Virus record (IMG/VR): IMGVR_UViG_3300036770_000545
Location: 1 to 63,264 of that record
Direction: 5' to 3' (one strand)
Source of the DNA: a virus
Length of the DNA: 63,264 bases
The notes beneath the pieces were generated by a model. The model was not told the origin of the DNA, did no database searches, and worked only from the letters and a program-made list of their open reading frames with translations. The position numbers were made by a program, and so were the translations under genes. Shown here piece after piece: positions 1 to 63,264 of this stretch; the stretch's first letter is position 1; every line of letters starts with the position of its first letter.

Positions 1-127
1 AAGCAAGGGTGCCACCAGCGGTAATGATTTTGCCAGCGTGCGCTGCAACAGTGAGCGACGTATTGGCAGTGATGTTAACGACGTTGTCGGGGCCTTGCGT
101 GATAAAGCCGTTCAGCGACCGGACTGG
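1..127. repeat. 127-bp exact direct repeat, left copy (other copy 62963-63089)
   Basis: Positions 1-127 are identical to 62963-63089; the first mismatch is at 128 (G versus C at 63090). Beyond it the copies stay recognisably homologous through the leader but differ. Exactly 127 bp starting at base 1 is what a k=127 de Bruijn assembly leaves when a contig begins at a repeated node. This suggests a tandem gene duplication or a circular genome broken at this repeat. Confidence 0.9.
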
Positions 128-151
128 GCCCTGGAAAGTAGTTTGAGCCAT
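1..151 (-). CDS. Virion fibre/decoration-like protein, N-terminal part (cut by window edge)
   Basis: The start codon is at 149-151 (ATG), preceded by AAAGGAAG as ribosome binding site. The visible 50 residues begin MAQTTFQGPVRSLNGF and match residue for residue the N-terminus of the complete protein at 62574..63113, so this is a second copy of that gene or the other side of a circular junction. It lies directly downstream of the major head gene, its terminator and a structured leader. A surface or decoration role is inferred from position and the Thr/Ala/Gly-rich composition of the full copy. The C-terminal part is missing because the sequence starts here. Confidence 0.75.
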   Translation of the reverse strand, partial: MAQTTFQGPVRSLNGFITQGPDNVVNITANTSLTVAAHAGKIITAGGTLA

Positions 152-157
152 TTTTGG

Positions 158-224
158 CTTCCTTTCGTGTAGTAGCACATTCCCGTACCGTCTCTACTAA
201 GTCTGCCAAGCCAGTCTGTACGGG
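158..224 (-). ncRNA. Candidate structured leader RNA with kissing-loop/pseudoknot, copy 1
   Basis: Read on the minus strand, CCCGTAC (224-218) pairs with GTACGGG (188-182), enclosing a 29-nt loop. UAGUAG in that loop (199-194) can pair with CUACUA (175-170), itself presented in a small GUG/CAC hairpin, just before the ribosome binding site (165-158). Copy 2 at 63119-63184 keeps the loop motifs but changes the stem to CTCGCAT/GTGCGAG, with compensating changes on both sides. The element lies downstream of a Mu gpT-type head gene, the location described for the 'Mu-gpT-DE' RNA motif; I cannot confirm that identity. A cis-regulatory role or a processed small RNA are both possible. Confidence 0.65.
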
Positions 225-253
225 CAAAAATCTTGGTAACTAGAGAATACAAC

Positions 254-282
254 AAAAGGGGGGTTTTGCAACCCCCCTTTTT
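254..282 (-). terminator. Rho-independent terminator after the major head gene
   Basis: GGGGGG (258-263) and CCCCCC (272-277) form a stem with an 8-nt loop. It is flanked by A-runs and T-runs on both sides, so it can work in either direction. It lies 6 bp beyond the major head gene stop. Confidence 0.9.
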
Positions 283-288
283 CACTGC

Positions 289-1200
289 TTAGTTCGCACC
301 GGGCGAACCGAACATTCCCAGCGGATCCGAGAATCCGAAGGAGTAACGCTCACGAGCCTTGTAACGCACGTTGCCCGTATCGAAGTCTCCGTCCATGGAC
401 TGGGCCAGAGGAGTACGAACAAAGTGCTTCATGCCGTTGGGCACATCCGTCGTCAGGAACCAAGCATCGGTATCCGTCAGGAAGTGGTTAACGGCATAGC
501 CCTCGGGGATAGCGCCATTGCTCTTGATTGCGTTGATGTCGTTATCGGCAGTGGCCGTACGGAGTTCAGTCTCCAGCAGGCGGGTTGCCACGAACATCAA
601 TGCAGGCGGAATAATGAGCTTACGGGGCTTAGCAGCGATCAACAGACCACGCTCGTCCGTCCAACCAGCGATCTGAATAACGGCGGCTTCCAAAGAAGTC
701 TCGTTCAGGTCAGCCGGAGTGGCGGGCTCGTTGGAGTTGACACCACCAGAAACCAGGGGGTGCTGGGTGTCGAACAGGGGCTTTCCATCTCCACCGGGGA
801 AGCTGGAATCAAAACCATTGTTCAGCACGGCAGCAGCTTTGGTCTGCTTGGTGTAAGCCATGGCACGGGCCAGAGCCTTGGTGTAACGGCTGGAGAGAGA
901 ATCATAGAGGTTGTCCTCAATGGCCTCTTCCGTGACCGAGAAACCAAGAGCGATGGTCTCGTGGGTGTAACGAGCAGTGAAAGCTTCTTGCGCGTTATCG
1001 TAGGCAATCGCACTGCCTTCGTTCTTCACCGGGGCGGCGGAGAAGCCAGACAGTTTGGTTTCCTCTTCAAACGAACGCTCTGAAGATTCGGTCTCGTAAA
1101 TCTCCTTATGCTCTTCGCCGTAGCGTGCATACTCAAGACCAAACAAAGCGTTCAGTCCTGGGAGGAGTTCTTTAAGTAGTTGTGCGCGTGAAATAGCCAT
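289..1200 (-). CDS. Major head (capsid) protein, Mu gpT-like
   Basis: This 303-aa protein is the probable shell subunit of the head. The N-terminal third is acidic (ETESSERSFEEET), followed by an alpha/beta body with the stretch RKLIIPPALMFVATRLL near residues 192-208, characteristic of the Mu-like major head subunit gpT family. The C-terminus is RYSFGFSDPLGMFGSPGAN. Its start is fixed by AAGGAG 8 bp upstream. It is the last gene before a strong bidirectional terminator and follows the scaffold-like gene and two small head genes, the usual order for head assembly. Family placement is by recognition, not a search. Confidence 0.85.
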   Translation of the reverse strand: MAISRAQLLKELLPGLNALFGLEYARYGEEHKEIYETESSERSFEEETKLSGFSAAPVKNEGSAIAYDNAQEAFTARYTHETIALGFSVTEEAIEDNLYDSLSSRYTKALARAMAYTKQTKAAAVLNNGFDSSFPGGDGKPLFDTQHPLVSGGVNSNEPATPADLNETSLEAAVIQIAGWTDERGLLIAAKPRKLIIPPALMFVATRLLETELRTATADNDINAIKSNGAIPEGYAVNHFLTDTDAWFLTTDVPNGMKHFVRTPLAQSMDGDFDTGNVRYKARERYSFGFSDPLGMFGSPGAN

Positions 1201-1212
1201 TTAAATTACTCC

Positions 1213-1842
1213 TTAGACGCCAACGGGGTTGAGATACTGATGCCCGCCAACCACAGTAGTGGTGGTCTCATCATAGTAAGGAGCATTCCACTTAACGATC
1301 ACTTCGGTGTAAGAACCAGCCGTGTTCGCAGTTTCCGGCACCACATCAATAATACGAATCGGCAAAGACAAAGTCGTATCAACAGTGGCACTAATAGAAA
1401 CAGCAGAGTTGCCCGTAGTGGTCGATCCAGTACCCTGAATCAAAGCGGAGTTAGTACCGACAGCGGAACGAGTAACGCCAGAAATGTTACTGGTACCAGC
1501 GGCGGTAATAGCCACTTTAAACAGCGCATCGGGGTCATCTTGAACATAAGCCATGATGTCCGAAGCCGTTGTATTGGCAGGGTAGTACTGGCGGAACACT
1601 TTACCGAACGTAGGATCGGTGTAGGAGCAGCCAAGGAAAACACCAACAGGAGTGGCAGCGTCAGTACCGGTGTCTTTTTGCAGAAGACCAGCGGAATCAA
1701 GTTTTACAACATCGCCAAAGAAGATGGCGGTGTCATTGCTTGAACCGATGGGGATCTGACGAGTAGCACCAGCAAATACCTGACCGCCGATCAAGTTGAT
1801 CGGAATTAGCCCGTAAGGGCCATTAACAGTAGGATAAGCCAT
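1213..1842 (-). CDS. Putative head decoration/minor capsid protein
   Basis: A 209-aa protein starting MAYPTVNGPYGLIPINLIGGQVFAGATRQ. It is rich in Thr, Ser, Val and Gly with a likely beta-rich fold, and ends HQYLNPVGV. It sits 12 bp upstream (in transcription order) of the major head gene. Position between scaffold and major head protein, and the absence of catalytic motifs, suggest a decoration or cementing protein. I recognise the N-terminal pattern from uncultured aquatic phage genomes, where it is unassigned. The role is an inference. Confidence 0.6.
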   Translation of the reverse strand: MAYPTVNGPYGLIPINLIGGQVFAGATRQIPIGSSNDTAIFFGDVVKLDSAGLLQKDTGTDAATPVGVFLGCSYTDPTFGKVFRQYYPANTTASDIMAYVQDDPDALFKVAITAAGTSNISGVTRSAVGTNSALIQGTGSTTTGNSAVSISATVDTTLSLPIRIIDVVPETANTAGSYTEVIVKWNAPYYDETTTTVVGGHQYLNPVGV

Positions 1843-1861
1843 TTTTGACCTCGTTTAAAAG

Positions 1862-2311
1862 TTAGTTACCTTTACCGAACGACGTAGTGGATTTTCTCTC
1901 ACGATAGAGAGGCATCCTCGGGTCGTTCTCTCTCATAAAGCTGTTGTCTACAGATTCAATCTGATCTCTGGTTACTTTGGCGTAATACTCTTTACGCTGT
2001 TCAACAAAGTCTTCAGGCATCTTGCAGAGCAATAATCCAGCAACTTCAATGTTGTCCTTAAAACGACTGTTCGGATCAACAAGAAGCTTAAACTGCGGCT
2101 GCTCCTCGATTCGTACCGGCTCCCAGCCTTCCCGCATCTTCGCAGACACGTTACGGGCATCGGCCTGACCCAGGGAGGAAACACGAATCCAGCGATACGC
2201 GTAGCCAGCTTGTTTGTCAGGTTGCGGTAGCGTCTCAGGGCGCTGCCAATGTTTAGGCCGTTCTTGTTGTGAACGGGACTCAAGTTCGCGTGCAAGTCGA
2301 TTTTCAGCCAT
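1862..2311 (-). CDS. Conserved head-module protein, unknown function
   Basis: 149 aa, highly charged at both ends. A central segment (YRWIRVSSLGQADARNVSAK, then WEPV) looks globular, followed by LLLCKMPEDFVEQRKEYY. It overlaps the end of the scaffold-like gene by 8 bp, so the two are probably translationally coupled. No motif gives a reaction. Its place between scaffold and major head protein points to head assembly or completion. Confidence 0.6.
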   Translation of the reverse strand: MAENRLARELESRSQQERPKHWQRPETLPQPDKQAGYAYRWIRVSSLGQADARNVSAKMREGWEPVRIEEQPQFKLLVDPNSRFKDNIEVAGLLLCKMPEDFVEQRKEYYAKVTRDQIESVDNSFMRENDPRMPLYRERKSTTSFGKGN

Positions 2312-3254
2312 TTTGATTCTCCAGTCGTTGTTTTTCCTTAGCGTACTGCTCAGGGGTTAGCCCGAACTTCTTAGCGAGATTTACCTCGCTCTTTGTCAGC
2401 ACAATCTTTTTGGAGGATGTGCTACGAGACGCCGGTGCAACTACTGTGGCTGGCTTAGTCTCCGTGCGCTGAACAGGCTTGCCGCCCCCGTCAGTCGTTT
2501 CTTGTTCCCCAAAATACTCGGGGAACCTACGGCGCATCGTACTATCAATGCGCTGGTAATACTCGTCGCTTCTGGGATCTACCCCAGACTCAACCAATTT
2601 TTGGTGCAAACCCAGTGCCGCGCTGGTCATTTCTGAATCCGACCCAAACCACGAATTTCGCTCTTGCCACGAACTCGCCTTTGGATCAGGACGCGCAACA
2701 GGTGTTTGTTGTATTTCACTATTTACAGGAGTTTCTTCTTTTTGTAAAGGGGGCCGATATTCATTTATCCGCTGAACCCGATAGTTCGCCTCAGACAGCT
2801 TAGTCTGGGCTTCAATTATCTGGTCAGAATCCCCAGTTTCGTATGCTTCTTTATACTGCTTTTTAGCCATTTCTAGCTGTAACTGAGCAGCCGTTTTTGC
2901 GGTATCTATGAAGTTCTGTTGGCCTGAAGAAAGGCTTTCTTTAAGCTTTTTGTTCTCTTCATAGACTTTTCTAGCAAATTCCTCAGCAGCCTGACGCTCC
3001 CTAAAAGCAGACTCCTTGGCTCGGCGCTCGTCGTGCCAAACCTTTTTCATCTGTTTCAGGCGAGTCTTTACCTTTTCGGAGTACTCCTCAAGCTCATCCT
3101 GCTCAAGCTCTTGGACCAACTCTTGGGGCATAGGCTCCCGCTCTTTACCCGTTACCGGGTCTTTATCCTCTTCAGGAATATCGTCTTGGATTTCAAGCTC
3201 AATATCCTCAACTTCGTCCTGCTCAGGAATTTCCTTTCCATTTACTTCTGGCAT
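2304..3254 (-). CDS. Putative scaffolding/head assembly protein
   Basis: About 316 aa from ATG 3254, chosen because AGGAGG lies 5-10 bp upstream; a longer reading from 3317 would overlap the neighbour without need. The N-terminal 60 residues are very acidic (DEVEDIELEIQDDIPEEDKD). A long helical, coiled-coil-prone section follows (KTRLKQMKKVWHDERRAKES and beyond), then a Pro/Gln linker and a short basic C-terminal segment (LAKKFGLTPEQYAKEKQRL). An acidic coiled coil with a small basic C-terminus next to the major head gene is typical of phage scaffolds. Confidence 0.65.
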   Translation of the reverse strand: MPEVNGKEIPEQDEVEDIELEIQDDIPEEDKDPVTGKEREPMPQELVQELEQDELEEYSEKVKTRLKQMKKVWHDERRAKESAFRERQAAEEFARKVYEENKKLKESLSSGQQNFIDTAKTAAQLQLEMAKKQYKEAYETGDSDQIIEAQTKLSEANYRVQRINEYRPPLQKEETPVNSEIQQTPVARPDPKASSWQERNSWFGSDSEMTSAALGLHQKLVESGVDPRSDEYYQRIDSTMRRRFPEYFGEQETTDGGGKPVQRTETKPATVVAPASRSTSSKKIVLTKSEVNLAKKFGLTPEQYAKEKQRLENQNG

Positions 3255-3264
3255 TTTTACCTCC

Positions 3265-3672
3265 TCATGCGCGACTAATGCCTCGGGGGTCATCAACCAC
3301 CCCTTCAACAGAGTCATCGTTAATAATGCGGAACTCGCGTCCGTGGATCTTTACTCGGGTGCCAGCATGTGGGCGCACCAGAACAAAATCCCCTTGTTTA
3401 CACCATGGGCCACTTGGGAACCTAGCTGTATCTTTGTAGCAATCGGGGCCCATCTTGACCACAAACAGCACGGTCGTAAGAAGTTCCTCGTACTTTAATA
3501 CTGCGTCGGCCTTAAGGATTCCACTTTCGTAGGTACCTTCAATCTCAGGGATTGCGCACAGGATTCTGTATCCCGACGGGTCCGGCACTTGTTTTGCCTT
3601 TTCTTCTGCGGTTTCAGGCAATACCGTTGCTTCGTTTGGATCGTCTGTAGACCCAATAAGGATTTCACTCAT
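3265..3672 (-). CDS. GroES-like co-chaperonin (Cpn10 fold)
   Basis: 135 aa. After a disordered 30-residue N-terminus, the rest follows the Cpn10 pattern: GYRILCAIPEIEG at the first strand, a mobile-loop-like ESGILKADAV, MGPDCY in place of the usual VGxG turn, then CKQGDFVLVRP and FRIINDDSVEGVV at the end. Cpn10 forms a heptameric lid for GroEL; phage versions (for example T4 gp31) help fold their own head protein. Its place between portal and scaffold fits a head-protein folding factor that works with host GroEL. It overlaps the neighbouring small gene by 8 bp. Confidence 0.7.
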   Translation of the reverse strand: MSEILIGSTDDPNEATVLPETAEEKAKQVPDPSGYRILCAIPEIEGTYESGILKADAVLKYEELLTTVLFVVKMGPDCYKDTARFPSGPWCKQGDFVLVRPHAGTRVKIHGREFRIINDDSVEGVVDDPRGISRA

Positions 3673-3856
3673 CAGCTTTTTCCAGCCTTTCTGCTAGTTC
3701 AATAATATGGTTATTAGCGATTAATAACCCCCTTACTATCCCACACGAATACTTATATTCGGAGTGGTCCTTCGCCTTGCCATCTCCCATGTCTTCAATA
3801 ATCCGAAGACGATCCTGCTGGAGAAGCTTCGACAAATGCTCTAGTACATCTTTCAT
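3665..3856 (-). CDS. Small head-module protein, unknown function
   Basis: 63 aa, mostly helical and charged, with one Cys (YSCGIV) and the end HIIELAERLEKADE. It is packed 3 bp after the portal gene and overlaps the GroES-like gene by 8 bp, so it is part of the same transcript. No function can be read from the sequence. Confidence 0.6.
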   Translation of the reverse strand: MKDVLEHLSKLLQQDRLRIIEDMGDGKAKDHSEYKYSCGIVRGLLIANNHIIELAERLEKADE

Positions 3857-3859
3857 TTA

Positions 3860-6340
3860 CTACCCTTTCTGGTTGTTGCGAAGCTGCAAAAGTTGTTTAT
3901 CCATTTCGGCTTCGGTTCTTGCGTCAACTTCCATCGCCTTGATAATGGTCTTGACTTGTTCCTGCTTGAGTTTTTCGTCCTGGGCCATAGCCTTGGTCAT
4001 AATGTTTGCCTGCGCTTGACGGTTTTGTGAGTCAATGCGTTCTTTCTCTAAGGTCAGTTGTGCAGCCCGAAGTTCTGCATCGGTCTGGTCTTTCTGAGCC
4101 TTACGTTGCTGCTCTGCTGCTTTAATCTGAAGCTCCTGCATTTGCATCTGAATAATCGGATCTTGTGCCTGTTGCTGAGCTTGTTGCTGTGCAGCTTGGA
4201 TTTGATTTTGAGCCGTAACTTGTTGGGCTGCTTGAGCGACCAACCGGGAAACCGCCACTTCATAATCCTCTGGCATTTCCTCGTCGGGCTTGGGCAACGG
4301 AGCACCAAGTTTCTGCTCGACCATCTGGCGGTACTTAAACCCATAATGCTCGGCAATATGTGCTTGTAATGCTGAAAGCATTTGCTGGGCTGCTGGGTTT
4401 TGGCCAATCATTTGAGCTGTCATCGGATCATTCAAGAACGACATGTGCGTCATAATGTGCGCGTCTTGATCCTGATAAATAAACGCTTTTAAGGGTTTGC
4501 CCTTAAGAACATTCATATTCTCCGTAACTGGGTCTTTTGGCTTTTCGTCTTCCGGCAGGGGTACCAACTTATCAGCGTCCTTGATCCCCAGAACCTCCAG
4601 CATCTGGCGGTGCAGCACTGGCATGTTATAAATCAGCGGCGCTGTTTGGGCTAGCTGTAGTACTGCTTGATACTGGACCACCTTCTGCGACATAGTAGCC
4701 GCGTTAGGGTCGGATACCGGGATAACTTCGACGCTGTCGTAGTCGGATTGCTTAGCTCTTGGATGAGACGTGTCAGGCTCGTAGCTGTATTCGTCATCGG
4801 TGTAATCCCTAATAATATTCTTAAGGAGCTTAAACTCTTGCCGCATGGCATAGTGGATTCGAGCTTGAACCGCACTCATTACCTTGAGGGTTCTCTCAAG
4901 AATCGCCAGCGTTGTTCCAACGGGCGACTGGGCTGACATATCACTAACTTTGAGATCGGCTGCGCTAGCAAACCGGCGTCCTTCATCAACGATTGTTCCC
5001 AGCAAGCTGTACAACACCTGACTCGGCTCCTTGTACGGGAGCGTCATGATGTTGTCTTTGATCGTGCCGGAGGCTACGTCTACATCTCGGAACTCAGCCG
5101 GAGCGATTGGGGTGTCATCGCCTTTAACCCGTAGCCCCTTGGTTTTAAAGCCACCCGGTAAGTTGGATAGCGTGCCAGCATCCACAAGCTGACGAATAAT
5201 GCTAGTACCAGACTTAGCGAAAGCACCAATAAGATGAATAAGGCCAAGGGCATAGAAACCAAAACCCGGAACGTATGGGTAATGTACGAAGTGATTGCGC
5301 TTTTGTTTTGTCGGATCATCTGGGTGCCAATTCCTTCTGATGGCTAGGATCGTCTGCGACTGCTTTTCAATAGTGACAATGTAAGGAAGTGCGATACCTG
5401 TCTCATTGCCATCCTTGTCCTTGTCTTCATACCCTTGGAGGTCCAAGTCAACCTGCATCTCCAGAATCTTGAACCGATTGTCTGAAGTGGCTCGGAATCC
5501 CATCTTCTCTGCGATCTTTTTCTCCACCTCGTCGAGAGTGTCATGGGGCTCACCTAAATCAACGTCTCTATAAAAGCCAGCAACCTGAAGCTTCCTCAAG
5601 TCGTTAGGCGTCTTACGCATCACATGCGTAACCCGCTCAGCGGTCTCTAAGTTACTTGCGCCGTAGGGCACAACCACATCTTCAGCTGGCACATAGATAG
5701 ATACCTGCCGCTCAAGGCTGGGATCGTAGTACACCTTCTTAAACGCGTTACCAGCTAGCGCCAGACCCCAGAGCATCCGCTCATGCTCAGGCCGGTACTC
5801 GACCATCACCTCGGTCAACTGGTAATTCATGTCCTCTTTAACCCGAGCAGCAGCATCAATCTTCTCGGGAGTTTCTTTGCCGATGATCTGAGTCTTGACT
5901 GGACCTTGCGCCGGGAAGGTCTCCATGATTGTCTCTGCCTGGAACTTCACCACGGCTTCAGCTAACAGTGGGTGGTACACACCACATGCTCCGGGCCACG
6001 GCTCCGTGCGGTCCTCAAGCTTCAACCCAAGAAGGTCAAGGCCGTCAACGTATGTCTGCATCCAGTCTTTACGGGAGGAGATGTCCTCCTCGTATTCGCC
6101 AAGAAGATCAGTTGCCAAACCAACCAACTCATCCTCATCCATCTCTTCAGCGATGTTGGCGTTAAAGTCGCCCTCTTCTTCTCCGGGCTCGATCTCAATC
6201 TCCAAGCCGCCCATCTTAATGCTGACTTCTTCGGGATCTTCAATCTCAATCTCGATGACGGGCTCAGCCATTGCCGCCTCGTCCATCATTTCTTCAGTTA
6301 GACCAAGCGGTGCTTGGGAGAGTGATTTCTCAATTGCCAT
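3860..6340 (-). CDS. Portal protein, P22-like
   Basis: 826 aa. Residues 1-75 are an acidic extension (EIEIEDPEEV, EIEPGEEEGD). The central part carries the portal core, with SSRKDWMQTYVDGLDLLGL near residue 90 and a long alpha/beta stem-clip region. The last 150 residues are a Gln/Ala-rich helical barrel-like tail (QAAQQQAQQQAQD), as in P22-type portals. The portal is the dodecameric DNA entry channel and binds the terminase encoded just upstream. Its length agrees with long portals of podoviruses. Confidence 0.85.
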   Translation of the reverse strand: MAIEKSLSQAPLGLTEEMMDEAAMAEPVIEIEIEDPEEVSIKMGGLEIEIEPGEEEGDFNANIAEEMDEDELVGLATDLLGEYEEDISSRKDWMQTYVDGLDLLGLKLEDRTEPWPGACGVYHPLLAEAVVKFQAETIMETFPAQGPVKTQIIGKETPEKIDAAARVKEDMNYQLTEVMVEYRPEHERMLWGLALAGNAFKKVYYDPSLERQVSIYVPAEDVVVPYGASNLETAERVTHVMRKTPNDLRKLQVAGFYRDVDLGEPHDTLDEVEKKIAEKMGFRATSDNRFKILEMQVDLDLQGYEDKDKDGNETGIALPYIVTIEKQSQTILAIRRNWHPDDPTKQKRNHFVHYPYVPGFGFYALGLIHLIGAFAKSGTSIIRQLVDAGTLSNLPGGFKTKGLRVKGDDTPIAPAEFRDVDVASGTIKDNIMTLPYKEPSQVLYSLLGTIVDEGRRFASAADLKVSDMSAQSPVGTTLAILERTLKVMSAVQARIHYAMRQEFKLLKNIIRDYTDDEYSYEPDTSHPRAKQSDYDSVEVIPVSDPNAATMSQKVVQYQAVLQLAQTAPLIYNMPVLHRQMLEVLGIKDADKLVPLPEDEKPKDPVTENMNVLKGKPLKAFIYQDQDAHIMTHMSFLNDPMTAQMIGQNPAAQQMLSALQAHIAEHYGFKYRQMVEQKLGAPLPKPDEEMPEDYEVAVSRLVAQAAQQVTAQNQIQAAQQQAQQQAQDPIIQMQMQELQIKAAEQQRKAQKDQTDAELRAAQLTLEKERIDSQNRQAQANIMTKAMAQDEKLKQEQVKTIIKAMEVDARTEAEMDKQLLQLRNNQKG

Positions 6341-6349
6341 TTTTTATCC

Positions 6350-7888
6350 TTAGTAATACGCAGGCTGTCTGCGTCTAAATTGTCGCGGCTCATCCTCTTC
6401 GTCTAGCGAGGTTCTGATATAGCCACCTTTACGAAACCGGATTAACGCCAAAGACACCGAGTCCACATAGTCATCATGTTCTCCAGCGGGAAAACTTGCA
6501 ACCTCGTCAATCACCTCTTCGGCCCACTGAGTAGAGGGTGCCCATACTTTACCAGAGGCAAATAAGTCTGAGACCGCATTTAGTCTTGAAATCTTGTCAT
6601 TACCCCTTACCGGAGTAAACTCCTGCACGGGTATGCCCATCGCCCGTAACTCATATATTAGGGGGGCCCCCGAAGCCTTTTTCTCAATAATCACCGAGTC
6701 AGGCTCAAACTCTTCCATTTGCTCCAAAACTTTCTTTTTCAGAGCTGGAAACTCCATCCGGTCCCGGAAGGCATCTAACAAGATTATGTTTGTTTCTATT
6801 TTGCCCGTATCTGGGTCTTCCTGATGGAACACACCCCACGTCGTACAGGCTGAGTAGTCCGCTCGATTGTTTTTTTCGAACGCCGTATCCCAAGCTTGGA
6901 GAATAAAGTCGCAGTATGGTGGGTCTTCTTCCTCCCAGACCTGCCACCACTCCCGTTTTACAAGGGCACTAGCCTCAGAAACCGGATTCTGCTGGTACTG
7001 AGCCTGCCATTTTGCGTTAGGAAGCTCGTTTTTAAGGGCTTCCAACTCCGTTTGTGACCAAAACTCAGGCCATAAGGGGTTTCCCGTAGGTAAAATTGCA
7101 GGAAACTCAATGACCTCCCACCCTTCTCCGCCCCTTTGGGCCTCTGCTTTGAGGACTTGCCCGGTTAGATCACGTTTTGACCACCTCGTCATCACTATGA
7201 CAATGGAGCCCCCCGGCTGGAGTCGCTGTCTTGGGCCTGATGTGTACCACTCGTACGTTTTGTCGTAAATGTCTGGGTTAATTTCAGCCAGAGCCGCTTC
7301 CTGCTCTGAGTGAGGGTCGTCAATAATGAGCAAGTCAGCGCCTTTACCAGTGACGGCGCCTCCCACACCAATAGCAAAGTAGTCTCCACCCGCGTTAGTC
7401 GCCCACCGCCCAGCAGCTTTAGAGTCCGCTTGTAGTCCAACTCCCGGAAATATTTTTGTATAGATTTCCTGATCGACAAGGTTACGCACCTTTCTGCCGA
7501 AGCCCACGGCTAGCTCGGCTGTGTGGGAAGTCTGGATAACTTTTTTGTGGGGAAACTTGCCCAGAAACCACGCTGGTAAAAGATAAGACGCAAACTCAGA
7601 TTTTGTATGCCGTGGGGGCATGTTGATTATCAGCCGCTTGCACTCCCCGGAGGCCACCCGCTCGAAGGCCGCAGCCATCTTAGCGTGATGCCGTCCACTA
7701 ATGAATGTGGGCCAGACCTGCTTGACGAATGCTAGGAACTTAGAGTGCGCAAGCTTTTTGACCTTTAGCTCTTGGAGCTTCTCCAACTCAGCAAGTAGTT
7801 TCTCCTGCTCTGGTAGGGAGAGTAACGGTAAGATACTAGGAATATCTTTTAGGGAGATATTCTCAAGTGCTTGGGCGGCTGTCGTCAT
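6350..7888 (-). CDS. terL: Terminase large subunit
   Basis: About 512 aa. The N-terminal ATPase has a Walker A-like NMPPRHTKSE near residue 90 and Walker B LLIIDD near 186, with coupling-type TRWSKRDLTG further on. The C-terminal RNase H-like nuclease shows AWDTAF near 333, VIIEKKASG in the middle and EHDDYVDS near 474. It drives DNA into the head and cuts it. I chose ATG 7888; an in-frame GTG at 7903 is also possible because neither start has a clear ribosome binding site. It overlaps the small subunit gene by 26 bp. Confidence 0.9.
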   Translation of the reverse strand: MTTAAQALENISLKDIPSILPLLSLPEQEKLLAELEKLQELKVKKLAHSKFLAFVKQVWPTFISGRHHAKMAAAFERVASGECKRLIINMPPRHTKSEFASYLLPAWFLGKFPHKKVIQTSHTAELAVGFGRKVRNLVDQEIYTKIFPGVGLQADSKAAGRWATNAGGDYFAIGVGGAVTGKGADLLIIDDPHSEQEAALAEINPDIYDKTYEWYTSGPRQRLQPGGSIVIVMTRWSKRDLTGQVLKAEAQRGGEGWEVIEFPAILPTGNPLWPEFWSQTELEALKNELPNAKWQAQYQQNPVSEASALVKREWWQVWEEEDPPYCDFILQAWDTAFEKNNRADYSACTTWGVFHQEDPDTGKIETNIILLDAFRDRMEFPALKKKVLEQMEEFEPDSVIIEKKASGAPLIYELRAMGIPVQEFTPVRGNDKISRLNAVSDLFASGKVWAPSTQWAEEVIDEVASFPAGEHDDYVDSVSLALIRFRKGGYIRTSLDEEDEPRQFRRRQPAYY

Positions 7889-8510
7889 CTTCGGTCGGAT
7901 CACTCGACTCTAGTTTGTCTTCTAGCTCACTAGCCAAGGGTGGTAACTCCTCGTTAGCCACCCCCAACTGCTCATCTAAATCTGCTCCGATAGGAGTAAC
8001 GTCAATAATTTCGGCATTAAGTAGCCGCTTTACGCGCTCTTTAATAGCAGCCTCAAGGTCTTCAGGATTCTTATAGTTGATCGTGATCTCTGAGCGCTCA
8101 GTAAATAGCCCGACATCACTGTGCTTGCCCAGCATCTCCAAGGCTTTTAACTCATAGCGCGGATCGCCACAGTTGGCGATCTCCATCAATTTATTAGTGA
8201 TTGCAGCCCGCGCTTGCGCAGCATCAAATGCTATCTGCTGCCCATAGGTTCTAAGGAATGCAGCCGCAGCAAATGCCGTGTTTGGGTTTGTTAGGTTTTT
8301 AGTTTTACGTTCTTTTATTACCTGCTCAATTAGGTTTTTCTCTTTTTCCGCCGTGGCCTCATCGACCTCAAGTGGCGCACCTAATTGAACTTGAAGCTCT
8401 GCTGTGTTCCCAGCAACAGCTACTTCTTCTACAAAAGTAGAAGACGTTTCATCCTCAACGCTAAAAGGTATTGGATGGTCCTTCGTAGGTTCAATATCAA
8501 CTATGGGCAT
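7863..8510 (-). CDS. Putative terminase small subunit
   Basis: About 215 aa from ATG 8510. The region KALEMLGKHSDVGLFTERSE, followed by INYKNPEDLEAAIKER, resembles the oligomerisation part of phage small terminase proteins; a helical domain with repeated Ala (NTAFAAAAFLRTYGQQIAFDAAQAR) precedes it. The C-terminus is acidic. An upstream TTG in frame at 8573 is rejected as start because it coincides with the -35 hexamer of a good promoter. Being immediately upstream of the large subunit supports the call. Confidence 0.7.
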   Translation of the reverse strand: MPIVDIEPTKDHPIPFSVEDETSSTFVEEVAVAGNTAELQVQLGAPLEVDEATAEKEKNLIEQVIKERKTKNLTNPNTAFAAAAFLRTYGQQIAFDAAQARAAITNKLMEIANCGDPRYELKALEMLGKHSDVGLFTERSEITINYKNPEDLEAAIKERVKRLLNAEIIDVTPIGADLDEQLGVANEELPPLASELEDKLESSDPTEDDDSRPST

Positions 8511-8543
8511 GTCAGGGCTGCTTGTAAGCTCCTTGTTGCGCCG

Positions 8544-8573
8544 AGTGTAGTAGTAATAGTTTGAGTTTGTCAA
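8544..8573 (-). promoter_or_regulatory. Promoter for packaging/head operon
   Basis: On the minus strand TTGACA (8573-8568) and TACACT (8549-8544) are 18 bp apart. Transcription would begin near 8536, about 26 nt before the small terminase ATG. A run of 11 G (8582-8592) lies just upstream. Confidence 0.7.
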
Positions 8574-8945
8574 GAAAGAGAGGGGGGGGGGGTACTCACG
8601 ATCTTTGCAGCCGGTGTAAGCATGTTCATTGACCGGACCTCGGGTGAGGAGACCGCTTTCCCCTAAAAATTATATATCCCCCCGGGGGAAGTAGGGGACC
8701 CAAAAATACAAGGGGGTACTAATGCAATTTAGTGTCCGCCAAAACGTACCTTAAAAATGAGGGGGGTGGGGGTATAAATTTGTAATACAAAGTGCTGGGG
8801 AAACGCCGACGAGTGTGATCGGATGTGCAAATTAGTAAGTAGAGGGGTACCTGGACATTGCCGCGCTATCAGGGGGTGGGGGGTAGGTGGGGTCTGGCGG
8901 GCACCTAACACTGTTAGCCCCCCCTCATTATTGTTTCCCAAAGGG

Positions 8946-8975
8946 TTGCTTTTGCGTACCACATTTTGGTATAAT
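8946..8975 (+). promoter_or_regulatory. Early promoter 1 (rightward)
   Basis: TTGCTT (8946-8951) and TATAAT (8970-8975) are separated by 18 bp. ACATTTTGG before TATAAT resembles the same place in the promoter at 10274. Palindromes at 8905 and 9025 lie on either side. Confidence 0.7.
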
Positions 8976-9024
8976 AGGGGCAAGCGAGACGAAAACAGTT
9001 CGCTTCCTGGTTAGGCGGGTTTAC

Positions 9025-9037
9025 CTAACAGTGTTAG
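9025..9037. promoter_or_regulatory. Palindrome in the leader of the first early gene
   Basis: CTAACAGTGTTAG lies 50 bp downstream of the early promoter -10 box and 3 bp before the AAAGGA ribosome binding site of the gene at 9054. Bound protein would block elongation or translation initiation. Confidence 0.6.
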
Positions 9038-9053
9038 CAAAGGAAAACACACG

Positions 9054-9560
9054 ATGGAAAACATCATCATTGACGGCTCCGAAGTTTCGATTGAATCCCT
9101 CCGCAAGGGTGTTGCGGAAGCGGTAAAGCGGGCATACGGCGCCGAGCGGAATTACGCCAAGGCACTCAATGCCATGTTCGCCTTCGACTGGTTCGAGTTC
9201 GAAGCGAGCGACACGAGCGACGACGCCAAACTGGTCAAAGTGGAAAAGACCCTGCTCTACGGGGAACTGAAAGCAGCAGACCACACGAACCCTTCAACAG
9301 TGTGGGCGAGGATTCGCAAGTATGGCAAAGAAGAGCGCCACGGCAAGGCAGAGGGCGCCGAGGGCGAGGGTGGCGAGGGCGAGGGCGAGGGTGCCGGTAA
9401 CACCCCCCGCGATGCAATCACCCGTAATGTCGAGGAACTGTTGAACCTGTACAAGTTCAACAAGCGGCAAGAGGGTCTGCCCGCCAAAGTGATGGACGCG
9501 CAGAAGCACATTGCCACCGCGTTGATTGCCCTGGGTGTTGACCTGAGTATGGTCAAGTAA
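9054..9560 (+). CDS. First early gene, unknown function
   Basis: 168 aa; AAAGGA precedes ATG 9054. Residues 1-95 appear globular and mixed alpha/beta (SIESLRKGVAEAVKRAYGAE, then NPSTVWARIRKYGKEE). A low-complexity linker of Glu/Gly (GEGGEGEGEGAGN) spans residues 103-119. A helical C-terminal part ends MDAQKHIATALIALGVDLSMVK. Being alone between promoter and terminators and under two palindromes, it is a fair candidate for the regulator that binds the palindrome, but no known DNA-binding fold can be named. Confidence 0.75.
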   Translation: MENIIIDGSEVSIESLRKGVAEAVKRAYGAERNYAKALNAMFAFDWFEFEASDTSDDAKLVKVEKTLLYGELKAADHTNPSTVWARIRKYGKEERHGKAEGAEGEGGEGEGEGAGNTPRDAITRNVEELLNLYKFNKRQEGLPAKVMDAQKHIATALIALGVDLSMVK

Positions 9561-9565
9561 CCCGA

Positions 9566-9588
9566 GCGGGGCGCAAGCCCCGCTTCTC
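9566..9588 (+). terminator. Terminator after the first early gene
   Basis: GCGGGGC (9566-9572), a GCAA tetraloop and GCCCCGC (9577-9583), followed by the pyrimidine stretch TTCTCTC. Confidence 0.7.
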
Positions 9589-9626
9589 TCCAGCCCCCCT
9601 AACAATGTTAGGCGGGTTTTTCTTTT

Positions 9627-9658
9627 GCCCGTCTGGTTCGCACCACGCGGGCTTTTTT
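9627..9658 (+). terminator. Second terminator with T6 tract
   Basis: GCCCG (9627-9631) pairs with CGGGC (9648-9652), with an inner TGG/CCA stem, followed by six T. The palindrome copy at 9599 plus GGCGGGTTTTT can form a third terminator-like hairpin just before it. Confidence 0.75.
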
Positions 9659-9741
9659 GCGTCTGCTCTGACCGACCTAACAATGTTAGCCCGTGGCGAC
9701 CCCCATGGGCTTTTGTGTTTCCAGACGCTAGAGGTTTAGAG

Positions 9742-9797
9742 GGGTGGTGATAGTGACCAGAGCAGTGTAAGGACTAGGTCTAACAGTGTTAGGTTCT
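9742..9797 (+). repeat. 56-bp direct repeat unit, copy 1
   Basis: The unit runs from GTGGTGATAGTGACCAGAG through GTGTAAGGAC to a CTAACAGTGTTAG palindrome and GGTT. It is nearly the same as 9877-9932. The core TGATAGTGACCA (9748-9759) also occurs at 18799. Confidence 0.85.
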
Positions 9798-9822
9798 TGA
9801 CGCTCGACCTAAACTGGTTCCC

Positions 9823-9851
9823 AGTTTACCCCAAACTTTTCCGTTTGTCAA
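9823..9851 (-). promoter_or_regulatory. Leftward promoter overlapped by an inverted repeat
   Basis: On the minus strand TTGACA (9851-9846) and TAAACT (9828-9823) are 17 bp apart. The inverted repeat TAAACTGG-TTC-CCAGTTTA (9810-9828) covers the -10 box, as an operator would. No minus-strand gene is evident downstream, so the transcript may be antisense to 9054-9560. Confidence 0.5.
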
Positions 9852-9876
9852 GCCTTTTTTGTGCCTATGTTTACTT

Positions 9877-9932
9877 GCGTGGTGATAGTGACCAGAGAGG
9901 TGTAAGGACAAAGGCTAACAGTGTTAGGTTTT
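9877..9932 (+). repeat. 56-bp direct repeat unit, copy 2
   Basis: Matches 9742-9797 with few differences; the core TGATAGTGACCA is at 9883-9894 and the palindrome at 9915-9927. The pair brackets the leftward promoter at 9851. Confidence 0.85.
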
Positions 9933-9939
9933 TTGGCTT

Positions 9940-10022
9940 TGTTAGCGTGTAATGTTAGCGTGCTAACATTTGTAAGTTGTTGATTTAGTTCAACAAAGTC
10001 AGAATGTTATAATGTTAGCGTG
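9940..10022 (+). repeat. Three iteron-like repeats TGTTAGCGTG
   Basis: Copies are at 9940-9949, 9953-9962 and 10013-10022. The middle copy is part of the near-palindrome AATGTTAGC-GT-GCTAACATT (9951-9970), in which the palindrome half-sites face outward. The block is AT-rich, as in iteron origins. Confidence 0.6.
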
Positions 10023-10273
10023 ATTTTAGAGTATGGGTGAGAAAACGAGCCTCTCCGCAGATGCAGTTCAACGCACAGCCGCGAGACAAAAAAACCGACC
10101 CTCTCTCTCTTTCTCTAATAACATTATAACAATAGTCTACTTCTCCTCGCAAACCCGCATCACTGAGCCATTCACACTGTTAGAAACTTTTCTAACATCC
10201 ATCGCCATTTTTCTAACACCTAACATTGTTACCCCTGCGTTTTCCCTTCGGTCACGCCCTGCGACTAAAGTAC

Positions 10274-10302
10274 TTGACTTGTGTGGTACATTGTGATATA
10301 AT
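10274..10302 (+). promoter_or_regulatory. Early promoter 2
   Basis: TTGACT (10274-10279), 17-bp spacer, TATAAT (10297-10302). The spacer begins TGTGTGGTACA and is almost identical to that of the promoter at 12866. Confidence 0.85.
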
Positions 10303-10377
10303 GGGGTTGTAGTAAATGAGTAAAGAATTTCCGCTCGGGCTTCGGTCAAGCCCTAACAATGTTAGATGGAGACGCCA

Positions 10378-10602
10378 ATGAGTATGCAATTCACAACCCC
10401 TGACAATCAGTACCACATTACAAGCCACGGCAACGGATGGGCTTATGAGGTTCACTGCCAATCCACGGGATGTTCTTTGTGGTTCCAAGATGACGATGCG
10501 GCTAACTTGCAAACCGAAACCAACGACTTCACCAACACCGAAGTCTTGCGTTCTTACTTTGAGTGCCTGTGCTACGGCACGGCAGACACCGGCTTAGAGT
10601 GA
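10378..10602 (+). CDS. Small early protein, unknown function
   Basis: 74 aa from ATG 10378 with GGAG 7 bp upstream; an in-frame ATG at 10366 lacks a binding site. The sequence is polar (MSMQFTTPDNQYHITSHGNG) with three Cys and an acidic middle. The palindrome copy at 10353-10365 ends 12 bp before the start, suited to translational or transcriptional control. Confidence 0.7.
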   Translation: MSMQFTTPDNQYHITSHGNGWAYEVHCQSTGCSLWFQDDDAANLQTETNDFTNTEVLRSYFECLCYGTADTGLE

Positions 10603-10610
10603 GGCTACCC

Positions 10611-10877
10611 ATGACAACCAACCACGCCAACCTAACACTGTTAGGTCTAGCCGACAGAATCGACATCCACGAGTGCGCCAATGACTACTGCCAAGATGAG
10701 ATACCACCAGCCCGTTATGCACTCGGCTACCGCACCTGCCTGCAATGCGGAGACCGACAGGCAAAGCAAGAACGCAAACTGTGGTGCATCGCACCCATGC
10801 ACAAGAGTAACTATGTGCTGATAACAGACAAGGCAGACCTGCAAGGACTCAACAACAAAGGAGGGTTAGTGAGATGA
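10611..10877 (+). CDS. Small zinc-ribbon protein, DksA/TraR-like Cys pattern
   Basis: 88 aa from ATG 10611. Cys at about residues 22, 27, 44 and 47 (ECANDYCQDEIPPARYALG then RTCLQCGD) resemble the C4 zinc finger of DksA/TraR proteins, including the IPxAR turn. The C-terminus MHKSNYVLITDKADLQGLNN recurs in phage unknowns. A palindrome copy (10632) lies inside the gene and encodes LTLLG. A role in modifying host RNA polymerase is possible but unproven; the usual long coiled coil is absent. Confidence 0.7.
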   Translation: MTTNHANLTLLGLADRIDIHECANDYCQDEIPPARYALGYRTCLQCGDRQAKQERKLWCIAPMHKSNYVLITDKADLQGLNNKGGLVR

Positions 10878-11134
10878 AAGTGCAACAGGGAAAAAGAAGA
10901 AAACTTGTCAAGCGTCCCCAAACTTGGTTGTGGGCATACAAGCATTGCAACCGGAAAACAAAGCATTGGAATTGGCGGTTGGTTAGTGCCATGAGGGAAA
11001 TAGAACACAAGTCCTGCGTGCCGTTTGCTTTGTACAAGTGGAAGGCGTTTGGGTTCGATGGCAAAGAGCAACCCATGTGGACTATCGCTGACTACATGAA
11101 CGAGTGGTACGAGTACGCAGACCAATCAATCTAA
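10874..11134 (+). CDS. Small basic protein, unknown function
   Basis: 86 aa, starting in the ATGA overlap with the previous gene. The N-terminal half is rich in Lys, Arg and Trp (MKVQQGKRRKLVKRPQTWLW), the C-terminal half is acidic. No family recognised. A degenerate palindrome at 11131 covers the stop. Confidence 0.65.
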   Translation: MKVQQGKRRKLVKRPQTWLWAYKHCNRKTKHWNWRLVSAMREIEHKSCVPFALYKWKAFGFDGKEQPMWTIADYMNEWYEYADQSI

Positions 11135-11152
11135 CAATTTTAGGAGAGTGAG

Positions 11153-11302
11153 ATGAGTTACTTCAAGAAAAAAAGTGTTACCCGTGACGAGTTGATTAGG
11201 ATGCTTAACGATATGGAGATTGACAAAATCGAAGTCGAAGAATGTTACGGGGGTTCGTTGGAAATCTTTGTGTATGCAAAAGACGAGGAGGAAGTGAAAT
11301 GA
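11153..11302 (+). CDS. Small acidic protein (49 aa)
   Basis: Starts MSYFKKKSVTRDELIRMLND at ATG 11153 after AGGAGAGTGAG, and ends KDEEEVK. It overlaps the next gene by the ATGA arrangement. The strong binding site and coupling support it despite its size. No function can be given. Confidence 0.65.
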   Translation: MSYFKKKSVTRDELIRMLNDMEIDKIEVEECYGGSLEIFVYAKDEEEVK

Positions 11303-11433
11303 ACTGGATTAAAGACTTACTGTGGGACAACAGTCTCAGCGTGCGTGACAACCTAGCAACATGGGCTCTCGGCATCATCGGGTTCACCCTGTTCTATGTC
11401 CTGTTGTTCCTTGTGCTGCTACTTGGAGAGTGA
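11299..11433 (+). CDS. Small single-pass membrane protein (44 aa)
   Basis: From ATG 11299 (overlapping the previous stop, GAGGAAGTGAA upstream). Residues 1-18 are polar and the rest is one hydrophobic segment, ATWALGIIGFTLFYVLLFL, ending at LLLGE. Early position suggests a host-takeover membrane peptide; a holin-like role is less likely because lysis genes are elsewhere. Confidence 0.65.
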   Translation: MNWIKDLLWDNSLSVRDNLATWALGIIGFTLFYVLLFLVLLLGE

Positions 11434-11434
11434 G

Positions 11435-11605
11435 ATGACGATGACCACTCATGCCTTTGTGCAAAAACTGCGTAAGCAGGGAGTCAGGTGCGGGGATGTG
11501 GTACGCCTACGCGGCAAGCCGCATTACATTCAGGGCGTAACCAACCAGTACATAACTCTGGTGTCGATGGACGAGCGCAAGATGTTTATAACTTTATGGG
11601 GGTGA
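11435..11605 (+). CDS. Small protein, possible KOW/SH3-like fold
   Basis: 56 aa from ATG 11435 after GGAGAGTGAG. The segment GVRCGDVVRLRGKPHYIQGV, then YITLV, has the look of a small beta-barrel. Nothing firmer can be said. Confidence 0.6.
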   Translation: MTMTTHAFVQKLRKQGVRCGDVVRLRGKPHYIQGVTNQYITLVSMDERKMFITLWG

Positions 11606-11607
11606 GC

Positions 11608-11883
11608 ATGGGCAAGCCTGCTTTCGAGGTCGAGTCTGTGCGCCAAGCGGTTGCGGGTGGGAAAACCAATATGTACGAGGCGAGAGTCATTGTGCGCCAC
11701 GGCAAGAAGGGCAGACCCAAGAAGGAGAAGTTCGTAGTTTTCGGGCAAGACGAGATGGCGGCATACCTACGGGCTACCGAAGTCATGAAAGAAAGGAATA
11801 GAGATGCACAAGAACAAACCGAGCAAGCACAAGCCCGTGCTTGTAAAGAAGCGCAACCCTGTGGTGGCGGCACTTGTGGCTAA
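11608..11883 (+). CDS. Small protein, unknown function
   Basis: 91 aa from ATG 11608 with GGGGGTGAG upstream. It begins MGKPAFEVESVRQAVAGG, has a basic middle (RHGKKGRPKKEKFVVFG) and a Gln/Ala-rich helical end. The last 80 bp overlap another reading frame (11804). Confidence 0.6.
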   Translation: MGKPAFEVESVRQAVAGGKTNMYEARVIVRHGKKGRPKKEKFVVFGQDEMAAYLRATEVMKERNRDAQEQTEQAQARACKEAQPCGGGTCG

Positions 11884-11962
11884 CCCAAAGCGCAACGCGG
11901 GTAAACACAAGAGCAACCGAGCAGCCGACCTAACAATGTTAGACACAACAGAGAAGGAGTAG
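11804..11962 (+). CDS. Very small Lys/Arg-rich protein (52 aa)
   Basis: Starts at ATG 11804 with AAAGGAATAGAG as binding site, and ends at TAG 11960-11962. It begins MHKNKPSKHKPVLVKKRNPV and ends DTTEKE. Basic peptides with a KxRNPV motif recur in related phages. A palindrome copy (11930) lies inside and encodes LTML. The 80-bp out-of-frame overlap with the upstream gene is unusual. Confidence 0.55.
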   Translation: MHKNKPSKHKPVLVKKRNPVVAALVANPKRNAGKHKSNRAADLTMLDTTEKE

Positions 11963-11965
11963 ACC

Positions 11966-12850
11966 ATGGGATTCTTCGTATCAAAATTTGATGCTCCGAG
12001 GCTCTATAACTATATGGATGCCGTGGCGCATGAGCAGGAAGTGAAACCCATACGGGGCAAGGCTGATTGCAAGCCACTGGGCAAACGGCGAAACACTCAT
12101 GTGACCATCCGCAAGGGAGCAGACGAGAGCATCGCGTGTCGGCTGTACCACACCGATGTCATCACTTACCACAAGGACGGGCGCATCGAGTTTAGGCTGG
12201 AGGGTTGGGCGAGTCAGTCCACGATGGTGTTCATACGCGAGGTGCTTGGGGTGGATGCGGTCATCCGCAACAGTATGGTGTGGGTGCAGTCGGCTATCCC
12301 TAACTTGGCAACAGTTGGGTGGTACGCCTTGCATTCCCACGGGGTCAACGAGTTCAGGCGCAATGGACAGGGCGACCTTGAGTTTCAGAACCACACAACA
12401 TTCACCAAGCATACGATTAACCGAGCAGGTGCTAACAATGTTAGGAAGATGTTCAAACCCTTCAAGAATTACTTGTCGGCAACGATGCGTGTGCGAGATG
12501 CAGGCTTCAGTATCCAAGAGTTCGGGGATGTGTTCGGTTGGGTCATGGACGGCAGGATGCCTGACTACCCCAGGTGCATGGACTTCAGGCGGGACTGCTT
12601 GGATGGTGTCGATGAGTTCATCGGGTTGGCGCTATCAGAAGATGCACAAGATAGGTACAAGGCAACGCTAATACTGGTCAGGTCGATGGGGCACCCATAC
12701 CGAGATAGTTGGGCGGTGAATGTACCACACATGCTACGCAGGCTGGATGACTTTATTCTGTACGCCCATCGGGAAGAGTGTTTCGATGAGGTCGATGTGC
12801 CACTGGGAGAGATTGCCCGTGACCCATACGAGAAGTTCTTTAGTTACTGA
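11966..12850 (+). CDS. Conserved early phage protein, unknown function
   Basis: 294 aa; AAGGAG 7 bp upstream of ATG 11966. An N-terminal beta-rich part has THVTIRKGADESIACRLYHT and then ITYHKDGRIEFRLEGWASQS, a pattern I know from uncharacterised phage proteins. The C-terminal half is helical. It ends just before a promoter, so it closes this operon. A palindrome (12432) inside encodes NNVR. Confidence 0.7.
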   Translation: MGFFVSKFDAPRLYNYMDAVAHEQEVKPIRGKADCKPLGKRRNTHVTIRKGADESIACRLYHTDVITYHKDGRIEFRLEGWASQSTMVFIREVLGVDAVIRNSMVWVQSAIPNLATVGWYALHSHGVNEFRRNGQGDLEFQNHTTFTKHTINRAGANNVRKMFKPFKNYLSATMRVRDAGFSIQEFGDVFGWVMDGRMPDYPRCMDFRRDCLDGVDEFIGLALSEDAQDRYKATLILVRSMGHPYRDSWAVNVPHMLRRLDDFILYAHREECFDEVDVPLGEIARDPYEKFFSY

Positions 12851-12865
12851 GCGTGACCGAATCGC

Positions 12866-12894
12866 TTGACTTGTGTGGTACAATGTAGTATAAT
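12866..12894 (+). promoter_or_regulatory. Early promoter 3, upstream of the MoxR-VWA genes
   Basis: TTGACT (12866-12871), 17 bp, TATAAT (12889-12894). The first 17 bases equal those of promoter 10274. A perfect 17-bp palindrome, GCCTAACACTGTTAGGC, follows at 12920-12936 between promoter and gene. Confidence 0.85.
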
Positions 12895-12959
12895 AAAAAG
12901 AAAAAAGTAGTAAGAACCCGCCTAACACTGTTAGGCAACAACCAAGGAAAGGAAGTCCA

Positions 12960-14027
12960 ATGAGCGTTATATCTTTTGGTAAGCAAGTATCTTTGAAGCA
13001 AGCCGCAAGCATCATCCTCGCAACCCCTGAGAATCGGTATCTGTTGCAGGGTGAACCTGGCATCGGTAAGTCGTCTCTACTTAAGACGCTATCCGCAAGC
13101 CTGCCCAATCACGAGGTCGCATACATTGATGTTCCCAACATGGACTTGGGCGACATCGCCATGCCCGTGATTAACCACGAGACTAAGACTACTGCCTACT
13201 ACCCTAACACTAGGTTCAAGGTTCACACCGGCAAGCCCGTCATAACAATGTTAGATGAGTTCACCAAAGGTGCAGAGCCAATCAAGAATATGCTTCACCC
13301 CTTGCTTGAGGTGGCAAACCCTCGGCTTGGTGACATCTCCGTTCACCCCGAGTCAATCGTTTTTCTCACGGGTAATCTGTCTACTGACGGAGTCGGAGAC
13401 AACCTAAAGGCACACAGCCGCAACCGCATCATCCCCCTGACTGTGCGCAAACCAGACGCAGACGAGTGGCTTGAGTGGGCGGTGAACAACAACATCGAGC
13501 CGGTCATCATGGCGTGGGTGCGTCAGTTCCCTCATGCCTTGGCTAGTTACACAGATGATGCGCAGGGTGACAACCCATACATCTACAACCCGAAGAAGGT
13601 GCAGACTGCCTTTGTTTCGCCTCGCTCACTGGAGAGAGCCTCTAACATTGTTAGGGTACGCGAGAAGATTGATGCCGATACCATGATAGCCGCAATGTCT
13701 GGAGCCTTGGGCGAAGCGGCAAGCCGAGACATTCAGGCTTATGTGGAGTATCAAGACCAGTTGCCCACATGGGAGAGCATCATCAAGAACCCCAAGACTG
13801 CTGATGTCCCTAACAGCGCAGGTGCTTGTGCCGTTCTTATCTTTGGCGCCATCGCTAAGATTGCCAAGGACACAATGACCCCGTTCATGAGTTACTTGGA
13901 GCGGTTCGAGCCTGAGTGGCAAGCCTGTTTCGCTATCAATGTGGCGAAGTCCCCGACCAAGCAGAGCATCGCGTTCAGTTCCTTGGCATTCGCTGACTGG
14001 GTTACGAAGAACGAGGACTTGCTATGA
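12960..14027 (+). CDS. MoxR-family AAA+ ATPase
   Basis: 355 aa with GAAAGGAAG upstream. Walker A is GEPGIGKS (31-38), Walker B ITMLDEF (about 95-101), a sensor 1-like FLTGNLSTDGVGDNL follows, and SPRSLERAS gives the sensor 2-type Arg. MoxR ATPases act as chaperones or remodelers with VWA-domain partners, and the VWA gene lies next in this operon. The near-palindrome at 13242 overlaps the Walker B codons and a perfect copy at 13642 encodes NIVR. The substrate is unknown. Confidence 0.85.
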   Translation: MSVISFGKQVSLKQAASIILATPENRYLLQGEPGIGKSSLLKTLSASLPNHEVAYIDVPNMDLGDIAMPVINHETKTTAYYPNTRFKVHTGKPVITMLDEFTKGAEPIKNMLHPLLEVANPRLGDISVHPESIVFLTGNLSTDGVGDNLKAHSRNRIIPLTVRKPDADEWLEWAVNNNIEPVIMAWVRQFPHALASYTDDAQGDNPYIYNPKKVQTAFVSPRSLERASNIVRVREKIDADTMIAAMSGALGEAASRDIQAYVEYQDQLPTWESIIKNPKTADVPNSAGACAVLIFGAIAKIAKDTMTPFMSYLERFEPEWQACFAINVAKSPTKQSIAFSSLAFADWVTKNEDLL

Positions 14028-14239
14028 GTTCGGAGAAACAAGTACTGGACAAAGCCCGCAAGTATTTACTTGCTAATGGATACGAGAGTAGTGACTTCTT
14101 TGTTACTAAAGTAGAGAGGACTAACAATGTTAGATGCAGAGCGCAGGTTGAAGAAAATCAAAATCAGTTTGATGCGAAACCCCAAGTTCGCGTTGTGGTC
14201 GGGGATGCTCATGCTAGGCAAGACGGAGGTGGTCGATAA
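14024..14239 (+). CDS. Possible small protein overlapping the VWA gene
   Basis: 71 aa, beginning in an ATGA overlap with the MoxR stop (MSSEKQVLDKARKYLLANGY). The first 34 residues have no competing frame, but the last 113 bp overlap the VWA gene in another frame. It may be a real coupled gene, or a translational bridge between MoxR and VWA. Confidence 0.45.
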   Translation: MSSEKQVLDKARKYLLANGYESSDFFVTKVERTNNVRCRAQVEENQNQFDAKPQVRVVVGDAHARQDGGGR

Positions 14240-15347
14240 CTTCCCGACTGCCTGCACCAACGGGCGGGATGAGAAGTATGGGCGCAAGTTCATCGAGGAG
14301 TTGGACGACAAAGAGTTGGCGTTCGTTGTCCTCCACGAGAACCTCCACAAAGCGTTCCGTCACTTGTTCATCTGGCGCAAGTTGTGGGAGGAGAACCCCA
14401 AATTGGCGAATGCGGCTTGCGACTATGTCATTAACCTGATGATTGTCGAGAGCGACCCCAACGAGAGCGTAGTTGCCATGCCCCGCAAGGAAGGGAAGGT
14501 CTATGGCTTGCTCGACCCACGCTTTGCCAAGATGAATGCGAAGCAAGTGTTCGACATTCTCAAGAAGGAGCAACAACAAGGCGGTGGCGGTGGTCAAGGT
14601 GATGGTCAAGGCGAGGGTCAAGGCGGTGCTGATGGTGGGTTCGATGACCACGACTGGGAGGGTGCGCAAGGTCTGTCCGATGAGGATAAGCAAGTACTGG
14701 AAAAGGAAGTAGACCAAGCACTCCGCCAAGGTCAAATCGCACACCAAAAGGTCAACGGCAAGGGTGCGGGTGGCATGGGGCGCGAGTTGGGTGACTTGCT
14801 TGAGCCGCAGGTGGACTGGCGCGAGGTGATGCGTGAGTTCGTCAAGTCTATCTGCAACGCCAAGGATGCAAGTTCATGGCGTAGAGTGAATCGCCGGTTC
14901 CTGTCGGGTGATGTCTATATGCCTACGCTAATCGGTGAAAGGGTTGGGCGCATCGCGGTTGGCATCGACACATCGGGTTCCATCGGTGGGCAGGAGTTGA
15001 ATCGGTTTCTCTCCGAGGTGAAGTCTATTGCCGAGGATGTTCATCCCGAGTTCATCGACTTGGTCTACTGGGATAGCAGTGTGGCGGCGCACGAAGAGTA
15101 TGACGAGTTGTCAGTACCTAACATTGTTAGTTCTACTAAGCCGGTAGGTGGAGGCGGCACTGACCCACGGGCAATGATGGCTTACTTGAAGGAGAAGAAC
15201 ATCACGCCGGAGTGCATTGTGATGCTTACGGATGGTTACATAGGGGAGTGGGGTAATGAATGGAATGCTCCGATTCTTTGGGCGATTTGCAATGGAGCAT
15301 CGGATGTCTATGCCCCATGCGGTAAGACTGTTCATATTAAGGACTAG
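14127..15347 (+). CDS. VWA-domain protein with putative metallopeptidase domain (DUF2201-like)
   Basis: 406 aa. The N-terminal domain has LHENLHKAFRHL near residues 70-81, an HExxH zinc-binding motif. A Gly/Gln/Asp linker spans about 151-173. The C-terminal von Willebrand A domain has the MIDAS motif DTSGS near 281-285 and GGGGTDP and LTDGY later. With MoxR it forms a RavA-ViaA-like pair. The start codon at 14127 lies inside a palindrome copy (14121-14133), with AGAGAGGA upstream, so bound protein would cover the initiation site. Another copy at 15118 encodes NIVS. Confidence 0.85.
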   Translation: MLDAERRLKKIKISLMRNPKFALWSGMLMLGKTEVVDNFPTACTNGRDEKYGRKFIEELDDKELAFVVLHENLHKAFRHLFIWRKLWEENPKLANAACDYVINLMIVESDPNESVVAMPRKEGKVYGLLDPRFAKMNAKQVFDILKKEQQQGGGGGQGDGQGEGQGGADGGFDDHDWEGAQGLSDEDKQVLEKEVDQALRQGQIAHQKVNGKGAGGMGRELGDLLEPQVDWREVMREFVKSICNAKDASSWRRVNRRFLSGDVYMPTLIGERVGRIAVGIDTSGSIGGQELNRFLSEVKSIAEDVHPEFIDLVYWDSSVAAHEEYDELSVPNIVSSTKPVGGGGTDPRAMMAYLKEKNITPECIVMLTDGYIGEWGNEWNAPILWAICNGASDVYAPCGKTVHIKD

Positions 15348-15351
15348 GCTA

Positions 15352-15600
15352 ATGAAGAAAGCAATTGTCAGAGTGGGATACACCCAGTTCGTACTGGATA
15401 CGCCGAAAGCCCTAGCATTTTTAGAGTTGCTGGCCGAAGCAGAAATCTACGAAGAGAAGTGGAAGAAGAAGGAGGATGGCGGGACGACTCACCATGTCTA
15501 CCCGCAAGACACCAACGACAGCATTCGGCAGTTGCAGATTGTGCCGACTGCGTTCTACCACATGGCGAAGATGGCGGGGCGACCCGATAGGGAGAGTTGA
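15352..15600 (+). CDS. Small protein, unknown function
   Basis: 82 aa from ATG 15352, 4 bp after the VWA stop. Begins MKKAIVRVGYTQFVLDTPKA; a helical segment follows (LAFLELLAEAEIYEEKWKKK). Found in the same operon; no family recognised. Confidence 0.65.
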   Translation: MKKAIVRVGYTQFVLDTPKALAFLELLAEAEIYEEKWKKKEDGGTTHHVYPQDTNDSIRQLQIVPTAFYHMAKMAGRPDRES

Positions 15601-15601
15601 T

Positions 15602-15742
15602 ATGACTGACCAAGAAAAAATCGAATTGGCATTTGATTTACTAGCGGATGCAGAAGTTATGCATGAGTTTGATGACTGTCTGTGGGTGAAGGTTGACCGA
15701 GAGTTGTGGGAGGAGTTTCAAAAAGCGGGAGGTACAAAATGA
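15602..15742 (+). CDS. Very small acidic protein (46 aa)
   Basis: ATG 15602 follows GGGAGAGTTGAT. Begins MTDQEKIELAFDLLADAEVM. Overlaps the next gene by 4 bp. Function unknown. Confidence 0.6.
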   Translation: MTDQEKIELAFDLLADAEVMHEFDDCLWVKVDRELWEEFQKAGGTK

Positions 15743-15915
15743 CTGAATTACTAGCGGTAAGCGTGACGGCAAACCTGTTTCTAATCTTCAGTTACATGAA
15801 GATGCGGTTTCATTGCCGAGTTGTATCGGAGTTGTTGAAAGGGATTGCTTGTGGCGAAGTCGAGCTGGTGGCTAACGAGCAAGGTAGTTTTGAAGTACGA
15901 GTAAACAAAACCTAA
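15739..15915 (+). CDS. Small protein with an N-terminal hydrophobic segment
   Basis: 58 aa from ATG 15739 (GGGAGG upstream). Residues 2-18 (TELLAVSVTANLFLIFS) could anchor it in the membrane, with a soluble, mildly acidic tail. Its TAA stop lies within the palindrome at 15912. Confidence 0.6.
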   Translation: MTELLAVSVTANLFLIFSYMKMRFHCRVVSELLKGIACGEVELVANEQGSFEVRVNKT

Positions 15916-15943
15916 CAATGTTAGTTGACGAAGGAGCGAACCC

Positions 15944-16801
15944 ATGAGTATTACATCTAGTGCAGTACAGGTAGAAATGAATATCTCTGTGTGGACTGCC
16001 AACAAGTTGGACAAGTCTGCAACCGAGAAGGTGGTAGCAGATAACTCTGCGGTGCAAAACGCCGCCCAAGTTCGTAAGAACCTGATGGCAGGCACGAGCC
16101 TACGGAAAGACATCTCTGACTATGCGGCGGGATGTCGCCTGTGGCACAACACCCGTACTCTGCCATGGGCAGACAAAGGGGCACGACTGTTGTCTACCAG
16201 TCTGTTCTTGGACTACAAGACGGAGGCAAACATTCGGCGGGACACCTTCAACAAGATGGTGGATAACTTCTGCACTAACTACCCCGCGCTGGTGCAGACA
16301 TCGCATAACTACCTTGGCACTCTGTTCAACCCCGAGGACTACCCGAGCGTTGACGAAGTGCGAAGCAAGTTCGGCTTCAGGCTAGTGTTTAGCCCTGTGC
16401 CTGAGTCGGGCGACTTTCGGTTGCAGGTAGCCGAGCAAGACTTACAAGACCTACGCCAGCAGTACGAGGAGAATTTTTCGAGCCGTCTCGCTGACGCTAT
16501 GCGTGAACCATGGGACAGACTCCACAAGTTGCTGATTGGCATGAGCGAGAAGTTGACGGATGTCGAGGGTGATGACGAGAGCAAGAAGCGTTACCACGAT
16601 ACCCTCATTACAAACGCGCAGACTCTGTGTTCCCTGCTGACGCACTTGAATGTGACGAAAGACCCCAAGTTGGAGCAGGCGCGGCGTGACCTTGAACTAA
16701 CAATGTTAGGTGCTGACATTGATGCAATCAAAGAGAGTCCCGAAGTGCGCAAGGGTATGAAGGACAAACTGGATGCAATCCTCAAGCAGTATGAATGGTA
16801 A
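15944..16801 (+). CDS. Early phage protein, unknown function
   Basis: 285 aa; AAGGAG lies upstream of ATG 15944. Mixed fold: an N-terminal part with VWTANKLDKSATEKVVADN and a long helical C-terminal half (QQYEENFSSRLADAMREPWD). Residues near 225-260 carry DPKLEQARRDLELTMLG, where the palindrome at 16697 encodes LTMLG. Similar proteins occur in aquatic phages without assignment. Confidence 0.65.
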   Translation: MSITSSAVQVEMNISVWTANKLDKSATEKVVADNSAVQNAAQVRKNLMAGTSLRKDISDYAAGCRLWHNTRTLPWADKGARLLSTSLFLDYKTEANIRRDTFNKMVDNFCTNYPALVQTSHNYLGTLFNPEDYPSVDEVRSKFGFRLVFSPVPESGDFRLQVAEQDLQDLRQQYEENFSSRLADAMREPWDRLHKLLIGMSEKLTDVEGDDESKKRYHDTLITNAQTLCSLLTHLNVTKDPKLEQARRDLELTMLGADIDAIKESPEVRKGMKDKLDAILKQYEW

Positions 16802-16811
16802 GGAGAGAACA

Positions 16812-17705
16812 ATGATTGACGAACTTAAGTACAGCTACATCGAACTGACTCTGCCTAACATCGTAGCCCGATGGGAGAAAGGGGACAGCCTGAATGAGAA
16901 TAACCTTCCCACATTTGAGATTGACTCCGACCTCAAGCCTTTTGTGGAAGCCTTGGCTATGAAGTATCCACAATGGCGTTTTGTTTGTAGTAGTTATTGG
17001 AGGCATCGGCGGGGGGATGACGAACCAGTTCATGCGGCGCGGAGGTTCAATGTGTACAACGGGCGTGAAGTGTTGGGCGAGATAAGCACTGACTCGATGC
17101 GCAATGGGAGCGTGTACACAATCTACAACGAGCGTATCGAAAGGAGCAGGTCGCGTGGTCGTGTGACTAAGACCAAGGACTTGAACAAGGCGGTCAAGAT
17201 TGTCGGCAAGATGTTTGGGTCTAAGACGATAGAAGAAAGAATGCTTGGGGTTATGGAGGAGGGCGGTGCTATCGTTTCGCAAGTGTATCGTGACAGGTGG
17301 TACAAGTTTGATTCTACCTACTCAGACATCACTTCTAAGTTGGTTCCGTATGTCATTGCTAACTGGGATGTCATATCTGAAGAAGCCTTAAAGGAGAATG
17401 CAGACCCTAACATTGTTAGTTCGTTTACAAATATATACAACGAGCATCAAGCCATGAAAGGAATCCAAGAATGTCTAGCAAAAAGTGCAGGGGTTGCGGT
17501 GTTAATTCATGGCAAAGATTATGCCGTGACAAAAGTAAACGCAAGCGTATCGGACGAAACTACCCTCTACACAACCGAAACACTACCGCTCCATATTAAG
17601 TCGGCAATAGGTATGCTCAAGTTGTTGGAACCGAAAAACTTTATCGGTGGCGTTGGCGTTAAAATCTCCGATGAATCATTCTTTGTGGTCAAGGAGGAAG
17701 CATGA
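16812..17705 (+). CDS. Early phage protein, unknown function
   Basis: 297 aa from ATG 16812 with AAGGAGAG upstream. It starts MIDELKYSYIELTLPNIVAR, has a basic centre (ERSRSRGRVTKTKDLNKAV) and a beta-rich C-terminus. The palindrome copy at 17407 encodes PNIVS. It overlaps the ribbon-helix-helix gene by 4 bp. Confidence 0.65.
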   Translation: MIDELKYSYIELTLPNIVARWEKGDSLNENNLPTFEIDSDLKPFVEALAMKYPQWRFVCSSYWRHRRGDDEPVHAARRFNVYNGREVLGEISTDSMRNGSVYTIYNERIERSRSRGRVTKTKDLNKAVKIVGKMFGSKTIEERMLGVMEEGGAIVSQVYRDRWYKFDSTYSDITSKLVPYVIANWDVISEEALKENADPNIVSSFTNIYNEHQAMKGIQECLAKSAGVAVLIHGKDYAVTKVNASVSDETTLYTTETLPLHIKSAIGMLKLLEPKNFIGGVGVKISDESFFVVKEEA

Positions 17706-17917
17706 GCAACGAGATGCCAACCAAGCGGGTACGGGGCAAAGGGAAGAACCCTGCTAAAGCCCATGTGAACCTACGACTGCCGGTAGAAGTGTTAGAGTTT
17801 TATAAAGAATTCCCCAATTACACGGGGAAGATGCGAGAAGTACTTGTTAACTACCAAAAGGAGCATGACCATGAAAAAGTCTCTAGCGATTCTTTGCGCA
17901 ATGATGATGAGCAGTAG
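17702..17917 (+). CDS. Putative ribbon-helix-helix (BrnA/CopG-like) DNA-binding protein
   Basis: 71 aa. After a basic tail (MPTKRVRGKGKNPAK), residues 21-53 read AHVNLRLPVEVLEFYKEFP then GKMREVLVNYQKE: a beta strand followed by two helices as in RHH proteins such as BrnA antitoxins. RHH dimers bind short palindromes, so it is a candidate reader of CTAACANTGTTAG. Start is in an ATGA overlap with the previous gene. Confidence 0.6.
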   Translation: MSNEMPTKRVRGKGKNPAKAHVNLRLPVEVLEFYKEFPNYTGKMREVLVNYQKEHDHEKVSSDSLRNDDEQ

Positions 17918-18014
17918 CGTTCTCGCCGCTGTTAAGTGCGAGCCAAGCCCACGCGGCGGCATGTGCTGTTGGGATACTAAAGTAGATGGCCCGTTCAGAC
18001 CTTTAGGTTGCTAA
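17871..18014 (+). CDS. Small secreted Cys-containing peptide (47 aa)
   Basis: ATG 17871 has AAAGGAG 8 bp upstream. Residues 1-20 (MKKSLAILCAMMMSSSVLAA) form a clear signal peptide with an A-x-A-type cleavage site; the mature 27 residues carry four Cys (VKCEPSPRGGMCCWD..., ending GC). It overlaps the RHH gene by 47 bp in another frame. A periplasmic or surface role in excluding other phages is a guess. Confidence 0.65.
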   Translation: MKKSLAILCAMMMSSSVLAAVKCEPSPRGGMCCWDTKVDGPFRPLGC

Positions 18015-18029
18015 TAATGTAAGCACTGC

Positions 18030-18042
18030 CTAACATTGTTAG
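18030..18042. promoter_or_regulatory. Palindrome between operons, before a terminator and promoter
   Basis: CTAACATTGTTAG lies 16 bp after the secreted-peptide stop and 49 bp upstream of the -35 box of the next promoter. A degenerate copy (CTAATAATGTAAG) precedes it at 18011. Confidence 0.6.
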
Positions 18043-18053
18043 GTCGTTTCCAA

Positions 18054-18076
18054 CCCGCCCAAGTGGCGGGTTTTTT
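18054..18076 (+). terminator. Rho-independent terminator
   Basis: CCCGCC (18054-18059), a 5-nt loop, GGCGGG (18065-18070) and six T. Confidence 0.9.
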
Positions 18077-18090
18077 ATTATCTAAAAGGT

Positions 18091-18118
18091 TTGACAAAGT
18101 CCAAAGATGTGCTATCAT
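18091..18118 (+). promoter_or_regulatory. Promoter of the second family (class B)
   Basis: TTGACA (18091-18096), 16 bp, TATCAT (18113-18118). The core TTTGACAAAGTC, then AAAG and TGTGCTAT, is shared with the promoter at 28062. The predicted start of transcription falls on or next to ATG 18126. Confidence 0.8.
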
Positions 18119-18125
18119 TACGCAC

Positions 18126-18449
18126 ATGGCAAGCACCCCTGAGAAGAAGGTCAAAGACCAAGTAGTCAAAACGCTGAAGGCAAATAGCGTGTACTATTTT
18201 TTCCCTGCTACTTACGGCATGGGGCGGTCAGGTGTGCCAGACATCATCTGTTGCGTTGAGGGGCGCTTCCTTGCTATCGAGTGCAAGGCAGGCAAGAACA
18301 AGCCCACGGCGCTACAGGAGCGGGAGATGTCTGCGATTGTATCTGCTGGTGGGAGTGCAATAGTGGTTAACGAAGAGAACCTACATGAAGTAGGTCAGAT
18401 ACTACAACTACTCAAGGAATACGATGGACGACCCAATACTGACGATTAG
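18126..18449 (+). CDS. VRR-NUC domain nuclease
   Basis: 107 aa. The PD-(D/E)XK-type motif is SGVPDIICCVEGRFLAIECK: Asp in GVPD near residue 39 and E-x-K near 51-53, followed by TALQEREM with the conserved Gln. Such small nucleases act on branched or replicating DNA. No ribosome binding site is seen and the -10 box ends 7 bp before the ATG, so the mRNA is probably leaderless. Confidence 0.85.
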   Translation: MASTPEKKVKDQVVKTLKANSVYYFFPATYGMGRSGVPDIICCVEGRFLAIECKAGKNKPTALQEREMSAIVSAGGSAIVVNEENLHEVGQILQLLKEYDGRPNTDD

Positions 18450-18801
18450 AAACAAAGGCGTTCAGATTCTACTGAACCGCATGGAGTCTAACCCCGAAGA
18501 GTTTACGGCTAGACCTAACAGAACATTGATGGCAGAAAACAGGTGGGAGTGGGTTATTGATAAGGTGATAAACCGAATCGACAACAACCACAAGAACACC
18601 GACAACTACCGAATGCAATTACGCTTTCTCACTAACGAGGAAGTGGAAGCCCTGTACGACAAGTATATGTCTATCCAAGGTGAGGCGTTTACAAAAGCCA
18701 TCATGCAAGAACTACTTGAAGAGGCTAACGAAAGAGAGCAAGAGGCTAACATTGTTAGGTCTGCTCCGATGATGGTCGCCAATTCTCCTCGCGTCCGATG
18801 A
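18424..18801 (+). CDS. Small helical protein, unknown function
   Basis: 125 aa from ATG 18424 (AAGGA upstream), overlapping the nuclease gene by 26 bp. Mostly helical and charged; it carries RLTNEEVEALYD-like segments (FLTNEEVEALYDKYMS). The last palindrome of the array (18745) encodes NIVR near its end. Confidence 0.6.
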   Translation: MDDPILTIRNKGVQILLNRMESNPEEFTARPNRTLMAENRWEWVIDKVINRIDNNHKNTDNYRMQLRFLTNEEVEALYDKYMSIQGEAFTKAIMQELLEEANEREQEANIVRSAPMMVANSPRVR

Positions 18802-18847
18802 TAGTGACCAAAAAGAGTGGTACTCAACAACAAGGCGGTGCAAGCAC

Positions 18848-20671
18848 ATGCAAATTTTAACGATAGATTTTGAAACTTTTTACGACCGGGACTTTTCCCT
18901 GTCAAAAATGACTACGGAGGAGTACATCCGTTCAGAGCAGTTTGAAACGATTGGTGTGGCTGTCAAGGTTGGTGACGGAAAGACAGAGTGGTTTAGTGGT
19001 ACTCACCAAGACACACTGGAATTCTTGTGGAAATTTGACTGGGAGAACTCAATTGCGCTTGCACACAATGCTATGTTCGATATGGCAATCCTCAATTGGC
19101 GCTTTGGCATCTCTCCTAAAAAGATTGCTGATACTTTATCTATGGCCCGGGCGATACACGGAACCGAAGTCGGAGGAAGCCTTGCCGCACTGGCGTCACA
19201 TTATCAACTCGGAACAAAAGGAACGGAGGTAGTCAATGCGCTGGGCAAAAGACGAATTGATTTTTCTCCTGAAGATATGTCCCGGTACGGTGATTACTGT
19301 ATTAACGATGTCAATCTTACTTACGATCTTTTTGGTTGTCTTGTTGCTGACTTTCCCGTAAGCGAACTTAATCTGATTGACCTTACGATACGGATGTTCA
19401 CCGAACCCGTACTGGAACTCGACAAAAACATTTTGAAAGGGCACTTGCGTGAAGTGCAAGACTCCAAGGCTCGGCTCATGGAGGGTATTGACGAGAACCG
19501 CGATGTGCTGATGAGCAACCCACAGTTTGCTGAACTGTTACGCAAGCAGGGCGTTGAACCCCCCATCAAGATTAGTCCCCTTACAAACAAAGAAACCTAC
19601 GCTTTCTCCAAGACTGACGAGGAGTTCAAGGCGTTACTAGAGCATGAAAACGAGGCGGTGCAAGCCCTTGTTGCGGCTCGGTTGGGAGTCAAGTCAACCA
19701 TCGAAGAGACACGCACCCAACGATTTATTGAGATTGCGGATCGGGGTTTACTACCCATCCCCCTACGCTACTATGCGGCACACACGGGGCGTTGGGGTGG
19801 TGATGACAAGGTCAACATGCAGAACCTTCCTCGGACCTCTCCGCTTAAACGTGCCATCCTCGCACCGAAGAACTACAAGATAATTGACTCCGACTCCTCA
19901 CAAATTGAAGCCCGTACGCTGGCATGGCTGGCAGAGCAGAACGACTTGGTCGATGCTTTCGACAAAGGTGAGGACGTTTACAGGATTATGGCTTCTGCCA
20001 TCTACGGCAAAGACATAGATCAGATTAACAAAGATGAGCGGTTTGTAGGCAAGACAACAATTCTCGGTGCGGGATACGGCATGGGGCCTGCTAAGTTTCG
20101 TACTCAGTTAAAAGTCTTTGGCGTTGACCTTTCGGAAGATGAGTGCAAACGCATCATCTCGGTGTATCGAGAGACTTACCCCCGCATCCCACTGTTGTGG
20201 AAAGAAGCAAGCAATGCGTTGCTAGCCATAGCAAACGAGCAGACCGCCCCACTGGGAAGAGCAGGAGTGCTTGCTGTGGAGGGGAGCAAAGGTATTAAGT
20301 TGCCTAACGGGCTATACGTTAAGTACCCAAACCTGCGGCGTTGGGTCAATGACCAAGGTAAAGAAGAACTGGTGTACGACACAAAGCGTGGCAAAGCGGT
20401 GATTCCCAACCGCATCTACGGGGGCAAAGTAATTGAGAACGTGTGTCAAGCCCTTGCGCGTATCGCCATCGGTGAGCAGATGTTAATGATCTCTAAAAAG
20501 TACCGCGTGGTCATGACGGTACATGACGCTATCGCTTGCATAGTCCCCGAACATGAAGGAGAAACGGGGCAAGAGTTTGTAGAAATGTGCATGCGTATTC
20601 GCCCCAAGTGGGCACCTGACCTTCCGCTGAACTGCGAGTCTGGCGTAGGTCGTTCTTATGGAGACTGTTGA
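18848..20671 (+). CDS. DNA polymerase, family A, with 3'-5' exonuclease
   Basis: 607 aa. Exonuclease motifs: DFETF (7-11), HNAMFDMAIL near 75 and YCINDVNLTYD near 147. Polymerase motifs: A, DSDSSQIEAR near 346; B, KTTILGAGYG near 400-410; C, VHDAIA near 559. It is of the short T7-like layout without a 5' nuclease domain and is the replicative polymerase of the phage. The third TGATAGTGACCA repeat (18799) lies just upstream. Confidence 0.9.
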   Translation: MQILTIDFETFYDRDFSLSKMTTEEYIRSEQFETIGVAVKVGDGKTEWFSGTHQDTLEFLWKFDWENSIALAHNAMFDMAILNWRFGISPKKIADTLSMARAIHGTEVGGSLAALASHYQLGTKGTEVVNALGKRRIDFSPEDMSRYGDYCINDVNLTYDLFGCLVADFPVSELNLIDLTIRMFTEPVLELDKNILKGHLREVQDSKARLMEGIDENRDVLMSNPQFAELLRKQGVEPPIKISPLTNKETYAFSKTDEEFKALLEHENEAVQALVAARLGVKSTIEETRTQRFIEIADRGLLPIPLRYYAAHTGRWGGDDKVNMQNLPRTSPLKRAILAPKNYKIIDSDSSQIEARTLAWLAEQNDLVDAFDKGEDVYRIMASAIYGKDIDQINKDERFVGKTTILGAGYGMGPAKFRTQLKVFGVDLSEDECKRIISVYRETYPRIPLLWKEASNALLAIANEQTAPLGRAGVLAVEGSKGIKLPNGLYVKYPNLRRWVNDQGKEELVYDTKRGKAVIPNRIYGGKVIENVCQALARIAIGEQMLMISKKYRVVMTVHDAIACIVPEHEGETGQEFVEMCMRIRPKWAPDLPLNCESGVGRSYGDC

Positions 20672-20880
20672 TGGACATTAACAAGATGATTGACTTTACT
20701 GAACCCTACATGGAAGTTAAAAAAGGAATGGCAAAAGTTCATGAAGCCATGCTTGAAGGGCGGTATATAGATGCAAAGCTTGCCGCCGTGAACGCACTAG
20801 CCGATATGAAACTTATGTTGAACGCAATCATTATTGAGGAAGAAACTTGCAAAAACAAAAACTTCATCCCTCGGGGATGA
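20671..20880 (+). CDS. Small helical protein, unknown function
   Basis: 69 aa from ATG 20671, directly overlapping the polymerase stop. Sequence is amphipathic helical (EVKKGMAKVHEAMLEGRYID). Coupled to the polymerase; role unknown. Confidence 0.6.
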   Translation: MDINKMIDFTEPYMEVKKGMAKVHEAMLEGRYIDAKLAAVNALADMKLMLNAIIIEEETCKNKNFIPRG

Positions 20881-21008
20881 CATGGGAACGCTGGAACTGG
20901 CCCTTTAAAACGCCAGAAGAGCGCAAGCTGGTAACGAAGTACTTCAAAGAGCAGTACCAAAACGAGAAGCGTGAGCAACTCGACAACTTTCAATCTGCAC
21001 CCTTTTAG
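20877..21008 (+). CDS. Very small Trp-rich protein (43 aa)
   Basis: ATG 20877 overlaps the previous stop as ATGA. Reads MTWERWNWPFKTPEERKLVT then a helical end, NFQSAPF. Too short for the usual cut-off but well coupled. Function unknown. Confidence 0.55.
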   Translation: MTWERWNWPFKTPEERKLVTKYFKEQYQNEKREQLDNFQSAPF

Positions 21009-21018
21009 GAGCGAACAA

Positions 21019-21453
21019 ATGAAAAGAGCAACAAGGCGTACTAAAGTCATCAATTTTATTAAAGACAACCCTGACGTTGCAGTTAAAGACGTAGCTAAAA
21101 AGTTTCGGTTGGCTGTCCCGACTATCTACAACATACGCAAGCAAGCGTTGACGGTGGCGGTAGACACCTCGGATGTGCTTACTCAAGAACAAGCTAACGC
21201 AGTTTATCAATCGACATCTAAACGCGCCAAAGCAGACTCTGTGCAATTTGGTGGAGATCACTACGTAGCACTAGGTGTTCAGCCTTGGGCTGCAATGGAA
21301 GCGTGGATGTCTCCCGAAGCGTTTGCCGGTTTCTTGCGTGGTAACGTAATTAAGTACATTGCCCGTACTGAAAAGAAAGGTGGCGTAGAAGATTTACAAA
21401 AAGCTCGCCACTACTTAGACAAACTCATAGAGCTAGTAGAAGCTCACCAGTAA
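21019..21453 (+). CDS. HTH plus DUF3310 (SaV-like) protein
   Basis: 144 aa from ATG 21019 with AGGAGCG upstream. Residues 1-45 form a helix-turn-helix (VKDVAKKFRLAVPTIYNIRK). The C-terminal domain has the DUF3310 signature: FGGDHYVALGVQPWAAMEAW, then GNVIKYIART and ARHYLDKLIEL. DUF3310 proteins are widespread in phages and thought to be nucleotide-related, without proven activity. The fusion with an HTH suggests DNA binding. Confidence 0.8.
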   Translation: MKRATRRTKVINFIKDNPDVAVKDVAKKFRLAVPTIYNIRKQALTVAVDTSDVLTQEQANAVYQSTSKRAKADSVQFGGDHYVALGVQPWAAMEAWMSPEAFAGFLRGNVIKYIARTEKKGGVEDLQKARHYLDKLIELVEAHQ

Positions 21454-21466
21454 TAAAGGAAAGCCC

Positions 21467-21649
21467 ATGAACCAACTTCTGATTAACGCGGTTGAACTTA
21501 ACGCAATGGTGCAAGAGATTAAAGACTTGAAGTCTGAGAATCTTAGATTGAAGCGCCTTCTGGATGAGGAACGTCAGCGCGTGAAACTGTTAACAGACGA
21601 GGTGGCATGGGCTGAGAACGGCTACACCAAGAAGGGGGAAGAAAAGTGA
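21467..21649 (+). CDS. Small coiled-coil protein
   Basis: 60 aa after AAAGGAAAG. A heptad-like region (EIKDLKSENLRLKRLLDEER) covers most of it, similar to a leucine zipper. Function unknown. Confidence 0.6.
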   Translation: MNQLLINAVELNAMVQEIKDLKSENLRLKRLLDEERQRVKLLTDEVAWAENGYTKKGEEK

Positions 21650-21822
21650 AAGACATCGACATGGTTGAAAAGCTGAAGTTGTTTGAGGACACCATGCAAG
21701 TGGTCGATCACTTGAGGATTGCTGGTGAGAAGAACAGTGCCAAGCACCTTCACGAGTTGTGGACACTAGCCAAGCATTTAGGCGCCGAGGTTAAGAGGTT
21801 ACGCAAGGAGAAACAAGCATGA
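21646..21822 (+). CDS. Small helical protein with GTG start (58 aa)
   Basis: GTG 21646 overlaps the previous TGA (GTGA) and has GGGGGA upstream; an ATG at 21661 is the alternative. Ends AEVKRLRKEKQA. It overlaps the next gene by 4 bp. No function recognised. Confidence 0.55.
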   Translation: MKDIDMVEKLKLFEDTMQVVDHLRIAGEKNSAKHLHELWTLAKHLGAEVKRLRKEKQA

Positions 21823-22142
21823 AAGCTCTATTGGCTGGACTGATGTTTGTGTGCACAAGCGTTAGTGCGCAGTATCAAAGTGGCAATGATCTATATAAAG
21901 ACCTCAACTCTTCAAGTGCTCAGCTTAATATGTATGCACTAGGTTATGTCATTGGTGTTGCGGATTCCATCCTAAACATTGCCGTGTGCATTCCTCCTAG
22001 TGTTACGCAGGGGCAGTTGCAAGATGTGATGAAGAACTACTTGCATGCCAATCCTCAGAACAGAGACGTGTCCGCTCATATGTTGGTCATCGCGGCCTTA
22101 GCCCAACACTGGCCCTGCGAAAATAGGAGGAAAAAGTCGTGA
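21819..22142 (+). CDS. Rap1a/Tai-like secreted protein
   Basis: 107 aa. Residues 1-17 (MKALLAGLMFVCTSVSA) are a signal peptide. The mature part has the Rap1a/Tai family features: ALGYVIGVADS, CIPPSVTQGQLQDVMKNYL, HANPQ and AALAQHWPC at the end. Rap1a proteins neutralise secreted Serratia effectors (peptidoglycan amidases) in the periplasm. In a phage it may protect the host wall from another attacker or modulate lysis; this is inference. Confidence 0.75.
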   Translation: MKALLAGLMFVCTSVSAQYQSGNDLYKDLNSSSAQLNMYALGYVIGVADSILNIAVCIPPSVTQGQLQDVMKNYLHANPQNRDVSAHMLVIAALAQHWPCENRRKKS

Positions 22143-22348
22143 GCAACAAAGACACAATCATCGAGGCTTTGACGATGCAATTGAAAATTGAGCGTGAAGG
22201 AAACTTTGCCCTTGCAAAGCTTGCAAAGCGTGAATGGGTTGGATTTACGCACGAAGAACTTGCTTGGCTAAACGAGGCTTTGAATCTTGGCGGTCGGCTT
22301 GCGGTTATTGAAGCCATCGAAGCCAAACTAAAGGAGAAGAACACATGA
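22139..22348 (+). CDS. Small helical protein; C-terminus shared with 24383 gene
   Basis: 69 aa from GTG 22139 with AGGAGG upstream. The C-terminal AVIEAIEAKLKEKNT and the following bases are nearly the same as the end of the gene at 23937..24383, a sign of duplication. Function unknown. Confidence 0.55.
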   Translation: MSNKDTIIEALTMQLKIEREGNFALAKLAKREWVGFTHEELAWLNEALNLGGRLAVIEAIEAKLKEKNT

Positions 22349-22677
22349 GCGACAGATGGATAGCAAAAACTAGAGATGGGTGGTACGCAGTTGGTGAAGG
22401 TGATGTGGAGATTGCGTACTGTAAAAACAGGGGTGATGCGTTGGTGCTCAAGAAGTTAGAGAGTGGCAGTCCAAGACTACGCCGCGTAGGTGAACCCGCT
22501 ACGCTAATAATGTTTGCACATGGAGCGCCAGTGCAGATATACAGGACAGGACAGCGTGGTGTTGTAGCCGGACGCACTGGTGATAACAAGATAATCATTA
22601 ATGGTGAGAACGGACAGATACATAAGTTCCACCCAAGCACTCGTGCCATTCCATTAGACGAAGCGGTGACACTATGA
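22345..22677 (+). CDS. Small protein, unknown function
   Basis: 110 aa, ATGA-coupled. Contains a beta-rich part (GEPATLIMFAHGAPVQIYRT) of no recognised family. Overlaps the next gene by 4 bp. Confidence 0.55.
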   Translation: MSDRWIAKTRDGWYAVGEGDVEIAYCKNRGDALVLKKLESGSPRLRRVGEPATLIMFAHGAPVQIYRTGQRGVVAGRTGDNKIIINGENGQIHKFHPSTRAIPLDEAVTL

Positions 22678-22910
22678 CTAAAGAAGAAATTTTAATAATT
22701 GCTGACGCTGCTGGTATCTGTAAGAAAAACTCTACGTACGGGTGTTCTTGGAATGACCTGCGTAGGTTTGCACAAATGGTAAAAGAGCGAGACATGGTTA
22801 AGTTAACCGATAAAGAAGTCCATCAGATCCTTGACGATAACCTAGAAGGTGGGAGTCTAGTCGATATATGCCGAGCAGTAGAGGCCGCAGTTATAAGGAG
22901 AAACACATGA
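22674..22910 (+). CDS. Small protein, unknown function
   Basis: 78 aa. MTKEEILIIADAAGI at the start, then a helical region with RRFAQMVKERD, a pattern common in small phage proteins. ATGA overlaps at both ends. Confidence 0.55.
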   Translation: MTKEEILIIADAAGICKKNSTYGCSWNDLRRFAQMVKERDMVKLTDKEVHQILDDNLEGGSLVDICRAVEAAVIRRNT

Positions 22911-23107
22911 ACGTATTCAAACTGATCGAGGACCATGGACTGACCCTGCATGGTGACATCGAACACTTTGCCGAGTTGGTTCGGGCAGAGGAGCGTGAGG
23001 CGTGTGCGAAGTTGCTTGAGAATGGTAGGTTTTTGCATGATGAAGCACCAGCCAAAATACTAGCCAAAGAAGCCGCCAAAGCAATCCGAAAAAGGGGTGA
23101 GAGATGA
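22907..23107 (+). CDS. Small protein, unknown function
   Basis: 66 aa from ATG 22907 with AAGGAG upstream. Carries HFAELVRAEEREACAKLLEN, a recurring phage pattern of acidic helix with EREACA. Function unknown. Confidence 0.55.
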   Translation: MNVFKLIEDHGLTLHGDIEHFAELVRAEEREACAKLLENGRFLHDEAPAKILAKEAAKAIRKRGER

Positions 23108-23361
23108 CTGACAAACTCCAAAAAATGCTTATGGATTCGTACGACGCGGGGGTGGCTGATGCACGAGAGGCGGCAATAGAAGCGCTTGAAGTCGTAGTTA
23201 AAAAGGCTGTTGAGGAAGAGCGAGAAGCCTGCGCTGAGATTTGCGATGGGATTTCAGAGTATTACGAAACCAGAACTGATTTGAACCAAACGCAGAAACA
23301 AGTTGGGCAGTTAGCGGCTGAAGTATGCGGCGTGAGAATAAGGGAAAGGGGTGAGACATGA
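23104..23361 (+). CDS. Small helical protein, unknown function
   Basis: 85 aa, ATGA-coupled. Carries EEEREACAEICDGI, related in pattern to the previous gene, so the two may be distant paralogues. Confidence 0.55.
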   Translation: MTDKLQKMLMDSYDAGVADAREAAIEALEVVVKKAVEEEREACAEICDGISEYYETRTDLNQTQKQVGQLAAEVCGVRIRERGET

Positions 23362-23579
23362 AAACCAAAATCGAAACCCTTGGACGGTGGGGTGCTGAGG
23401 CTTGCCTTCACTCTGCCCTTGAAGAAGTCAGCCACCTCGATGCCGTGATTGTAGTAACGATGCGAGGTGATGGCCCTCCGAAGTGGTGGACTGCCAATGT
23501 CAAAACATCTACTGCGCTACTAATGGTTGAGTGCGTTAAACAAAAAGTAATGGACGACATGAAGGAGGGAAGACAATGA
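23358..23579 (+). CDS. Small protein, unknown function
   Basis: 73 aa, ATGA-coupled. Small alpha/beta fold suggested by HLDAVIVVTMRGDGPPKWWT. No family recognised. Confidence 0.55.
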   Translation: MKTKIETLGRWGAEACLHSALEEVSHLDAVIVVTMRGDGPPKWWTANVKTSTALLMVECVKQKVMDDMKEGRQ

Positions 23580-23935
23580 GCAATCCATACCAAGAGTATC
23601 AAGCCAACACAATTTATACGAGGGAGAATGACATGGGCTACAGCACACAAACACGACTCGGAGCGCATATTGATCCGGATATTGCACGACAGCCTTCGCA
23701 AGTAGAAACGCAAGTTGCAGAGTTGCGTATGAACCTTGAGGTGTTAGAAAAAACAATCGCTGAATTGTCTGACCGCATACGCCCCGTATTAAACGAAAGT
23801 GTTTTGTTAGACCCCTACCCTAAAGAAGAGGTACGCCCAATGTCTGCCGTTGCCACTGCATTTTGGGAAACCAACAATCGTGTGTTTAGTGCCACCCGCA
23901 ACATCCAAGCAATCCTTAAGAGGCTGGAGGTTTAG
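23576..23935 (+). CDS. Small protein with coiled coil
   Basis: 119 aa, AAGGAGGG upstream and ATGA overlap. A helical segment (VAELRMNLEVLEKTIAELSD) suggests coiled coil. Function unknown. Confidence 0.55.
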   Translation: MSNPYQEYQANTIYTRENDMGYSTQTRLGAHIDPDIARQPSQVETQVAELRMNLEVLEKTIAELSDRIRPVLNESVLLDPYPKEEVRPMSAVATAFWETNNRVFSATRNIQAILKRLEV

Positions 23936-23936
23936 C

Positions 23937-24383
23937 ATGAGCATCTCAGCAATGAAGCAAGCATTGGAGGCTTTGGAAGATATTTGGGGTTGTTTGCCCA
24001 CAAAAAAAGCGTGGCCTCAAGATCAAGTTGATGAAGCAATCCAAACACTACGCCAAGCCATCGCAGAGGCAGAGAAGCAAGAGCCTGTGGCGTGGATTGT
24101 AGATGGAGAAATAAAAGTGAGACTGGATATGGCGGGGAAACTGTACTACTCCGAAACCAATGTTTATGCCGCACCTGTACACGCCAGCGACATACCGCAA
24201 GAATGTGTCGATGAAACGGCAAAAGATCGACATGAGTTTGAGTGCCCGAGGTGTGGGCATTGTTGCCAACAGCGTGAATGGGTTGGGCTGACAGATGAGG
24301 AACGACACGAATTAAATAATTTTCGTGGTCTTATGCCGTTTATTCACGCCATCGAAGCCAAACTAAAAGAGAAGAACACATGA
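23937..24383 (+). CDS. Small protein with Cys-rich motif, chimeric C-terminus
   Basis: 148 aa from ATG 23937. The N-terminal MSISAMKQALEALED and EAIQTLRQAIAEAEKQEPVA are common in phage accessory genes. Residues about 102-111 have CPRCGHCC, possibly zinc binding. The end REWVGLTDEER... EAKLKEKNT matches that of 22139..22348. It looks assembled by recombination. Confidence 0.55.
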   Translation: MSISAMKQALEALEDIWGCLPTKKAWPQDQVDEAIQTLRQAIAEAEKQEPVAWIVDGEIKVRLDMAGKLYYSETNVYAAPVHASDIPQECVDETAKDRHEFECPRCGHCCQQREWVGLTDEERHELNNFRGLMPFIHAIEAKLKEKNT

Positions 24384-24544
24384 CCAACTACGACCGATGG
24401 AAACTTGCAACCCCTGACTACTTGGAGGATACGGATGGAAAAGAAGAAGCGTTACACGGTGACTTCATTGGCGGCGAAGATTGGGAAGAGCCGACCAGCG
24501 GGGGCAAGCCTGATACGGCGCATGGTGAGGGACGGGCTGGCTGA
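24380..24544 (+). CDS. Small acidic protein (54 aa), possibly degenerate
   Basis: ATGA-coupled at 24380; begins MTNYDRWKLATPDYLED, an N-terminus common to small phage proteins that usually go on with Cys motifs, absent here. It overlaps the next gene by 110 bp in another frame, so it could be a truncated remnant. Confidence 0.4.
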   Translation: MTNYDRWKLATPDYLEDTDGKEEALHGDFIGGEDWEEPTSGGKPDTAHGEGRAG

Positions 24545-24731
24545 ACTTGTTGAGGTGCTACCCCTCAGCGTCGAGAACCCCAGGACCAAAGTGCACGTCT
24601 ACGAGTTGTTCATAGAGCCAGAGCGTTACATGGACGGCATGCGACTACCCGAGCCGAGGATTCCAAAGAGTACGTACTACAACAACCCGTTTAATTTAAA
24701 GGAGGTACGAAATGCGCAATACACTGAGTAA
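24435..24731 (+). CDS. Putative winged-helix protein
   Basis: 98 aa from ATG 24435 with TTGGAGG upstream. A helix-turn-helix-like region (TVTSLAAKIGKSRPAGASLI) leads to a beta wing (ENPRTKVHVYELFIE). Likely DNA binding; target unknown. Confidence 0.55.
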   Translation: MEKKKRYTVTSLAAKIGKSRPAGASLIRRMVRDGLAELVEVLPLSVENPRTKVHVYELFIEPERYMDGMRLPEPRIPKSTYYNNPFNLKEVRNAQYTE

Positions 24732-24960
24732 TTTCACTCAATGGTTTCTCATAGTGCTTGCCATGCTTGGCTGTTTGATGCTGGGCACGTGGCACGGCAA
24801 AAGTTTGGGCGAAGCCCAAGCAATCTTAGAGTACGAGGTTGGTTATGACGCTGGTTGGAAGGCTGCGTTGTACGACCGGCCCGTCAATGAAGAACTTGAG
24901 ATGGTGTGTCTCGGGTTGTGGATTGCTTCACTTCCTGAAAGAAAGGACGCGCGGCTATGA
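24712..24960 (+). CDS. Small membrane protein, unknown function
   Basis: 82 aa; AAAGGAGG upstream of ATG 24712. Residues 10-27 (QWFLIVLAMLGCLMLGTW) form one membrane segment, followed by a soluble domain with GEAQAILEYEVGYDAGWKA. Confidence 0.6.
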   Translation: MRNTLSNFTQWFLIVLAMLGCLMLGTWHGKSLGEAQAILEYEVGYDAGWKAALYDRPVNEELEMVCLGLWIASLPERKDARL

Positions 24961-25145
24961 AGAAAATTGAGGACAAAGTCCTTGATTACTTAAAAGACCA
25001 CAAGAAACCTGCAACGGTTAAACAGTTGGCTAAATACTTTATTGTAAGCGAGGGGTCAGTGCAGAGGGCGCTAGCGGATTTAGTCGGGCGCAACATAGTG
25101 CAGATCGTGCCAAAGAGTAGGCCATACTTATACAGAAGTGTGTAA
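24957..25145 (+). CDS. Small winged helix-turn-helix protein
   Basis: 62 aa, ATGA-coupled. KPATVKQLAKYFIVSEGSVQ followed by RALADLVGRNIVQIV is a typical wHTH. Possible transcription regulator. Confidence 0.65.
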   Translation: MKKIEDKVLDYLKDHKKPATVKQLAKYFIVSEGSVQRALADLVGRNIVQIVPKSRPYLYRSV

Positions 25146-25178
25146 GATCAAAAGTTTGCACCAATACGAGCATACAAA

Positions 25179-25844
25179 ATGACTACATGGTCTTACTCCT
25201 CACTCAAAACTTTTGAGCAGTGCCCCAAAAAGTACTACCACTTACGGGTAGTTAAAGATGTTAAAGACGAAGGTAGTGAAGCAACGCTGTATGGGCAAGA
25301 GTTACACAAAGCCGCTGAGGACTACCTCAAAGAAGGCAAGCCCATCCCACCCAAGTTTCAGTTTATTCAGGACGTAGTAAATGCCATCAAAGATATTCCT
25401 GGCGAAAAACACTGCGAGTTAAAACTTGGTGTGAAGCGAACGGACGCTGGCTACGAGCCCTGTGGCTTCTTTGATAAGGACGTTTGGTGGCGGGGCATCG
25501 GTGACGTGGTTGTACTACAAGATGATGTTGCCTTCTCTCTTGATTACAAGACCAGCAAAAATGCTAAGTATGCAGACCTCAAACAGTTGGACGTACTTGC
25601 CGCCGCCCTATTCACGCACTTCCCCCAGGTCAAAAAAGTCAAGTCTGCCTTGGCGTTCGTGGTGAGCAACGAGTTCATCCACAAAGAACATTTTGCCGAC
25701 ATGCGGGACTCGTACTTTGCTACGTTCGAACCAGAACTAGATCGACTTGCTGCTGCTGAAGAATCAGGAGTATGGAACACCAACACTGGACCGCTGTGTA
25801 AGTTCTGCCCAGTCCACCACTGCGAACACAACAGGAGACGATAA
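25179..25844 (+). CDS. RecB/Cas4-type PD-(D/E)XK nuclease
   Basis: 221 aa. SYSSLKTFEQCPKKYYH at the start and YGQELHKAAEDYL match the PDDEXK_1 family; the active-site residues are in GIGDVVVL and LDYKTSKN near 105-125. Cys at 15 with CKFCPVHHC at the end may hold an Fe-S cluster as in Cas4/AddB-type nucleases. Likely used in recombination or end processing beside the SNF2 helicase. Confidence 0.8.
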   Translation: MTTWSYSSLKTFEQCPKKYYHLRVVKDVKDEGSEATLYGQELHKAAEDYLKEGKPIPPKFQFIQDVVNAIKDIPGEKHCELKLGVKRTDAGYEPCGFFDKDVWWRGIGDVVVLQDDVAFSLDYKTSKNAKYADLKQLDVLAAALFTHFPQVKKVKSALAFVVSNEFIHKEHFADMRDSYFATFEPELDRLAAAEESGVWNTNTGPLCKFCPVHHCEHNRRR

Positions 25845-26230
25845 TGGGCCTCATCCCTGAAGAGACCGACATAAAAAACCCTGAGTTTGAATACGGCAAC
25901 AAGGATGTGATGGCCTTGGAACTTGCAGTACAGTTTGGCGAAAACAAAGGGAAAGCTACGAAATCGACTCTAACTTTTCGCACCTCTAACATCGGTGGGT
26001 ACGACATGAAAGTGATGATTGGGGAGGGTTATGACTACAAGAATAAAAAACACTGCTGGAGTGGCCCGTACGAAATGGGCGAAATTTCAATTGAGTTTAC
26101 TGGTGAGTACGAGCGCGACATACTTATTGCCGCTTTTCAGAAAATAGGATTGCTGAGTTCATTGACGTACGGCAAAATAACCCATAGCCCCTTTGAACCC
26201 CCCGAGGAAGAACGAGATGCCATACGTTAA
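25844..26230 (+). CDS. Protein of unknown function in recombination cluster
   Basis: 128 aa, overlapping the nuclease stop by 1 bp. Beta-rich (KSTLTFRTSNIGGYDMKVMI). Sits between nuclease and helicase, which suggests a DNA-metabolism role without direct evidence. Confidence 0.6.
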   Translation: MGLIPEETDIKNPEFEYGNKDVMALELAVQFGENKGKATKSTLTFRTSNIGGYDMKVMIGEGYDYKNKKHCWSGPYEMGEISIEFTGEYERDILIAAFQKIGLLSSLTYGKITHSPFEPPEEERDAIR

Positions 26231-26519
26231 CAAGCCCCGCCCGTACAAAAAAGAGTACGAACAGTACCAAGGCACCGAAGAACAAAAGAAAAATCGGGCC
26301 ATGCGCAACGCCGCACGACGCAAAGCAATCCGTGAAGGCAAAGTCAAGAAGGGTGACGGCAACGACATTGCTCACAAACTAGCCATATCAAAAGGTGGTA
26401 CAAATGGAACAGGGACTAAGGTAGAATCCAAGTCCAAAAACCGGTCTTTTGACCGGGACTCCAAGAACAAGCTGGTATCGGAACTAAGTCCAAGAGAGCG
26501 AAAGCGTGCGAATAGTTGA
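26217..26519 (+). CDS. Basic HNH-like phage protein
   Basis: 100 aa from ATG 26217 (GAGGAAGAACGAG upstream). It starts MPYVNKPRPYKKEYEQYQGT and has GDGNDIAHKLAISKGGTN, an HNH-like D-x-A-H segment, then NRSFDRDS. Related phage proteins resemble the HNH fold but lack a full catalytic set; nuclease activity is uncertain. Confidence 0.6.
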   Translation: MPYVNKPRPYKKEYEQYQGTEEQKKNRAMRNAARRKAIREGKVKKGDGNDIAHKLAISKGGTNGTGTKVESKSKNRSFDRDSKNKLVSELSPRERKRANS

Positions 26520-28065
26520 TGACAAAGTTTTGCTGGTTCGGACAAGACGACCACACTTAATCACCGAACACATAAAGAAAAGCGCAGTAGTAGGACAGGA
26601 ACAAGACATATACGAAGTGGCAGTCAACTGGGGTTTGAAAGAGTCCCAGATGCTTGCCAACCTGCGTATCAAAGACGTTCCTTCCACAATCAAAAGAGAT
26701 TACAAGTGGACAGGCAAGCTGACGCCGTTTGCCCACCAGAAAGAAACTGCGTCTTTCCTAACATTGCACCCCAAAGCGTTCTGCTTTAACGAGCAAGGGA
26801 CAGGCAAAACAGCATCTGTCATTTGGGCTGCTGACTATCTGATGAACATTGGAGAAGTCCAGCGTGTGCTTGTGCTTTGTCCGCTATCCATAATGAAGTC
26901 TGCATGGCAGCAGGACTTGTTCAAGTTTGCCATGCACCGCTCTTGTTCCGTAGCCCATGGGGATGCTAAGACCAGAACTAAAATCATTAACGCTGGATCA
27001 GAGTTTGTCATCATCAACTTTGACGGGTTGGCTGTAGTTAAAGAAGCCATCTTGGAAGGTAGCTTTGACTTGATCGTCATTGACGAAGCAAACGCATACA
27101 AAAACCCGCAGACCAACAGATGGAAAGTGCTTAAAGAAGTTGCCGCCAAGAGCAGGTGGCTCTGGATGATGACGGGCACCCCAGCGGCACAGTCTCCACT
27201 AGACGCCTACGGGCTGGCAAAGCTGGTCAATCCCGACGGGACGCCTAAGTACTACGGGCAGTTCAGAGATCAAGTGATGTACAAAGCAACCCAGTTCCGT
27301 TGGGTTCCCAAAGCTAACGCACAGACCGTGGTGCACAAAGTCTTGCAACCCGCTATCCGTTTTGAACGAGATCAGTGCCTTGACTTGCCAGAGGTTACGT
27401 TCGTTGAACGGGAGGCTCCTCTGACTCCTCAGCAGGCGAAGTACTACAGAATGCTTAAGAAGCAAATGACTCTGACAGCAGACGGTGAGTCGGTCACAGC
27501 GGTCAATGCGGCAACCAACATCAACAAGTTACTTCAGATTTCAGGTGGTGCAGTCTACTCGGACACTAAAGAAGTCATTGAGTTTGATGTATCCAATCGG
27601 ATACAAGTCATCCTTGAAGTCGTTGAAGAGGCTAGCCACAAGGTGCTTGTGTTTGTTCCTTTCACTCACACCATCGAGTTACTACAGAGTGCTTTGGAAA
27701 AACACAACATCTCATGCGGTGTCATCAACGGGCAAGTGAGTGTTAACAAGCGCAGCGAACTGGTTAAGCAGTTCCAAGAAAACCCCGACCCGCATGTGCT
27801 TATCATTCAACCTCAAGCGGCATCACACGGGCTTACCCTAACTGCGGCCAACACAATTGTCTGGTACGCTCCCGTGACTAGCGTGGAGACATACTTGCAA
27901 GCGAACGCACGAATCAACCGGCCCGGACAAAAGAACGCCATGACCATCGTTCACATCCGGGGCAGTGAAGTTGAAAGCAAGCTGTATCACATGCTTCAAA
28001 ACAACATCACCAACCACGAAAAAATAATTGACTTGTACCGGCAAGAAATTGCTCAAGACATTTGA
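26506..28065 (+). CDS. SNF2-family DEAD/H-type helicase
   Basis: 519 aa, GTG start overlapping the previous gene by 14 bp. Motif I NEQGTGKTAS near 95, motif II LIVIDEANAYKN near 189, motif III MMTGTP near 224, motif VI LQANARINRPGQKN near 468. This is the small SNF2 translocase found in many phages next to RecB-like nucleases and primases. It probably serves recombination or restart. Confidence 0.9.
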   Translation: MRIVDDKVLLVRTRRPHLITEHIKKSAVVGQEQDIYEVAVNWGLKESQMLANLRIKDVPSTIKRDYKWTGKLTPFAHQKETASFLTLHPKAFCFNEQGTGKTASVIWAADYLMNIGEVQRVLVLCPLSIMKSAWQQDLFKFAMHRSCSVAHGDAKTRTKIINAGSEFVIINFDGLAVVKEAILEGSFDLIVIDEANAYKNPQTNRWKVLKEVAAKSRWLWMMTGTPAAQSPLDAYGLAKLVNPDGTPKYYGQFRDQVMYKATQFRWVPKANAQTVVHKVLQPAIRFERDQCLDLPEVTFVEREAPLTPQQAKYYRMLKKQMTLTADGESVTAVNAATNINKLLQISGGAVYSDTKEVIEFDVSNRIQVILEVVEEASHKVLVFVPFTHTIELLQSALEKHNISCGVINGQVSVNKRSELVKQFQENPDPHVLIIQPQAASHGLTLTAANTIVWYAPVTSVETYLQANARINRPGQKNAMTIVHIRGSEVESKLYHMLQNNITNHEKIIDLYRQEIAQDI

Positions 28066-28089
28066 CAAAGTCAAAAGTTGTGCTATACT
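28062..28089 (+). promoter_or_regulatory. Class B promoter
   Basis: TTGACA (28062-28067), 16 bp, TATACT (28084-28089). Shares TTTGACAAAGTC and TTGTGCTAT with 18091. The -35 box overlaps the SNF2 stop. A 28-nt leader with AGGAG follows. Confidence 0.85.
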
Positions 28090-28117
28090 GAAGTCTCATA
28101 ACAAGTAGGAGCGATTC

Positions 28118-28525
28118 ATGGTGGAAACAGACTTAGCTATTGACGAGCTTGTGAGTATTTATCTCAAGATTCGTAACGCTATCGAAGCAAAAGAAGAGCA
28201 GCACAAGGCTGAAATCCAAGAACTGAAAGACCAGTTCGAAGTTGTCGGCAACAAGCTGCTTGACATTTGCAACGAGCAAAACCTAGACAGCATCAGAACA
28301 CCAGTGGGAACAGTTTCTCGTCGGGTTTCATCACGGTATTGGACGAGCGACTGGGATTCGATGTATCAATTCATCCAAGAAAACGATGCACCTTTCCTGC
28401 TGGAACAACGAATCCACAACTCAAACATGCGTCAGTTCTTAGAAGAGAACCCAGATAAGTTCCCGGCTGGGCTTCAGAACGAGCGCAAATACGCCGTGCA
28501 AGTACGTAAACCAACTGCCAAGTAA
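28118..28525 (+). CDS. Coiled-coil protein, Gam/Gp157-like
   Basis: 135 aa. An N-terminal coiled coil (KIRNAIEAKEEQHKAEIQEL) is followed by a conserved part with GTVSRRVSSRYWTSDWDSMY and a basic end. This recalls phage Gam/Gp157-like proteins, which protect DNA ends from host nucleases; the assignment is tentative. Confidence 0.55.
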   Translation: MVETDLAIDELVSIYLKIRNAIEAKEEQHKAEIQELKDQFEVVGNKLLDICNEQNLDSIRTPVGTVSRRVSSRYWTSDWDSMYQFIQENDAPFLLEQRIHNSNMRQFLEENPDKFPAGLQNERKYAVQVRKPTAK

Positions 28526-28535
28526 GGAGCAATTC

Positions 28536-29435
28536 ATGAGCAATGTAGCTATCTTCAAACAACAAAATGCTGTTGCAGTATCAGGCAATCGCCAACTGTC
28601 AGACCTCGCCAAGTCACTGGCAACTTCCACATCTTCACGCCGTATCCAGACTAACACTAACGGTACATTCAAGCGCATCATCAATGGTGAGCAGATTGGC
28701 ACTGCCGTGCGTGGAGAGATCAACGTCATCATCGTGGGTGCATTGCCCAAAGTCTCCCGTATTTTCTATAAAGAAAAGTTTGATCCCAACAAGGAAGCCA
28801 CGCTGCCCAACTGCTGGTCTAACCTTGGTGATAAACCCGAGGATGCCGCCGCAGATAAGCAACACTCCAACTGTGCTGACTGCCCTCAGAACATCAAGGG
28901 TTCTGGAGACAACGGTAGTAAGGCTTGCCGCTATCAGCGTCGTATCTCGGTGTTGGTTGAAGGTGATTCCAGCGGCGATGTATATCAGTTCAACGTGCCA
29001 GCCAAGTCGTTGTTCGGCAAAGGCACCGGCAATGTGCATCCGTTTGAGTCGTACGTAAAGTTCTTGATTGCCAACGGTGAGTCACCTGACAACGTAGTGA
29101 CTAACATTTCGTTTGATGCTAACGCTGACACAATGGAGTTGTTGTTTACACCCCTGCGTAACATCAGCGATGAAGAGTACGAACTGGTCCAAGCTGCTCA
29201 ATCTAAACCTGAGACCAAGATGTACACCATGATTACCGTTGCGCAAGCTGACGGCGTAAAGAAGCAACCCCCAGCAGTAGAAGTTAAACAGGCAAAAAGT
29301 GTTGTCCGCTCTGATGAGCCCGATGATGAACCTGTCGAAGAGCCCGTGAAACGTCAAGCGAAGAAAGTGGAAGCTGCGCCCAAAGCTAAAGCTAACCTCG
29401 CTGATGTGGTAAGTAAGTGGGGCGAAGACGAGTAA
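28536..29435 (+). CDS. Putative single-stranded DNA-binding protein
   Basis: 299 aa with AAGGAG upstream. The core is beta-rich with a possible zinc site: Cys in NCADCPQNIKGSGDNGSKAC (about 110-128). After residue 240 it has a Lys/Pro/Glu-rich linker and an acidic tip (WGEDE), as in gp32- and gp2.5-type ssDNA-binding proteins. Its position between SNF2 and primase-helicase supports this. Confidence 0.6.
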   Translation: MSNVAIFKQQNAVAVSGNRQLSDLAKSLATSTSSRRIQTNTNGTFKRIINGEQIGTAVRGEINVIIVGALPKVSRIFYKEKFDPNKEATLPNCWSNLGDKPEDAAADKQHSNCADCPQNIKGSGDNGSKACRYQRRISVLVEGDSSGDVYQFNVPAKSLFGKGTGNVHPFESYVKFLIANGESPDNVVTNISFDANADTMELLFTPLRNISDEEYELVQAAQSKPETKMYTMITVAQADGVKKQPPAVEVKQAKSVVRSDEPDDEPVEEPVKRQAKKVEAAPKAKANLADVVSKWGEDE

Positions 29436-29439
29436 CTCC

Positions 29440-29676
29440 ATGAGTTACGGTTACAGCGCGAGGCTGATCGAGTTAAACAAGAAGGCTGACCCTAAGCTAC
29501 TTGGCGTCCGTCTTGGGAAGGTGTGCATCAAGCATGGTGTGCCCGTTGCCAAGGTTGCCGAAGTGCTTTCGGTCAGTCGGCAGACTATCTACAACTGGTT
29601 CATCGGGGTCAGTAACCCGCAGAACACAATTGTAAGTTCTGTCGAAAACCTTATTGTTTCTTTCGACCAACAATAA
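29440..29676 (+). CDS. Helix-turn-helix protein
   Basis: 78 aa. HGVPVAKVAEVLSVSRQTIY then NWFIG is a strong HTH. Likely a DNA-binding regulator just before the primase-helicase gene. Confidence 0.7.
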   Translation: MSYGYSARLIELNKKADPKLLGVRLGKVCIKHGVPVAKVAEVLSVSRQTIYNWFIGVSNPQNTIVSSVENLIVSFDQQ

Positions 29677-29697
29677 ACCGTCTTTTAAGAGAGGGTG

Positions 29698-29722
29698 TGT
29701 GGGGTTATTGCCCCCATTTTTT
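29698..29722 (+). terminator. Possible attenuator before the primase gene
   Basis: TGGGG (29700-29704), TTATTG loop and CCCCCA (29711-29716), followed by six T ending 4 bp before ATG 29727. It would limit expression of the primase-helicase. Confidence 0.45.
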
Positions 29723-29726
29723 GCCG

Positions 29727-32567
29727 ATGACAAATCAACTAGACCTTTTAAGCACTGTGCAACCATCCGATGGGTGGTTTGCTGTGTTGGGTATAAAGGG
29801 TGAAGATGATGTCATTCAACGGTTGGTAGCCACAAGAGAAGAAGTTGACCGGCTGAGCGATGAGTTTGTAGCAGAAGAAAGAAACGTCTACTTTGGTGTA
29901 GCCAAGTTTGCAACCAATAAGAATCGGCAAAAAGCCAACGTGCTGGCACTGCGGTCCTTTTGGTTGGATATTGATTGCGGAGAACTAAAGGCTGAAGTAA
30001 ACCCAAAAACAGGGCGTCCAGAAGGCTACATCGACCAAGCCACCGGATTGCAAGCACTCCAGCAGTTCTGCAAAACAATAGGATTACCCCGACCAATAAT
30101 CGTCAACTCTGGCAGAGGCATACATGTCTACTGGCCTTTGACACGCGATGTATCACGCGAAGAGTGGGAGCCTGTTGCTAGCAGACTGCGTGACCTTTGT
30201 GTACTGCACAACTTTCACATTGACGGCAAAGTTTTTGAGGTCGCCAGAATCCTAAGAATCCCTGGAACCTACAACTTCAAAGATGATCCGCCTACATCAG
30301 TAGAAGTTATTAGTGATGGGGCACCCGTTGAATACGAAGTTTTTCGTTCTTTACTCGGGGTCAAAGCCCCAACTGAAGCACCACCGAAGCGTGAACTGAC
30401 TGAACTGGCAAAGTCGATGATGAGCAACACGACATCCAGCTTCAAGAAGATCATGATACGCAGTGCTAACGGCAACGGTTGCCAGCAACTGCTGGATGCT
30501 TTTGAGAACCAAGAATCGTTGTCTGAGCCCCGTTGGTTCGATGTGCTGTCAATTGCTAAGTTTTGCAGTGACCGTAACGTTGCCATCCACAAGATGTCTG
30601 AGGGGCATCCAGACTACGATTACGCTACTACAGAAGAAAAAACCAATCACATTGTAGGACCACACACTTGCTTGGAGTTTGAGAAAAGCAACCCAGGAGG
30701 GTGTGATGGATGTCCGTTCAAGGACAAAATTAAGTCCCCCATAGTGCTGGGCAAAGAGGTGCAGGAGGCTTCCGAAGAAGACAACACCATCGTGATTGAG
30801 GGTGAAGAGGACGAGGAAGATGAAGTACACCGCATACCCGACTACCCAAGCCCATTCTTTCGGGGGAAAAACGGGGGTATCTACAGATCAGCAGGTGATG
30901 AAGAGGAACCTATCAGGGTTTACGAGCATGACCTGTACGTAGTAAAGCGGATGAAAGACCCAGTTGTGGGGGATGTAGTTGTGATGAAACTGCACCTGCC
31001 ACGAGACGGCGTCAAAGAGTTCGTCGTACCCAACACACATGTAACAGACCAAAACGAATTACGAAAAGCTCTATCTAGCCACGGCGTAGTTTGCGGCAAA
31101 AAGTCGTTTGGGCTGTTGATGGAATACATCATTTCGTCTATTAGGGAACTGCAATTTAAAAGGAAGGCTGAGCAAATGAGGCAACAATTTGGATGGGCTG
31201 ACAAGAACAGCAAGTTCATTATTGGAGACAGAGAGATTACTCCTGACGGTGTTTTTCACAGTCCACCATCAAGTACCACAGCTAACATTGCCAACCACTT
31301 ACAGCCCGTAGGTAGCTTTGAAAGCTGGAAAGAAGTCTTTAATTTGTACGGCGCACCGGGGTTGGAACCCCATGCTTTTGCCACGCTGACTGCCTTTGGG
31401 TCTCCCCTGCTTAGTTTCTTGGGGCAGAACGGAGCCATCATAAATGTGATACACCCCGACTCAGGCACAGGCAAGACGACCATTTTGCACATGTGCAACA
31501 GCGTCTACGGAGACCCGGCACGGCTATGTGCCATGTGGGACGACACGCTAAACGCCAAGATTTTGCGGTTGGGGGTGATGAACAACTTGCCCTTTACCGT
31601 GGATGAGATGACCAATATGACCCCGGCAGACTTCTCAACGCTGGCCTACTCCATGTCACAGGGACGGGGGAAAGATCGGGTCAAGGCTAGTTCCAACGAA
31701 CTCAGGCTAAACCTAACATCCTGGCAATCCATATCGCTATGCTCTTCCAACGCGTCTTTCTACGAGAAGATGGCGTCTTTGAAAAACTCTCCTGATGGCG
31801 AGTTGATGCGGTTGATTGAGTACAAGATTGAGCAGAACGGAGTCATCGAAGTAAGCAAAGCCAAGCAGATGTTTGACCACCAGCTAAAGCATAACTTTGG
31901 ACATGCGGGCGACATTTACGCTAAGTGGCTAGTAGAGAACCTAGAAGAAGCCAAGACCACTGTGCTTAGCATCCAAGCCAAGATCGACAAAGAGTTGCGG
32001 CTTACCCAACGAGAGCGCTTCTGGTCGGCAGTAGCAGCAGCAAACATTACCGGTGGGTTGATTGCTAAGAACTGTGGGCTGCTCGATTGGGACATGAAGG
32101 CAATCTACAAGTGGGCTACCCAGATGATTCTTAGCCTACGCGCAGAGGTTAAGCCCCCAGCAAGTGATGTCATGTCGGTGATCGGTGACTACATTAACCG
32201 GCACATGCAGAATATTTTGGTGGTTAATGACAACGTAGACCGGCGCACTGCTATGCCCTCTCTGCCTACCGCCGAGCCAAAAGGCGAACTACTTGTACGG
32301 TATGAGCCTGACACCAAGAAGATGTTTATTGCAGCAAAACCGTTTAAGAACGACTGCGTGAAGTTTCAAGTGAACTACAAAGACACGCTACAGCAGCTAG
32401 AAAAGAAGGGTATCTTCCTTGGTACCACAAATAAACGGCTTTCTAAAGGTATGAAGATCGTGTCGCCGGGAGTGCACTCATTGATATTTGATTGTGCTAG
32501 CAGCGAGTTCATTAGCATGGATGACTTTGTGCAACCCGAGGACAGCCATGCAGGTGGAGAAGGTTAG
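29727..32567 (+). CDS. Primase-helicase (AEP-type primase plus SF3/DUF927-like ATPase)
   Basis: 946 aa from ATG 29727. The N-terminal primase-like part has WLDIDCGE near 79, NSGRGIHVYW near 128 and RILRIPGTYNF near 174. A Cys-rich part (CDGCPFKDKI) lies near 330. The C-terminal ATPase has DSGTGKTT near 577 and VDEMTNM near 629. Fused primase-helicases start and unwind phage forks. It shows no ribosome binding site, and a terminator-like hairpin lies just upstream, so expression is probably restricted. Confidence 0.85.
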   Translation: MTNQLDLLSTVQPSDGWFAVLGIKGEDDVIQRLVATREEVDRLSDEFVAEERNVYFGVAKFATNKNRQKANVLALRSFWLDIDCGELKAEVNPKTGRPEGYIDQATGLQALQQFCKTIGLPRPIIVNSGRGIHVYWPLTRDVSREEWEPVASRLRDLCVLHNFHIDGKVFEVARILRIPGTYNFKDDPPTSVEVISDGAPVEYEVFRSLLGVKAPTEAPPKRELTELAKSMMSNTTSSFKKIMIRSANGNGCQQLLDAFENQESLSEPRWFDVLSIAKFCSDRNVAIHKMSEGHPDYDYATTEEKTNHIVGPHTCLEFEKSNPGGCDGCPFKDKIKSPIVLGKEVQEASEEDNTIVIEGEEDEEDEVHRIPDYPSPFFRGKNGGIYRSAGDEEEPIRVYEHDLYVVKRMKDPVVGDVVVMKLHLPRDGVKEFVVPNTHVTDQNELRKALSSHGVVCGKKSFGLLMEYIISSIRELQFKRKAEQMRQQFGWADKNSKFIIGDREITPDGVFHSPPSSTTANIANHLQPVGSFESWKEVFNLYGAPGLEPHAFATLTAFGSPLLSFLGQNGAIINVIHPDSGTGKTTILHMCNSVYGDPARLCAMWDDTLNAKILRLGVMNNLPFTVDEMTNMTPADFSTLAYSMSQGRGKDRVKASSNELRLNLTSWQSISLCSSNASFYEKMASLKNSPDGELMRLIEYKIEQNGVIEVSKAKQMFDHQLKHNFGHAGDIYAKWLVENLEEAKTTVLSIQAKIDKELRLTQRERFWSAVAAANITGGLIAKNCGLLDWDMKAIYKWATQMILSLRAEVKPPASDVMSVIGDYINRHMQNILVVNDNVDRRTAMPSLPTAEPKGELLVRYEPDTKKMFIAAKPFKNDCVKFQVNYKDTLQQLEKKGIFLGTTNKRLSKGMKIVSPGVHSLIFDCASSEFISMDDFVQPEDSHAGGEG

Positions 32568-32742
32568 TTACCGAATCAACTGGAAAAAGTTCAAAAAGGG
32601 GTGGTCGTTCTTCATCCCTTGCCTCAACCCTAGCAAAGCTAAAAAAGAAATCCTTGAAACCACAAACCGCTTTCGCTACAAAATCCTAACAAAAGTAGTG
32701 ATTGAGGAGGGGATAAAGGGTTTACGAGTATGGCGAGTTTGA
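32548..32742 (+). CDS. Small basic protein (64 aa)
   Basis: ATG 32548 overlaps the primase gene by 20 bp. Reads MQVEKVSYRINWKKFKKGWS then FFIPCLNPSKAKKEI. Likely a helper of unknown function, possibly nucleic-acid binding. Confidence 0.6.
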   Translation: MQVEKVSYRINWKKFKKGWSFFIPCLNPSKAKKEILETTNRFRYKILTKVVIEEGIKGLRVWRV

Positions 32743-32748
32743 TATACT
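32721..32748 (+). promoter_or_regulatory. Candidate promoter for a small RNA
   Basis: TTTACG (32721-32726), 16 bp, TATACT (32743-32748), just before a hairpin and terminator and with no gene downstream. Confidence 0.45.
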
Positions 32749-32753
32749 GGCCT

Positions 32754-32823
32754 CGGAAGAATCGCTCCTTCCGTTTCCTTGGTGGTTCCTTTACGCCCCC
32801 GGCCTCAAAACCGGGGGCTTTTT
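32754..32823 (+). ncRNA. Candidate small RNA of about 70 nt
   Basis: From the promoter at 32721, a transcript starting near 32754 would hold a 6-bp hairpin CGGAAG/CTTCCG (32754-32773) and end at the strong terminator (32795-32823). No reading frame of note is in it. It could instead be only the operon's 3' end. Confidence 0.4.
32795..32823 (+). terminator. Strong terminator of the rightward operon
   Basis: GCCCCCGG (32795-32802), loop CCTCAAAA, CCGGGGGC (32811-32818), five T. Lies between convergent operons, before the end of the giant minus-strand gene. Confidence 0.95.
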
Positions 32824-35800
32824 ACTTCTGCTCTTGGGGAACCCTAGTTTTTTCAGTTAACTCGAAAACAGTATTCGCTAACCTCGGGTCAACAGAAAGT
32901 CCTTCTTCAGCTATTGCTCTGCGTTTGGCTTTACCCGAAAGCGAACTAATTATGGTGTCTTGAGTAATTGGTAGTACAGCTTGATTTTTGTAGTTGTACT
33001 CAGCTATCGCTGTATAAGCTTCATCTATTGCTTCGTCATTAGCTTCTGTTGGGTTTTCGTTATACCGCACGTAGGCTTTGTCCAAATCTCTGAGAACTTT
33101 AGTACGTTCTTTTTCGATGGTTCTGACCATCTGCTTAGCCCTAAAGTTTTTCTTCTGTATCTCAGCCACTTCCGTGCTTTGGAATCCAAGAGATTGTGCA
33201 AGCAGCTTGCCAGTGGTGTACCACTCGGCATCCCGTATTTGATCTCCAGAACTAGTTTTTAAACCTTCTTCACGCAAACGGTTAGCCGTTATTAACCCAC
33301 GTATAAATGCGGGTGATATTTTTTCAAGTGCTTTGTTTAGCTCACCATTGTTATAGTCATCAAGAGCGGCAAACATTTGTTCACCCATAGAACCAAACGG
33401 ACCTGCAAGACCAATTAAAAAGTTTTGCCATGCTTCTCTTGAAGTAGCAGCAGGAACATCTTCTCGGAACCACATACCATCAAGTGATGTAGATGCAGCA
33501 ATATTTAAGTCGGTTAGCCCGGATATTGGACCCATTTTTACAGATCGCTGTAAAGTCAGGGCTTGTTCTTCTGTTAAACCTAACGCTGTGGCAAGATCAC
33601 TTCCAGAGCCAAAGTAAGTTGGAATAAGCCACTCTTCAAACCACAACTTGAGGTTACGTTTACCTAGCGGATTGCCCTCATCATTTTCATCGTAGAAGAG
33701 GTCTTCATCTTCATCACCCATTTCAGGGCGTAATGCTTCCCGTAAACCTTCTGCAAGCCCCAGTATCATGCTGTAACCGGGCAGACCTACTACACCAGCA
33801 AACAACCAAGTCATGCCGAGAGTACCGAAGAACTTAATTGCTGCGTCTCGCTTATCCTCTTTATTGAGGTAAGGCAGCATCCCGTAAAAATTACGCACCA
33901 GATATGAAGTCATCTGGAGGGGATAAGTCATAAACTGCGTACCTAATTTAGTAGCAGCATTGGCTTTCATCAAACGGGGTTTGTTGTACTGGGTGTAGTT
34001 AAACAACGACTCATAGACCAGCTTGGTTGCTACATCAATTGCTTTAGTAGCTGCTTCATTGTCATTCAACCCCTGTTCTTTGGACCGAGCAAATTCCAAC
34101 TCAAAGGCCGACATGTACATGGTTTCACGGGAAATACGCTCAAGGTGATGGAAAGCACCACCCATAAAATTTAAGATGGCGTGAAAACCTTTACTTGGAA
34201 GCCCTTGATACTCAGCAGTTGGTGCCTGCGCCCGTGCAGTCATGTCAGACGCATAGGTAGACATAAACAAATCTTTGTCCTGTCCAGCTTCCCACGCACG
34301 CTTTAGTATTCTGCGATAGTTCAGATTAGGGTGCTTATTGACATAAGCAGAATCATTTATTGAAGGCTCACCCCATTTAGTAGTGACGTTACCGTTTGCA
34401 TCCCGTTTTGTAGTACCAAACTTGTTAAAGAGATTGGAGTAACGAGCAGCAGTGGCTGCGGCTTTTATTGTTCCATATTCAGCAGCCAGAACCGGCAAAC
34501 CAACAATAGGAAGCTGCGTCATCTGCACTAGAGCAGACTTGGGGGATGTCAGCATGTAATAAAACACTGCTTGGTTGCCTATGTTTGCTAAAGCATCCCA
34601 GTTAAACTCCCCTGGCACTTGAGGAGTCATCTCCGCAGTGGCACGAATTGCAATCTCATCTACGAATGCACGTAGCTTCAGCGCATCTGGATTACCTGCA
34701 AGTTCAGCATAAGCAGACCCAAGGGCCAGCCTAACGTCATCAGCATAAGCCAGACGAGAAAGCTGGTTAGCCGCAGTATGCTGAGAAGTGATGAAGTTGC
34801 GAAGCACATCCGCACTAAAACCAGTCTTACCTTGGCGGTGAGTGAATTTACGGCGGATGTCTCGATCAGGCAAAGTCATCAAATACATCTGATAGACCTG
34901 ATCTTTAACTGCATCTATGTCAGTAATACCAGCTTTGCCAGTAGTAGGGTCTACAACGCTTCCATCTTCAAGTGCTTTGAAGATGTCTTTAAGCATCTGG
35001 CTAGACTCCATTACTTCATTACGAATCTGATTTAGGTCGTCACCGACTTCAAAAGACTGGTCTGTGAGAACATCTTCGTAGGTCTTACCTGCTTCCTCTG
35101 CACGCTGACGAGCGTAGTTGTTACGAGCCGTTGCAGACTCAAACATGTGAAATTCACCTGACTTACCTTTGCCAATACGCAACCAGAAGTTGCCGTACCG
35201 CATAAGCGGGAAGTAAATTCCAAGTTGTTGGGCTTCTTGGAAAGTCTGCGTGATCTGAGCGATCAGCTTACCTTTAGGGGTGTTTGGGTTGTTAACCTGT
35301 CCGGGGATGTTAGCTTTAGTGATCTTGTCAATCAGCAACTGCTGGTGCAAGTCAAACGTATCCTTGTAGGCATCTTTTGCCATCTTAAAGATTTCGTGAC
35401 CCTCACCGTTGCCGTACTTGCCAAGCTGCTCCCAACCCTCGATGGTGTACTTTTCACCCGTATCAGGGTTAACAACTGTGCCGCCTTCGTAAACAATTTT
35501 AAGTTCATTCTCGCGTTTAGTAACCGCACCCTTGGCAGCAGTGCGTTGACGCGGAGTTTTAGCGGGATCAGCTAAAGCAGCTTGATAGTCAGCCTTGAGC
35601 TTTTGTAGCTGTGAGTCATTATTTAATGCACTAGCTAAGTCTTTATGTTGCGTTGGGTCAACAGCTAGCAGCGTAGATGCGTGCATAACTTCGCCTAGAG
35701 TACGACCTCCTTTTTCGTACCTCTGACCAAACTTAACCCATTGGGGTACCCGCTCAGCCAACTCACGAATCATCTTGGCACGCATACCAGCCATGTCTTG

Positions 35801-38800
35801 CACTGCGTCGTTTACTTTTTCTAGGTTAACAATCCTGTCACCAGCCCACCGAGTAATATCCTCAGTAGTCAAAGTTGGCATAATTTTTCGGATTGAACTT
35901 ACAGTCAACGCATCAAAAGTGGAACGCAATAGCCGGATTGCACTTTTGGCATTACGCGTTTCCATAAACAACTGACCAATGCCAGCGTTCTTTGCTGAAG
36001 CGTTGTTTGATTTAAGTATTTTTTCCAGTGTCTTGTTTTGCTTTCTAACCTTTTTAGCCGCAGCGATGATAGTGCCCTGAGAAGGAGTAGGGCCAGAAGC
36101 ACGTAACAACTGATCGGTAACGACAACAAGGTCTTGGAAAGCCGAGGCATACTGCGGCCCCATGTTAAACATCTTGCGTATGGACTGGACGAACTTAGTC
36201 AGCAAGCCACGGTTGAGCAGTTTCGATCCAAACTCATAACGCCCTGGGACTTTCTGCAAAAAGTTCTGCATCTCAGGCTGCGTAAGGCCATAGGCTACAA
36301 ACTCTTTGATGTCAGTAAAAGCGTTTAACTTGTCAAACAAGATGTCTTCTAGATCGTCAGTTTTACCCTTCACGTTCATTAGTGCGTAGAACTTATAAGC
36401 ACTCAGCATGGTTTTTTGCATCTCTTCCATTGCTGTCCGTGCTTGAGGGCTAACCGAATTGGGGTCTTTCAGCCACGCATTTATTTGCGCCATCGTTGCG
36501 CCATGGACTGCTTCATGCAAGAAGGTCATGTTGTTGATGCCTTCAAGCCCAGCCAAGTTGCTTAGATATATGGTGCGACCTTGATCGTTCTCGACATACA
36601 GACCCGTTGCTCCCCTGAACGCTGCACGGGTTTTGGTATCAGGAATGTCAGTGCGGGGGTCATTAACAATTACAAGCTTGACCCCTTTAAGAAATGGCTT
36701 GATGCGTTGGGCCAGCAACTTTTCAAACGCGTTGCCCGTACGCATGATGTACTCAGCTGCTTTAGTAGCTGTACCAAAGTCTTCAATAAGGTAGGAAGGA
36801 TCAGTCTCAGAGTTAGTAGACCCCTCTAACAGACCAGACCTAGCAGTCTGACTTTGCTGCGCACGCTGTTGTGCCCGACGCTTTTCCTGTGCGTCTACGC
36901 TGGGGTGGTCAATAACAGTCTTGGCAATCTGCTTGGCCTTAGATGTAGGGCTAATGTTGCGGTCAGCAAGAACACGGAAAGCCTCAGTTAGTGCAGCATC
37001 ACGTTCCGTTTGAAGTTCTAAACCAGCAGCTCTTGCCGCATCTAGGTTGTCGTAGTCGTCTGGATTAAACGGCTTCTCAATAACTTTACGTGCTTTTTCC
37101 GCAGCACGAATAGCATCTTTACCAACTTTTTGGCGTTCAGCACGTTGTGCTTCGGCAGCAGCTTGCTCTTCAGGAGTGCGTACCACAGGCTTGCGACCAC
37201 CTCGTTTACCCGGAGGCTTCAGCCCTGTTTCTGGGTTAACTGACAACTGAGATGCTGGCGTATTGGCAGTAGTCTGGTCAAGGGGTACGGTTTCAGTAGG
37301 TGCAGCAGTTTTAGTGACTTCCCGGGGCACTCCATCAATAATGGTGTTTTGCAGCGGAGTTAACTGATCTTGTACTTCGTTAACCCTGTCTACTGCCCCA
37401 AAAAAGTTTTCAATAAGCGGTCGAACTTCCGGCTTTAAAAAACTTCGGTCGTAATCGCTTAAATCTTTTCCTTCTCTTTCGTTCTCCAACGCAGACTCAA
37501 AATCACTTTTAAGTCGTGTGGGGTCGTAAAATTCAGAAGAAGTGATGTCAAAACCCAGCGCATCGTTAAGCGCTTGCGTTGCTCGCTCTTGTTCCACCTG
37601 TGCTGCGTCTAGTTCAGTATTTAGCGCGGTGAACTGAGTTTTTTCTTCGGGGGTAAGGGTATAGCGTTTGTTTGGGTCAGCAATAAGTAGCGCTGGGTCT
37701 ACACCCTCAGTAACCTCAGTTTCTGCTTGGCGTAGTGCAACGTCCTCAGAGACGTCAGCACCCTGATCTTTAGCCTCTTTAACGATCACATACGCACGAT
37801 TTAAGATGTCCGTAGCTACATAAGGAACGTACTTCTGCCGAATGGCGTCTTTAGTAACTGGTTCTATTGCAGGGAGTTCAACTGCTGCTCGGTCTCCAAC
37901 ATCACCAGCAGGTGCGCTAGGTACTCCCACTGCTTCGAGTCCAACTTCTGTAACTGCGGCGGTAGGTTCTGCATCGACTCTTTTCCCACTAGGCAAAGGA
38001 ACGCTAGGCTCACCTCCTCCGGTTCCAACTCCGGCACCTTCATCTATTGGCCCTCCTAGTGTTGTAAGGCGTCTACCTGCTTCCTTATACGCATTTATTT
38101 CAGACATACCGGGGTTCTCAGCTTTAACCTGAGTAACCAGTGCATCAAAGACTGGCCCCAACTGTTCGGCATTTGCCTGACGTAACTTGTTTTGTGCTTC
38201 TAGTTCAGCTTGTTTTCTTTCTCTTTGTTCTATAAAAGGAGAAACACCTTCTTTAGCGGTTTGAACTGTAGCTCCAAGACCTCCACCAACTATAGCGCCT
38301 TCAAGAGCACGTTCACCAAGTTCTTTTATGTCTGAACCACGTAAAGTGCCTGCGGTTTCACCAAGGTAAGAAGCAGACTCTTCTACCGCTTCGGTACCTG
38401 ATTGAACACCTGTTTCCTTAGCAATTCGACCTGTTACTGTAGATTCAGGAGTAGCTTTACCAATCCCAAGCCTTCTTGTTGCAAAACGCTCCAACGTAGC
38501 TTCAATTACGGCTGCACCTGCGGCGGCAGTCACGTCACTTACAGTAGCCTCGTTTAAAGTTTTATTATCATTTTTAACCCGTTCATCCAAAATTTCTTTT
38601 GTACGAGCGCCTACATAAGCAGGTAAATTTATTACTGCCGCCGCCATATCTGGGACAGAAGTAACTACTCGTTCTGCAATAAACGGAATTGTATTTAGCG
38701 GATTGTCTGCAAGATCACCAAGCTGTGTACTAGGGGCATATCCAATGTCTTTACCCCAATCTTTTAGCGACTTAGCCCAAGTAAATAACGGTTTAAGTTG

Positions 38801-39244
38801 TTGCTCCCCTTCAAGTTGTTCCTTAGTTAAATCAGAGAGAGGAACTGCTTTTTCTAAACGATCACCAAGGCGTTCACCAACTTCTGCAACAGCTTCTATG
38901 CCAGAACCAGTTAGCTCAGCAGCGCGACCGACCAAACCTTTAAATGGATTTTGCGTTTTTTCAACAAAAGGCTCTGCTTTAGGGACAAACCTAGCAGTCG
39001 GCACATTAGATGTAACAGGGACAGTCGGTTCCGGCGCAGTACCCGTAAAGAAAGAAGAAAAGTCTTCAGCAGGAGTTTCTTCTGCCTGTGCTGTTTCTAC
39101 CGGAACTGAGTCCAACTTCCCAGTAAAAGGCACAAATTTAGTGCCTTCGTCTTCTGGTTCGTCAAGTTTGCCCGTAAAAGGCACAAACTGAACAGACTTT
39201 TTTTCCGGTGGATCCAACTCTCCAGTAAAAGGCACAAATGCCAT
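32822..39244 (-). CDS. Giant ejected polyvalent virion protein with metallopeptidase motif
   Basis: 2140 aa. The N-terminus has three 17-residue repeats with FVPFTG at residues 3, 20 and 37. A low-complexity part follows, then TFLHEAVHGAT near residue 905-915: an HExxH zinc-peptidase motif. Around 1750-1850, FMTYPLQMTSYLVRNFYG and GVVGLPGYSMIL resemble the LPD38 domain of large polyvalent phage proteins. Such proteins are carried in the capsid and ejected into the cell. It is the largest gene and closes the late operon before the convergent terminator. Confidence 0.8.
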   Translation of the reverse strand: MAFVPFTGELDPPEKKSVQFVPFTGKLDEPEDEGTKFVPFTGKLDSVPVETAQAEETPAEDFSSFFTGTAPEPTVPVTSNVPTARFVPKAEPFVEKTQNPFKGLVGRAAELTGSGIEAVAEVGERLGDRLEKAVPLSDLTKEQLEGEQQLKPLFTWAKSLKDWGKDIGYAPSTQLGDLADNPLNTIPFIAERVVTSVPDMAAAVINLPAYVGARTKEILDERVKNDNKTLNEATVSDVTAAAGAAVIEATLERFATRRLGIGKATPESTVTGRIAKETGVQSGTEAVEESASYLGETAGTLRGSDIKELGERALEGAIVGGGLGATVQTAKEGVSPFIEQRERKQAELEAQNKLRQANAEQLGPVFDALVTQVKAENPGMSEINAYKEAGRRLTTLGGPIDEGAGVGTGGGEPSVPLPSGKRVDAEPTAAVTEVGLEAVGVPSAPAGDVGDRAAVELPAIEPVTKDAIRQKYVPYVATDILNRAYVIVKEAKDQGADVSEDVALRQAETEVTEGVDPALLIADPNKRYTLTPEEKTQFTALNTELDAAQVEQERATQALNDALGFDITSSEFYDPTRLKSDFESALENEREGKDLSDYDRSFLKPEVRPLIENFFGAVDRVNEVQDQLTPLQNTIIDGVPREVTKTAAPTETVPLDQTTANTPASQLSVNPETGLKPPGKRGGRKPVVRTPEEQAAAEAQRAERQKVGKDAIRAAEKARKVIEKPFNPDDYDNLDAARAAGLELQTERDAALTEAFRVLADRNISPTSKAKQIAKTVIDHPSVDAQEKRRAQQRAQQSQTARSGLLEGSTNSETDPSYLIEDFGTATKAAEYIMRTGNAFEKLLAQRIKPFLKGVKLVIVNDPRTDIPDTKTRAAFRGATGLYVENDQGRTIYLSNLAGLEGINNMTFLHEAVHGATMAQINAWLKDPNSVSPQARTAMEEMQKTMLSAYKFYALMNVKGKTDDLEDILFDKLNAFTDIKEFVAYGLTQPEMQNFLQKVPGRYEFGSKLLNRGLLTKFVQSIRKMFNMGPQYASAFQDLVVVTDQLLRASGPTPSQGTIIAAAKKVRKQNKTLEKILKSNNASAKNAGIGQLFMETRNAKSAIRLLRSTFDALTVSSIRKIMPTLTTEDITRWAGDRIVNLEKVNDAVQDMAGMRAKMIRELAERVPQWVKFGQRYEKGGRTLGEVMHASTLLAVDPTQHKDLASALNNDSQLQKLKADYQAALADPAKTPRQRTAAKGAVTKRENELKIVYEGGTVVNPDTGEKYTIEGWEQLGKYGNGEGHEIFKMAKDAYKDTFDLHQQLLIDKITKANIPGQVNNPNTPKGKLIAQITQTFQEAQQLGIYFPLMRYGNFWLRIGKGKSGEFHMFESATARNNYARQRAEEAGKTYEDVLTDQSFEVGDDLNQIRNEVMESSQMLKDIFKALEDGSVVDPTTGKAGITDIDAVKDQVYQMYLMTLPDRDIRRKFTHRQGKTGFSADVLRNFITSQHTAANQLSRLAYADDVRLALGSAYAELAGNPDALKLRAFVDEIAIRATAEMTPQVPGEFNWDALANIGNQAVFYYMLTSPKSALVQMTQLPIVGLPVLAAEYGTIKAAATAARYSNLFNKFGTTKRDANGNVTTKWGEPSINDSAYVNKHPNLNYRRILKRAWEAGQDKDLFMSTYASDMTARAQAPTAEYQGLPSKGFHAILNFMGGAFHHLERISRETMYMSAFELEFARSKEQGLNDNEAATKAIDVATKLVYESLFNYTQYNKPRLMKANAATKLGTQFMTYPLQMTSYLVRNFYGMLPYLNKEDKRDAAIKFFGTLGMTWLFAGVVGLPGYSMILGLAEGLREALRPEMGDEDEDLFYDENDEGNPLGKRNLKLWFEEWLIPTYFGSGSDLATALGLTEEQALTLQRSVKMGPISGLTDLNIAASTSLDGMWFREDVPAATSREAWQNFLIGLAGPFGSMGEQMFAALDDYNNGELNKALEKISPAFIRGLITANRLREEGLKTSSGDQIRDAEWYTTGKLLAQSLGFQSTEVAEIQKKNFRAKQMVRTIEKERTKVLRDLDKAYVRYNENPTEANDEAIDEAYTAIAEYNYKNQAVLPITQDTIISSLSGKAKRRAIAEEGLSVDPRLANTVFELTEKTRVPQEQK

Positions 39245-39254
39245 ACTGAACTCC

Positions 39255-40550
39255 TTATTCTTGGATCACCATCTTACCATTGGGAAGTTTATAAACTGGC
39301 TTACCACCTGAAGTGCCCATGTACGTAGCACCGGCAGGTAGTCCCGCAGGTGCCGCAGCAGGTTTAGCCGCAGTAGGTTTAGCCGCAGTAGGTTTAGCCG
39401 CAGTAGGTTCCGCAGTTGTTTTCAAACGGTCTTCTATCAATCTTTGTCTATACTCTTCCGCTTTGTTTGAATAGTTAGGATCTCCAGGTTGAGCACCAGA
39501 TTTTTCGTTTGCTAGCCGGTCTTCCCTATCTCTCCTGTTGTATTCTCTTTGTTGGGTTCTATTCCCACCGGGCGCAATAGCTCTATCTACTGCTTCTACT
39601 GCTTTTTCTCGTGCAGTTTGTTCAACTTTTGTTCCTGCGGTTTCAGCTTGAGACACAGCAGCTCTAGCCCTTGTCTCGGCAGCACCATACCTACTAAGGT
39701 ATTCGTTAGCACCTTTTTGGCGAAGGACCGATTCAGGAGTTTTTGTATCACCGGTTGCACGGGCTGCTTTAACGTAGTCCTCTATATAACTTCTTTGGTC
39801 AGTAGGCTTACCCGCAGAAATATTGGCGGCTTGTATCGTAGCGTCAATTTGTGCTTGTTTAGCTTCGTCTGACAACGTACCTTCAAACAGCTTGAGCCTT
39901 TCAGCACGATCTGCCGCAGAAAGAGCGCTTCTACGTTTACGTTGCTCTGCAATATCCCCTGCGTAACCTTGGATTGCAGGCATAGCGCCTTTAAGGTTTG
40001 CAGCAAAATACGGAGAAGTGCCACTTGCTATACCAAGACCTGCTTCAATTAAACGCATGGCACGCTGTTGAGCGGCTTCTGCATCCATACCCGCAAGTTC
40101 TTTTTGAGCAGCCTCATTTTCACCGACAAACTGTTTGTACAGTTCTTGCCTTTGCCTAAATTTATCTTCGAGGCTAGATGCCCCACCACCTTGGAACGCC
40201 ACAATCCCACCGCCAGCCATGTCAATTGACTCCATGTTTGGAGCAGGAAGTGCAGCAACTCCAGCCTCTGTCATCCGATCCGGGGGAGGCATCTGTGCTT
40301 GCATTTCACCCATGGCGTTCTGAGCTATGATCCCCTCTAACACTGTCGGGGCAGGCATCTGTTGCTGGGTTCTCATCGCGGCAAGAGCGGCAGCAGCTTT
40401 GCTCTGTTCAGCCTTCTCTCCAAGAATAGGAGCCACAAACCCGACTGGAATCTGACCAGACTGGGCCAACTGGATAATGGCCTCTTGGGGCAGCATAGCC
40501 AATTCAGCAATCGGCTTATTCAAGACTTTAAGATTTTGAACAATGCTCAT
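39255..40550 (-). CDS. Internal virion protein, Ala/Gln-rich
   Basis: 431 aa, helical. Residues near 110-120 have MAGGGIVAFQGGG, a Gly motif also present in the 1106-aa neighbour. A repeat region TAAKPTAAKPTAAKPAAAP near 390 comes from tandem 15-bp DNA repeats. Lies next to the giant ejected protein; a role in the internal core or ejection is inferred. Confidence 0.65.
   Translation of the reverse strand: MSIVQNLKVLNKPIAELAMLPQEAIIQLAQSGQIPVGFVAPILGEKAEQSKAAAALAAMRTQQQMPAPTVLEGIIAQNAMGEMQAQMPPPDRMTEAGVAALPAPNMESIDMAGGGIVAFQGGGASSLEDKFRQRQELYKQFVGENEAAQKELAGMDAEAAQQRAMRLIEAGLGIASGTSPYFAANLKGAMPAIQGYAGDIAEQRKRRSALSAADRAERLKLFEGTLSDEAKQAQIDATIQAANISAGKPTDQRSYIEDYVKAARATGDTKTPESVLRQKGANEYLSRYGAAETRARAAVSQAETAGTKVEQTAREKAVEAVDRAIAPGGNRTQQREYNRRDREDRLANEKSGAQPGDPNYSNKAEEYRQRLIEDRLKTTAEPTAAKPTAAKPTAAKPAAAPAGLPAGATYMGTSGGKPVYKLPNGKMVIQE
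39363..39412 (-). repeat. Tandem 15-bp repeats encoding TAAKP
   Basis: About three copies of GCAGTAGGTTTAGCC read on the plus strand; they encode a Pro/Ala-rich linker in the protein at 39255..40550. Confidence 0.7.
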
Positions 40551-40562
40551 GGCTGTCCCTTA

Positions 40563-41681
40563 CTATTTGTTCAGCATTTGATACAAACCAAGACCTGAAA
40601 GCCCCAGACCGGTCAACTGACTTGCAAACGATGGAGGCGGCGTAGTTGAGGTTTGAGTAGTATCCGTCATGGGTATACCACGCAACAGGTTAGAGAGTTG
40701 ACCAACTTGAGTCTGTCCGTACTGAGCTTGGTTCATCAAGTCTTGGCGCTGAGCATCTAGCTGTTGCTGATACAGAGCACGCTGCAAGTCACCGTATGCG
40801 CCTTGCGTCTTCAGGATGTCTAGTTGACCGGCAAGCTGCTGCGTTCCAAGCCCACCCATCTGTCCTGCCAAACTTGTCAGCCCTGTGGCTGCACCGAGAC
40901 GCTGTTGCCCTGCCTGAAGACCTGCGGCCTGATTTGCCCTCTGAGCCTCAAGACTCTGACCCGCACCAAGCTGCTGAACTCCAAGAGCAGCCGCCAAGTT
41001 TTGTTGGGCAGTACCCATCTGGGCAGCACGATCTCGTTCAAACATAGATTGCGCTTGACCGTATGCCTCTTGAAGGCCACGAGCTTGAATATCGCCCAAC
41101 TGGGTCCGAAGCCCAGACTCCCGCTCACCCTGAAGAAGTGCCTGTCTTGCACCGCCGTAAGTACCCTGTCGGGCTGCGGCAAGATTCTGTCCAAGTTGAG
41201 CTTTTTTAGCTGCATCAATCGCCTGACGCTGCTGGATGTCCACCACGTTCTGCATGTACGGAGACATGTAACGCTGAGCAGCTTCTCCAGTAAACATCTC
41301 CGGGCTAGCCAGTTGGTACTGAGTTAGTTGAGGCGCGGCTACACTTTCAGCCTGCAATCCAAGCAGTCCTTCTAGTCCAGCACCAGCGACTTGACCAGCC
41401 TCGGTTGCGTATCCAAACGCACCTGGAACACGGAGGTTTAAAAGCTCCTGCCCAACATTCTGTTGGAACTGAGACATCGGCGCGACCGAACCAGCCCCCA
41501 TGAGGTTCTGCTCATACAGAGGCTTGTACATCTGCTGATACGCTTGGGCACCAGACAAACCACTTGGGTAGATGGATTGGATACCACGCTCGATTAACCC
41601 TGGTTGACCTGCTTTGCCAAGGTAAAACGGTTCTAGTGCCTTTGGTACGTCACCAGATGTGGTTATAGTTTGCGTAGCCAT
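40563..41681 (-). CDS. Gln/Ala-rich virion protein
   Basis: 372 aa, mainly helical with many Gln, Ala and Gly (RQGTYGGARQALLQGERESG). The C-terminus is a short hydrophobic Gly segment (LTGLGLSGLGLYQML). Position between two ejection-type proteins suggests an internal virion component; no family is sure. Confidence 0.65.
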   Translation of the reverse strand: MATQTITTSGDVPKALEPFYLGKAGQPGLIERGIQSIYPSGLSGAQAYQQMYKPLYEQNLMGAGSVAPMSQFQQNVGQELLNLRVPGAFGYATEAGQVAGAGLEGLLGLQAESVAAPQLTQYQLASPEMFTGEAAQRYMSPYMQNVVDIQQRQAIDAAKKAQLGQNLAAARQGTYGGARQALLQGERESGLRTQLGDIQARGLQEAYGQAQSMFERDRAAQMGTAQQNLAAALGVQQLGAGQSLEAQRANQAAGLQAGQQRLGAATGLTSLAGQMGGLGTQQLAGQLDILKTQGAYGDLQRALYQQQLDAQRQDLMNQAQYGQTQVGQLSNLLRGIPMTDTTQTSTTPPPSFASQLTGLGLSGLGLYQMLNK

Positions 41682-41690
41682 ATTGTTTCC

Positions 41691-44600
41691 TTACGCTGGC
41701 ATTAAGCGTTCAGCATTGATTTCGGGAGGTTGTTTTGTTGTTCCGTGCCGAGCTTTGCGTACACGGTCCATCATAGCGTACAGCTTCTTGGCACCGGAAT
41801 TACTAGATCCGTTGCCTATATCAGCCACTACATCGGCTGGGACCACAAATTCATCGTTGGCAAGTCGAGCCTCTTGCACACCTTCAATGGTTGCAGGGAC
41901 GTTATCGCTCATGCCATCACCAGCACCCCTAACCATCCTGGGCTCTCCAGTCGGAGCAGTCGTTCCACCATATTCAAAGGTGGGCATACCGCCACGGTTC
42001 AGGGCAATGATTCCGCCGCCAGCCATCGGGACTCGACCAAGAGTGCGGGAGAACAAATCACCATAACGACGCCGCCGCTCTTCTTCCTCGGCTTCAAGAC
42101 GACGCTGCTCTTCCTCGTACTTCTCCATCTCGTTTTTGGCTTCTTTAGCTGCGTACAACTGAGAACCGATAAACGCGGTCTGAATAGGCTTGTCAACAGC
42201 GTAATCAACAATGTTTCCGGGCAAATCAGCAATGGTCTGTGGAAGGTTTTGAACACCCTCAATAACCCTACCCGGGGCTTCTGAAATATAAGTAACCGCT
42301 TCTTCTAAATACGTCGGTGGAGGTGGTGGAGTGGCGCCAGATACTGCTGCGCCAGGGCCTTGATAATACTCTCCTACGTCAGCACCAATGCTAGTTGTTG
42401 GCTCTAACGCACTAATCTGAGATGTCGGCAATGCTGCTACATCAACTGAAGGAACCGTCGCGGGGGGTGACAGGTCCCCCAAAGATCCAACGTCGCTAAT
42501 GTCATAGGGGCCACCAGTTCCTGCTGCGCTTTCAACACCACTAGTGGACTCAGCACCCGGAGGAAACATATCTTTAGCAATTTTTGTCGCCGCCGCTGCA
42601 ATCGCTGCACGTTTGACATCAAAGCTACTTCCTTTTGGAGCAAGTCCCGCATATATACCAGCGCCAATTGGCCCAAGAAAATGAGCAGCAGCAATCTGAC
42701 CAACTGGGCCAAGCTTATCCGCAATGCTCTCAATCCCTCGCTCAATCTTCTTTCCAGCAGAAGATATGGGTTTGTAGATTTCTTTAGGGACAACTTTTTT
42801 AATAAACTTTTTAAGGAACTCAGGCTGACCTGTCTTTGGGTTAATCGTTCCAGAACCACCAAGTAATTTCAGAATGCCTGCTTCTTCTGGGGTAATGTGG
42901 GCAAGAACCGTGTCCTCGCCTCGACCAGCAGAACGAACCTTTTCAGCCATTTCCGGCAGCGACAACGAAGCAACTCCACCCTCTTTAAAGCTACGAGCCT
43001 GCTCTTCAGCCTGCCGCAACTGTGGGTTGAACACCTGATCCCGCTGGAACTCGTTGATGTAGAACCTGCCGGTATTGGGATCAATGTAGTCCTGAACGTT
43101 GAACTCGGAGCCAACTTCAGCGGGGGCAAACCTGGGCATACCACCCTCAGCAAAGCTAACCATCCCACCCATGCGTCCTGTAACGGGAGCGGTAACTGGT
43201 GCCTCTGCTACTACCCCTGCTGGAACCGGGGCTGTTGGTGAAACCAGAGCCTGAGCAGCCAAAGCGGCTTGCAACTCTGCCACCGTTGGAGCAGGGGCAA
43301 TGTACTGAAGCGCTGAAATGGGTAGGTTCGGAGAGCCCGGTGGTGTCGTTGGGAACGGTGATGCAACTGGTGCCGGTGCCCCAGGGCCCTGAAGCAATGG
43401 AAGCGTGGTCGGCAGCGTTCCAAGACCTTGACGCAGGTTTACGTTCTCAGGAGTCAGCGTCTGGAATCTGTAGGGCAGCGTTGGGAACGGCGTTGCAATC
43501 GGAGTGTTCGCAAAGTAATCAATAACAGGGTTCCTTGCTGCTGGCCCAGTCATAAACTGCACAGGCGCAGGTGCAGCCGCCGCTGCGGTCTCAGGCCCAG
43601 GGATGCCCCTAAAGAACGAGTAATAGTCTGTCTCTGGAACAGTGGGAGCAACAGGCGCAGCAGGAGCCTGAATCGTCGGTGCCGTAACAGTCGGCTGAGT
43701 AGGCTCAACCGGGCGTCCAGATATAATCGGCTCATCCGGGGGACGTACAGTCTGAGGTGTTCTATCAAACTGAATCGGCTGCTCAACGTACAAACTCCCA
43801 GGCGCTTGGAGAGCCAGATTCGGGAAGTACTGTTGGATGACCTCTGAAGATACGCGGTCCTCGCCAAACAAAGTCCGGGCGCGGTTGGAAATATCCGCAT
43901 CGGTATAGCCAAGACTCTTCAACAGATTTACGTCTGCTTGGTCAAAGATGCCCTGCTGGCCAACCTCAAACTTGCCGTAGTCAGCAAAAATGTCACCCGC
44001 AATCGGGCTCAATTCAGGCGTCGCATACTTCTTGGTATTGGCGTTGTACTTAAGAAGATCGGGGCGAATGGACCCAATCCCGTAGCTTCTTGCAATCTCG
44101 GCAATCTGTTCTGCTGGAACCTTCTGCTCACGCAAAAACGCCAAGTCATTGGCATCGAATATTCCTGCTGCACCAGTCTTTGCCTGCAACGGAGTGGCCT
44201 TGGCCCCAGTGTCAAAGAACTGCTTATAAGACTCTGGCGACAGGGCAGAGGTGTACTGATCTGCAATGTACTTTCGAGCAACCCCAGAATTGATTCCACC
44301 AAGCTCGTAGTTGCCAAGCACCTGACGGATCTGGTCCTCGCTTAACTTTGCCCCAGTCAGGATTGATAGCTCATCACCAGTAAAGTTGCCTTTGTTGGTG
44401 TCGTACTTTTCAGTGTAGTTTTCTGCAATGTACTGACGGGCCTGCTCGGGCAGGAACTTCATGAAGTTTGCTGTGTGCTTGCCAGTCTTTGGGTCGATCA
44501 GCTTGTACTTCTCAGGATCACCCAGCACATCATTGGTTCTGAACTTGGATGCTGTAGCCAAGTCCATCTTGTCCGTATCGAACCGATCAGCAATCCTGCT

Positions 44601-45011
44601 GATTTGATCTAGGTCGGTAACTCCACGAGCCTTGAGGAAGTCGAGGTCAGCCTGAGTAAACCTGCCCTTTGACTCGTCGTATATTTCGTAGTTGTCGATA
44701 AGATGCTGACGAGCTTCTTCAGGAAGATTCTTAATAAACTTTTCAGTTCTCCTGCCGGTCTTTGGATCAATGAGCCCAAACTCGGTTGGGTAGCGCAAGC
44801 CAAAGTCACGGATTAGCTCTGGAGTCTGTGAGCCAAACTTTCTAAACCCAGACTGAATATCGTTGACGCCGTAGAAGGAGTAATGAAACCAAGCATCGTC
44901 AAATGTATTGCCGAACTCAACCCGAACGTCAGGGTTTCCAGCTAAATACGTTTTCCACTGGCTTCTAAACTGAGCCTCAGTCAGCGGTTTATATTTTGGG
45001 TTGGGCGTCAT
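41691..45011 (-). CDS. Large internal virion/tail protein with internal repeats
   Basis: 1106 aa. The first 330 residues hold repeats of the type GLIDPKTGRRTEKFIKNLPE (seen at least twice, with LIDPKTGKHTANFMKFLPE). The middle is Pro/Ala-rich. Near 640 MGGMVSFAEGGMPRF, and near 1010 MAGGGIIALNRGG, are Gly motifs. A glycine-zipper-like hydrophobic stretch (AAAHFLGPIGAGIYAGLAP) lies near 790 and could insert in membrane. The C-terminal ARLANDEFVVPADVVADIG is frequent in aquatic podovirus proteins. Likely an ejected or tail protein. Confidence 0.7.
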   Translation of the reverse strand: MTPNPKYKPLTEAQFRSQWKTYLAGNPDVRVEFGNTFDDAWFHYSFYGVNDIQSGFRKFGSQTPELIRDFGLRYPTEFGLIDPKTGRRTEKFIKNLPEEARQHLIDNYEIYDESKGRFTQADLDFLKARGVTDLDQISRIADRFDTDKMDLATASKFRTNDVLGDPEKYKLIDPKTGKHTANFMKFLPEQARQYIAENYTEKYDTNKGNFTGDELSILTGAKLSEDQIRQVLGNYELGGINSGVARKYIADQYTSALSPESYKQFFDTGAKATPLQAKTGAAGIFDANDLAFLREQKVPAEQIAEIARSYGIGSIRPDLLKYNANTKKYATPELSPIAGDIFADYGKFEVGQQGIFDQADVNLLKSLGYTDADISNRARTLFGEDRVSSEVIQQYFPNLALQAPGSLYVEQPIQFDRTPQTVRPPDEPIISGRPVEPTQPTVTAPTIQAPAAPVAPTVPETDYYSFFRGIPGPETAAAAAPAPVQFMTGPAARNPVIDYFANTPIATPFPTLPYRFQTLTPENVNLRQGLGTLPTTLPLLQGPGAPAPVASPFPTTPPGSPNLPISALQYIAPAPTVAELQAALAAQALVSPTAPVPAGVVAEAPVTAPVTGRMGGMVSFAEGGMPRFAPAEVGSEFNVQDYIDPNTGRFYINEFQRDQVFNPQLRQAEEQARSFKEGGVASLSLPEMAEKVRSAGRGEDTVLAHITPEEAGILKLLGGSGTINPKTGQPEFLKKFIKKVVPKEIYKPISSAGKKIERGIESIADKLGPVGQIAAAHFLGPIGAGIYAGLAPKGSSFDVKRAAIAAAATKIAKDMFPPGAESTSGVESAAGTGGPYDISDVGSLGDLSPPATVPSVDVAALPTSQISALEPTTSIGADVGEYYQGPGAAVSGATPPPPPTYLEEAVTYISEAPGRVIEGVQNLPQTIADLPGNIVDYAVDKPIQTAFIGSQLYAAKEAKNEMEKYEEEQRRLEAEEEERRRRYGDLFSRTLGRVPMAGGGIIALNRGGMPTFEYGGTTAPTGEPRMVRGAGDGMSDNVPATIEGVQEARLANDEFVVPADVVADIGNGSSNSGAKKLYAMMDRVRKARHGTTKQPPEINAERLMPA

Positions 45012-45034
45012 AATTTGTCCTCAATGTGACCCAG

Positions 45035-45865
45035 TTACGCTATCGTTATTGTAGGCGCATAGCCTTGAAGTGACAACGCCTCTGAGCCTGATTGATATGT
45101 CAAAGCAAGAGACGGCGCTGCTCCCTGAATAACCAGTCGATCTGGCAAGATCGGAGCAAAAGCTGCTGGTAGGGCTGAAACAAAGGTTGCAGTAAGTATA
45201 ACCGAGGCAATCTCTGGCCTCGTAGGGCTTGTCCCGGCAGCGTAGTGCTCTATATACATATCCGCGCCGTCTGACCACCAAGCCATTTCCAGATACTCAC
45301 CGTTGGTTACTGTAAAAATACCCGAGATGTTGGCTGTAACGTGAGAATAAACAGATAAACTTTTGCGTGCTGGAATATCAAATCTGGTATTACTAAGTGG
45401 GTAATTGACTCCGCTGTTCTTGGCCCAAACCTCAAACTCTGCTGCCGAATTACCCCGGTTAGCAAACTGGAATCTAGCTGTAACTAAATACTGACCAGCA
45501 CATGCAAATCTAATCTTAGTGGTGTCTTCAACTTCAATACCGTTATTAAATATAACTTGATTAAATGTGACGATATTCTCTGAGGTTATGCCAGCACTTG
45601 CCTGATCTTGGTCCGACATTAACATGGCGTATGGCACTTCTAAACCACGGCCAAACCCCCTTAATACTCCGCCATTAAACTCGGCTCCAGAAAACGTACC
45701 ACCGAAAAAGTTCTGAGCCCTGTAAGACTGGGCCTGCTGGGGTGTCAGCGAATCAATCAGGTTGAAGTAAAGACGCAGTGCACGGATAAGCTCGTTTTGT
45801 TGCCTTGCATCATACTGCCCAGGTGGCAGCGGCAGCGCTGGAGCACGGAAACCGACTAGCGCCAT
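45035..45865 (-). CDS. Virion protein with jelly-roll-like domain
   Basis: 276 aa. N-terminal part FRAPALPLPPGQYDARQQNE, with a helix. The central part (ACAGQYLVTARFQFANRGNS, then NGEYLEMAWWSDGADMYIEH) reads as a C1q-like jelly-roll found in phage fibre proteins. It overlaps the hub-like gene by 1 bp. Probably a tail or fibre protein. Confidence 0.65.
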   Translation of the reverse strand: MALVGFRAPALPLPPGQYDARQQNELIRALRLYFNLIDSLTPQQAQSYRAQNFFGGTFSGAEFNGGVLRGFGRGLEVPYAMLMSDQDQASAGITSENIVTFNQVIFNNGIEVEDTTKIRFACAGQYLVTARFQFANRGNSAAEFEVWAKNSGVNYPLSNTRFDIPARKSLSVYSHVTANISGIFTVTNGEYLEMAWWSDGADMYIEHYAAGTSPTRPEIASVILTATFVSALPAAFAPILPDRLVIQGAAPSLALTYQSGSEALSLQGYAPTITIA

Positions 45866-47778
45866 TACCGTCGTCCGTCAGGTCTTACATCTAACCGAAC
45901 CGAACCAAGCTGCCATTGAACCCCCAAGTCGTCTGACTCGACCCTAAACGCCACCTGCCTGCCCCTGGCCCTGAGGAACACCTGACCCGTGTAGGAGGCG
46001 TTGATGGGCACCTCCACTACAGACTGGGTATCAGCGGCATCTGATGCGTATGGGGAGCCAGAAAAGCGCTTTGTCTTGATGGTCATTGTCAACTCGGGGC
46101 TAGACGCCGTCGAGCGGTTAAAACTGAAGTCTGGGATCAACCGACGGGTCAACATAAACTGCTCACCGTCACCCAAGTCGAAGTCGTTTGACTCAATATA
46201 GGCTGTCATTGGAGCGCCGTCGTCATCCACGCCAACTTCATGCTCGTACAGATAGCCAGAATCAGCATCCTGTTCTGTGCTTGCAGCCAACGGGTTTCCA
46301 CGAAGCGCAGTATCCAGCCATGCGGTTCGGACGATATTGCCGTAATACCAGCAGTTTTCTAAATGGTTGAAGATAACGTAACGGTCATTCCAGTTTGAAT
46401 TAGCGCTTGGATAGAACCACCAAATCTCCGTAAACCCTTCGTTTGTTCCAGCAATAATCTGATCTGCTTGGCTAAAGTTTATGTCTGAATAAACATATTC
46501 GCGGAGCGTGCACGGAAGGGTTTGAACCTGACCGGTATAGACATAAAACTTATCTTGGCCCATCCAATATGTAATGTTGTTGGCTGAAGCAACAGCGCGA
46601 GGAGCAATAATCGAAATGTTATCTGCCAACTCCTGCAACGCAAACACTTCAGTCGTGCCTGTATATTGAAGTGAATACAGATTGGAGTTGGTCCAGATCA
46701 AAATCTCTTGTCGGGTAGCCAAACCACGGACGATCTTAGAGCCCCGAGAGACCCGTATAAATCCAGCCGAGTTAGCCCCACTAGGATTCCAAACCTGTGG
46801 CTCGTCCTGACTGGCCCAGCGAATAAGCAGCGGGTCTGCATCTGGAACCGGCCCGGTTGTGTAGTAGGGCGTGCAGCCAAGAGCCAACAAATGCTTGTCG
46901 TTCTGAGAAACCAGCACTTGCATGGCTTCTGCTGGAACGCTGTTTGCTCCTGTTAGGCTTGAAAGTAAAGTTGCTCTTACAGCAAGAGCGGTTGTTGGTA
47001 TGGTTAATGACCCGCGCTCCCAGTAATAAATAGCTCCATTACGGATGTTCATCACCAAGTCGTTGTCAAAGTTATCAAACCACCAGTCTTGTTGTTGGGT
47101 TGTAAATGGCGTGTCTCCACTCAGACCCCAACCGTAGTTTCCGCTCCAAGCACCAGCGCCCCATCCGTACCCTAAAATATTTAAAGCTGGTCCAGTAGGA
47201 ATCTCATACTCTCCAACAACCGAAGCTCCACCATCACCAGAGTCAGAGGCATTGGCAAGTACCGCCGCTCCCGTAGATGGATTCTTTGCAATGATGGTGT
47301 AGGTACTTGAATTCACTACTGTTGCGATCTCGTAGTTTTGATTCAGCACAGCAGCGGTTATATTGCCGCCCAAAGATACTGCACCACTAAAAGTGACAAA
47401 GTCCCCTGCCGATGAGCCAAACCCTGTATCCGAAACGGTAATAACAGAAGATCCGCTTGTGGCTGCAAAGGTCACATCGCCAGCGGCTGTGGTATCCCTG
47501 ATGGGGGTAATGTCGTAAAACACCCCACCGACCTCGATGTAAACCTTTTTGTTGGTACCGACCGCAAGAAAGTTATCGGAAAAGGATGTTATCCAGTTCC
47601 ACATTTGACGGCAGACGCCAAGAAACGCTGCCGGAGTTGGCTTAACCCAGCCACCTATCTTCTGTGGAAAACCAGAAAAGAATCTGATTTTGTCACACTC
47701 GTAAAAGCCACCCTCTCCAGCATAGCTGGTGGTGTCTCTGTTAACACCCGGTCGAAAGTTGAGCTTTAAAAAGGGCAT
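45865..47778 (-). CDS. Tail hub/DNA stabilisation protein, P22 gp10-like
   Basis: 637 aa, beta-rich. Begins MPFLKLNFRPGVNRDTTSYA, and has RQMWNWITSFSDNFLAVGTN and WVKPTPAAF; repeated strands of the kind found in the beta-propeller of P22 gp10 and related hub proteins. A Gly/Ser/Thr-rich Ig-like insert spans about residues 95-170. It likely plugs the portal-tail channel. Confidence 0.7.
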   Translation of the reverse strand: MPFLKLNFRPGVNRDTTSYAGEGGFYECDKIRFFSGFPQKIGGWVKPTPAAFLGVCRQMWNWITSFSDNFLAVGTNKKVYIEVGGVFYDITPIRDTTAAGDVTFAATSGSSVITVSDTGFGSSAGDFVTFSGAVSLGGNITAAVLNQNYEIATVVNSSTYTIIAKNPSTGAAVLANASDSGDGGASVVGEYEIPTGPALNILGYGWGAGAWSGNYGWGLSGDTPFTTQQQDWWFDNFDNDLVMNIRNGAIYYWERGSLTIPTTALAVRATLLSSLTGANSVPAEAMQVLVSQNDKHLLALGCTPYYTTGPVPDADPLLIRWASQDEPQVWNPSGANSAGFIRVSRGSKIVRGLATRQEILIWTNSNLYSLQYTGTTEVFALQELADNISIIAPRAVASANNITYWMGQDKFYVYTGQVQTLPCTLREYVYSDINFSQADQIIAGTNEGFTEIWWFYPSANSNWNDRYVIFNHLENCWYYGNIVRTAWLDTALRGNPLAASTEQDADSGYLYEHEVGVDDDGAPMTAYIESNDFDLGDGEQFMLTRRLIPDFSFNRSTASSPELTMTIKTKRFSGSPYASDAADTQSVVEVPINASYTGQVFLRARGRQVAFRVESDDLGVQWQLGSVRLDVRPDGRR

Positions 47779-47780
47779 TG

Positions 47781-48245
47781 CTACGCCACCAATCCAGGGA
47801 GATACACAGTTTTACCATCTTTCTTAGTGGCTGTCAGCACCTCTTTCTTATTGTCTTCGGCCACATAACTCACGTGCACCCAGCCCGAATCGGGGATGCC
47901 AGGGGTGTAGAACTCTAGTATCAGTTGGCGGAATTCAAGGTTGTCCCGAATCCACTCAGCCAGTTCAGCGTTTGCCACGCCGGGAATCTCAATATCTGCT
48001 GCCTGCCCACGGGTATGATCCGAGTTGCGTGATCCACCAACCTTGGCATTAACGTCCGGATGCCTGTAGGCACTATTTACCTTAACGCCTTTACCGTAAT
48101 GGTCACGAACAGGCTGGAGCACCTTCTCAGCCAATAGTTGCAGTGCAGCAAGCTCCTGCTCTCCGGGGTTGTTCTCCAGTCCATGACGCAGCGCAGTCTC
48201 AGACTTGGTCATTTCAGCCAGGGTGAAGTTTTTGGTCAGGTTCAT
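47781..48245 (-). CDS. Endolysin, peptidase M15 family
   Basis: 154 aa. Zinc ligands and catalytic residues are in SAYRHPDVNAKVGGSRNSDH, RGQAADIEI and GWVHVSY, as in M15_3 D-Ala-D-Ala-type endopeptidases. It cleaves the peptidoglycan peptide bridge. No signal peptide, so it needs the holin. It is overlapped by the holin gene (4 bp). Confidence 0.9.
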   Translation of the reverse strand: MNLTKNFTLAEMTKSETALRHGLENNPGEQELAALQLLAEKVLQPVRDHYGKGVKVNSAYRHPDVNAKVGGSRNSDHTRGQAADIEIPGVANAELAEWIRDNLEFRQLILEFYTPGIPDSGWVHVSYVAEDNKKEVLTATKKDGKTVYLPGLVA

Positions 48246-48679
48246 TTCTTGTCCAGAATCTCATCAAGTTGTTGGGATTTCTCCTTGGACCCAGCCGAGG
48301 AGCCGAAGTAGTAGCCAAGAATCATGGTCACGGACGAGGTTAGCGCACCCAGAATGTAGATCAGGATGTCTTTGGAGTCACCGTCTACATCCACAAAAAT
48401 GATGATGCCAAACAGGATGAAAGTCAGCACCACCGTACCCAGAGCCAGCACAGGGGTGACAATCTTGTTGAGCATGGGCGCTGCGCTGCTGGTGGCAATC
48501 TGAATCTCCCGGTCACGGGCAGACTGCATCTCTTTGACATGGGACTCCAACTGGGCCAGTTCGCCGCGCTGCGCCATCTCCATGAGTTTGGCCTGGGCTT
48601 CAGCCTTGGCGTTGGGGTCCGGCATGACCTTGTCGAGGACTTTCTCCCCGATGGACAGGATTGCTCCGAGTGGCAACAT
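48242..48679 (-). CDS. Holin, 3TM-type (PF11351-like)
   Basis: 145 aa. The N-terminal helical part is followed by membrane segments LNKIVTPVLALGTVVLTFIL, GIIIFVDV and ILGALTSSVTMILGYYFG, then a charged tail SKEKSQQLDEILDKK. The layout is that of phage holins of the 3TM group. Adjacent to the endolysin. Confidence 0.8.
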   Translation of the reverse strand: MLPLGAILSIGEKVLDKVMPDPNAKAEAQAKLMEMAQRGELAQLESHVKEMQSARDREIQIATSSAAPMLNKIVTPVLALGTVVLTFILFGIIIFVDVDGDSKDILIYILGALTSSVTMILGYYFGSSAGSKEKSQQLDEILDKK

Positions 48680-49038
48680 TATTCTTTCTCCTTTGTAGGA
48701 TTAAGTTTCTTCTCTACGCTTGAAAGGTCTGCGTCTTTTACCCACTTAGGTTTGTCTCCAGAGCCAACCCATTCTGAGTTCTTGGCAAGGTTAGCCGCTG
48801 CATACGCACCTTTACGGCCCACGATCCCGCCAACGGCTCCAATACACAAGAGCATCACATCTTTCATCATGGCTAGAAACTGAGCGTCCACAGGGGCAAT
48901 GCGCTCCATATCCTGCTCCACAAACATCACAGCAAGCAGGATGCAAATGACAGAGATCAGGAGAATCCCAGCCAGCACCAGGACAATCAACGCCCAGACA
49001 CGGACCTCAATTTCTTCAGTGGTAAGTTCTTTAAACAC
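48679..49038 (-). CDS. Membrane protein of the lysis cassette
   Basis: About 119 aa from GTG 49038 with GGAG upstream; a longer frame to 49128 overlaps a small gene. One long membrane stretch (VWALIVLVLAGILLISVICI and on) and a second (MLLCIGAVGGIVG). The tail is basic and acidic. Could be a second holin or antiholin. Confidence 0.65.
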   Translation of the reverse strand: MFKELTTEEIEVRVWALIVLVLAGILLISVICILLAVMFVEQDMERIAPVDAQFLAMMKDVMLLCIGAVGGIVGRKGAYAAANLAKNSEWVGSGDKPKWVKDADLSSVEKKLNPTKEKE

Positions 49039-49189
49039 GATACGGCTCCATCCATAAGCAGCGCCCGAGAGCGCCGGTCTTCTTTTGAATCTCAGCTTTG
49101 TGAATCTCGCATTCCTGCATGGTCTCAAAGGACTGGATAATCATGTGATCTGCACCAATCCAAACAAACAGGGCGTACATATAGACCAT
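49031..49189 (-). CDS. Small Cys-containing protein of the lysis cassette (52 aa)
   Basis: ATG 49189 overlaps the previous stop as TAATG. Reads MVYMYALFVWIGADHMIIQS then FETMQECEIHKAEI, and ends MEPYRV. An N-terminal hydrophobic part and two Cys suggest a small exported or membrane peptide, spanin-like in place. Overlaps the neighbour by 8 bp. Confidence 0.6.
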   Translation of the reverse strand: MVYMYALFVWIGADHMIIQSFETMQECEIHKAEIQKKTGALGRCLWMEPYRV

Positions 49190-49710
49190 TACAAACCCCT
49201 GTTAATAATCGCCATGACCGCTGCGTAGATCACCATGCCACCGATACCCAGGATGGTAATCCCACCAATCCACAGGATCAGGTTGTCCCAGAAAGCTTTC
49301 TCAGCAGCCTGTTGATCCTGAAGCATCTTGATACGGTCGGCCCGTATCTTGCGGCGCATGTTGCAGAACTTGGCATAGCCATCCATCCCACCAAAGCCGC
49401 CCTCCAGATTGCAGAAAGCACCGTAGAGGAACTCGTGGCGGATGTCCTTTTCCATCTGCATCAGCTTGTGCTCCGCCTCAAAAGCGTTAAACGCTTCCTG
49501 AGTGTCGCTGGAGAAGTCAAGCTTTTGGAAGATTTTTGGCTTCTTGGGCTTGTTCTTTTCCTTCTGGATGCACTGCTCTAGCTGATCGGCAACACCACAA
49601 TACTTGCTGAGTTGTGACCAAACGCCTTCAGCCTCGGCAGCAAACTCCGAAGCCTTCTTAATGCCAGACCAAATCGCACTCGCCGTAGCGAGGAGCGTAA
49701 TTGGATCCAT
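49189..49710 (-). CDS. Membrane protein, unknown function
   Basis: 173 aa. N-terminal amphipathic and helical part with Cys, and one C-terminal membrane segment (LILWIGGITILGIGGMVIYA). Part of the lysis cassette; spanin or holin accessory is possible. Confidence 0.6.
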   Translation of the reverse strand: MDPITLLATASAIWSGIKKASEFAAEAEGVWSQLSKYCGVADQLEQCIQKEKNKPKKPKIFQKLDFSSDTQEAFNAFEAEHKLMQMEKDIRHEFLYGAFCNLEGGFGGMDGYAKFCNMRRKIRADRIKMLQDQQAAEKAFWDNLILWIGGITILGIGGMVIYAAVMAIINRGL

Positions 49711-50826
49711 TTACTTCCCCCAAAAATCAAAAAACAACCAAAACCTTCTTTTTAGATAGCCGTGACCTGTAAACCCATCCCATGTATCACCAATAAAAAG
49801 ATCAGCCAGATCGTCTTTTGTATTTATCTTTACGTGGTCGAACTTCTTATACTTTTCAAACCGTTCTTTGTCCTTTGCGGTAACAGCAACCAGTACTTTT
49901 TGTGTCTTCCAGCCCAAGTAGTGCATTCCAAGCCAACGTGCTTGGCCGGGCTCTATGCGCCACCGATTGTTCTCCCACAAGCCAATGTTAGGGTTGATCT
50001 GACCTTTGTCTTGTAGCGTTTCAAAAACAGTGTAACCGCGACGATTGCCCCAGTCTATAAGCTTGTGGTCAAACGCATGTGGATCGTCAAGTCTTGGATC
50101 CCCCAATTCAATCCCAGGAATCATCATTTCATACAAAGGCATCTCTGGAAAGTAGTAGAAGTCTACCCACTCGTCTTCTAACAATTCATCTTTGTATTTA
50201 GTCCAGTCAGCATCCAGTTCTGTATGGATTCCGTGCCAAGGACCTCCGTTCGTGTAATGTATCCCTATTGCATCAGGGTTTGGTTCGTATTCACCAACCA
50301 AGTGATTCCATTTTTTATCTAACGCAGAAGGAGAGGCCCATTCAAACTGATGCAAAAAAGATGGCGTCGAAGTGTTTACAACATCCACACCCAAAACTTT
50401 TTTAGCTTTTTCGTTGTTAAACACCATGAACGATGACCAGTTCTTTTTTGGGTATACGTGCTGTGTTTCACCGTTCATCTTTGTTTTTTGTTTTGGCACG
50501 TAGTCATGCTGAACACAAGACACAATAGCTTCTGGGTCGATTTCGTTTAATACTTTAGACACGTCATCCTTGAACACAAAGTCCCCATCACAAAATATTG
50601 AGTACTTTGCAGCAGAAAGACTTGGCACCAAGAATCGAGTCAAACTAAACTCTGTCGAAGCTTTTTCGTCTGGCGGTCTGTAATAAAAATTGTTAGACCG
50701 CAGTACTTCTTGGTTTACAAACTTTAGTCGAAGACTTTTATTGTGAGAGTAAATTGATTGGGCGCACACATAACAAGCACCTCTCTCACGTGAGTCATAC
50801 CCAATAAAAACCTCAACATCAGCCAT
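49711..50826 (-). CDS. Glycosyltransferase-like protein, GT-A (GT8-like)
   Basis: 371 aa from ATG 50826. MADVEVFIGYDSRERGACYV at the start and KYSIFCDGDFVFKDD with a DxD near 88 mark a nucleotide-sugar transferase of the GT-A fold. The C-terminal half (GIHYTNGGPWHG) has the conserved His. It may modify virion or host surface sugars. Flanked by fibre genes. Confidence 0.75.
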   Translation of the reverse strand: MADVEVFIGYDSRERGACYVCAQSIYSHNKSLRLKFVNQEVLRSNNFYYRPPDEKASTEFSLTRFLVPSLSAAKYSIFCDGDFVFKDDVSKVLNEIDPEAIVSCVQHDYVPKQKTKMNGETQHVYPKKNWSSFMVFNNEKAKKVLGVDVVNTSTPSFLHQFEWASPSALDKKWNHLVGEYEPNPDAIGIHYTNGGPWHGIHTELDADWTKYKDELLEDEWVDFYYFPEMPLYEMMIPGIELGDPRLDDPHAFDHKLIDWGNRRGYTVFETLQDKGQINPNIGLWENNRWRIEPGQARWLGMHYLGWKTQKVLVAVTAKDKERFEKYKKFDHVKINTKDDLADLFIGDTWDGFTGHGYLKRRFWLFFDFWGK

Positions 50827-51259
50827 TTGCAGGTGGAGTTGGCCATTCAACGTTATAAGGAAAACCTGCTTGTTGAGGTATGTTCCTCAATGCCTCTCTG
50901 TATGAAGCCCAAGGCGTAGAAACATTTTCTGAAATGTCTTTCCCTTGCGTCCAGTCAGATTCCCTTAATAACGTATCTCTGGCAAAACGGACGTGCTCTT
51001 CTGCTTGCTCGCGTGGTTTGTCAACCGAACGCCAGACCTGTACCCAACCACTAGAGGTATTCTCAACAGTAAATTCCAGGCTTTTAACCTTTTTGTCCAC
51101 TTGAGGTGGCGAGGTCTCAGTAACTTTAAAAACTCCGTTACTTTCTAAAAGTTCATTTGGTAGTTCTTTTGGAAGTGACGTGTTTGGGTATTGTTTTCTA
51201 ATTTTATTTACATCATAAAATTTTTCAACAATCACTCCGTTTTCTATTTTAATGTACAT
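50819..51259 (-). CDS. Tail fibre assembly chaperone-like protein
   Basis: 146 aa from ATG 51259. The C-terminal part VRFARDTLLRESDWTQGKDI, with PWASYREALRNIP and YNVEWPTPP, matches the phage tail assembly chaperone family (PF16778-like). Usually located next to the fibre it helps fold. Confidence 0.75.
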   Translation of the reverse strand: MYIKIENGVIVEKFYDVNKIRKQYPNTSLPKELPNELLESNGVFKVTETSPPQVDKKVKSLEFTVENTSSGWVQVWRSVDKPREQAEEHVRFARDTLLRESDWTQGKDISENVSTPWASYREALRNIPQQAGFPYNVEWPTPPANG

Positions 51260-51271
51260 ACTCAGCTCCAA

Positions 51272-52909
51272 CTAAGTAAAATCGTATCCAAGAAATGACT
51301 GTCTAACCAATCCAACTGCCCATAACCTTAATCCGTCATCTTTTATGTATATACCATACGGAATACTTTCGGCTGGCAATGAAGAGCCAACTTTTTCATA
51401 GCTTGCAGTAGTTACGTCCCACGCAGTTCCTAATGCGTATTGAAAAAAACTTCCGTTGCCGTTTAAGTACATTTTAGTACCGTCTGGTTTAAAAAAACAG
51501 TTATATGGTGTGCCTGTTTGGGAAGCTATTGAAACAAACCCATAAAAAGATGCTGTCGCTATGCTCCAAGGAGTGGAGCAATTGTATTGATAAACCCTAT
51601 CGTTTTGTTGGCCTGGAACATAAAAACTTGTTCCATCTGGTTTAAAATAAAGTCCAAAGGGATTGGTATCTTGAGATACCAATGAAAAACTTGTGACTAA
51701 AGATATTGTAGACACATTCCACGCAGTAGATAAATTGTACTCATAAATAGAGTCGCCTACACTACTTACAAAATACATTTTTGTGCCATCAGTTTTAAAA
51801 GACAAGCCACGACGTTGAGAAGCAGCTACAGCAGGACTTTCTTGCACAAAAGAACAGGTATGAACTTCCCATGCTGTTGATAGCGTGTATTCAAATATGC
51901 CAACACCAGATACGCCCCCTAAATAAACTTTAGTTCCGTCCGGCTTAAAAAACATACAAGCTGGTTGATTACTAACCTGAGCAGCTATATTAAAATAATT
52001 TGTTGTGGGCAAAATAAATGTACCTGTTGCCGCGCTCCAAGCAACTGTCATTTGAGACCTATAACCACCACCTCTTGTTCTATCTATAAAAAAGGTATTA
52101 AGACCATCGTTACTAATAAAGGGTGACGAAGTTGAAACGTTTAAACTCACCCCACTTGGGAAATATTGATAAGAAGTAGACGTATAAGAAAGAGTCGATA
52201 CATTCCATGCTGTACCAACTGCGTACTCATAATAAATTCCATTGGTACCAGACATAAAAAATTTAGTACCGTCTGGTTTAAATTGAGCTTGAAGTGGTGT
52301 AGTTATAGCGTTAAGTGCAAAACTCAAGCCCGTGTATGACATAGTAGAGATGTCAAAGGCTGTAGAAAGGTTGTATTGAAATACCGACCCACTTCCAACA
52401 ACGTAAATAACAGTCCCATCTGGTTTGAAATATATACTGCTAGTGGACGTAGTTTGTGCAGCAGTCGAAAACGATGTACCGCTATAAGATAGTGTACTTA
52501 AAGAGTATGGAGTACTAAGATTAAATGAATATAAAGTACCACCAGTGTTAAGAACAATAATTTTAGTACCATCGCTATTCACAGAGCATGAGTAAGCGGT
52601 AGTTGTTACTGTATTTATACTTGTTGAAAGGACAAGACTAGATGTAGTTCCATCGTAAGGTGTGGACAAAGAGAACTCTACTAAATTACTAGCGGAACTA
52701 AATCCAGATGTAGCCATATACATTTTAGAGCCATCTGAAGTCATAAAAACCCCACTTCTTTGGCCCTGAACACCGCCTGGGAAATTAAAATTTACTGGAG
52801 ACCCGCCGTAAGTAAGCCCAGCTATGTCCCACGGAGTAGCTGGAGGGGGTGGTGGTGGCGGTTCTACATCAACGCCAGCAGCAGCTTGAATAATGTCTCT
52901 TACGCTCAT
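51272..52909 (-). CDS. Tail fibre with beta-propeller repeats
   Basis: 545 aa. MSVRDIIQAAAGV then a Pro run (PPPPPPP) link it to the virion. The rest has about a dozen repeats like FKPDGTKMYLNG...YALGTAWDVTTASY, typical of a beta-propeller. The Thr/Ser/Tyr-rich surface suggests receptor or glycan binding; no enzyme motif seen. Confidence 0.75.
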   Translation of the reverse strand: MSVRDIIQAAAGVDVEPPPPPPPATPWDIAGLTYGGSPVNFNFPGGVQGQRSGVFMTSDGSKMYMATSGFSSASNLVEFSLSTPYDGTTSSLVLSTSINTVTTTAYSCSVNSDGTKIIVLNTGGTLYSFNLSTPYSLSTLSYSGTSFSTAAQTTSTSSIYFKPDGTVIYVVGSGSVFQYNLSTAFDISTMSYTGLSFALNAITTPLQAQFKPDGTKFFMSGTNGIYYEYAVGTAWNVSTLSYTSTSYQYFPSGVSLNVSTSSPFISNDGLNTFFIDRTRGGGYRSQMTVAWSAATGTFILPTTNYFNIAAQVSNQPACMFFKPDGTKVYLGGVSGVGIFEYTLSTAWEVHTCSFVQESPAVAASQRRGLSFKTDGTKMYFVSSVGDSIYEYNLSTAWNVSTISLVTSFSLVSQDTNPFGLYFKPDGTSFYVPGQQNDRVYQYNCSTPWSIATASFYGFVSIASQTGTPYNCFFKPDGTKMYLNGNGSFFQYALGTAWDVTTASYEKVGSSLPAESIPYGIYIKDDGLRLWAVGLVRQSFLGYDFT

Positions 52910-54030
52910 TACGGTGCCTTAATGTCTAAAGCTAAAAGAAGACCGCGCCAAGTAGTACCACCATTAATGGTAAAAAAAGCAAGAATATCTGTTCCAGAAG
53001 ACGTCAGCGTTGGAGCGGTTCCACCAGCCCACGTAACTCCAGAAAAATAATTTACCGTATAAGCTCCCGCGTTAGTCAAAATTAAAACAAAAGCAGCAAC
53101 ATCCCCACTAGAAGCAACGTTTGAAACAGTAAATGTTGTTGTTCCAGAAATGGTTTTAGTGAAGTAGTTTCCGGCGGACAGATCAATATCTGACGCTGAT
53201 ACCGCAGTGCTTTTTTCCCTCAGCCCTGTGATCGTCGGAGTTGTACTAAAAACCGCCAGCCCAGATCCGGTCTCATCAGTGAGCGCTGCGGCAAGGTTGG
53301 CAGAGGAAGGAGTTCCAAGCCATGTTGCTACACCCGTACCAAAAGATGTAATCCCAGTACCACCATTAGCTACCGGAAGTGTCCCAGTAACATTTGTGGC
53401 GAGGTTAACAAAAGTGGTGGATGTGCTTCCAGTTCCTCCGTTAGCAATTGGGAGAGTACCAGTGACATTAGTGGCAAGGTCAACAAACGTAGTTGAGGTA
53501 CTGCCAGTACCGCCGTTAGCAATTGGAAGGGTTCCAGTAACGTTGGTCGCAAGATTGACAAACGTCGTAGATGTACTTCCAGTACCTCCGGATGTGACCG
53601 GAAGGGCTGTTCCCAAAGCTAAAGATGGGATGTAATCTACGGCTGTTACGACATCTGTACCGTTGTTGTAGACCAAAGTTGTCTTGCCAACCGGAATCGC
53701 TACACCCGTCTGTCCAGACACCTTGATCGTAACGACTTGGTCTGAGCCATTCTTGACGATGTAGTTCTTCTCAATGGCGGGAACTTCAAGAGTCGCTGCG
53801 CCACCAGGGGTTCCACTAAGGTTAAGGTACAGAGCCCGAGCATCCTGTGCTGCGTTGGTATCTGTGAGTGTCAGAGTGACCGTGGTGCTGGACATCGTAA
53901 CGTCCGCTTTGCCAACAATCGCCTGCTCAAGAGCGGTCCCGAGGTTGGTGTTGGTAGTAACGCCCCAAGTACCGGCCTGTTCGCCAGTCCCAATTAGCTC
54001 AATTTTTAAATCTGAATACGTACTTGCCAT
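52909..54030 (-). CDS. Tail fibre protein with 25-residue repeats
   Basis: 373 aa. N-terminal virion-binding part (TYSDLKIELIGTGEQAGTWG), then three and a half repeats of LPIANGGTGSTSTTFVNLAT-type (residues 143-226), then a beta-rich tip. The repeats are fibrous-shaft-like. It is followed directly by the propeller fibre (1-bp overlap). Confidence 0.8.
   Translation of the reverse strand: MASTYSDLKIELIGTGEQAGTWGVTTNTNLGTALEQAIVGKADVTMSSTTVTLTLTDTNAAQDARALYLNLSGTPGGAATLEVPAIEKNYIVKNGSDQVVTIKVSGQTGVAIPVGKTTLVYNNGTDVVTAVDYIPSLALGTALPVTSGGTGSTSTTFVNLATNVTGTLPIANGGTGSTSTTFVDLATNVTGTLPIANGGTGSTSTTFVNLATNVTGTLPVANGGTGITSFGTGVATWLGTPSSANLAAALTDETGSGLAVFSTTPTITGLREKSTAVSASDIDLSAGNYFTKTISGTTTFTVSNVASSGDVAAFVLILTNAGAYTVNYFSGVTWAGGTAPTLTSSGTDILAFFTINGGTTWRGLLLALDIKAP
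53353..53604 (-). repeat. 75-bp tandem repeats in the tail fibre gene
   Basis: Three units plus a partial one, encoding residues 143-226. Units differ at few bases; recombination among them could change the fibre length. Confidence 0.85.
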
Positions 54031-54041
54031 CTCAGGCTCCT

Positions 54042-55019
54042 TTATGCTGCTATAAGCTGCCAGTTGGGAGTTTGACTATCGCCAATATTAACCCAATTTG
54101 GGTTCTGACTGTCATCAATATCTGTCCAATTGGGATTCTTAACAATCGGTGTCCCACCGACCAAAACAAGTTGACTCGTTGCGGGAGTAATAACCCTTGT
54201 TTGCACCGGGCTTGGTGCTTGTGAAACTAAACTTAACGCCCCTGTTGTTGGTACTTTTACAAGCCCGCTTACCACTACGCTTGGAGCACTACCAACTAAT
54301 ACTGCCCCACCGGTTGGCGTTAAAACTTCACCTGTCGATGAAGTCGGGGCATAACCAACAACATCTATCGCACCTGTCGCGGGAAATATTGCTGAATCTA
54401 ATTCAGGAGCGTTTCCAACAACGTTTAAAGATCCAACATCCGGCGTTATTACTCGGCCATCTACTACTTCAGGCGCTGCTCCAGCAAGGATCAGATCCTG
54501 TGTTTGCGGCGTAAAAATAGCGCTTTGTTCTACTACCGGCAAATTTCCAGCTAGTGTTAAATCATTTGCTGCTGGAGTTACAAAAAAGTCTATTCTTACT
54601 TCTGAAACTTGACCGACTACACTAATTGCTCCTGAACTAACTGTTATGCCAGTTACAAGAACGCTTGGGACACCACCAATTACAGTTACGCCACCTGTCG
54701 GTATAGCACCGGAATCAATAGTTGGAGAATTGCCAACAAAAACAACATCATTAACCGCTGGGGTTACAAAAAAGTCTGTCCGTACTTCTGAAACTTGACC
54801 GACTATTCCTACTACTCCAACACCCGGAGTAATGTTTATGCCAGTTACGATTACGCTCGGCGCTGATCCAACTAATACTGCACCACCGCTAGGTACGGCA
54901 CCTGTATCAATGGTTGGGGCATTACCAGCAGCTAAAATAGCTCCGGTACCGGGTACAATTACTCCCTCTGATCCCCAGCCCCCTATACCATAGGGGACTA
55001 TTCCCCAGCCAAGGGCCAT
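54042..55019 (-). CDS. Repetitive fibre-like protein, beta-solenoid type
   Basis: 325 aa. About a dozen repeats of roughly 20-25 residues with Val/Gly/Ala (SGGAVLVGSAPSVIVTGI, TPTGGAVLVGSAPSVVVSGL). The C-terminal tail repeats NPNW (NPNWTDIDDSQNPNWVNIGD). The pattern suggests a stacked beta structure on the tail. Confidence 0.7.
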   Translation of the reverse strand: MALGWGIVPYGIGGWGSEGVIVPGTGAILAAGNAPTIDTGAVPSGGAVLVGSAPSVIVTGINITPGVGVVGIVGQVSEVRTDFFVTPAVNDVVFVGNSPTIDSGAIPTGGVTVIGGVPSVLVTGITVSSGAISVVGQVSEVRIDFFVTPAANDLTLAGNLPVVEQSAIFTPQTQDLILAGAAPEVVDGRVITPDVGSLNVVGNAPELDSAIFPATGAIDVVGYAPTSSTGEVLTPTGGAVLVGSAPSVVVSGLVKVPTTGALSLVSQAPSPVQTRVITPATSQLVLVGGTPIVKNPNWTDIDDSQNPNWVNIGDSQTPNWQLIAA

Positions 55020-55020
55020 A

Positions 55021-55467
55021 TCAGGTCAGGGTAAAGACACCAGTGGCAGCAGGAAGAACCGTCAAAGTATTTGGTGATGCCACCGTAAATTGAGTAGAAC
55101 TTAACTGGCAGAAGCAAAGAAGCTTGCCGCCGGACTGGTAAACCACCGCGTACTTGATGTTGTTCAAAGAAGCGCCCGAGGCAGTAAACGTCAAACCTAC
55201 GGTCGAATATGTAAACTTCATCTGCTTGGCAGACGCACCTACTGTCCACTGTCCTGTTGCAGGAGGAAGCAATTTACCACCAGTAACATATCCGCCAGTA
55301 GCAGAAATTTCACTGGTCAGGGAAGCGAAGGTGCTAAGGGTAAACGTGGAGGCATTACTAGCACTGGTAAACAGAGCCATTTTAAAGTTGCCCACACCGA
55401 GTTCAATGGTGCCATTACCGATGTAACGCTTGCCATTGTTATAAAGTTGCCATGCTGAAGCAGCCAT
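55021..55467 (-). CDS. Virion protein, paralogue of 56338..56748
   Basis: 148 aa; begins MAASAWQLYNNGKRYIGNGT. KMALFT, TGGYVTGGK and AVVYQSGGKLL correspond to KIALYT, TGYTAGGN and ALIYKAGANGA in the other copy. Beta-sandwich-like surface protein is inferred. Confidence 0.65.
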   Translation of the reverse strand: MAASAWQLYNNGKRYIGNGTIELGVGNFKMALFTSASNASTFTLSTFASLTSEISATGGYVTGGKLLPPATGQWTVGASAKQMKFTYSTVGLTFTASGASLNNIKYAVVYQSGGKLLCFCQLSSTQFTVASPNTLTVLPAATGVFTLT

Positions 55468-55468
55468 T

Positions 55469-56338
55469 TTAAATCTCCTCTAAAGCAGCGCGTTGGGCGC
55501 CAGATTCCAAAATTTGACGGAGTAACCCGCCGTAGATTTCCAACTCCATTACATCACCCATACAACCGATTAAGTCTATAAACTCCCGGGCTTGGGAAAC
55601 CATCCACGGATTACACTTAAACTCTTTGCCGCCTACCCGCACGGGCATGACTAATTGATCGTCATTTTCCTGCTGCTCATAAGCGTGGTGCGCCCCATCT
55701 TCTAGGCATGAATCACAGCCAAAAATATGGAAACGTTTGAATCCCAACATTCTAAACAAAGGGATGGCCCGTAACAAGACTGTCGAGCCACCGGGTACCG
55801 GATAACATTTTGGATAAACCTCCTGCAACAGATCCTGAATTTCTTCTGCGCTGGTATGCCAAATGTAAGTCTGGTCCCGAACCCCATCTAAAGCTTCAAA
55901 TACCGAGGTATCGCATTGCGATGCAATAAAGTACTTGCACTCTGGAATCGTGTTTTGCACGAACCGAATATTGAACGGACGGGCGTCAACCATGACGTAA
56001 GCAGACGGTTTGATGTCGTGATCCAAACAATACTGGTAAGCATTGTTCAAACAGACCAACTTAACGCCCTGCTCCCTGAGCCTGCGAATTGCTGGAATCT
56101 GGCTCTTCAACGATGGGCCACCGCCAACAAGCATCACCTCTACGTCGTTTGTCGGGTGGGGCTGAATCTGCTGAAATCCAAGACGGATGTTGTGCTTGAC
56201 GTTTGCCAACACCGTATCCAATCCAGCGTTCAACTCGCCCTTCATCTCCACTTCTTCGGCTGCAACCCAGACTTCCTCTTTAGGAATAATCGGGGCTATG
56301 ACAACCGTAGGAGGCTCTGAGCTAATGCTTGAGAACAT
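55469..56338 (-). CDS. DUF115/MptE-like enzyme, possible glycosyltransferase
   Basis: 289 aa. Motif EVMLVGGGPSLKSQIPAI near residue 67 is the nucleotide-binding start of the DUF115 family, which includes flagellin glycosyltransferases (Maf-like). FGCDSCLEDGAHHAY near 215 is conserved. It overlaps neighbours by 1 bp. It could glycosylate virion proteins or host surface; substrate unknown. Confidence 0.75.
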   Translation of the reverse strand: MFSSISSEPPTVVIAPIIPKEEVWVAAEEVEMKGELNAGLDTVLANVKHNIRLGFQQIQPHPTNDVEVMLVGGGPSLKSQIPAIRRLREQGVKLVCLNNAYQYCLDHDIKPSAYVMVDARPFNIRFVQNTIPECKYFIASQCDTSVFEALDGVRDQTYIWHTSAEEIQDLLQEVYPKCYPVPGGSTVLLRAIPLFRMLGFKRFHIFGCDSCLEDGAHHAYEQQENDDQLVMPVRVGGKEFKCNPWMVSQAREFIDLIGCMGDVMELEIYGGLLRQILESGAQRAALEEI

Positions 56339-56748
56339 TACGCGACCCTTATTATTGCGCTGGTGGATGTTGCTGGCGGGAACTGAACCTCAAACGTCGT
56401 AACCGATGTTTTGTCAGATCCAAAGTCCAAAACACAAATTGCACCGTTTGCGCCCGCCTTGTAGATCAATGCGCCACGAGCAGTAAATGCACCAGACCAA
56501 CTCGTGTTGGCAAAGGTCACGATTGCAACGTTGTTTGAAAGAGAAACCGTCGGTGTCAGCGTATTGCCACCGGCTGTATAACCAGTCGCAGAAACTTCAC
56601 CAGTTGTCGTGTATTCAGTTGTGGAAGCGTCCAGAGTAACCGTGTTTGTATACAGGGCAATCTTGATGGTGTCTGCTGACAAATCAAAGTCACCATTGAG
56701 CAAGCCTGTTTTAAAGACGTTGCAAGTGTAGTTGCCAGTAAATGCCAT
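56338..56748 (-). CDS. Virion protein, paralogue of 55021..55467
   Basis: 136 aa. MAFTGNYTCNVFKTGLLNGD, then KIALYTNT and YTAGGNTLTP; a beta-rich small structural protein of the kind common near phage adaptor genes. Confidence 0.7.
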   Translation of the reverse strand: MAFTGNYTCNVFKTGLLNGDFDLSADTIKIALYTNTVTLDASTTEYTTTGEVSATGYTAGGNTLTPTVSLSNNVAIVTFANTSWSGAFTARGALIYKAGANGAICVLDFGSDKTSVTTFEVQFPPATSTSAIIRVA

Positions 56749-57417
56749 TTAGTTCACCGTCAATCGTACTTGACCAGACCTGTAGGCATCTCTGCGCTCC
56801 ATTCCGTCGCCCATCCGCTTGGCAAGGATCATTGCCTCTTCATAGCGCTTGTTGTAGTTAGCAATCATGTCAGGCTCAGCCTTCATAAACACAGCCGCTT
56901 CGCAAAGAGCGCCGTACAGAAGGGCCATATCAAAGTTATTGCCAAGCCATGTTTCACCGCCAGAAACCGTCGTAATCGACTCTGGATAGTAGAAGTAGTG
57001 AAGCTCAAATGTGTAGTTACTTGCCGGAGTAGGGCCAAGGATGAAAGTATTGTCGTCAAACAAGGCGTAATACTTTGGAGATCCAGTTGATGTTGGCGTC
57101 GGATAAGCAGCCCGGATAAAGTTTACGTCTTTGTTTAGCAGGAACTCGTACTCACCCGTTGTTGGGTCGATCACTGCTAGAGAGTAAACAGCCAGAAAAT
57201 CTCCTGGCATTCCAAGATACTTATTACTAGCGCTGCCCGTTCCAGTTACGTTCTTTCGAAAGTTGGGGAACTGAACACTGTTATAAATCCGCTCTTCTGC
57301 TTGCTTGATGAACGTATCAACCTGTTCGTCGGACGTAAGCCCACCCGACCCCACCGTATTGGGGAAGTCGTTTTCCGAGTAGGCCCGGATGGTTGCGCGA
57401 AGAGTCGTAAGATTCAC
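56749..57417 (-). CDS. Head-tail adaptor protein, SU10-adaptor-like
   Basis: 222 aa. Helical N-terminus (VDTFIKQAEERIYNSVQFPN), a beta part with YFYYPESITTVSGGETWLGN, and a helical end. Matches the pattern of phage adaptor proteins (SU10-type). Likely binds the portal and the tail hub. Confidence 0.75.
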   Translation of the reverse strand: MNLTTLRATIRAYSENDFPNTVGSGGLTSDEQVDTFIKQAEERIYNSVQFPNFRKNVTGTGSASNKYLGMPGDFLAVYSLAVIDPTTGEYEFLLNKDVNFIRAAYPTPTSTGSPKYYALFDDNTFILGPTPASNYTFELHYFYYPESITTVSGGETWLGNNFDMALLYGALCEAAVFMKAEPDMIANYNKRYEEAMILAKRMGDGMERRDAYRSGQVRLTVN

Positions 57418-57420
57418 AAC

Positions 57421-57618
57421 TTAACCCATCTTTGTAGAAGCGCCGCAACCTTTTGTTGCAGCACCGCACCCACGTACTTTGACAGTCTGGGTGTTCTTGA
57501 TGTCGTTGGGGTATCCATTGTTGCCGGTGTCACCAGTGTACGTTTTGGTTTGGGCGTACTTATTGCAAGGATCTTTGGTATCAGCCGGGAAAAAATCAAA
57601 TTTATCTGGGGCGCTCAT
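57421..57618 (-). CDS. Small Cys/Gly-rich virion protein
   Basis: 65 aa. MSAPDKFDFFPADTKDPCNK at the start and VRGCGAATKGCGASTKMG at the end; a similar RGxGAATKG tail is seen in small aquatic phage proteins. Function unknown. Confidence 0.6.
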   Translation of the reverse strand: MSAPDKFDFFPADTKDPCNKYAQTKTYTGDTGNNGYPNDIKNTQTVKVRGCGAATKGCGASTKMG

Positions 57619-57628
57619 GTTTAGCTCC

Positions 57629-58051
57629 TTAAGTTACTGCTACGGTCACGGTGCCAAGCGATACGCCCAGCGCCAAGTTATTTGGGGTTAGTCCTGCGTC
57701 ATCAGCCCTAGAGCCTCCAACCGGAGCCCATCCCCATTGAATGATTCTACTACCGCCGGAGGGATCTCCGCTACCTAGCGGGCCGCTTCCAGACTCAATT
57801 TGTAAGCCGGTATAACCAGCCTGTGTATACGTTGTATCTGGCCTTGGATTCCTCAAAGCCTGGGGATCATCTACCGGATACATCCCCAACTGCAACTGCG
57901 GCTGATCTGGTTCCCAACAAGTGGGGCAAACCAAAATGTTTGTGTTCTTCGTCTTGATGACGATTTCTTTTAAAAGCTTTAGCTTGTATTGAAAGCCACA
58001 CCTATCGCATTCCGATATGGCCCACTTGCCGGATGCGAAGTTATTGGGCAT
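57629..58051 (-). CDS. Virion-associated zinc-ribbon protein
   Basis: 140 aa. Two Cys pairs (CDRCGF and CPTCWE) form a zinc ribbon in the first 45 residues; the rest is Gly/Pro/Ser rich. It overlaps the neighbour by 1 bp. Structural role is inferred. Confidence 0.65.
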   Translation of the reverse strand: MPNNFASGKWAISECDRCGFQYKLKLLKEIVIKTKNTNILVCPTCWEPDQPQLQLGMYPVDDPQALRNPRPDTTYTQAGYTGLQIESGSGPLGSGDPSGGSRIIQWGWAPVGGSRADDAGLTPNNLALGVSLGTVTVAVT

Positions 58052-58776
58052 TACATGCCTCCACCACCAATAAACGACTGACGGGGGGCAAGCCTCAGGG
58101 AAGCCTTCTCACGGTCCTCACTCGACGCTAGGGCCCACTGCTCTTCGTAGGACATCTTGAGCATCTCGACCCGTGGGAGCGCCTCTGGGAGCTTCATAGA
58201 CAGGTAATAAGCCAATCCTGCCACTAAGCAGGTCAGCATACGGAAAGGAATGTCCTGGGTGTTTATACCACCACCAGCGTCTTGAATTCTACGCAGACGC
58301 CAGTAGACAAAGGTGTAGAAGTTGTCCTGATCTGGCGTGGGCCAAACGTTAATTGTCGGGTAGTTAACCCCAGTAACAGGGTCTGTAGCGCCCGATTGCC
58401 TGTTTACCCACACCTGAATCGGCCTACCCTGAGCGTTCTTGTTTGGGATCGTAGAGTAGGTAGAAACACTAATACGGCTGATGTTGATGTCCGTCTGTTC
58501 CACACCAGTCTGAGTGCGTATGACCATGTCAAGCAGGTCAATCGTGTCTACCGGGAGGTTGTAAACAATCTGCCCCTGAACCATGGGGATTGACCCCTGC
58601 TCAATTGTCCACAGATTGATACCCCTGTTAGCCCACTCAACAGTCAATAGATTCAAAGACCGACGAGCAGTACGAAAGTCGTATCCAGTACGAAGCTCTA
58701 ACCCGCACCTCTCGAAGGCTTCTTCGATAATGTCGTTGAGGTCTAGGTTAAATGCCTGGGTGCCGGAGGTGGTCAT
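58051..58776 (-). CDS. Head-tail connector/tail tube-like protein
   Basis: 241 aa. IIEEAFERCGLELRTGYDFR, then LLTVEWANRGINLW and FVYWRLRRIQDAG; the fold and place resemble the tail connector of P22 gp4/T7 gp11 type. It overlaps the next gene by 4 bp. Confidence 0.7.
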   Translation of the reverse strand: MTTSGTQAFNLDLNDIIEEAFERCGLELRTGYDFRTARRSLNLLTVEWANRGINLWTIEQGSIPMVQGQIVYNLPVDTIDLLDMVIRTQTGVEQTDINISRISVSTYSTIPNKNAQGRPIQVWVNRQSGATDPVTGVNYPTINVWPTPDQDNFYTFVYWRLRRIQDAGGGINTQDIPFRMLTCLVAGLAYYLSMKLPEALPRVEMLKMSYEEQWALASSEDREKASLRLAPRQSFIGGGGM

Positions 58777-58946
58777 TTCATGCCTTTGAGAGTTTTAGCC
58801 AAACGAGCACGCTGACCCAGTTTCCCAGGGGCTTTGGCAGCTTTATCAAGCATCTTTGCTGGAATAGGCTTTTTACCCTTGATTCCAAGCTGCTCACGCA
58901 GAGCACCGGGCTTCTTTACTGCCTTTTGGATCCACTTTTCAGCCAT
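58773..58946 (-). CDS. Small basic virion-like protein
   Basis: 57 aa from ATG 58946. MAEKWIQKAVKKPGALREQL and a Lys/Ala/Pro-rich remainder, the first of a series of short basic proteins at 58773-61331. A DNA-condensing role in the head is possible. Confidence 0.65.
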   Translation of the reverse strand: MAEKWIQKAVKKPGALREQLGIKGKKPIPAKMLDKAAKAPGKLGQRARLAKTLKGMK

Positions 58947-58947
58947 T

Positions 58948-59361
58948 TCAAACCACCTTTCCGCGAGTCTTGCCGCGTTTTGCACACCCATCAGCACGTT
59001 TAGAGGCTGAAGCTACTTTACCGCCTTTTTTCATGGTTGCTGGCGGCATCAAATTCAAAACCCTTTTGTAGTTTTCGTCCGCTTCCAACTTTGCTTGTGC
59101 TGCTTTTGCGTCTTCTTTATTAAGTCTTGATAGAAATTTGTTTACTACTGCTCCCATTGCAGCAGGTTTTGGAGGCTCTACTGTTTTTACAACCCCATTA
59201 TTAAAACCGTCGAGTTTCCCTTCCTTAAGCCCTTTAATCTTGCCTGCAAGACCCCGCAAAGGAGTATTGCTTTCCATTTGAACGTTAGCAGTTTCAGGCT
59301 CTGATTTGGGAAACTTCTTTGAAAGTCGACTGATTTGACTGATAATTGGTTTAAGACTCAT
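58948..59361 (-). CDS. Basic protein ending in RADG-type motif
   Basis: 137 aa, positively charged. Ends KKGGKVASASKRADGCAKRG followed by KTRGKVV, a C-terminal block shared with 60415..60786 and in weaker form with 59993..60415. Function unknown. Confidence 0.6.
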   Translation of the reverse strand: MSLKPIISQISRLSKKFPKSEPETANVQMESNTPLRGLAGKIKGLKEGKLDGFNNGVVKTVEPPKPAAMGAVVNKFLSRLNKEDAKAAQAKLEADENYKRVLNLMPPATMKKGGKVASASKRADGCAKRGKTRGKVV

Positions 59362-59612
59362 TATCTGTGCCTCGCTGTCTTCTTAGCAATTCCGGTAGGC
59401 TGTTTGACGAACTGCTTACCCGCTGCCTTTCCTGCTCGTTTTGCTCTTGTTGTTGCTGCGTATTCAGAAGGTGACAAAGCCTTGATAGCCTTCTCTGGGA
59501 GATACCTCTCGCCTGTTGCAGATGGACCTTGAGTTGACGGTTTACCACTTTTTGTACGCCATTTCTGAGCGGTCCAGTCTTTTAAGCTCTGTTGAGGCTT
59601 CTTTAGTGGCAT
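59361..59612 (-). CDS. Small basic protein, unknown function
   Basis: 83 aa from ATG 59612. MPLKKPQQSLKDWTAQKWRT, then YLPEKAIKALSPSEYAATTR and a basic tail. I know this pattern from aquatic phages, unassigned. Confidence 0.65.
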   Translation of the reverse strand: MPLKKPQQSLKDWTAQKWRTKSGKPSTQGPSATGERYLPEKAIKALSPSEYAATTRAKRAGKAAGKQFVKQPTGIAKKTARHR

Positions 59613-59715
59613 GATTCTCAACCCTCTTTAACTCTCGATACGCCTGCGCTGCACCTAACACCCACTTAAAAACATTCCCGTCCTTAAACGGGTTGTACGT
59701 CGGTTTGCGGATCAC
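59542..59715 (-). CDS. Very small protein (57 aa), GTG start, overlapping
   Basis: GTG 59715; reads MIRKPTYNPFKDGNVFKWVL then GAAQAYRELKRVE. It fills the gap between two basic genes but overlaps the next by 71 bp in another frame. The binding site is poor. Confidence 0.45.
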   Translation of the reverse strand: MIRKPTYNPFKDGNVFKWVLGAAQAYRELKRVENHATKEASTELKRLDRSEMAYKKW

Positions 59716-59996
59716 GATTTATAACCGCCCCCGGACTTCTTGTACTGCTGAGCCAGCATCTGTGCCTTGCGGGCGCTCCACTGGCCTGGGTTGCCACCTT
59801 TTCCTCCAGCCTTGATCTTCTCGAACAGGCTCTTTCGCATCCCAGGCTTTGTGTACACACCAGCTTCATTCACGCGAGACTTAACCTTTCCACCCTCTTT
59901 ATACATGGTGAACTCATCGCCATCCTTGCGGACAGCGGTTTCGCCTTTGGGCATCTTGGAGGCGCGAATCGCGCCCATCCCGCGTGAGGGCATCAT
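59712..59996 (-). CDS. DUF5872-like basic protein
   Basis: 94 aa. The C-terminal half, KPGMRKSLFEKIKAGGKGGN, GQWSARKAQMLAQQY and the SGGGY end, matches the DUF5872 pattern. Function unknown; common in phages. The ATG at 59993 is an alternative start. Confidence 0.7.
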   Translation of the reverse strand: MMPSRGMGAIRASKMPKGETAVRKDGDEFTMYKEGGKVKSRVNEAGVYTKPGMRKSLFEKIKAGGKGGNPGQWSARKAQMLAQQYKKSGGGYKS

Positions 59997-60415
59997 TTAC
60001 ACATACCGCCTTTACGCATCATCACGCCTTTGGTCTTGCCTTTCATGGCAACACCGTCAGCACGACTAGAAGCAGAACCCATGCTGGGTTTAGCAGTCTT
60101 GACCTTGCCCATCTTGGAAGGCATCTCAGCTTTTGTCAGTTTAGCCATGCCACCTTTAGCCATCTTGACTTCTTTGACGATGCGCTTCTTCTCGTCAGCA
60201 AGATTCTTTTTGCCTTTGGAGGTGTAAGCCTTTTCAGAATCAACACGACCAAGCTCTTCAAGGCGGTTCATACGTTTTGTGTTTGGCATTTTTCTACCCT
60301 TTTCGTTAGTAAACTCACGCCCCACAGACTGCGGGACACCTACCTTCTTGGCAAACTTTGGATTGTTTGCCACTGCCTGCATAAACCGCTCTTGCTTTTC
60401 AGACTTAGCGGGCAT
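59993..60415 (-). CDS. Lys-rich protein with RADG-type C-terminus
   Basis: 140 aa. Opens MPAKSEKQERFMQAVANNPK, FAKKVGVPQSVGREF; then Lys/Met/Ala-rich helices. Ends SSRADGVAMKGKTKGVMMRK. Probably a DNA-associated virion protein. Confidence 0.6.
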   Translation of the reverse strand: MPAKSEKQERFMQAVANNPKFAKKVGVPQSVGREFTNEKGRKMPNTKRMNRLEELGRVDSEKAYTSKGKKNLADEKKRIVKEVKMAKGGMAKLTKAEMPSKMGKVKTAKPSMGSASSRADGVAMKGKTKGVMMRKGGMCK

Positions 60416-60786
60416 TACACCATCATTCCACGGGTTTTACCGCGCTTGGCGCAACCGTCAGCAGCCTTAACATAGCCACCGCTCTTCATGCCGTGCATAG
60501 CCTTCTCGTGCTTCTTAACAGCCGCACCAGCAACCTTTTGCATATCAGCCTTGGCCATGCCACGGCCAACCTTTTTCATTTCAGTGTTCTCGTTCACGGA
60601 ACCTCCTTTAGCTTTTTTAACAGGTTTTTTGTCGTCTTTGTACTCATCTTCCTGGGTAAAACCAACCTTGTCGCCAAGTTCGCTAGCCTTCAGTGCGCCA
60701 GTTTTCATCAGCTTCTTGATACCCATGAAGTCGTCTTCGATCTCGGTTTCACGGATCTTTTTAGTCCGGGTTGATTCATTAGCCAT
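60415..60786 (-). CDS. Basic protein with RADG-like C-terminus
   Basis: 123 aa. An acidic N-terminus (KIRETEIEDDFMGIKKLMKT) leads to a Lys-rich part and KAADGCAKRGKTRGMMV at the end, very similar to 58948..59361. Function unknown. Confidence 0.6.
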   Translation of the reverse strand: MANESTRTKKIRETEIEDDFMGIKKLMKTGALKASELGDKVGFTQEDEYKDDKKPVKKAKGGSVNENTEMKKVGRGMAKADMQKVAGAAVKKHEKAMHGMKSGGYVKAADGCAKRGKTRGMMV

Positions 60787-60788
60787 CT

Positions 60789-61034
60789 TTATCTCCGTTG
60801 TGCGAGGGAATCAATTTTCTTCTCAAGCCGGTCAAAGCCGCTGTCAAAGTGCTCACGAATTTTTTCCAAATCCTGCCTAACTTCTGCACGAGTGATGTGG
60901 TCACGAGCCACCTCCTCTCTAGTCCTGTTCAACAGAATACTGAGACGTTGAAGCTCATCGAACTTGCCCTTAAGCATGAACACCATGACCCCCACAATTG
61001 CGCTCAGCACGACGTTCCACAGCATCATCTCCAT
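60789..61034 (-). CDS. Small membrane protein with coiled coil
   Basis: 81 aa. An N-terminal membrane stretch (MLWNVVLSAIVGVMVFMLKG) is followed by a charged helix (REEVARDHITRAEVRQDLEK). Typical of phage DUF proteins anchored in the inner membrane. Confidence 0.6.
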   Translation of the reverse strand: MEMMLWNVVLSAIVGVMVFMLKGKFDELQRLSILLNRTREEVARDHITRAEVRQDLEKIREHFDSGFDRLEKKIDSLAQRR

Positions 61035-61331
61035 TTACCATTTCACCTTATCTGCCCAATAAGCGGCGCTCATCTTGCCCTTGGCGATGTTTTTCGCATG
61101 GCGGGCCTTAAAAGACTTACGCTTGGCCTTCATAGTGTCCGACTCGCCAGCTTTTGGCTTGCCAGCCGTACCAGAGACGGTTCCAACCTTTTTACCCTGC
61201 TCACCAAATCTAATGATCTTTTCACGACCACTTTCACACGCCTTAACCACGTGAGATTTTTTAGGGTGCGAAGGTGTGGCCTTAGGCTTGTTGCAAGGCA
61301 TCGACTTCTTAGAAAGGGGTTTGGTAGCCAT
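61035..61331 (-). CDS. DUF6321-like small basic protein
   Basis: 98 aa from ATG 61331. MATKPLSKKSMPCNKPKATP, PKKSHVVKACESGREKIIRF and KARHAKNIAKGKMSAAYWAD, a signature of the DUF6321 family in aquatic phages. Unknown function. Confidence 0.7.
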   Translation of the reverse strand: MATKPLSKKSMPCNKPKATPSHPKKSHVVKACESGREKIIRFGEQGKKVGTVSGTAGKPKAGESDTMKAKRKSFKARHAKNIAKGKMSAAYWADKVKW

Positions 61332-62080
61332 TACGCTGCCTCTTTGTCTACGGTTCCAACCACGCCTTGCAGACGGGGATAGAGCCAATCCTCACCAAAA
61401 GAACCTTCGAATTCTTCAACGCCCATGTGCCCAAGTTTGATGGTCGGGTCAATCCAAACCTCAAACCCAAGCTCCCGAGCCCGATCACAGAATAAATAGT
61501 CCTCACCAATGTATCCGTCTGGGGTGGATTTGAAGTCAAAAAACGACTTCATGACGCTCTGAGTGTTATGGTCGAAGTACTCCAAGTCCTTCATTTCTTC
61601 GTCCATACGAGTAAAGACTTCACGCCGCACCATCATAAATGCAGTCGCTACACGTTTAGCACGCACTAGACCCATCTTATCCATAACGATATTGGTGTCA
61701 GCGTCTTGATCGAGGGTAGAGATAAAAATCTTACCCTTCTTACGAGCTACGGGAATACCGGCAACGATGCCTTTTTTAGGGTCTGAGGTCCAAGCCATCA
61801 AGCGGAAGATGTCATCTGCCTTAAAGTTGATGTCCGAATCAATGAACATCAAATCTGTGCAGTCAGACGCCAGCATCTCTTTAGCTAGGATATTCCGTGC
61901 ACGCGACACCACAGAGCATCCGCAGATACTATTGATCTGGAACTGAACTCCATGGTGCGGTGCGGCAGTAGCAAACTCCACAAGCGAAGTTGCCAGTTTC
62001 AGCGAAACCTTAAAGTCATACGAGGGCAAAGCAAACAGAATCTTGCGCCCTGCAATCTCGTATGATGCTTCGTTTTTCAT
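61331..62080 (-). CDS. Glycosyltransferase-like protein (GT-A)
   Basis: 249 aa. ILFALPSYDFKVSLKLATSL at the start and DLMFIDSDINFKADD with a DxD near 78-80; then GYIGEDYLFCDRARELGFEV. This is the GT2-like pattern of small phage transferases. It probably modifies virion or host surface components. Confidence 0.75.
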   Translation of the reverse strand: MKNEASYEIAGRKILFALPSYDFKVSLKLATSLVEFATAAPHHGVQFQINSICGCSVVSRARNILAKEMLASDCTDLMFIDSDINFKADDIFRLMAWTSDPKKGIVAGIPVARKKGKIFISTLDQDADTNIVMDKMGLVRAKRVATAFMMVRREVFTRMDEEMKDLEYFDHNTQSVMKSFFDFKSTPDGYIGEDYLFCDRARELGFEVWIDPTIKLGHMGVEEFEGSFGEDWLYPRLQGVVGTVDKEAA

Positions 62081-62083
62081 GGC

Positions 62084-62560
62084 TTACCCGTAGTAGACGG
62101 TTGCTGGGACGCTATTCTCTAAGTAAACACGAACGCCGTTTTCAGCCAAAATGCCCTCGCCAGGGATGATATTGAACACATCATTCCCAGTAGACACCGT
62201 GGTGATAACCAGCACATCGTTGTAAACCGTGACGCTTCCAGAAGCTGCCCCAGTATTAGCCACAGTAACCGTAAAGGTGTTTGCGTCCGTAACCGTAGCA
62301 ACTGTGTAGAAGTCGTCTGTTAGATCCCAATCAAGGAACACAGAGTCACCAACCGCCAAGCCATGCTTGACCGCAGTCACCGTAGCCGTCGTAGTTACCC
62401 GTGCGTATGTACCAGCAATTGAGGAGTTGTCGTACATCCCAACCGTACCCGCACTACTTGTTGCGGCGCCAAAAAAGAACGCCTTGACGCGAGTACGGAA
62501 GGGAATGAGCAACCCCGATGCTGTCGCATATTTCGACTTAACGTCGTATTGCATACCCAT
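62084..62560 (-). CDS. Virion protein, Thr/Val-rich
   Basis: 158 aa. Beta-rich (ATVTAVKHGLAVGDSVFLDW, then DANTFTVTVANTGAASGSVT). Lies downstream of the fibre/decoration gene in the same transcript; capsid surface protein is likely. Confidence 0.6.
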   Translation of the reverse strand: MGMQYDVKSKYATASGLLIPFRTRVKAFFFGAATSSAGTVGMYDNSSIAGTYARVTTTATVTAVKHGLAVGDSVFLDWDLTDDFYTVATVTDANTFTVTVANTGAASGSVTVYNDVLVITTVSTGNDVFNIIPGEGILAENGVRVYLENSVPATVYYG

Positions 62561-62573
62561 GGGGGCCTCCTAA

Positions 62574-63113
62574 TTACGAATCAGCAAACGGAGTAGCGGG
62601 GGATCCTGTGCAGTTCACAACGCCTTGAACCATGTACTTGGCGCTCGACAGAGCCGTGATCTGGACGTAAGACCCAGCCACACCACCCGTTGTACCACCG
62701 TTGAGGTTGATCGCATCGTTGGTAGCAGCAGGAGCAAAGCCAGCCATGGCACCAGAAGAGTCGGTGTCGATTGTCAAGATGGAACCCGTGAACTTGTCAG
62801 TACCGTCCGTCACAATCTTCAGGCTGCTCGTAGCAACCGTCGTGGGCACGAAGAACGTAAAGACAGCGCCTTGGTTGTTGGGGTTGTTGGGATCTTGACC
62901 GGGACCAGCCGAAGTGGGCGTAGCCGTGGTATTGATTGCGGGGAGAGTCAGAACCAAGTTGGAAGCAAGGGTGCCACCAGCGGTAATGATTTTGCCAGCG
63001 TGCGCTGCAACAGTGAGCGACGTATTGGCAGTGATGTTAACGACGTTGTCGGGGCCTTGCGTGATAAAGCCGTTCAGCGACCGGACTGGCCCCTGGAATG
63101 TGGTCTGCGCCAT
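62574..63113 (-). CDS. Virion fibre/decoration-like protein, complete copy
   Basis: 179 aa from ATG 63113; AAAGG is 7 bp upstream. Begins MAQTTFQGPVRSLNGF, has IITAGGTLASNLVLTLP and QGAVFTFFVPTTVATSSLKI, and ends NCTGSPATPFADS. Beta-rich and Thr/Ala/Gly-rich, as capsid decoration proteins are. The first 50 residues are identical to those of the partial gene at 1..151. It has its own promoter and structured leader. Confidence 0.75.
   Translation of the reverse strand: MAQTTFQGPVRSLNGFITQGPDNVVNITANTSLTVAAHAGKIITAGGTLASNLVLTLPAINTTATPTSAGPGQDPNNPNNQGAVFTFFVPTTVATSSLKIVTDGTDKFTGSILTIDTDSSGAMAGFAPAATNDAINLNGGTTGGVAGSYVQITALSSAKYMVQGVVNCTGSPATPFADS
62963..63089. repeat. 127-bp exact direct repeat, right copy
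   Basis: Identical to 1-127; divergence starts at 63090. It lies 175 bp inside the right window end, so the ends do not simply overlap. Confidence 0.9.
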
Positions 63114-63118
63114 GGTAA

Positions 63119-63184
63119 ACCTTTCGTGTAGTAGCACATTCCTCGCACCGTCTCTACTAAGTCTGCCGAGCCAGTCGATGCGAG
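63119..63184 (-). ncRNA. Candidate structured leader RNA, copy 2
   Basis: On the minus strand CTCGCAT (63184-63178) pairs with GTGCGAG (63148-63142). Compared with copy 1, two pairs change on both sides (C-G to U-A, U-A to C-G) and one becomes U-G, keeping the helix. UAGUAG (63159-63154) and CUACUA (63134-63129) are kept and can pair. The ribosome binding site begins within 5 nt after the second element. Confidence 0.65.
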
Positions 63185-63206
63185 TAGAACTCTCGGATCT
63201 GACACC

Positions 63207-63235
63207 TTTTTATCAGGTTGTTTGTGGGGTGTCAA
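63207..63235 (-). promoter_or_regulatory. Late promoter for the fibre/decoration operon
   Basis: TTGACA (63235-63230), 17 bp, TAAAAA (63212-63207). An inverted repeat TGACACC/GGTGTCA (63200-63206 and 63228-63234) brackets the promoter and may be an operator. Confidence 0.65.
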
Positions 63236-63264
63236 GCTTTGCTCGGATTAACGCGAGATCATTT

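Follow-up and report, generated by a model that had tools for sequence, protein, structure and literature searches.

A structured RNA of four interleaved helices, which have been kept by compensatory change, lies upstream of a virion gene at each end of the aquatic phage contig analysed here (63,264 nucleotides, positions 1 to 63,264 of IMGVR_UViG_3300036770_000545; hereafter the window). Both copies in the window have this structure, and the element was detected in 153 of the fetched loci. It is probably a cis-acting 5'-untranslated leader RNA controlling translation of the putative capsid-decoration gene downstream, a reading drawn from comparative sequence data.

Structure of the element

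The two copies were confirmed at the sites originally predicted (158-224 and 63119-63184), each on the minus strand, and they were the only two matches in the window of R1, the covariance model built from the window's subtype (239-152, 89 bits, for copy A; 63199-63111, 87.6 bits, for copy B). Copy A, as delimited by this match, alignment A1 and the sequence itself, extends from the 5' strand of the first helix to the start codon (149-236), and copy B as a whole occupies 63111-63197. Four helices, P1, P2 (the main stem), P3 and P4, were recognised by a descriptor scan. Their strands follow each other in the order P1' P2' P3' P1'' P3'' P4' P2'' P4'', which gives three pseudoknot crossings (P1 with P2, P1 with P3, and P2 with P4). 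On the minus strand the 5' half of copy A reads CCAAG-AUUUUUG-CCCGUAC-AGA-CUG-G-CUUGG-CAG-ACU-UAGUAG-AGACG, and the 3' half continues GUACGGG-AAUGUG-CUACUA-CACGA-AAGGA-...-AUG. P1 pairs CCAAG (232-236) with CUUGG (210-206), as indicated by self-complementarity and the descriptor; P2 pairs CCCGUAC (218-224) with GUACGGG (182-188), as indicated by the descriptor, covariation and a tree-based null. P3, recognised by changes at its middle pair, is formed by CUG (214-212) and CAG (205-203) around the 3' strand of P1, so that it spans 203-214. P4 joins UAGUAG (194-199) to CUACUA (170-175) on the evidence of covariation, and for the 3' strand also of the descriptor and of its spacing from the Shine-Dalgarno (SD) sequence AAGGA (160-164). 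In copy B the descriptor and the alignment place P1 at 63196-63192/63170-63166, P2 at 63184-63177/63149-63142, P3 at 63174-63172/63165-63163 and P4 at 63159-63154/63134-63129, followed by the SD sequence AAAGG (63124-63120) and AUG (63113-63111). Joints of the GAC type are invariant in the fold.

The two copies share the P4 sequence UAGUAG/CUACUA and differ in the main stem at two pairs, both changed on both sides (C-G to U-A and U-A to C-G), exactly as the original prediction had read them. A third compensatory pair was found in P1, where A-U is replaced by G-C (CCAAG/CUUGG versus CCGAG/CUCGG). P2 and P4 had thus been identified correctly in that prediction, but P1 and P3 had been missed, the helices being four rather than two; the 5' strands of P1 (236-232 and 63196-63192) fall outside the coordinates it gave. 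The kissing-loop form GUG-CUACUA-CAC is seen in nearly all elements of the window's subtype (111 of 113) but in none of the 45 of the other, and was therefore rejected as a general feature; its GUG/CAC pairing, the letters of which never vary, is only putative.

Covariation analyses

In a sequence-only MAFFT alignment of 60 sequences of the window's subtype (subtype 1), 98.2% of 1020 cells pair, and two-sided changes are present in 137 cells at 12 of 17 pairs, a level reached by 0 of 500 shuffles. When the partner was shifted by one column, pairing in this alignment fell to 16-34%. All eight P2 columns covary in it, P4 shows the covarying sets AU/UA/GC, GC/UA and UA/CG, and the middle pair of P3 appears as UA, CG and AU (UA/AU/GC in subtype 2). 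For 22 sequences of subtype 2, 86 cells at 18 of 25 pairs changed on both sides, and 0 of 500 shuffles reached the real values on four of five measures. An RNA structure with covariation and a pseudoknot adjoining the ribosome-binding site, as first proposed from the two copies, is thus borne out by further homologues.

A tree-based null was also applied, in which substitutions were redistributed over a FastTree tree in 60 simulations and evaluated by a home-made G-test (an R-scape-like re-implementation rather than R-scape itself). The six highest-ranking of 3570 column pairs belonged to P2, P2, P2, P4, P2 and P2. Four pairs were significant at E<0.05, among them the pseudoknot pair 45-75 of P4, and three P2 pairs had E<1/60. 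For P1, the variable length of the P1-P2 linker prevented such counts on the MAFFT alignment, and self-complementarity was tested instead. An exact complement of P1 was present upstream in 168 of 184 elements; for non-consensus variants of the P1 3' strand the complement was found in 77 of 93, compared with 4.7% when partners were swapped.

An unrestricted descriptor scan of whole loci was too permissive (6002 matches versus 4513 in shuffles at a score of at least 36) and the scan was therefore narrowed to start regions, in which the structure score reached 40 in 161 of 289, versus 1 of 289 single-base shuffles. The 158 distinct elements contain 100 different P2 helices and 29 different P4 helices, a few of which are probably false fits. 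Conservation of P4 in the loci found by a DNA pattern was forced by the search pattern, and the P4 changes come from loci selected by protein.

Distribution and subtypes

The DNA pattern scan of viral contigs yielded at least 120 stretches, and loci were also fetched by the decoration protein and by the capsid protein to avoid a choice based on the leader. With R1 or with R2, the model built from subtype 2 (both with rough E-values), the element was detected at E<=0.05 in 68 of 79 capsid-selected loci. All matches in these loci were on the strand of the capsid gene and, save one weak extra match in L211, downstream of it. Among the 11 loci with no match, several extend no more than 600 bases beyond the capsid gene, and one (L230) carries the element according to the descriptor. 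R1 and R2 found 29 loci in common, and since each detects many loci of the other subtype the two were treated as one family. A third, divergent subtype was noticed in marine pelagiphages (HTVC027P, L293:5471-5553, and the loci L189 and L194), which R1 finds weakly (E 0.15). The element is also carried by a cultured HTVC023P-type pelagiphage, and the sole match in a BLASTN search of the leader against cultured phages was DSL-LC04. Bacterial genomes scanned for the capsid gene gave mainly metagenome bins, and no host was inferred for that reason.

Genomic context

Downstream of the capsid gene come a GC-rich terminator, a -10-like box, the element, the SD sequence and the start codon of the decoration gene, in that order. 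The gene at 289-1200 (minus strand) encodes a Mu gpT-type major capsid protein (PF25209, E 3.6e-15; PF10124, E 1.7e-11; phrog_371, E 8.7e-26), and the location of the leader after such a gene, as originally suggested, was confirmed by the PF10124 match. An intrinsic terminator (GGGGGG..CCCCCC-TTTT, 252-284, minus strand), seen likewise in many relatives, separates the capsid gene from the leader, and a -10-like box TATTCT follows at 244-249 on the same strand, with a predicted transcription start about 3 nt before P1. Hexamers resembling a -10 box cluster 16-13 nt before P1 in 73 of 147 elements, versus 8 in shuffles. We infer from these sequences that the transcript begins 2-4 nt before P1, which would place the knot at the 5' end of the mRNA.

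In front of copy B the promoter consists of TTGACA (63235-63230), a spacer of 17 nt and an extended -10 box TGA-TAAAAA (63212-63207), all on the minus strand (63207-63235). This layout is shared by L170, L172, L182, L186, L202 and L038, and in relatives it overlaps the 3' end of an endonuclease-like reading frame. Some genomes have a gene for an endonuclease VII-like protein (phrog_1035) between the capsid gene and the leader. The 3' end of this gene overlaps the TTGAC-17-TGnTA promoter and contains its -35 box, and the stop codon provides the TG of the extended -10 box. Insertions of the endonuclease VII/HNH-like type were seen at L182:1824-2417, L170 about 2312-2905, L186:860-1441 and L221:3979-4617. 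The reading frame that ends upstream of copy B (..KLDTPQTT*) resembles the endonuclease tails, with only about 50 bases of it within the window.

P4 nearly always lies at, across or just upstream of the SD sequence. In subtype 1 its 3' strand terminates 2-5 nt upstream of the SD sequence in 113 of 119 elements, and in 42 of 46 elements of subtype 2 it overlaps or abuts the SD sequence (-5 to 0 nt). In HTVC027P, L189 and L194 the 3' strand of P4 (CUAGG/UUAGG) is the SD sequence itself, as judged by eye, the scan fitting L189 poorly.

The genes after the two leaders are a putative decoration gene cut by the contig end (gene A, 1-151, minus strand, beginning MAQTTFQGPV) and a gene for 179 amino acids (gene B, 62574-63113, minus strand). 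The product of gene B had no match in Pfam or PHROG, and a PDB sequence search with both virion proteins gave none. For the AlphaFold model of the gene B product (mean pLDDT 78.7, alignment of 30 rows), the nearest structure in Foldseek was the Pseudomonas phage Pa223 capsid spike (E 2.3e-5, probability 1.00, with a TM score of only 0.45), and the DSL-LC04 gene at the same position is annotated as a cement protein. The predicted fold and this position together suggest that gene B encodes a cement- or spike-like capsid-decoration protein. Elsewhere in the window, 3265-3672 (minus strand) has a weak match to chaperonin-10 (GroES) below the cut-off (E 0.003), and annotated relatives have a GroES co-chaperonin gene within the head module.

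Origin of the two copies

Positions 1-127 of the window are letter-identical to 62963-63089, over exactly 127 bases. The number 127 is a common largest k-mer in short-read assemblers, and the left end therefore looks like a broken node of an assembly graph. The shared stretch is probably an assembly k-mer overlap, so that the contig ends may join, with two variants present at the leader. Two elements were present only in the window among 153 loci, and only in the window and one other record (G022) among 35 long records. In G022 the elements also lie at the contig ends, before different proteins, and its ends share no sequence, so tandem copies are conceivable for the window. Strain variants of one locus seem likelier than tandem paralogues. 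Two copies are present, as had been reported, but their description as a duplication upstream of paralogous genes is made doubtful by the 127-base overlap of the contig ends.

Comparison with known RNAs

None of the 4227 Rfam 15 models, those of ribozymes and riboswitches included, matched the window or 20 relatives at the gathering score, and a literature search, covering mainly openly accessible papers and part of the RNA collections, found no description of the element. Pseudoknot pairing engages the ribosome-binding site in the nested pseudoknot of the Escherichia coli alpha (S4) operon leader and in the SAM-II and preQ1 riboswitches; the element has no sequence or Rfam match to these and its helix order differs. 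The operator of T4 gene 32 is, like the element, a 5' leader pseudoknot upstream of a ribosome-binding site (here P2 with P4, with covariation in both helices). The homing endonuclease gene segG overlaps the 5' part of the T4 leader (PMC535899), which resembles the endonuclease gene just upstream of the element. However, the T4 operator is a simple pseudoknot of about 28 nt with a less structured stretch and is recognised by the single-strand binding protein gp32, whereas the gene product here is similar to a capsid-surface protein.

A link to the Mu-gpT-DE motif (RF03012) had been suggested from the location after the capsid gene. The genomic slot is indeed the same in relatives, but the element does not belong to RF03012. 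At the gathering score (49 bits) this model matched neither the window nor the element-bearing relatives; over the two leaders there was nothing even at E<=10, and a search of the whole record gave only chance-level matches, none of them at the element. R1 and R2 in turn do not find the loci bearing RF03012. The model scored above its cut-off in Roseobacter phage CRP-902 (OQ401624, L295, at 34455-34507), L305, L307 and L312, and just below it in L309 and L310, and these matches sit in the same gap between the capsid gene and the next gene, before the same kind of gene. One slot therefore holds alternative RNAs, either RF03012 or the element. Mu-gpT-DE has 53 nt with one outer helix and one hairpin according to Rfam, compared with about 88 nt, four helices and three crossings in the element. 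It covers the SD sequence and AUG of the gene that follows the capsid gene, and in the Rfam structure line the 5' CCUG of its outer helix pairs with the CAGG of the SD sequence. RF03012, typed as an sRNA in Rfam, thus has the appearance of a 5' UTR in which the SD sequence of the next gene is paired. Such pairing is absent from the window, in which the 5' strand of P4 lies inside the P2 loop and the 3' strand ends before the SD sequence. A different hairpin was seen in the same gap of Synechococcus phage MinM2 (L291:1515-1650), with a loop CGUCUCC complementary to the SD region GGAGACG; this is perhaps another independent SD-engaging pseudoknot. Taking the element and Mu-gpT-DE together, we regard it as an evenly balanced proposition that phages of this group retain, at one site, an RNA that engages the SD sequence, whereas the sequence and fold of that RNA are replaced over time.

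Possible function of the leader

If the element controls translation, the 30S subunit would be kept off the ribosome-binding site with P4 formed, and with P4 open the decoration gene would be translated. The covarying structure, its place behind the capsid gene, the position of P4 at the SD sequence, the predicted 5' end and the SD pairing of RF03012 in the same slot all favour this reading. The trigger could be the decoration protein itself (as gp32 acts on its own leader in T4), another factor, or folding kinetics only. The element is retained ahead of two protein families not joined by BLAST (150 and 6 members), which also counts in favour of translational control but makes autoregulation by the product slightly less likely, unless the families share a fold. 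Occlusion is less direct in the window's subtype because P4 ends a few nucleotides upstream of the SD sequence. A strong and simple P4 pairing could also just hold translation at a steady low level, with no switching.

The knot might instead stabilise the mRNA, shielding the abundant transcript of the decoration protein from 5'-end-dependent decay with no regulation of translation. The transcription start predicted 2-4 nt before P1, the separate transcription unit after the terminator and a virion protein made in many copies would all suit a stabiliser, but stability alone leaves unexplained both the fixed placing of P4 relative to the SD sequence across sequence-divergent subtypes and the pairing of RF03012 with the SD sequence in the same place, and we consider it unlikely. 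It is rather improbable that P4 acts as a translation enhancer, keeping the SD sequence directly downstream single-stranded and promoting 30S loading: the gap of 2-5 nt in subtype 1, in which the SD sequence is not included in P4, agrees with this, but SD letters are within the P4 strand in subtype 2 and in HTVC027P. The compact multi-pseudoknot fold with invariant joints could recall a self-cleaving ribozyme or a processing signal, and genes of Mu-like phages are a known neighbourhood of hammerhead and twister ribozymes (PMC10085705), a published link in favour of this reading; yet no Rfam ribozyme matched and the fold is linked to an SD sequence and a start codon, neither of which a ribozyme requires, making it very improbable. 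Conservation of the DNA as a promoter or endonuclease target, to which the endonuclease genes inserted just upstream might point, can practically be dismissed given the two-sided compensatory changes in all helices and the support against both shuffles and the tree-based null.

Few structured RNAs are known in phages, and the element adds one with three interleaved pseudoknots, supported by covariation, in phage groups that are abundant in both lakes and oceans. It also bears on the status of Mu-gpT-DE, listed in Rfam as an sRNA. Translational control by the leader would provide a concrete hypothesis for the way in which these phages tune the decoration protein separately from the capsid protein.

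Follow-up and report, generated by a model that had tools for sequence, protein, structure and literature searches.

Introduction

The temperate phage phiC31, which has an integrase, carries conserved inverted repeats over its early region, and these are bound by the phage c repressor. The operator of KorB is a repeated 13-bp odd palindrome. According to the available part of the source, KorB of plasmid RK2 is a ParB-type clamp that works with KorA and uses its operators for long-range silencing (PMC11790492). In SPbeta, the phage-encoded MrpR binds a short element that recurs nine or ten times, dispersed over promoter regions of the prophage, and this repressor was identified long after its element (PMC10516654, available part). 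Cluster A mycobacteriophages such as L5 and Bxb1, most of them temperate, have 20-30 stoperators of 13 bp, most of which are not at promoters. A monomeric repressor binds these asymmetric sites, which are aligned with the direction of transcription; it has diverged in step with the motif, and the two influence superinfection specificity (PMC6550527 and PMC9283540, available parts).

As far as the available part of PMC4351075 goes, the closest published case to the array described below is that of the palindrome arrays of Cluster O mycobacteriophages. Corndog has 34 invariant-armed palindromes of 17 bp (7-3-7) with an A/T-rich centre. The Cluster O palindromes occur genome-wide with one motif per cluster; many are intergenic, about a third are intragenic, most lie away from predicted promoters, and their positions are mostly conserved among relatives. 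These phages are described there as having neither an integrase nor parAB. Since Corndog, phages that lack lysogeny genes have been known to carry dispersed palindrome arrays, with neither a binder nor a function assigned to them.

Results

It was found that the window (the whole 63,264-base stretch of an IMG/VR virus record) has 19 exact matches to CTAACANTGTTAG, with a mean spacing of about 547 bp, spanning 8905-18758 from the first copy (8905-8917) to the last (18746-18758). The chance expectation is 0.01 and none of 100 shuffles reached 19, in agreement with the first-pass annotation, which had counted at least 19 perfect palindromes at 8905-18757 and had noticed none in the replication or late genes. 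An exact search of the whole record likewise gave zero copies outside 8905-18758, so that no equal density is seen elsewhere. The three one-mismatch copies all lie within the array (10220, 11131, and 13242), and the two-mismatch copies lie both within (10171, 15412, and 18011) and outside it (22504, 36045, and 40337), the chance expectation for matches with at most two mismatches being 2.6 in the whole window. The centre base had been regarded as free. This holds in part, as six of the 19 sites in the window have G or C there, but A or T occupies the centre in 221 of the 235 exact sites of 21 loci with the CTAACANTGTTAG motif (including the window, and with some contigs fetched and counted twice). 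The centre base of CTAACANTGTTAG is not wholly free.

The palindromes have no strand. Site 1 (8905..8917) lies 5′ of the first early promoter, a promoter-like TTGCTT-18-TATAAT (8946..8975, plus strand) that was read by eye and is absent from the promoter-scan list because its -35 is too weak for the scan. Site 2 (9025..9037), 120 bp from site 1, ends 16 bp ahead of the first early gene (9054..9560, plus strand), and the two sites straddle the promoter. A pair 115-121 bp apart directly before the first gene was also found in L005, L018, L030/L031, and L164, the promoter beside the pair having been inspected in the window alone. Sites 3 to 6 (9599..9611, 9677..9689, 9780..9792, and 9915..9927) are intergenic, and site 4 adjoins a terminator-like hairpin. 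A single-mismatch site (10220..10232) and a promoter-like TTGACT-17-TATAAT from the promoter scan (10274..10302, plus strand) are followed by site 7 (10353..10365), 50 bp downstream of the -10. Site 8 (10632..10644) lies within a small gene close to its start, a single-mismatch site (11131..11143) at the end of a gene, site 9 (11930..11942) within a 52-aa gene and 23 bp ahead of a 294-aa gene, and site 10 (12432..12444) within the latter. Another TTGACT-17-TATAAT of the scan (12866..12894, plus strand) precedes site 11 (12922..12934), which is 27 bp past the -10 and 25 bp ahead of an AAA ATPase gene. This gene contains a single-mismatch site (13242..13254) and site 12 (13642..13654). Site 13 (14121..14133) lies within a small frame and overlaps the start of a VWA/metallopeptidase gene, which contains site 14 (15118..15130). 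Site 15 (15912..15924) overlaps a gene end 19 bp ahead of a 285-aa gene, site 16 (16697..16709) lies within that gene, and site 17 (17407..17419) within the next. Site 18 (18030..18042) is ahead of a terminator-like hairpin and a promoter-like match (18091-18118), and site 19 (18746..18758) lies within a 125-aa gene, 89 bp ahead of the DNA polymerase gene (18848). The array adjoins the replication genes.

By my own reading-frame assignment, nine exact sites are within genes, one is across a gene end, and nine are intergenic. Of 62 loci, 46 have an exact site that ends no more than 150 bp ahead of the AAA start, at a median distance of 25 bp; random placement would give 17%. Around the sites, exact TATAAT is enriched at 41-80 bp upstream and more weakly at 40-99 bp downstream. 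The upstream TATAAT accompanies only about 6% of 583 sites, so that the majority are not promoter operators. A promoter scan of the whole array region was not above chance (11 found, 8.4 expected), and at two of its three best matches the site is downstream of the promoter (10353 after 10302; 12922 after 12894). The sites are spaced more evenly than at random (coefficient of variation 0.53 versus 0.84).

Is CTAACANTGTTAG confined to the window? This was ruled out, as 43 of 162 loci have at least five exact copies. The first-pass annotation had asked whether the motif is absent at matching places in close relatives; in L005, 12 of the 15 alignable sites have a partner there. A significant palindrome array was found in the same early region of 95 of the 120 loci tested, with over 30 different palindromes (a figure drawn from 47 top strings after merging obvious register variants by judgement), and none was detected in the other 25 loci, 11 of which had more than 5 kb. 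When equal stretches around the terminase start were compared, the array was on the right (early) side in 48 of 56 loci and on the left (late) side in none of the 56. Chance or base composition as the source of the array is ruled out by this comparison and by the shuffles. Whole records and fetched loci gave equal exact-site counts in 13 of 20 records (ten of them with at least five sites) in 5 of 5 of a further set, and in those 4 of the 6 records of another set that matched the pattern searched for. The remaining seven of the 20 have 1 to 8 extra sites, in part because the early region is only partly covered by the locus and in part as outlying singles. Single sites beyond the dense array are at 18424 in L028, 18983 in L057, and 16711 of the L040 record.

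No named phage has a near DNA match to window positions 8000-19000. Most of the nearest named phages by terminase, among those read, have no detected array. None exceeded the threshold in the portions examined of HTVC023P, HTVC027P, DSL-LC04, Caulobacter RW, CRP-901, and 023Pt_psg01 (HTVC023P and CRP-901 have a weak palindrome in three copies each) or in those of KPP25, Rollin, and phiA008. Rhizobium phage RHph_TM3_14A has 26 copies of TTACC-N6-GGTAA in its whole record and Pag-Yong1 has 19 copies of GGTTCA-N3-TGAACC in 49 kb, both arrays lying partly outside the early region. Prophage relatives in bacteria amounted to one 4.4-kb contig of a metagenome-assembled genome in a search with one genome per species, in which only close relatives are detectable.

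After near-duplicate removal, 24 of 52 pairs with a TerL identity of at least 0.90 were found to use different palindromes. In 24 close pairs with different palindromes that were aligned, 59 of 69 alignable sites hold the palindrome of the other phage at the same place, although the pairs are not independent and one backbone group supplies 12 of these pairs, with 55 sites and 46 exchanges. Motifs were called the same by a rule of my own choice (agreement at 0.8 of the arm positions that two motifs share, counted at the same distance from the centre), and spacer variants such as CTAACA-N2-TGTTAG were scored as different. Between L264 and L075, four L264 sites align, with matching flanks and a palindrome changed in both arms. 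A fifth site of L075 (8817) is opposite a one-mismatch copy of the L264 word and was left out of the exchange count. In L181 and L183, almost no early region is alignable with the window, and thus whole-block replacement rather than in-place change is seen there. The first-pass annotation was based on a single sequence, in which different palindromes at the same places in relatives are not visible.

Which gene follows the palindrome? An array and a picked first gene were available for 95 loci, which were reduced to 88 (nine wrong or doubtful picks were dropped by eye, and L060 and L071 were restored with the gene found earlier) and to 75 by near-duplicate removal. The test covered 337 pairs, not independent of one another, in which TerL identity was 0.80 or more. 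After correction for TerL, pairs sharing a motif exceeded the others in first-gene identity by 0.204. This effect was reached by none of 2000 restricted permutations, the largest permuted value being 0.120. The gene across the control region does not track the motif (0.021, reached by 604 of 2000). Other early genes track it less strongly than the first gene, presumably through linkage: the 285-aa-type gene (0.121, 0/1000), the AAA gene (0.075, 0/1000), the VWA gene (0.068, 16/1000), the 310-aa-type gene (0.055, 0/1000), and the 294-aa-type gene (0.013, 43/1000).

It was revealed that L264 is a natural mosaic. It is 99% identical to L075 in TerL, 98% in the gene across the control region, 99% in AAA, 98% in the 285-aa-type gene, and 71% in the first gene. 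Compared with L070, its first protein is 89% identical over residues 1-66, 59% over 67-112, and 82% over 113-174. Residues 67-112 are 65-76% identical to three TTCATA-class proteins, and the greater part of two predicted helices (63-74 and 79-95) falls within them. The main difference between the L264 and L070 proteins is in this 46-residue helix-turn-helix-like segment, and the sites of L264 differ to match. Thus, from the co-variation with the motif and from the mosaic, the first early gene very probably encodes the DNA-binding protein of the array, and its product, already named as a candidate binder in the first-pass annotation, is now strongly favoured. The one mosaic would place the specificity segment in these residues.

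The 168-aa first protein belongs to an orphan family and its model is mostly helical. It has no Pfam or ParB-family match, and the family as a whole gave no meaningful match in Pfam or among PDB sequences. Nothing exceeded the Pfam cut-off in ten first-gene proteins from other families, the best match below it being that of L224 to DUF1978 (E 1.9e-4). Two AlphaFold models of the family gave no convincing fold match, the tyrosine recombinase fold of the MrpR type included; the best VIA matches (Z 4.4 and 6.0), a probable transcriptional regulator among them, are at the level of common helical arrangements. No relatives of the window's first protein were found in named phages or plasmids at E 0.01. 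The first-gene protein was not assignable to any DNA-binding family or known fold.

Discussion

I consider it somewhat probable that the array consists of dispersed operators of the first-gene protein, which would limit or silence early transcription with lineage-specific pairs of protein and palindrome. The protein may be made at once from the divergent early promoter and, since two sites straddle this promoter, could shut it off. Presumably as a dimer, it would then occupy the sites, which recur at intervals of about 550 bp through the early transcription units, and block or slow RNA polymerase, so that early transcription would be limited or ended. A stoperator-like action of this kind is most likely, and the resemblance to stoperators pointed out in the first-pass annotation is supported in that the palindromes are operator-like, as for a presumably dimeric DNA-binding protein. 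Looping over the early genes, also raised there, may play a part. The elongation block is assumed for palindromes, the known stoperators being asymmetric and oriented according to the available parts of PMC6550527 and PMC9283540. A later-arriving genome with the same sites would have its early genes silenced too, an immunity-like use. Each lineage would have its own protein-palindrome pair, and the pairs may change jointly, either when the early block is replaced as a whole or when letters change at the sites. As the first-pass annotation had noticed for integrase, no integrase, resolvase, or ParA was found in the 22 records searched, which may be incomplete. No lysogeny genes were found, and the need for silencing is not obvious.

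More tentatively, the pairs might form a self-recognition code in phages that show no lysogeny genes, in which a private palindrome in the early region of each lineage, read by the first-made protein, serves to silence the early genes of co-infecting kin with the same tag, and competition re-letters protein and sites together in place.

Sites upstream of gene starts suit activation and repression equally. In addition, site 18030 is ahead of the promoter-like match 18091, site 8905 is ahead of the first promoter, and terminator-like hairpins are near sites 9677 and 18030, which would suit an activator or an antiterminator-like or anti-silencing factor that sustains early transcription, or else a protein that protects or recombines DNA. 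However, a site follows the promoter at two of the three best matches and nine sites are within genes, where no obvious activation target exists, and such a role seems unlikely. The first-pass annotation had also considered a partition-like system. A protein loading like ParB or KorB might cluster, anchor, or segregate the genome or mark replication, with secondary effects on transcription, and this agrees with 13-bp odd palindromes clustered in one region, with their even spacing, and with the adjoining replication genes. It is a distinctly unlikely role, as the 22 records have no ParA-type ATPase, a ParB-like PHROG is matched by one of 16 family members, only at E 0.076, and the sites favour gene starts, two of them straddling the first promoter.

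Changes on both arms at the same place would suit RNA stems as well as DNA, and sites are close to ribosome-binding sites; each palindrome might thus be a short hairpin in early transcripts, bound by an RNA-binding first-gene product. Yet the innermost A-T pair, which flanks a single base and is unpairable in RNA, is changed in only 4 of 44 single-mismatch variants (contigs fetched twice included), the outermost pair being changed in 37. None of the 44 leaves a G-T pair, about 15 being expected, which argues for a DNA rather than an RNA element. Site 8905 is, moreover, upstream of the rightward promoter, and the RNA reading is very improbable. The least probable reading is binding of the arrays by a transcription factor of the host, with motifs that differ because hosts differ. 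CtrA, a host regulator, does control phage genes in Alphaproteobacteria (PMC9437464, available part), but the palindromes here track a phage gene on near-identical backbones, for example in L264 and L059 (TerL 99%).

A literature search, to which subscription journals were mostly out of reach, found no report of these early-region arrays, and the main text of PMC9599517 contains neither "palindrom" nor "integrase". A candidate binder can now be named from sequence and a probable specificity segment assigned within it, and nature supplies a large collection of protein-site pairs, both matched and mismatched. The function of such arrays thereby becomes directly testable, and the arrays offer many DNA-binding specificities from orphan protein families. 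The fast turnover of the code among close pairs raises the question of why. The joint change of the palindrome and one small gene at the array start suggests a self-recognition switch, by which early genes may be silenced.

How does this array compare with the known systems? Like the KorB operators, CTAACANTGTTAG is a 13-bp odd palindrome, but a ParB-type clamp domain was not recognised in the first-gene protein. As in phiC31, inverted repeats lie over the early region, binding by a phage repressor being the phiC31 feature. As with MrpR of SPbeta, one phage protein would serve a dispersed short element, the binder here being a candidate in which the tyrosine recombinase fold of MrpR was not recognised. 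For Cluster A and Cluster O, the comparison extends as far as the available parts of the papers cited above. The many dispersed 13-bp copies, most of them outside promoters, and the joint divergence of the motif and the putative DNA-binding protein resemble Cluster A; in contrast, the sites here are perfect palindromes, not asymmetric and oriented ones, and none of the 22 records, which may be incomplete, has integration or partition genes (three families). The dyad sites with an A/T-rich centre, mostly not linked to promoters, in a phage without integrase are shared with Cluster O. Unlike the Cluster O palindromes, which occur genome-wide in more than 30 copies, the 19 copies of the window are in the early region only, the motif differs between lineages, and a candidate binder can be named.

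Palindrome Array in the Early Region

The first-pass annotation had described at least 19 palindromes over the early region only. As it proposed, an exact search placed CTAACANTGTTAG, a 13-bp odd palindrome, at 19 sites from 8905 to 18758, with no further copy in the rest of the 63,264-base record (0.01 expected by chance from shuffles). The three single-mismatch sites all lie within the same stretch. From the divergent control region, to the right of the terminase genes, the array extends to just before the DNA polymerase gene. It covers small genes, the genes of a 294-aa protein, an AAA ATPase, a VWA/metallopeptidase, and a 285-aa protein, and further ones. The AAA, VWA, and 285-aa genes (12960-16801) form a cassette common to most relatives seen; the VWA gene is labelled as an HNH endonuclease in many records, while Pfam instead gives a metallopeptidase and a VWA-like domain. 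Long G runs, functional or perhaps an assembly effect, are present in the divergent control region (8580-8900). A second repeated word, GATAGTGACCA, lies at 9749-9759 and 9884-9894, each time 20 bp ahead of an array site (9780 and 9915), and at 18800-18810, shortly before the DNA polymerase gene. It is kept at the second and third places in the aligned DNA of a relative, L005. Possibly a different factor binds there, or the word belongs to an origin.

Is the palindrome a DNA or an RNA element? With one base between its members, the innermost A-T pair would be unable to form in a hairpin. The 21 loci carrying the window's motif (some contigs counted twice) contain 235 exact sites and 44 with a single mismatch. 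The outermost pair is changed in 37 of the 44 and the innermost in only four, while none leaves a G-T pair (about 15 expected by chance).

Arrays in Relatives

In L005 (TerL 86% and VWA 81% identical to those of the window), 15 of the 19 sites fall in alignable DNA, and 12 of these have a partner at the same place, including the in-gene sites 12432, 13642, 15118, and 16697. The motif is thus present at matching places in a relative, the comparison that the first-pass annotation had suggested. The arms are conserved and the centre base differs at several partner sites, while the flanks of the 15 alignable sites average 64% identity.

Scans that used VWA, polymerase, first-gene, and terminase proteins as queries yielded 402 loci, some of them on the same contig. 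The window's palindrome occurs in five or more exact copies in 43 of the first 162, and more distant loci have other palindromes in the same region. The 120 loci (including the window) that extend 2.5 kb or more to the right of the terminase start were put through a uniform test. A significant array was detected in 95 of them, and by my own count these arrays use over 30 different palindromes. The classes include CTAACA-N-TGTTAG, TTCCCAC-N-GTGGGAA, TTCATAT-N-ATATGAA, GTTAGTG-N3-CACTAAC, TTCGGGC-N4-GCCCGAA, TACTGTC-N-GACAGTA, and GGTCAGA-N2-TCTGACC. When equal stretches were compared in 56 loci, an array was found on the early side in 48 and on the late side in none; in whole records, most sites lie inside the early locus and a few isolated ones lie to the right of it. 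No array was found in L213, L217, L219, L228, and L229 (TerL 79-80% identical to that of the window; a common 232-252-aa first gene), which could serve as negative controls or may carry a looser motif.

An exact site ends within 150 bp upstream of the start codon of the first early gene in 58 of 75 loci (median 103 bp), of AAA in 46 of 62, of the 294-aa type in 25 of 42, of VWA in 24 of 56, and of the 285-aa type in 25 of 52, against 13-17% for random placement; the median distance is 16-25 bp for the latter four. The values are 7/29 for the 310-aa type, 5/25 for the VRR nuclease, and 1/17 for the polymerase (random 2-12%). Sites are more evenly spaced than under random placement (coefficient of variation 0.53 vs. 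0.84, 52 loci). About 6% of 583 sites have an exact TATAAT 41-80 bp upstream, an enrichment that is accompanied by smaller peaks downstream. Of the window's three best promoter matches, two lie just ahead of an array site, ending 50 bp before site 10353 and 27 bp before site 12922. The third (18091) is downstream of site 18030. Promoter-like matches in the region taken together are not above chance. The predicted first promoter of the window is straddled by two sites 120 bp apart. Pairs 115-121 bp apart also precede the first gene in L005, L018, L030/L031, and L164, and such pairs would allow a loop.

First Early Gene and Palindrome Exchange

The first sizeable rightward frame (9054-9560, 168 aa in the window) encodes a 155-281-aa protein in 36 of the 38 loci that extend as far as the gene on the left side of the control region; the automated choice fell on a later gene in L049 and L058. 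The first-gene proteins form several families without detectable mutual similarity, most of them tied to their own motifs. Among six clusters, hhalign links c24 with c98 (probability 93, E 3e-7), which have a TAACA-N-TGTTA core in common, and c45 with c312 (probability 97), while the remaining pairings reach about 11 or less. At TerL identity of at least 0.90, the mean first-gene identity is 0.67 in 28 same-motif pairs and 0.38 in 24 different-motif pairs, whereas the neighbour gene across the control region shows 0.85 and 0.84. After regression on TerL divergence, with label permutation restricted to backbone groups, the first gene had an effect of 0.204 (0/2000 permutations) and the neighbour gene one of 0.021 (604/2000). 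Other early genes track the motif more weakly (AAA 0.075, VWA 0.068, 285-aa 0.121, 310-aa 0.055, 294-aa 0.013; first gene on the same pairs 0.149-0.245, above each of them), although three of the five also exceed all 1000 permutations. However, the AAA and 285-aa-type genes are 99% and 98% identical between L264 and L075 despite their different motifs, which argues against these two as the cause. Two first-gene copies of the window's family accompany one palindrome in L010 (2361-2942 and 4167-4694) and L017 (2773-3297 and 4564-5094). A first-gene relative is on the minus strand in L155 (139-921) and L154 (83-865), and CTAACA-N2-TGTTAG sites lie on either side of it in L155.

The DNA of L264 and L075 is 94% identical left of the first gene, 81% in the stretch with that gene, and 93% in the last aligned part. 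At the four L264 sites in aligned DNA the flanks correspond, yet both arms differ, TTCATAC-N-GTATGAA facing TTCCCAC-N-GTGGGAA. The same in-place exchange was found at two L377/L385 sites and three L241/L247 sites. In the 24 different-motif pairs, the other phage's palindrome stands at 59 of 69 sites in aligned DNA; since the pairs are related to each other (12 from one group), this count is a description, not 59 events.

The L264 first protein is 89, 59, and 82% identical to that of L070 (TTCCCAC class) in residues 1-66, 67-112, and 113-174. The corresponding values against TTCATA-class proteins are 52/76/31% (L256), 36/74/33% (L066), and 29/65/27% (L258). Fourteen of the 18 columns separating five TTCCCAC from four TTCATA proteins lie in residues 67-112, the putative specificity segment of the L264-type protein. 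The AlphaFold2 model of the L264/L070 family (mean pLDDT 72, pTM 0.58) has helices 63-74 and 79-95 in this middle segment, a predicted helix-turn-helix-like layout. The model of the window's protein (pLDDT 78, pTM 0.52) has helices 56-74 and 80-96 and a C-terminal pair (121-138, 144-159). A structure-library search with these models gave no convincing match.

Possible Function

Judging from the sequence comparisons, the first-gene protein very probably binds the array palindromes. In the simplest reading, it is a repressor made first, acting on its own promoter and on the early units; presumably dimeric, it would shut its own promoter and block polymerase along these units. Transcriptional limitation or silencing is the somewhat favoured function, and use against co-infecting kin is a more tentative suggestion. 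Classical lysogeny is not indicated, because 22 long IMG/VR records, which may be incomplete, gave no match to a tyrosine integrase (in agreement with the first-pass annotation), a ParA-type ATPase, or a serine recombinase; the positive controls matched in 14, 14, and 10 of 14 genomes, respectively.

Cultured Carriers and Known Systems

By its terminase matches, the group lies close to HTVC023P-type pelagiphages and Pag-Yong1 (52-57% identity), and among those phages read, only Pag-Yong1 showed an array. A second cultured carrier is Rhizobium phage RHph_TM3_14A (L168/L172), with 26 copies of TTACC-N6-GGTAA over the whole record and eight with a 5-bp spacer. These two phages open a bench route. 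The RHph_TM3_14A arms contain AGGT or GGT, possibly overlapping with ribosome-binding sites. GenBank OL906435, OQ594354, and PP438419, of equal length (65,014 bp) and match scores, were deposited for Planktothrix, Synechococcus, and Planktothricoides. Since the G+C content of OL906435 (69% over 49 kb read) is odd for such hosts, these phages may in fact infect a different bacterium present in the cultures.

According to PMC4351075, the Cluster O mycobacteriophage Corndog has 34 copies of TGTTCGG-N3-CCGAACA without an integrase, and their function is not known; the GTTAGTG-N3-CACTAAC class has the same 7-3-7 plan. According to PMC6550527 and PMC9283540, Cluster A stoperators diverge together with their repressors and bear on immunity but, unlike the present palindromes, are asymmetric and oriented.
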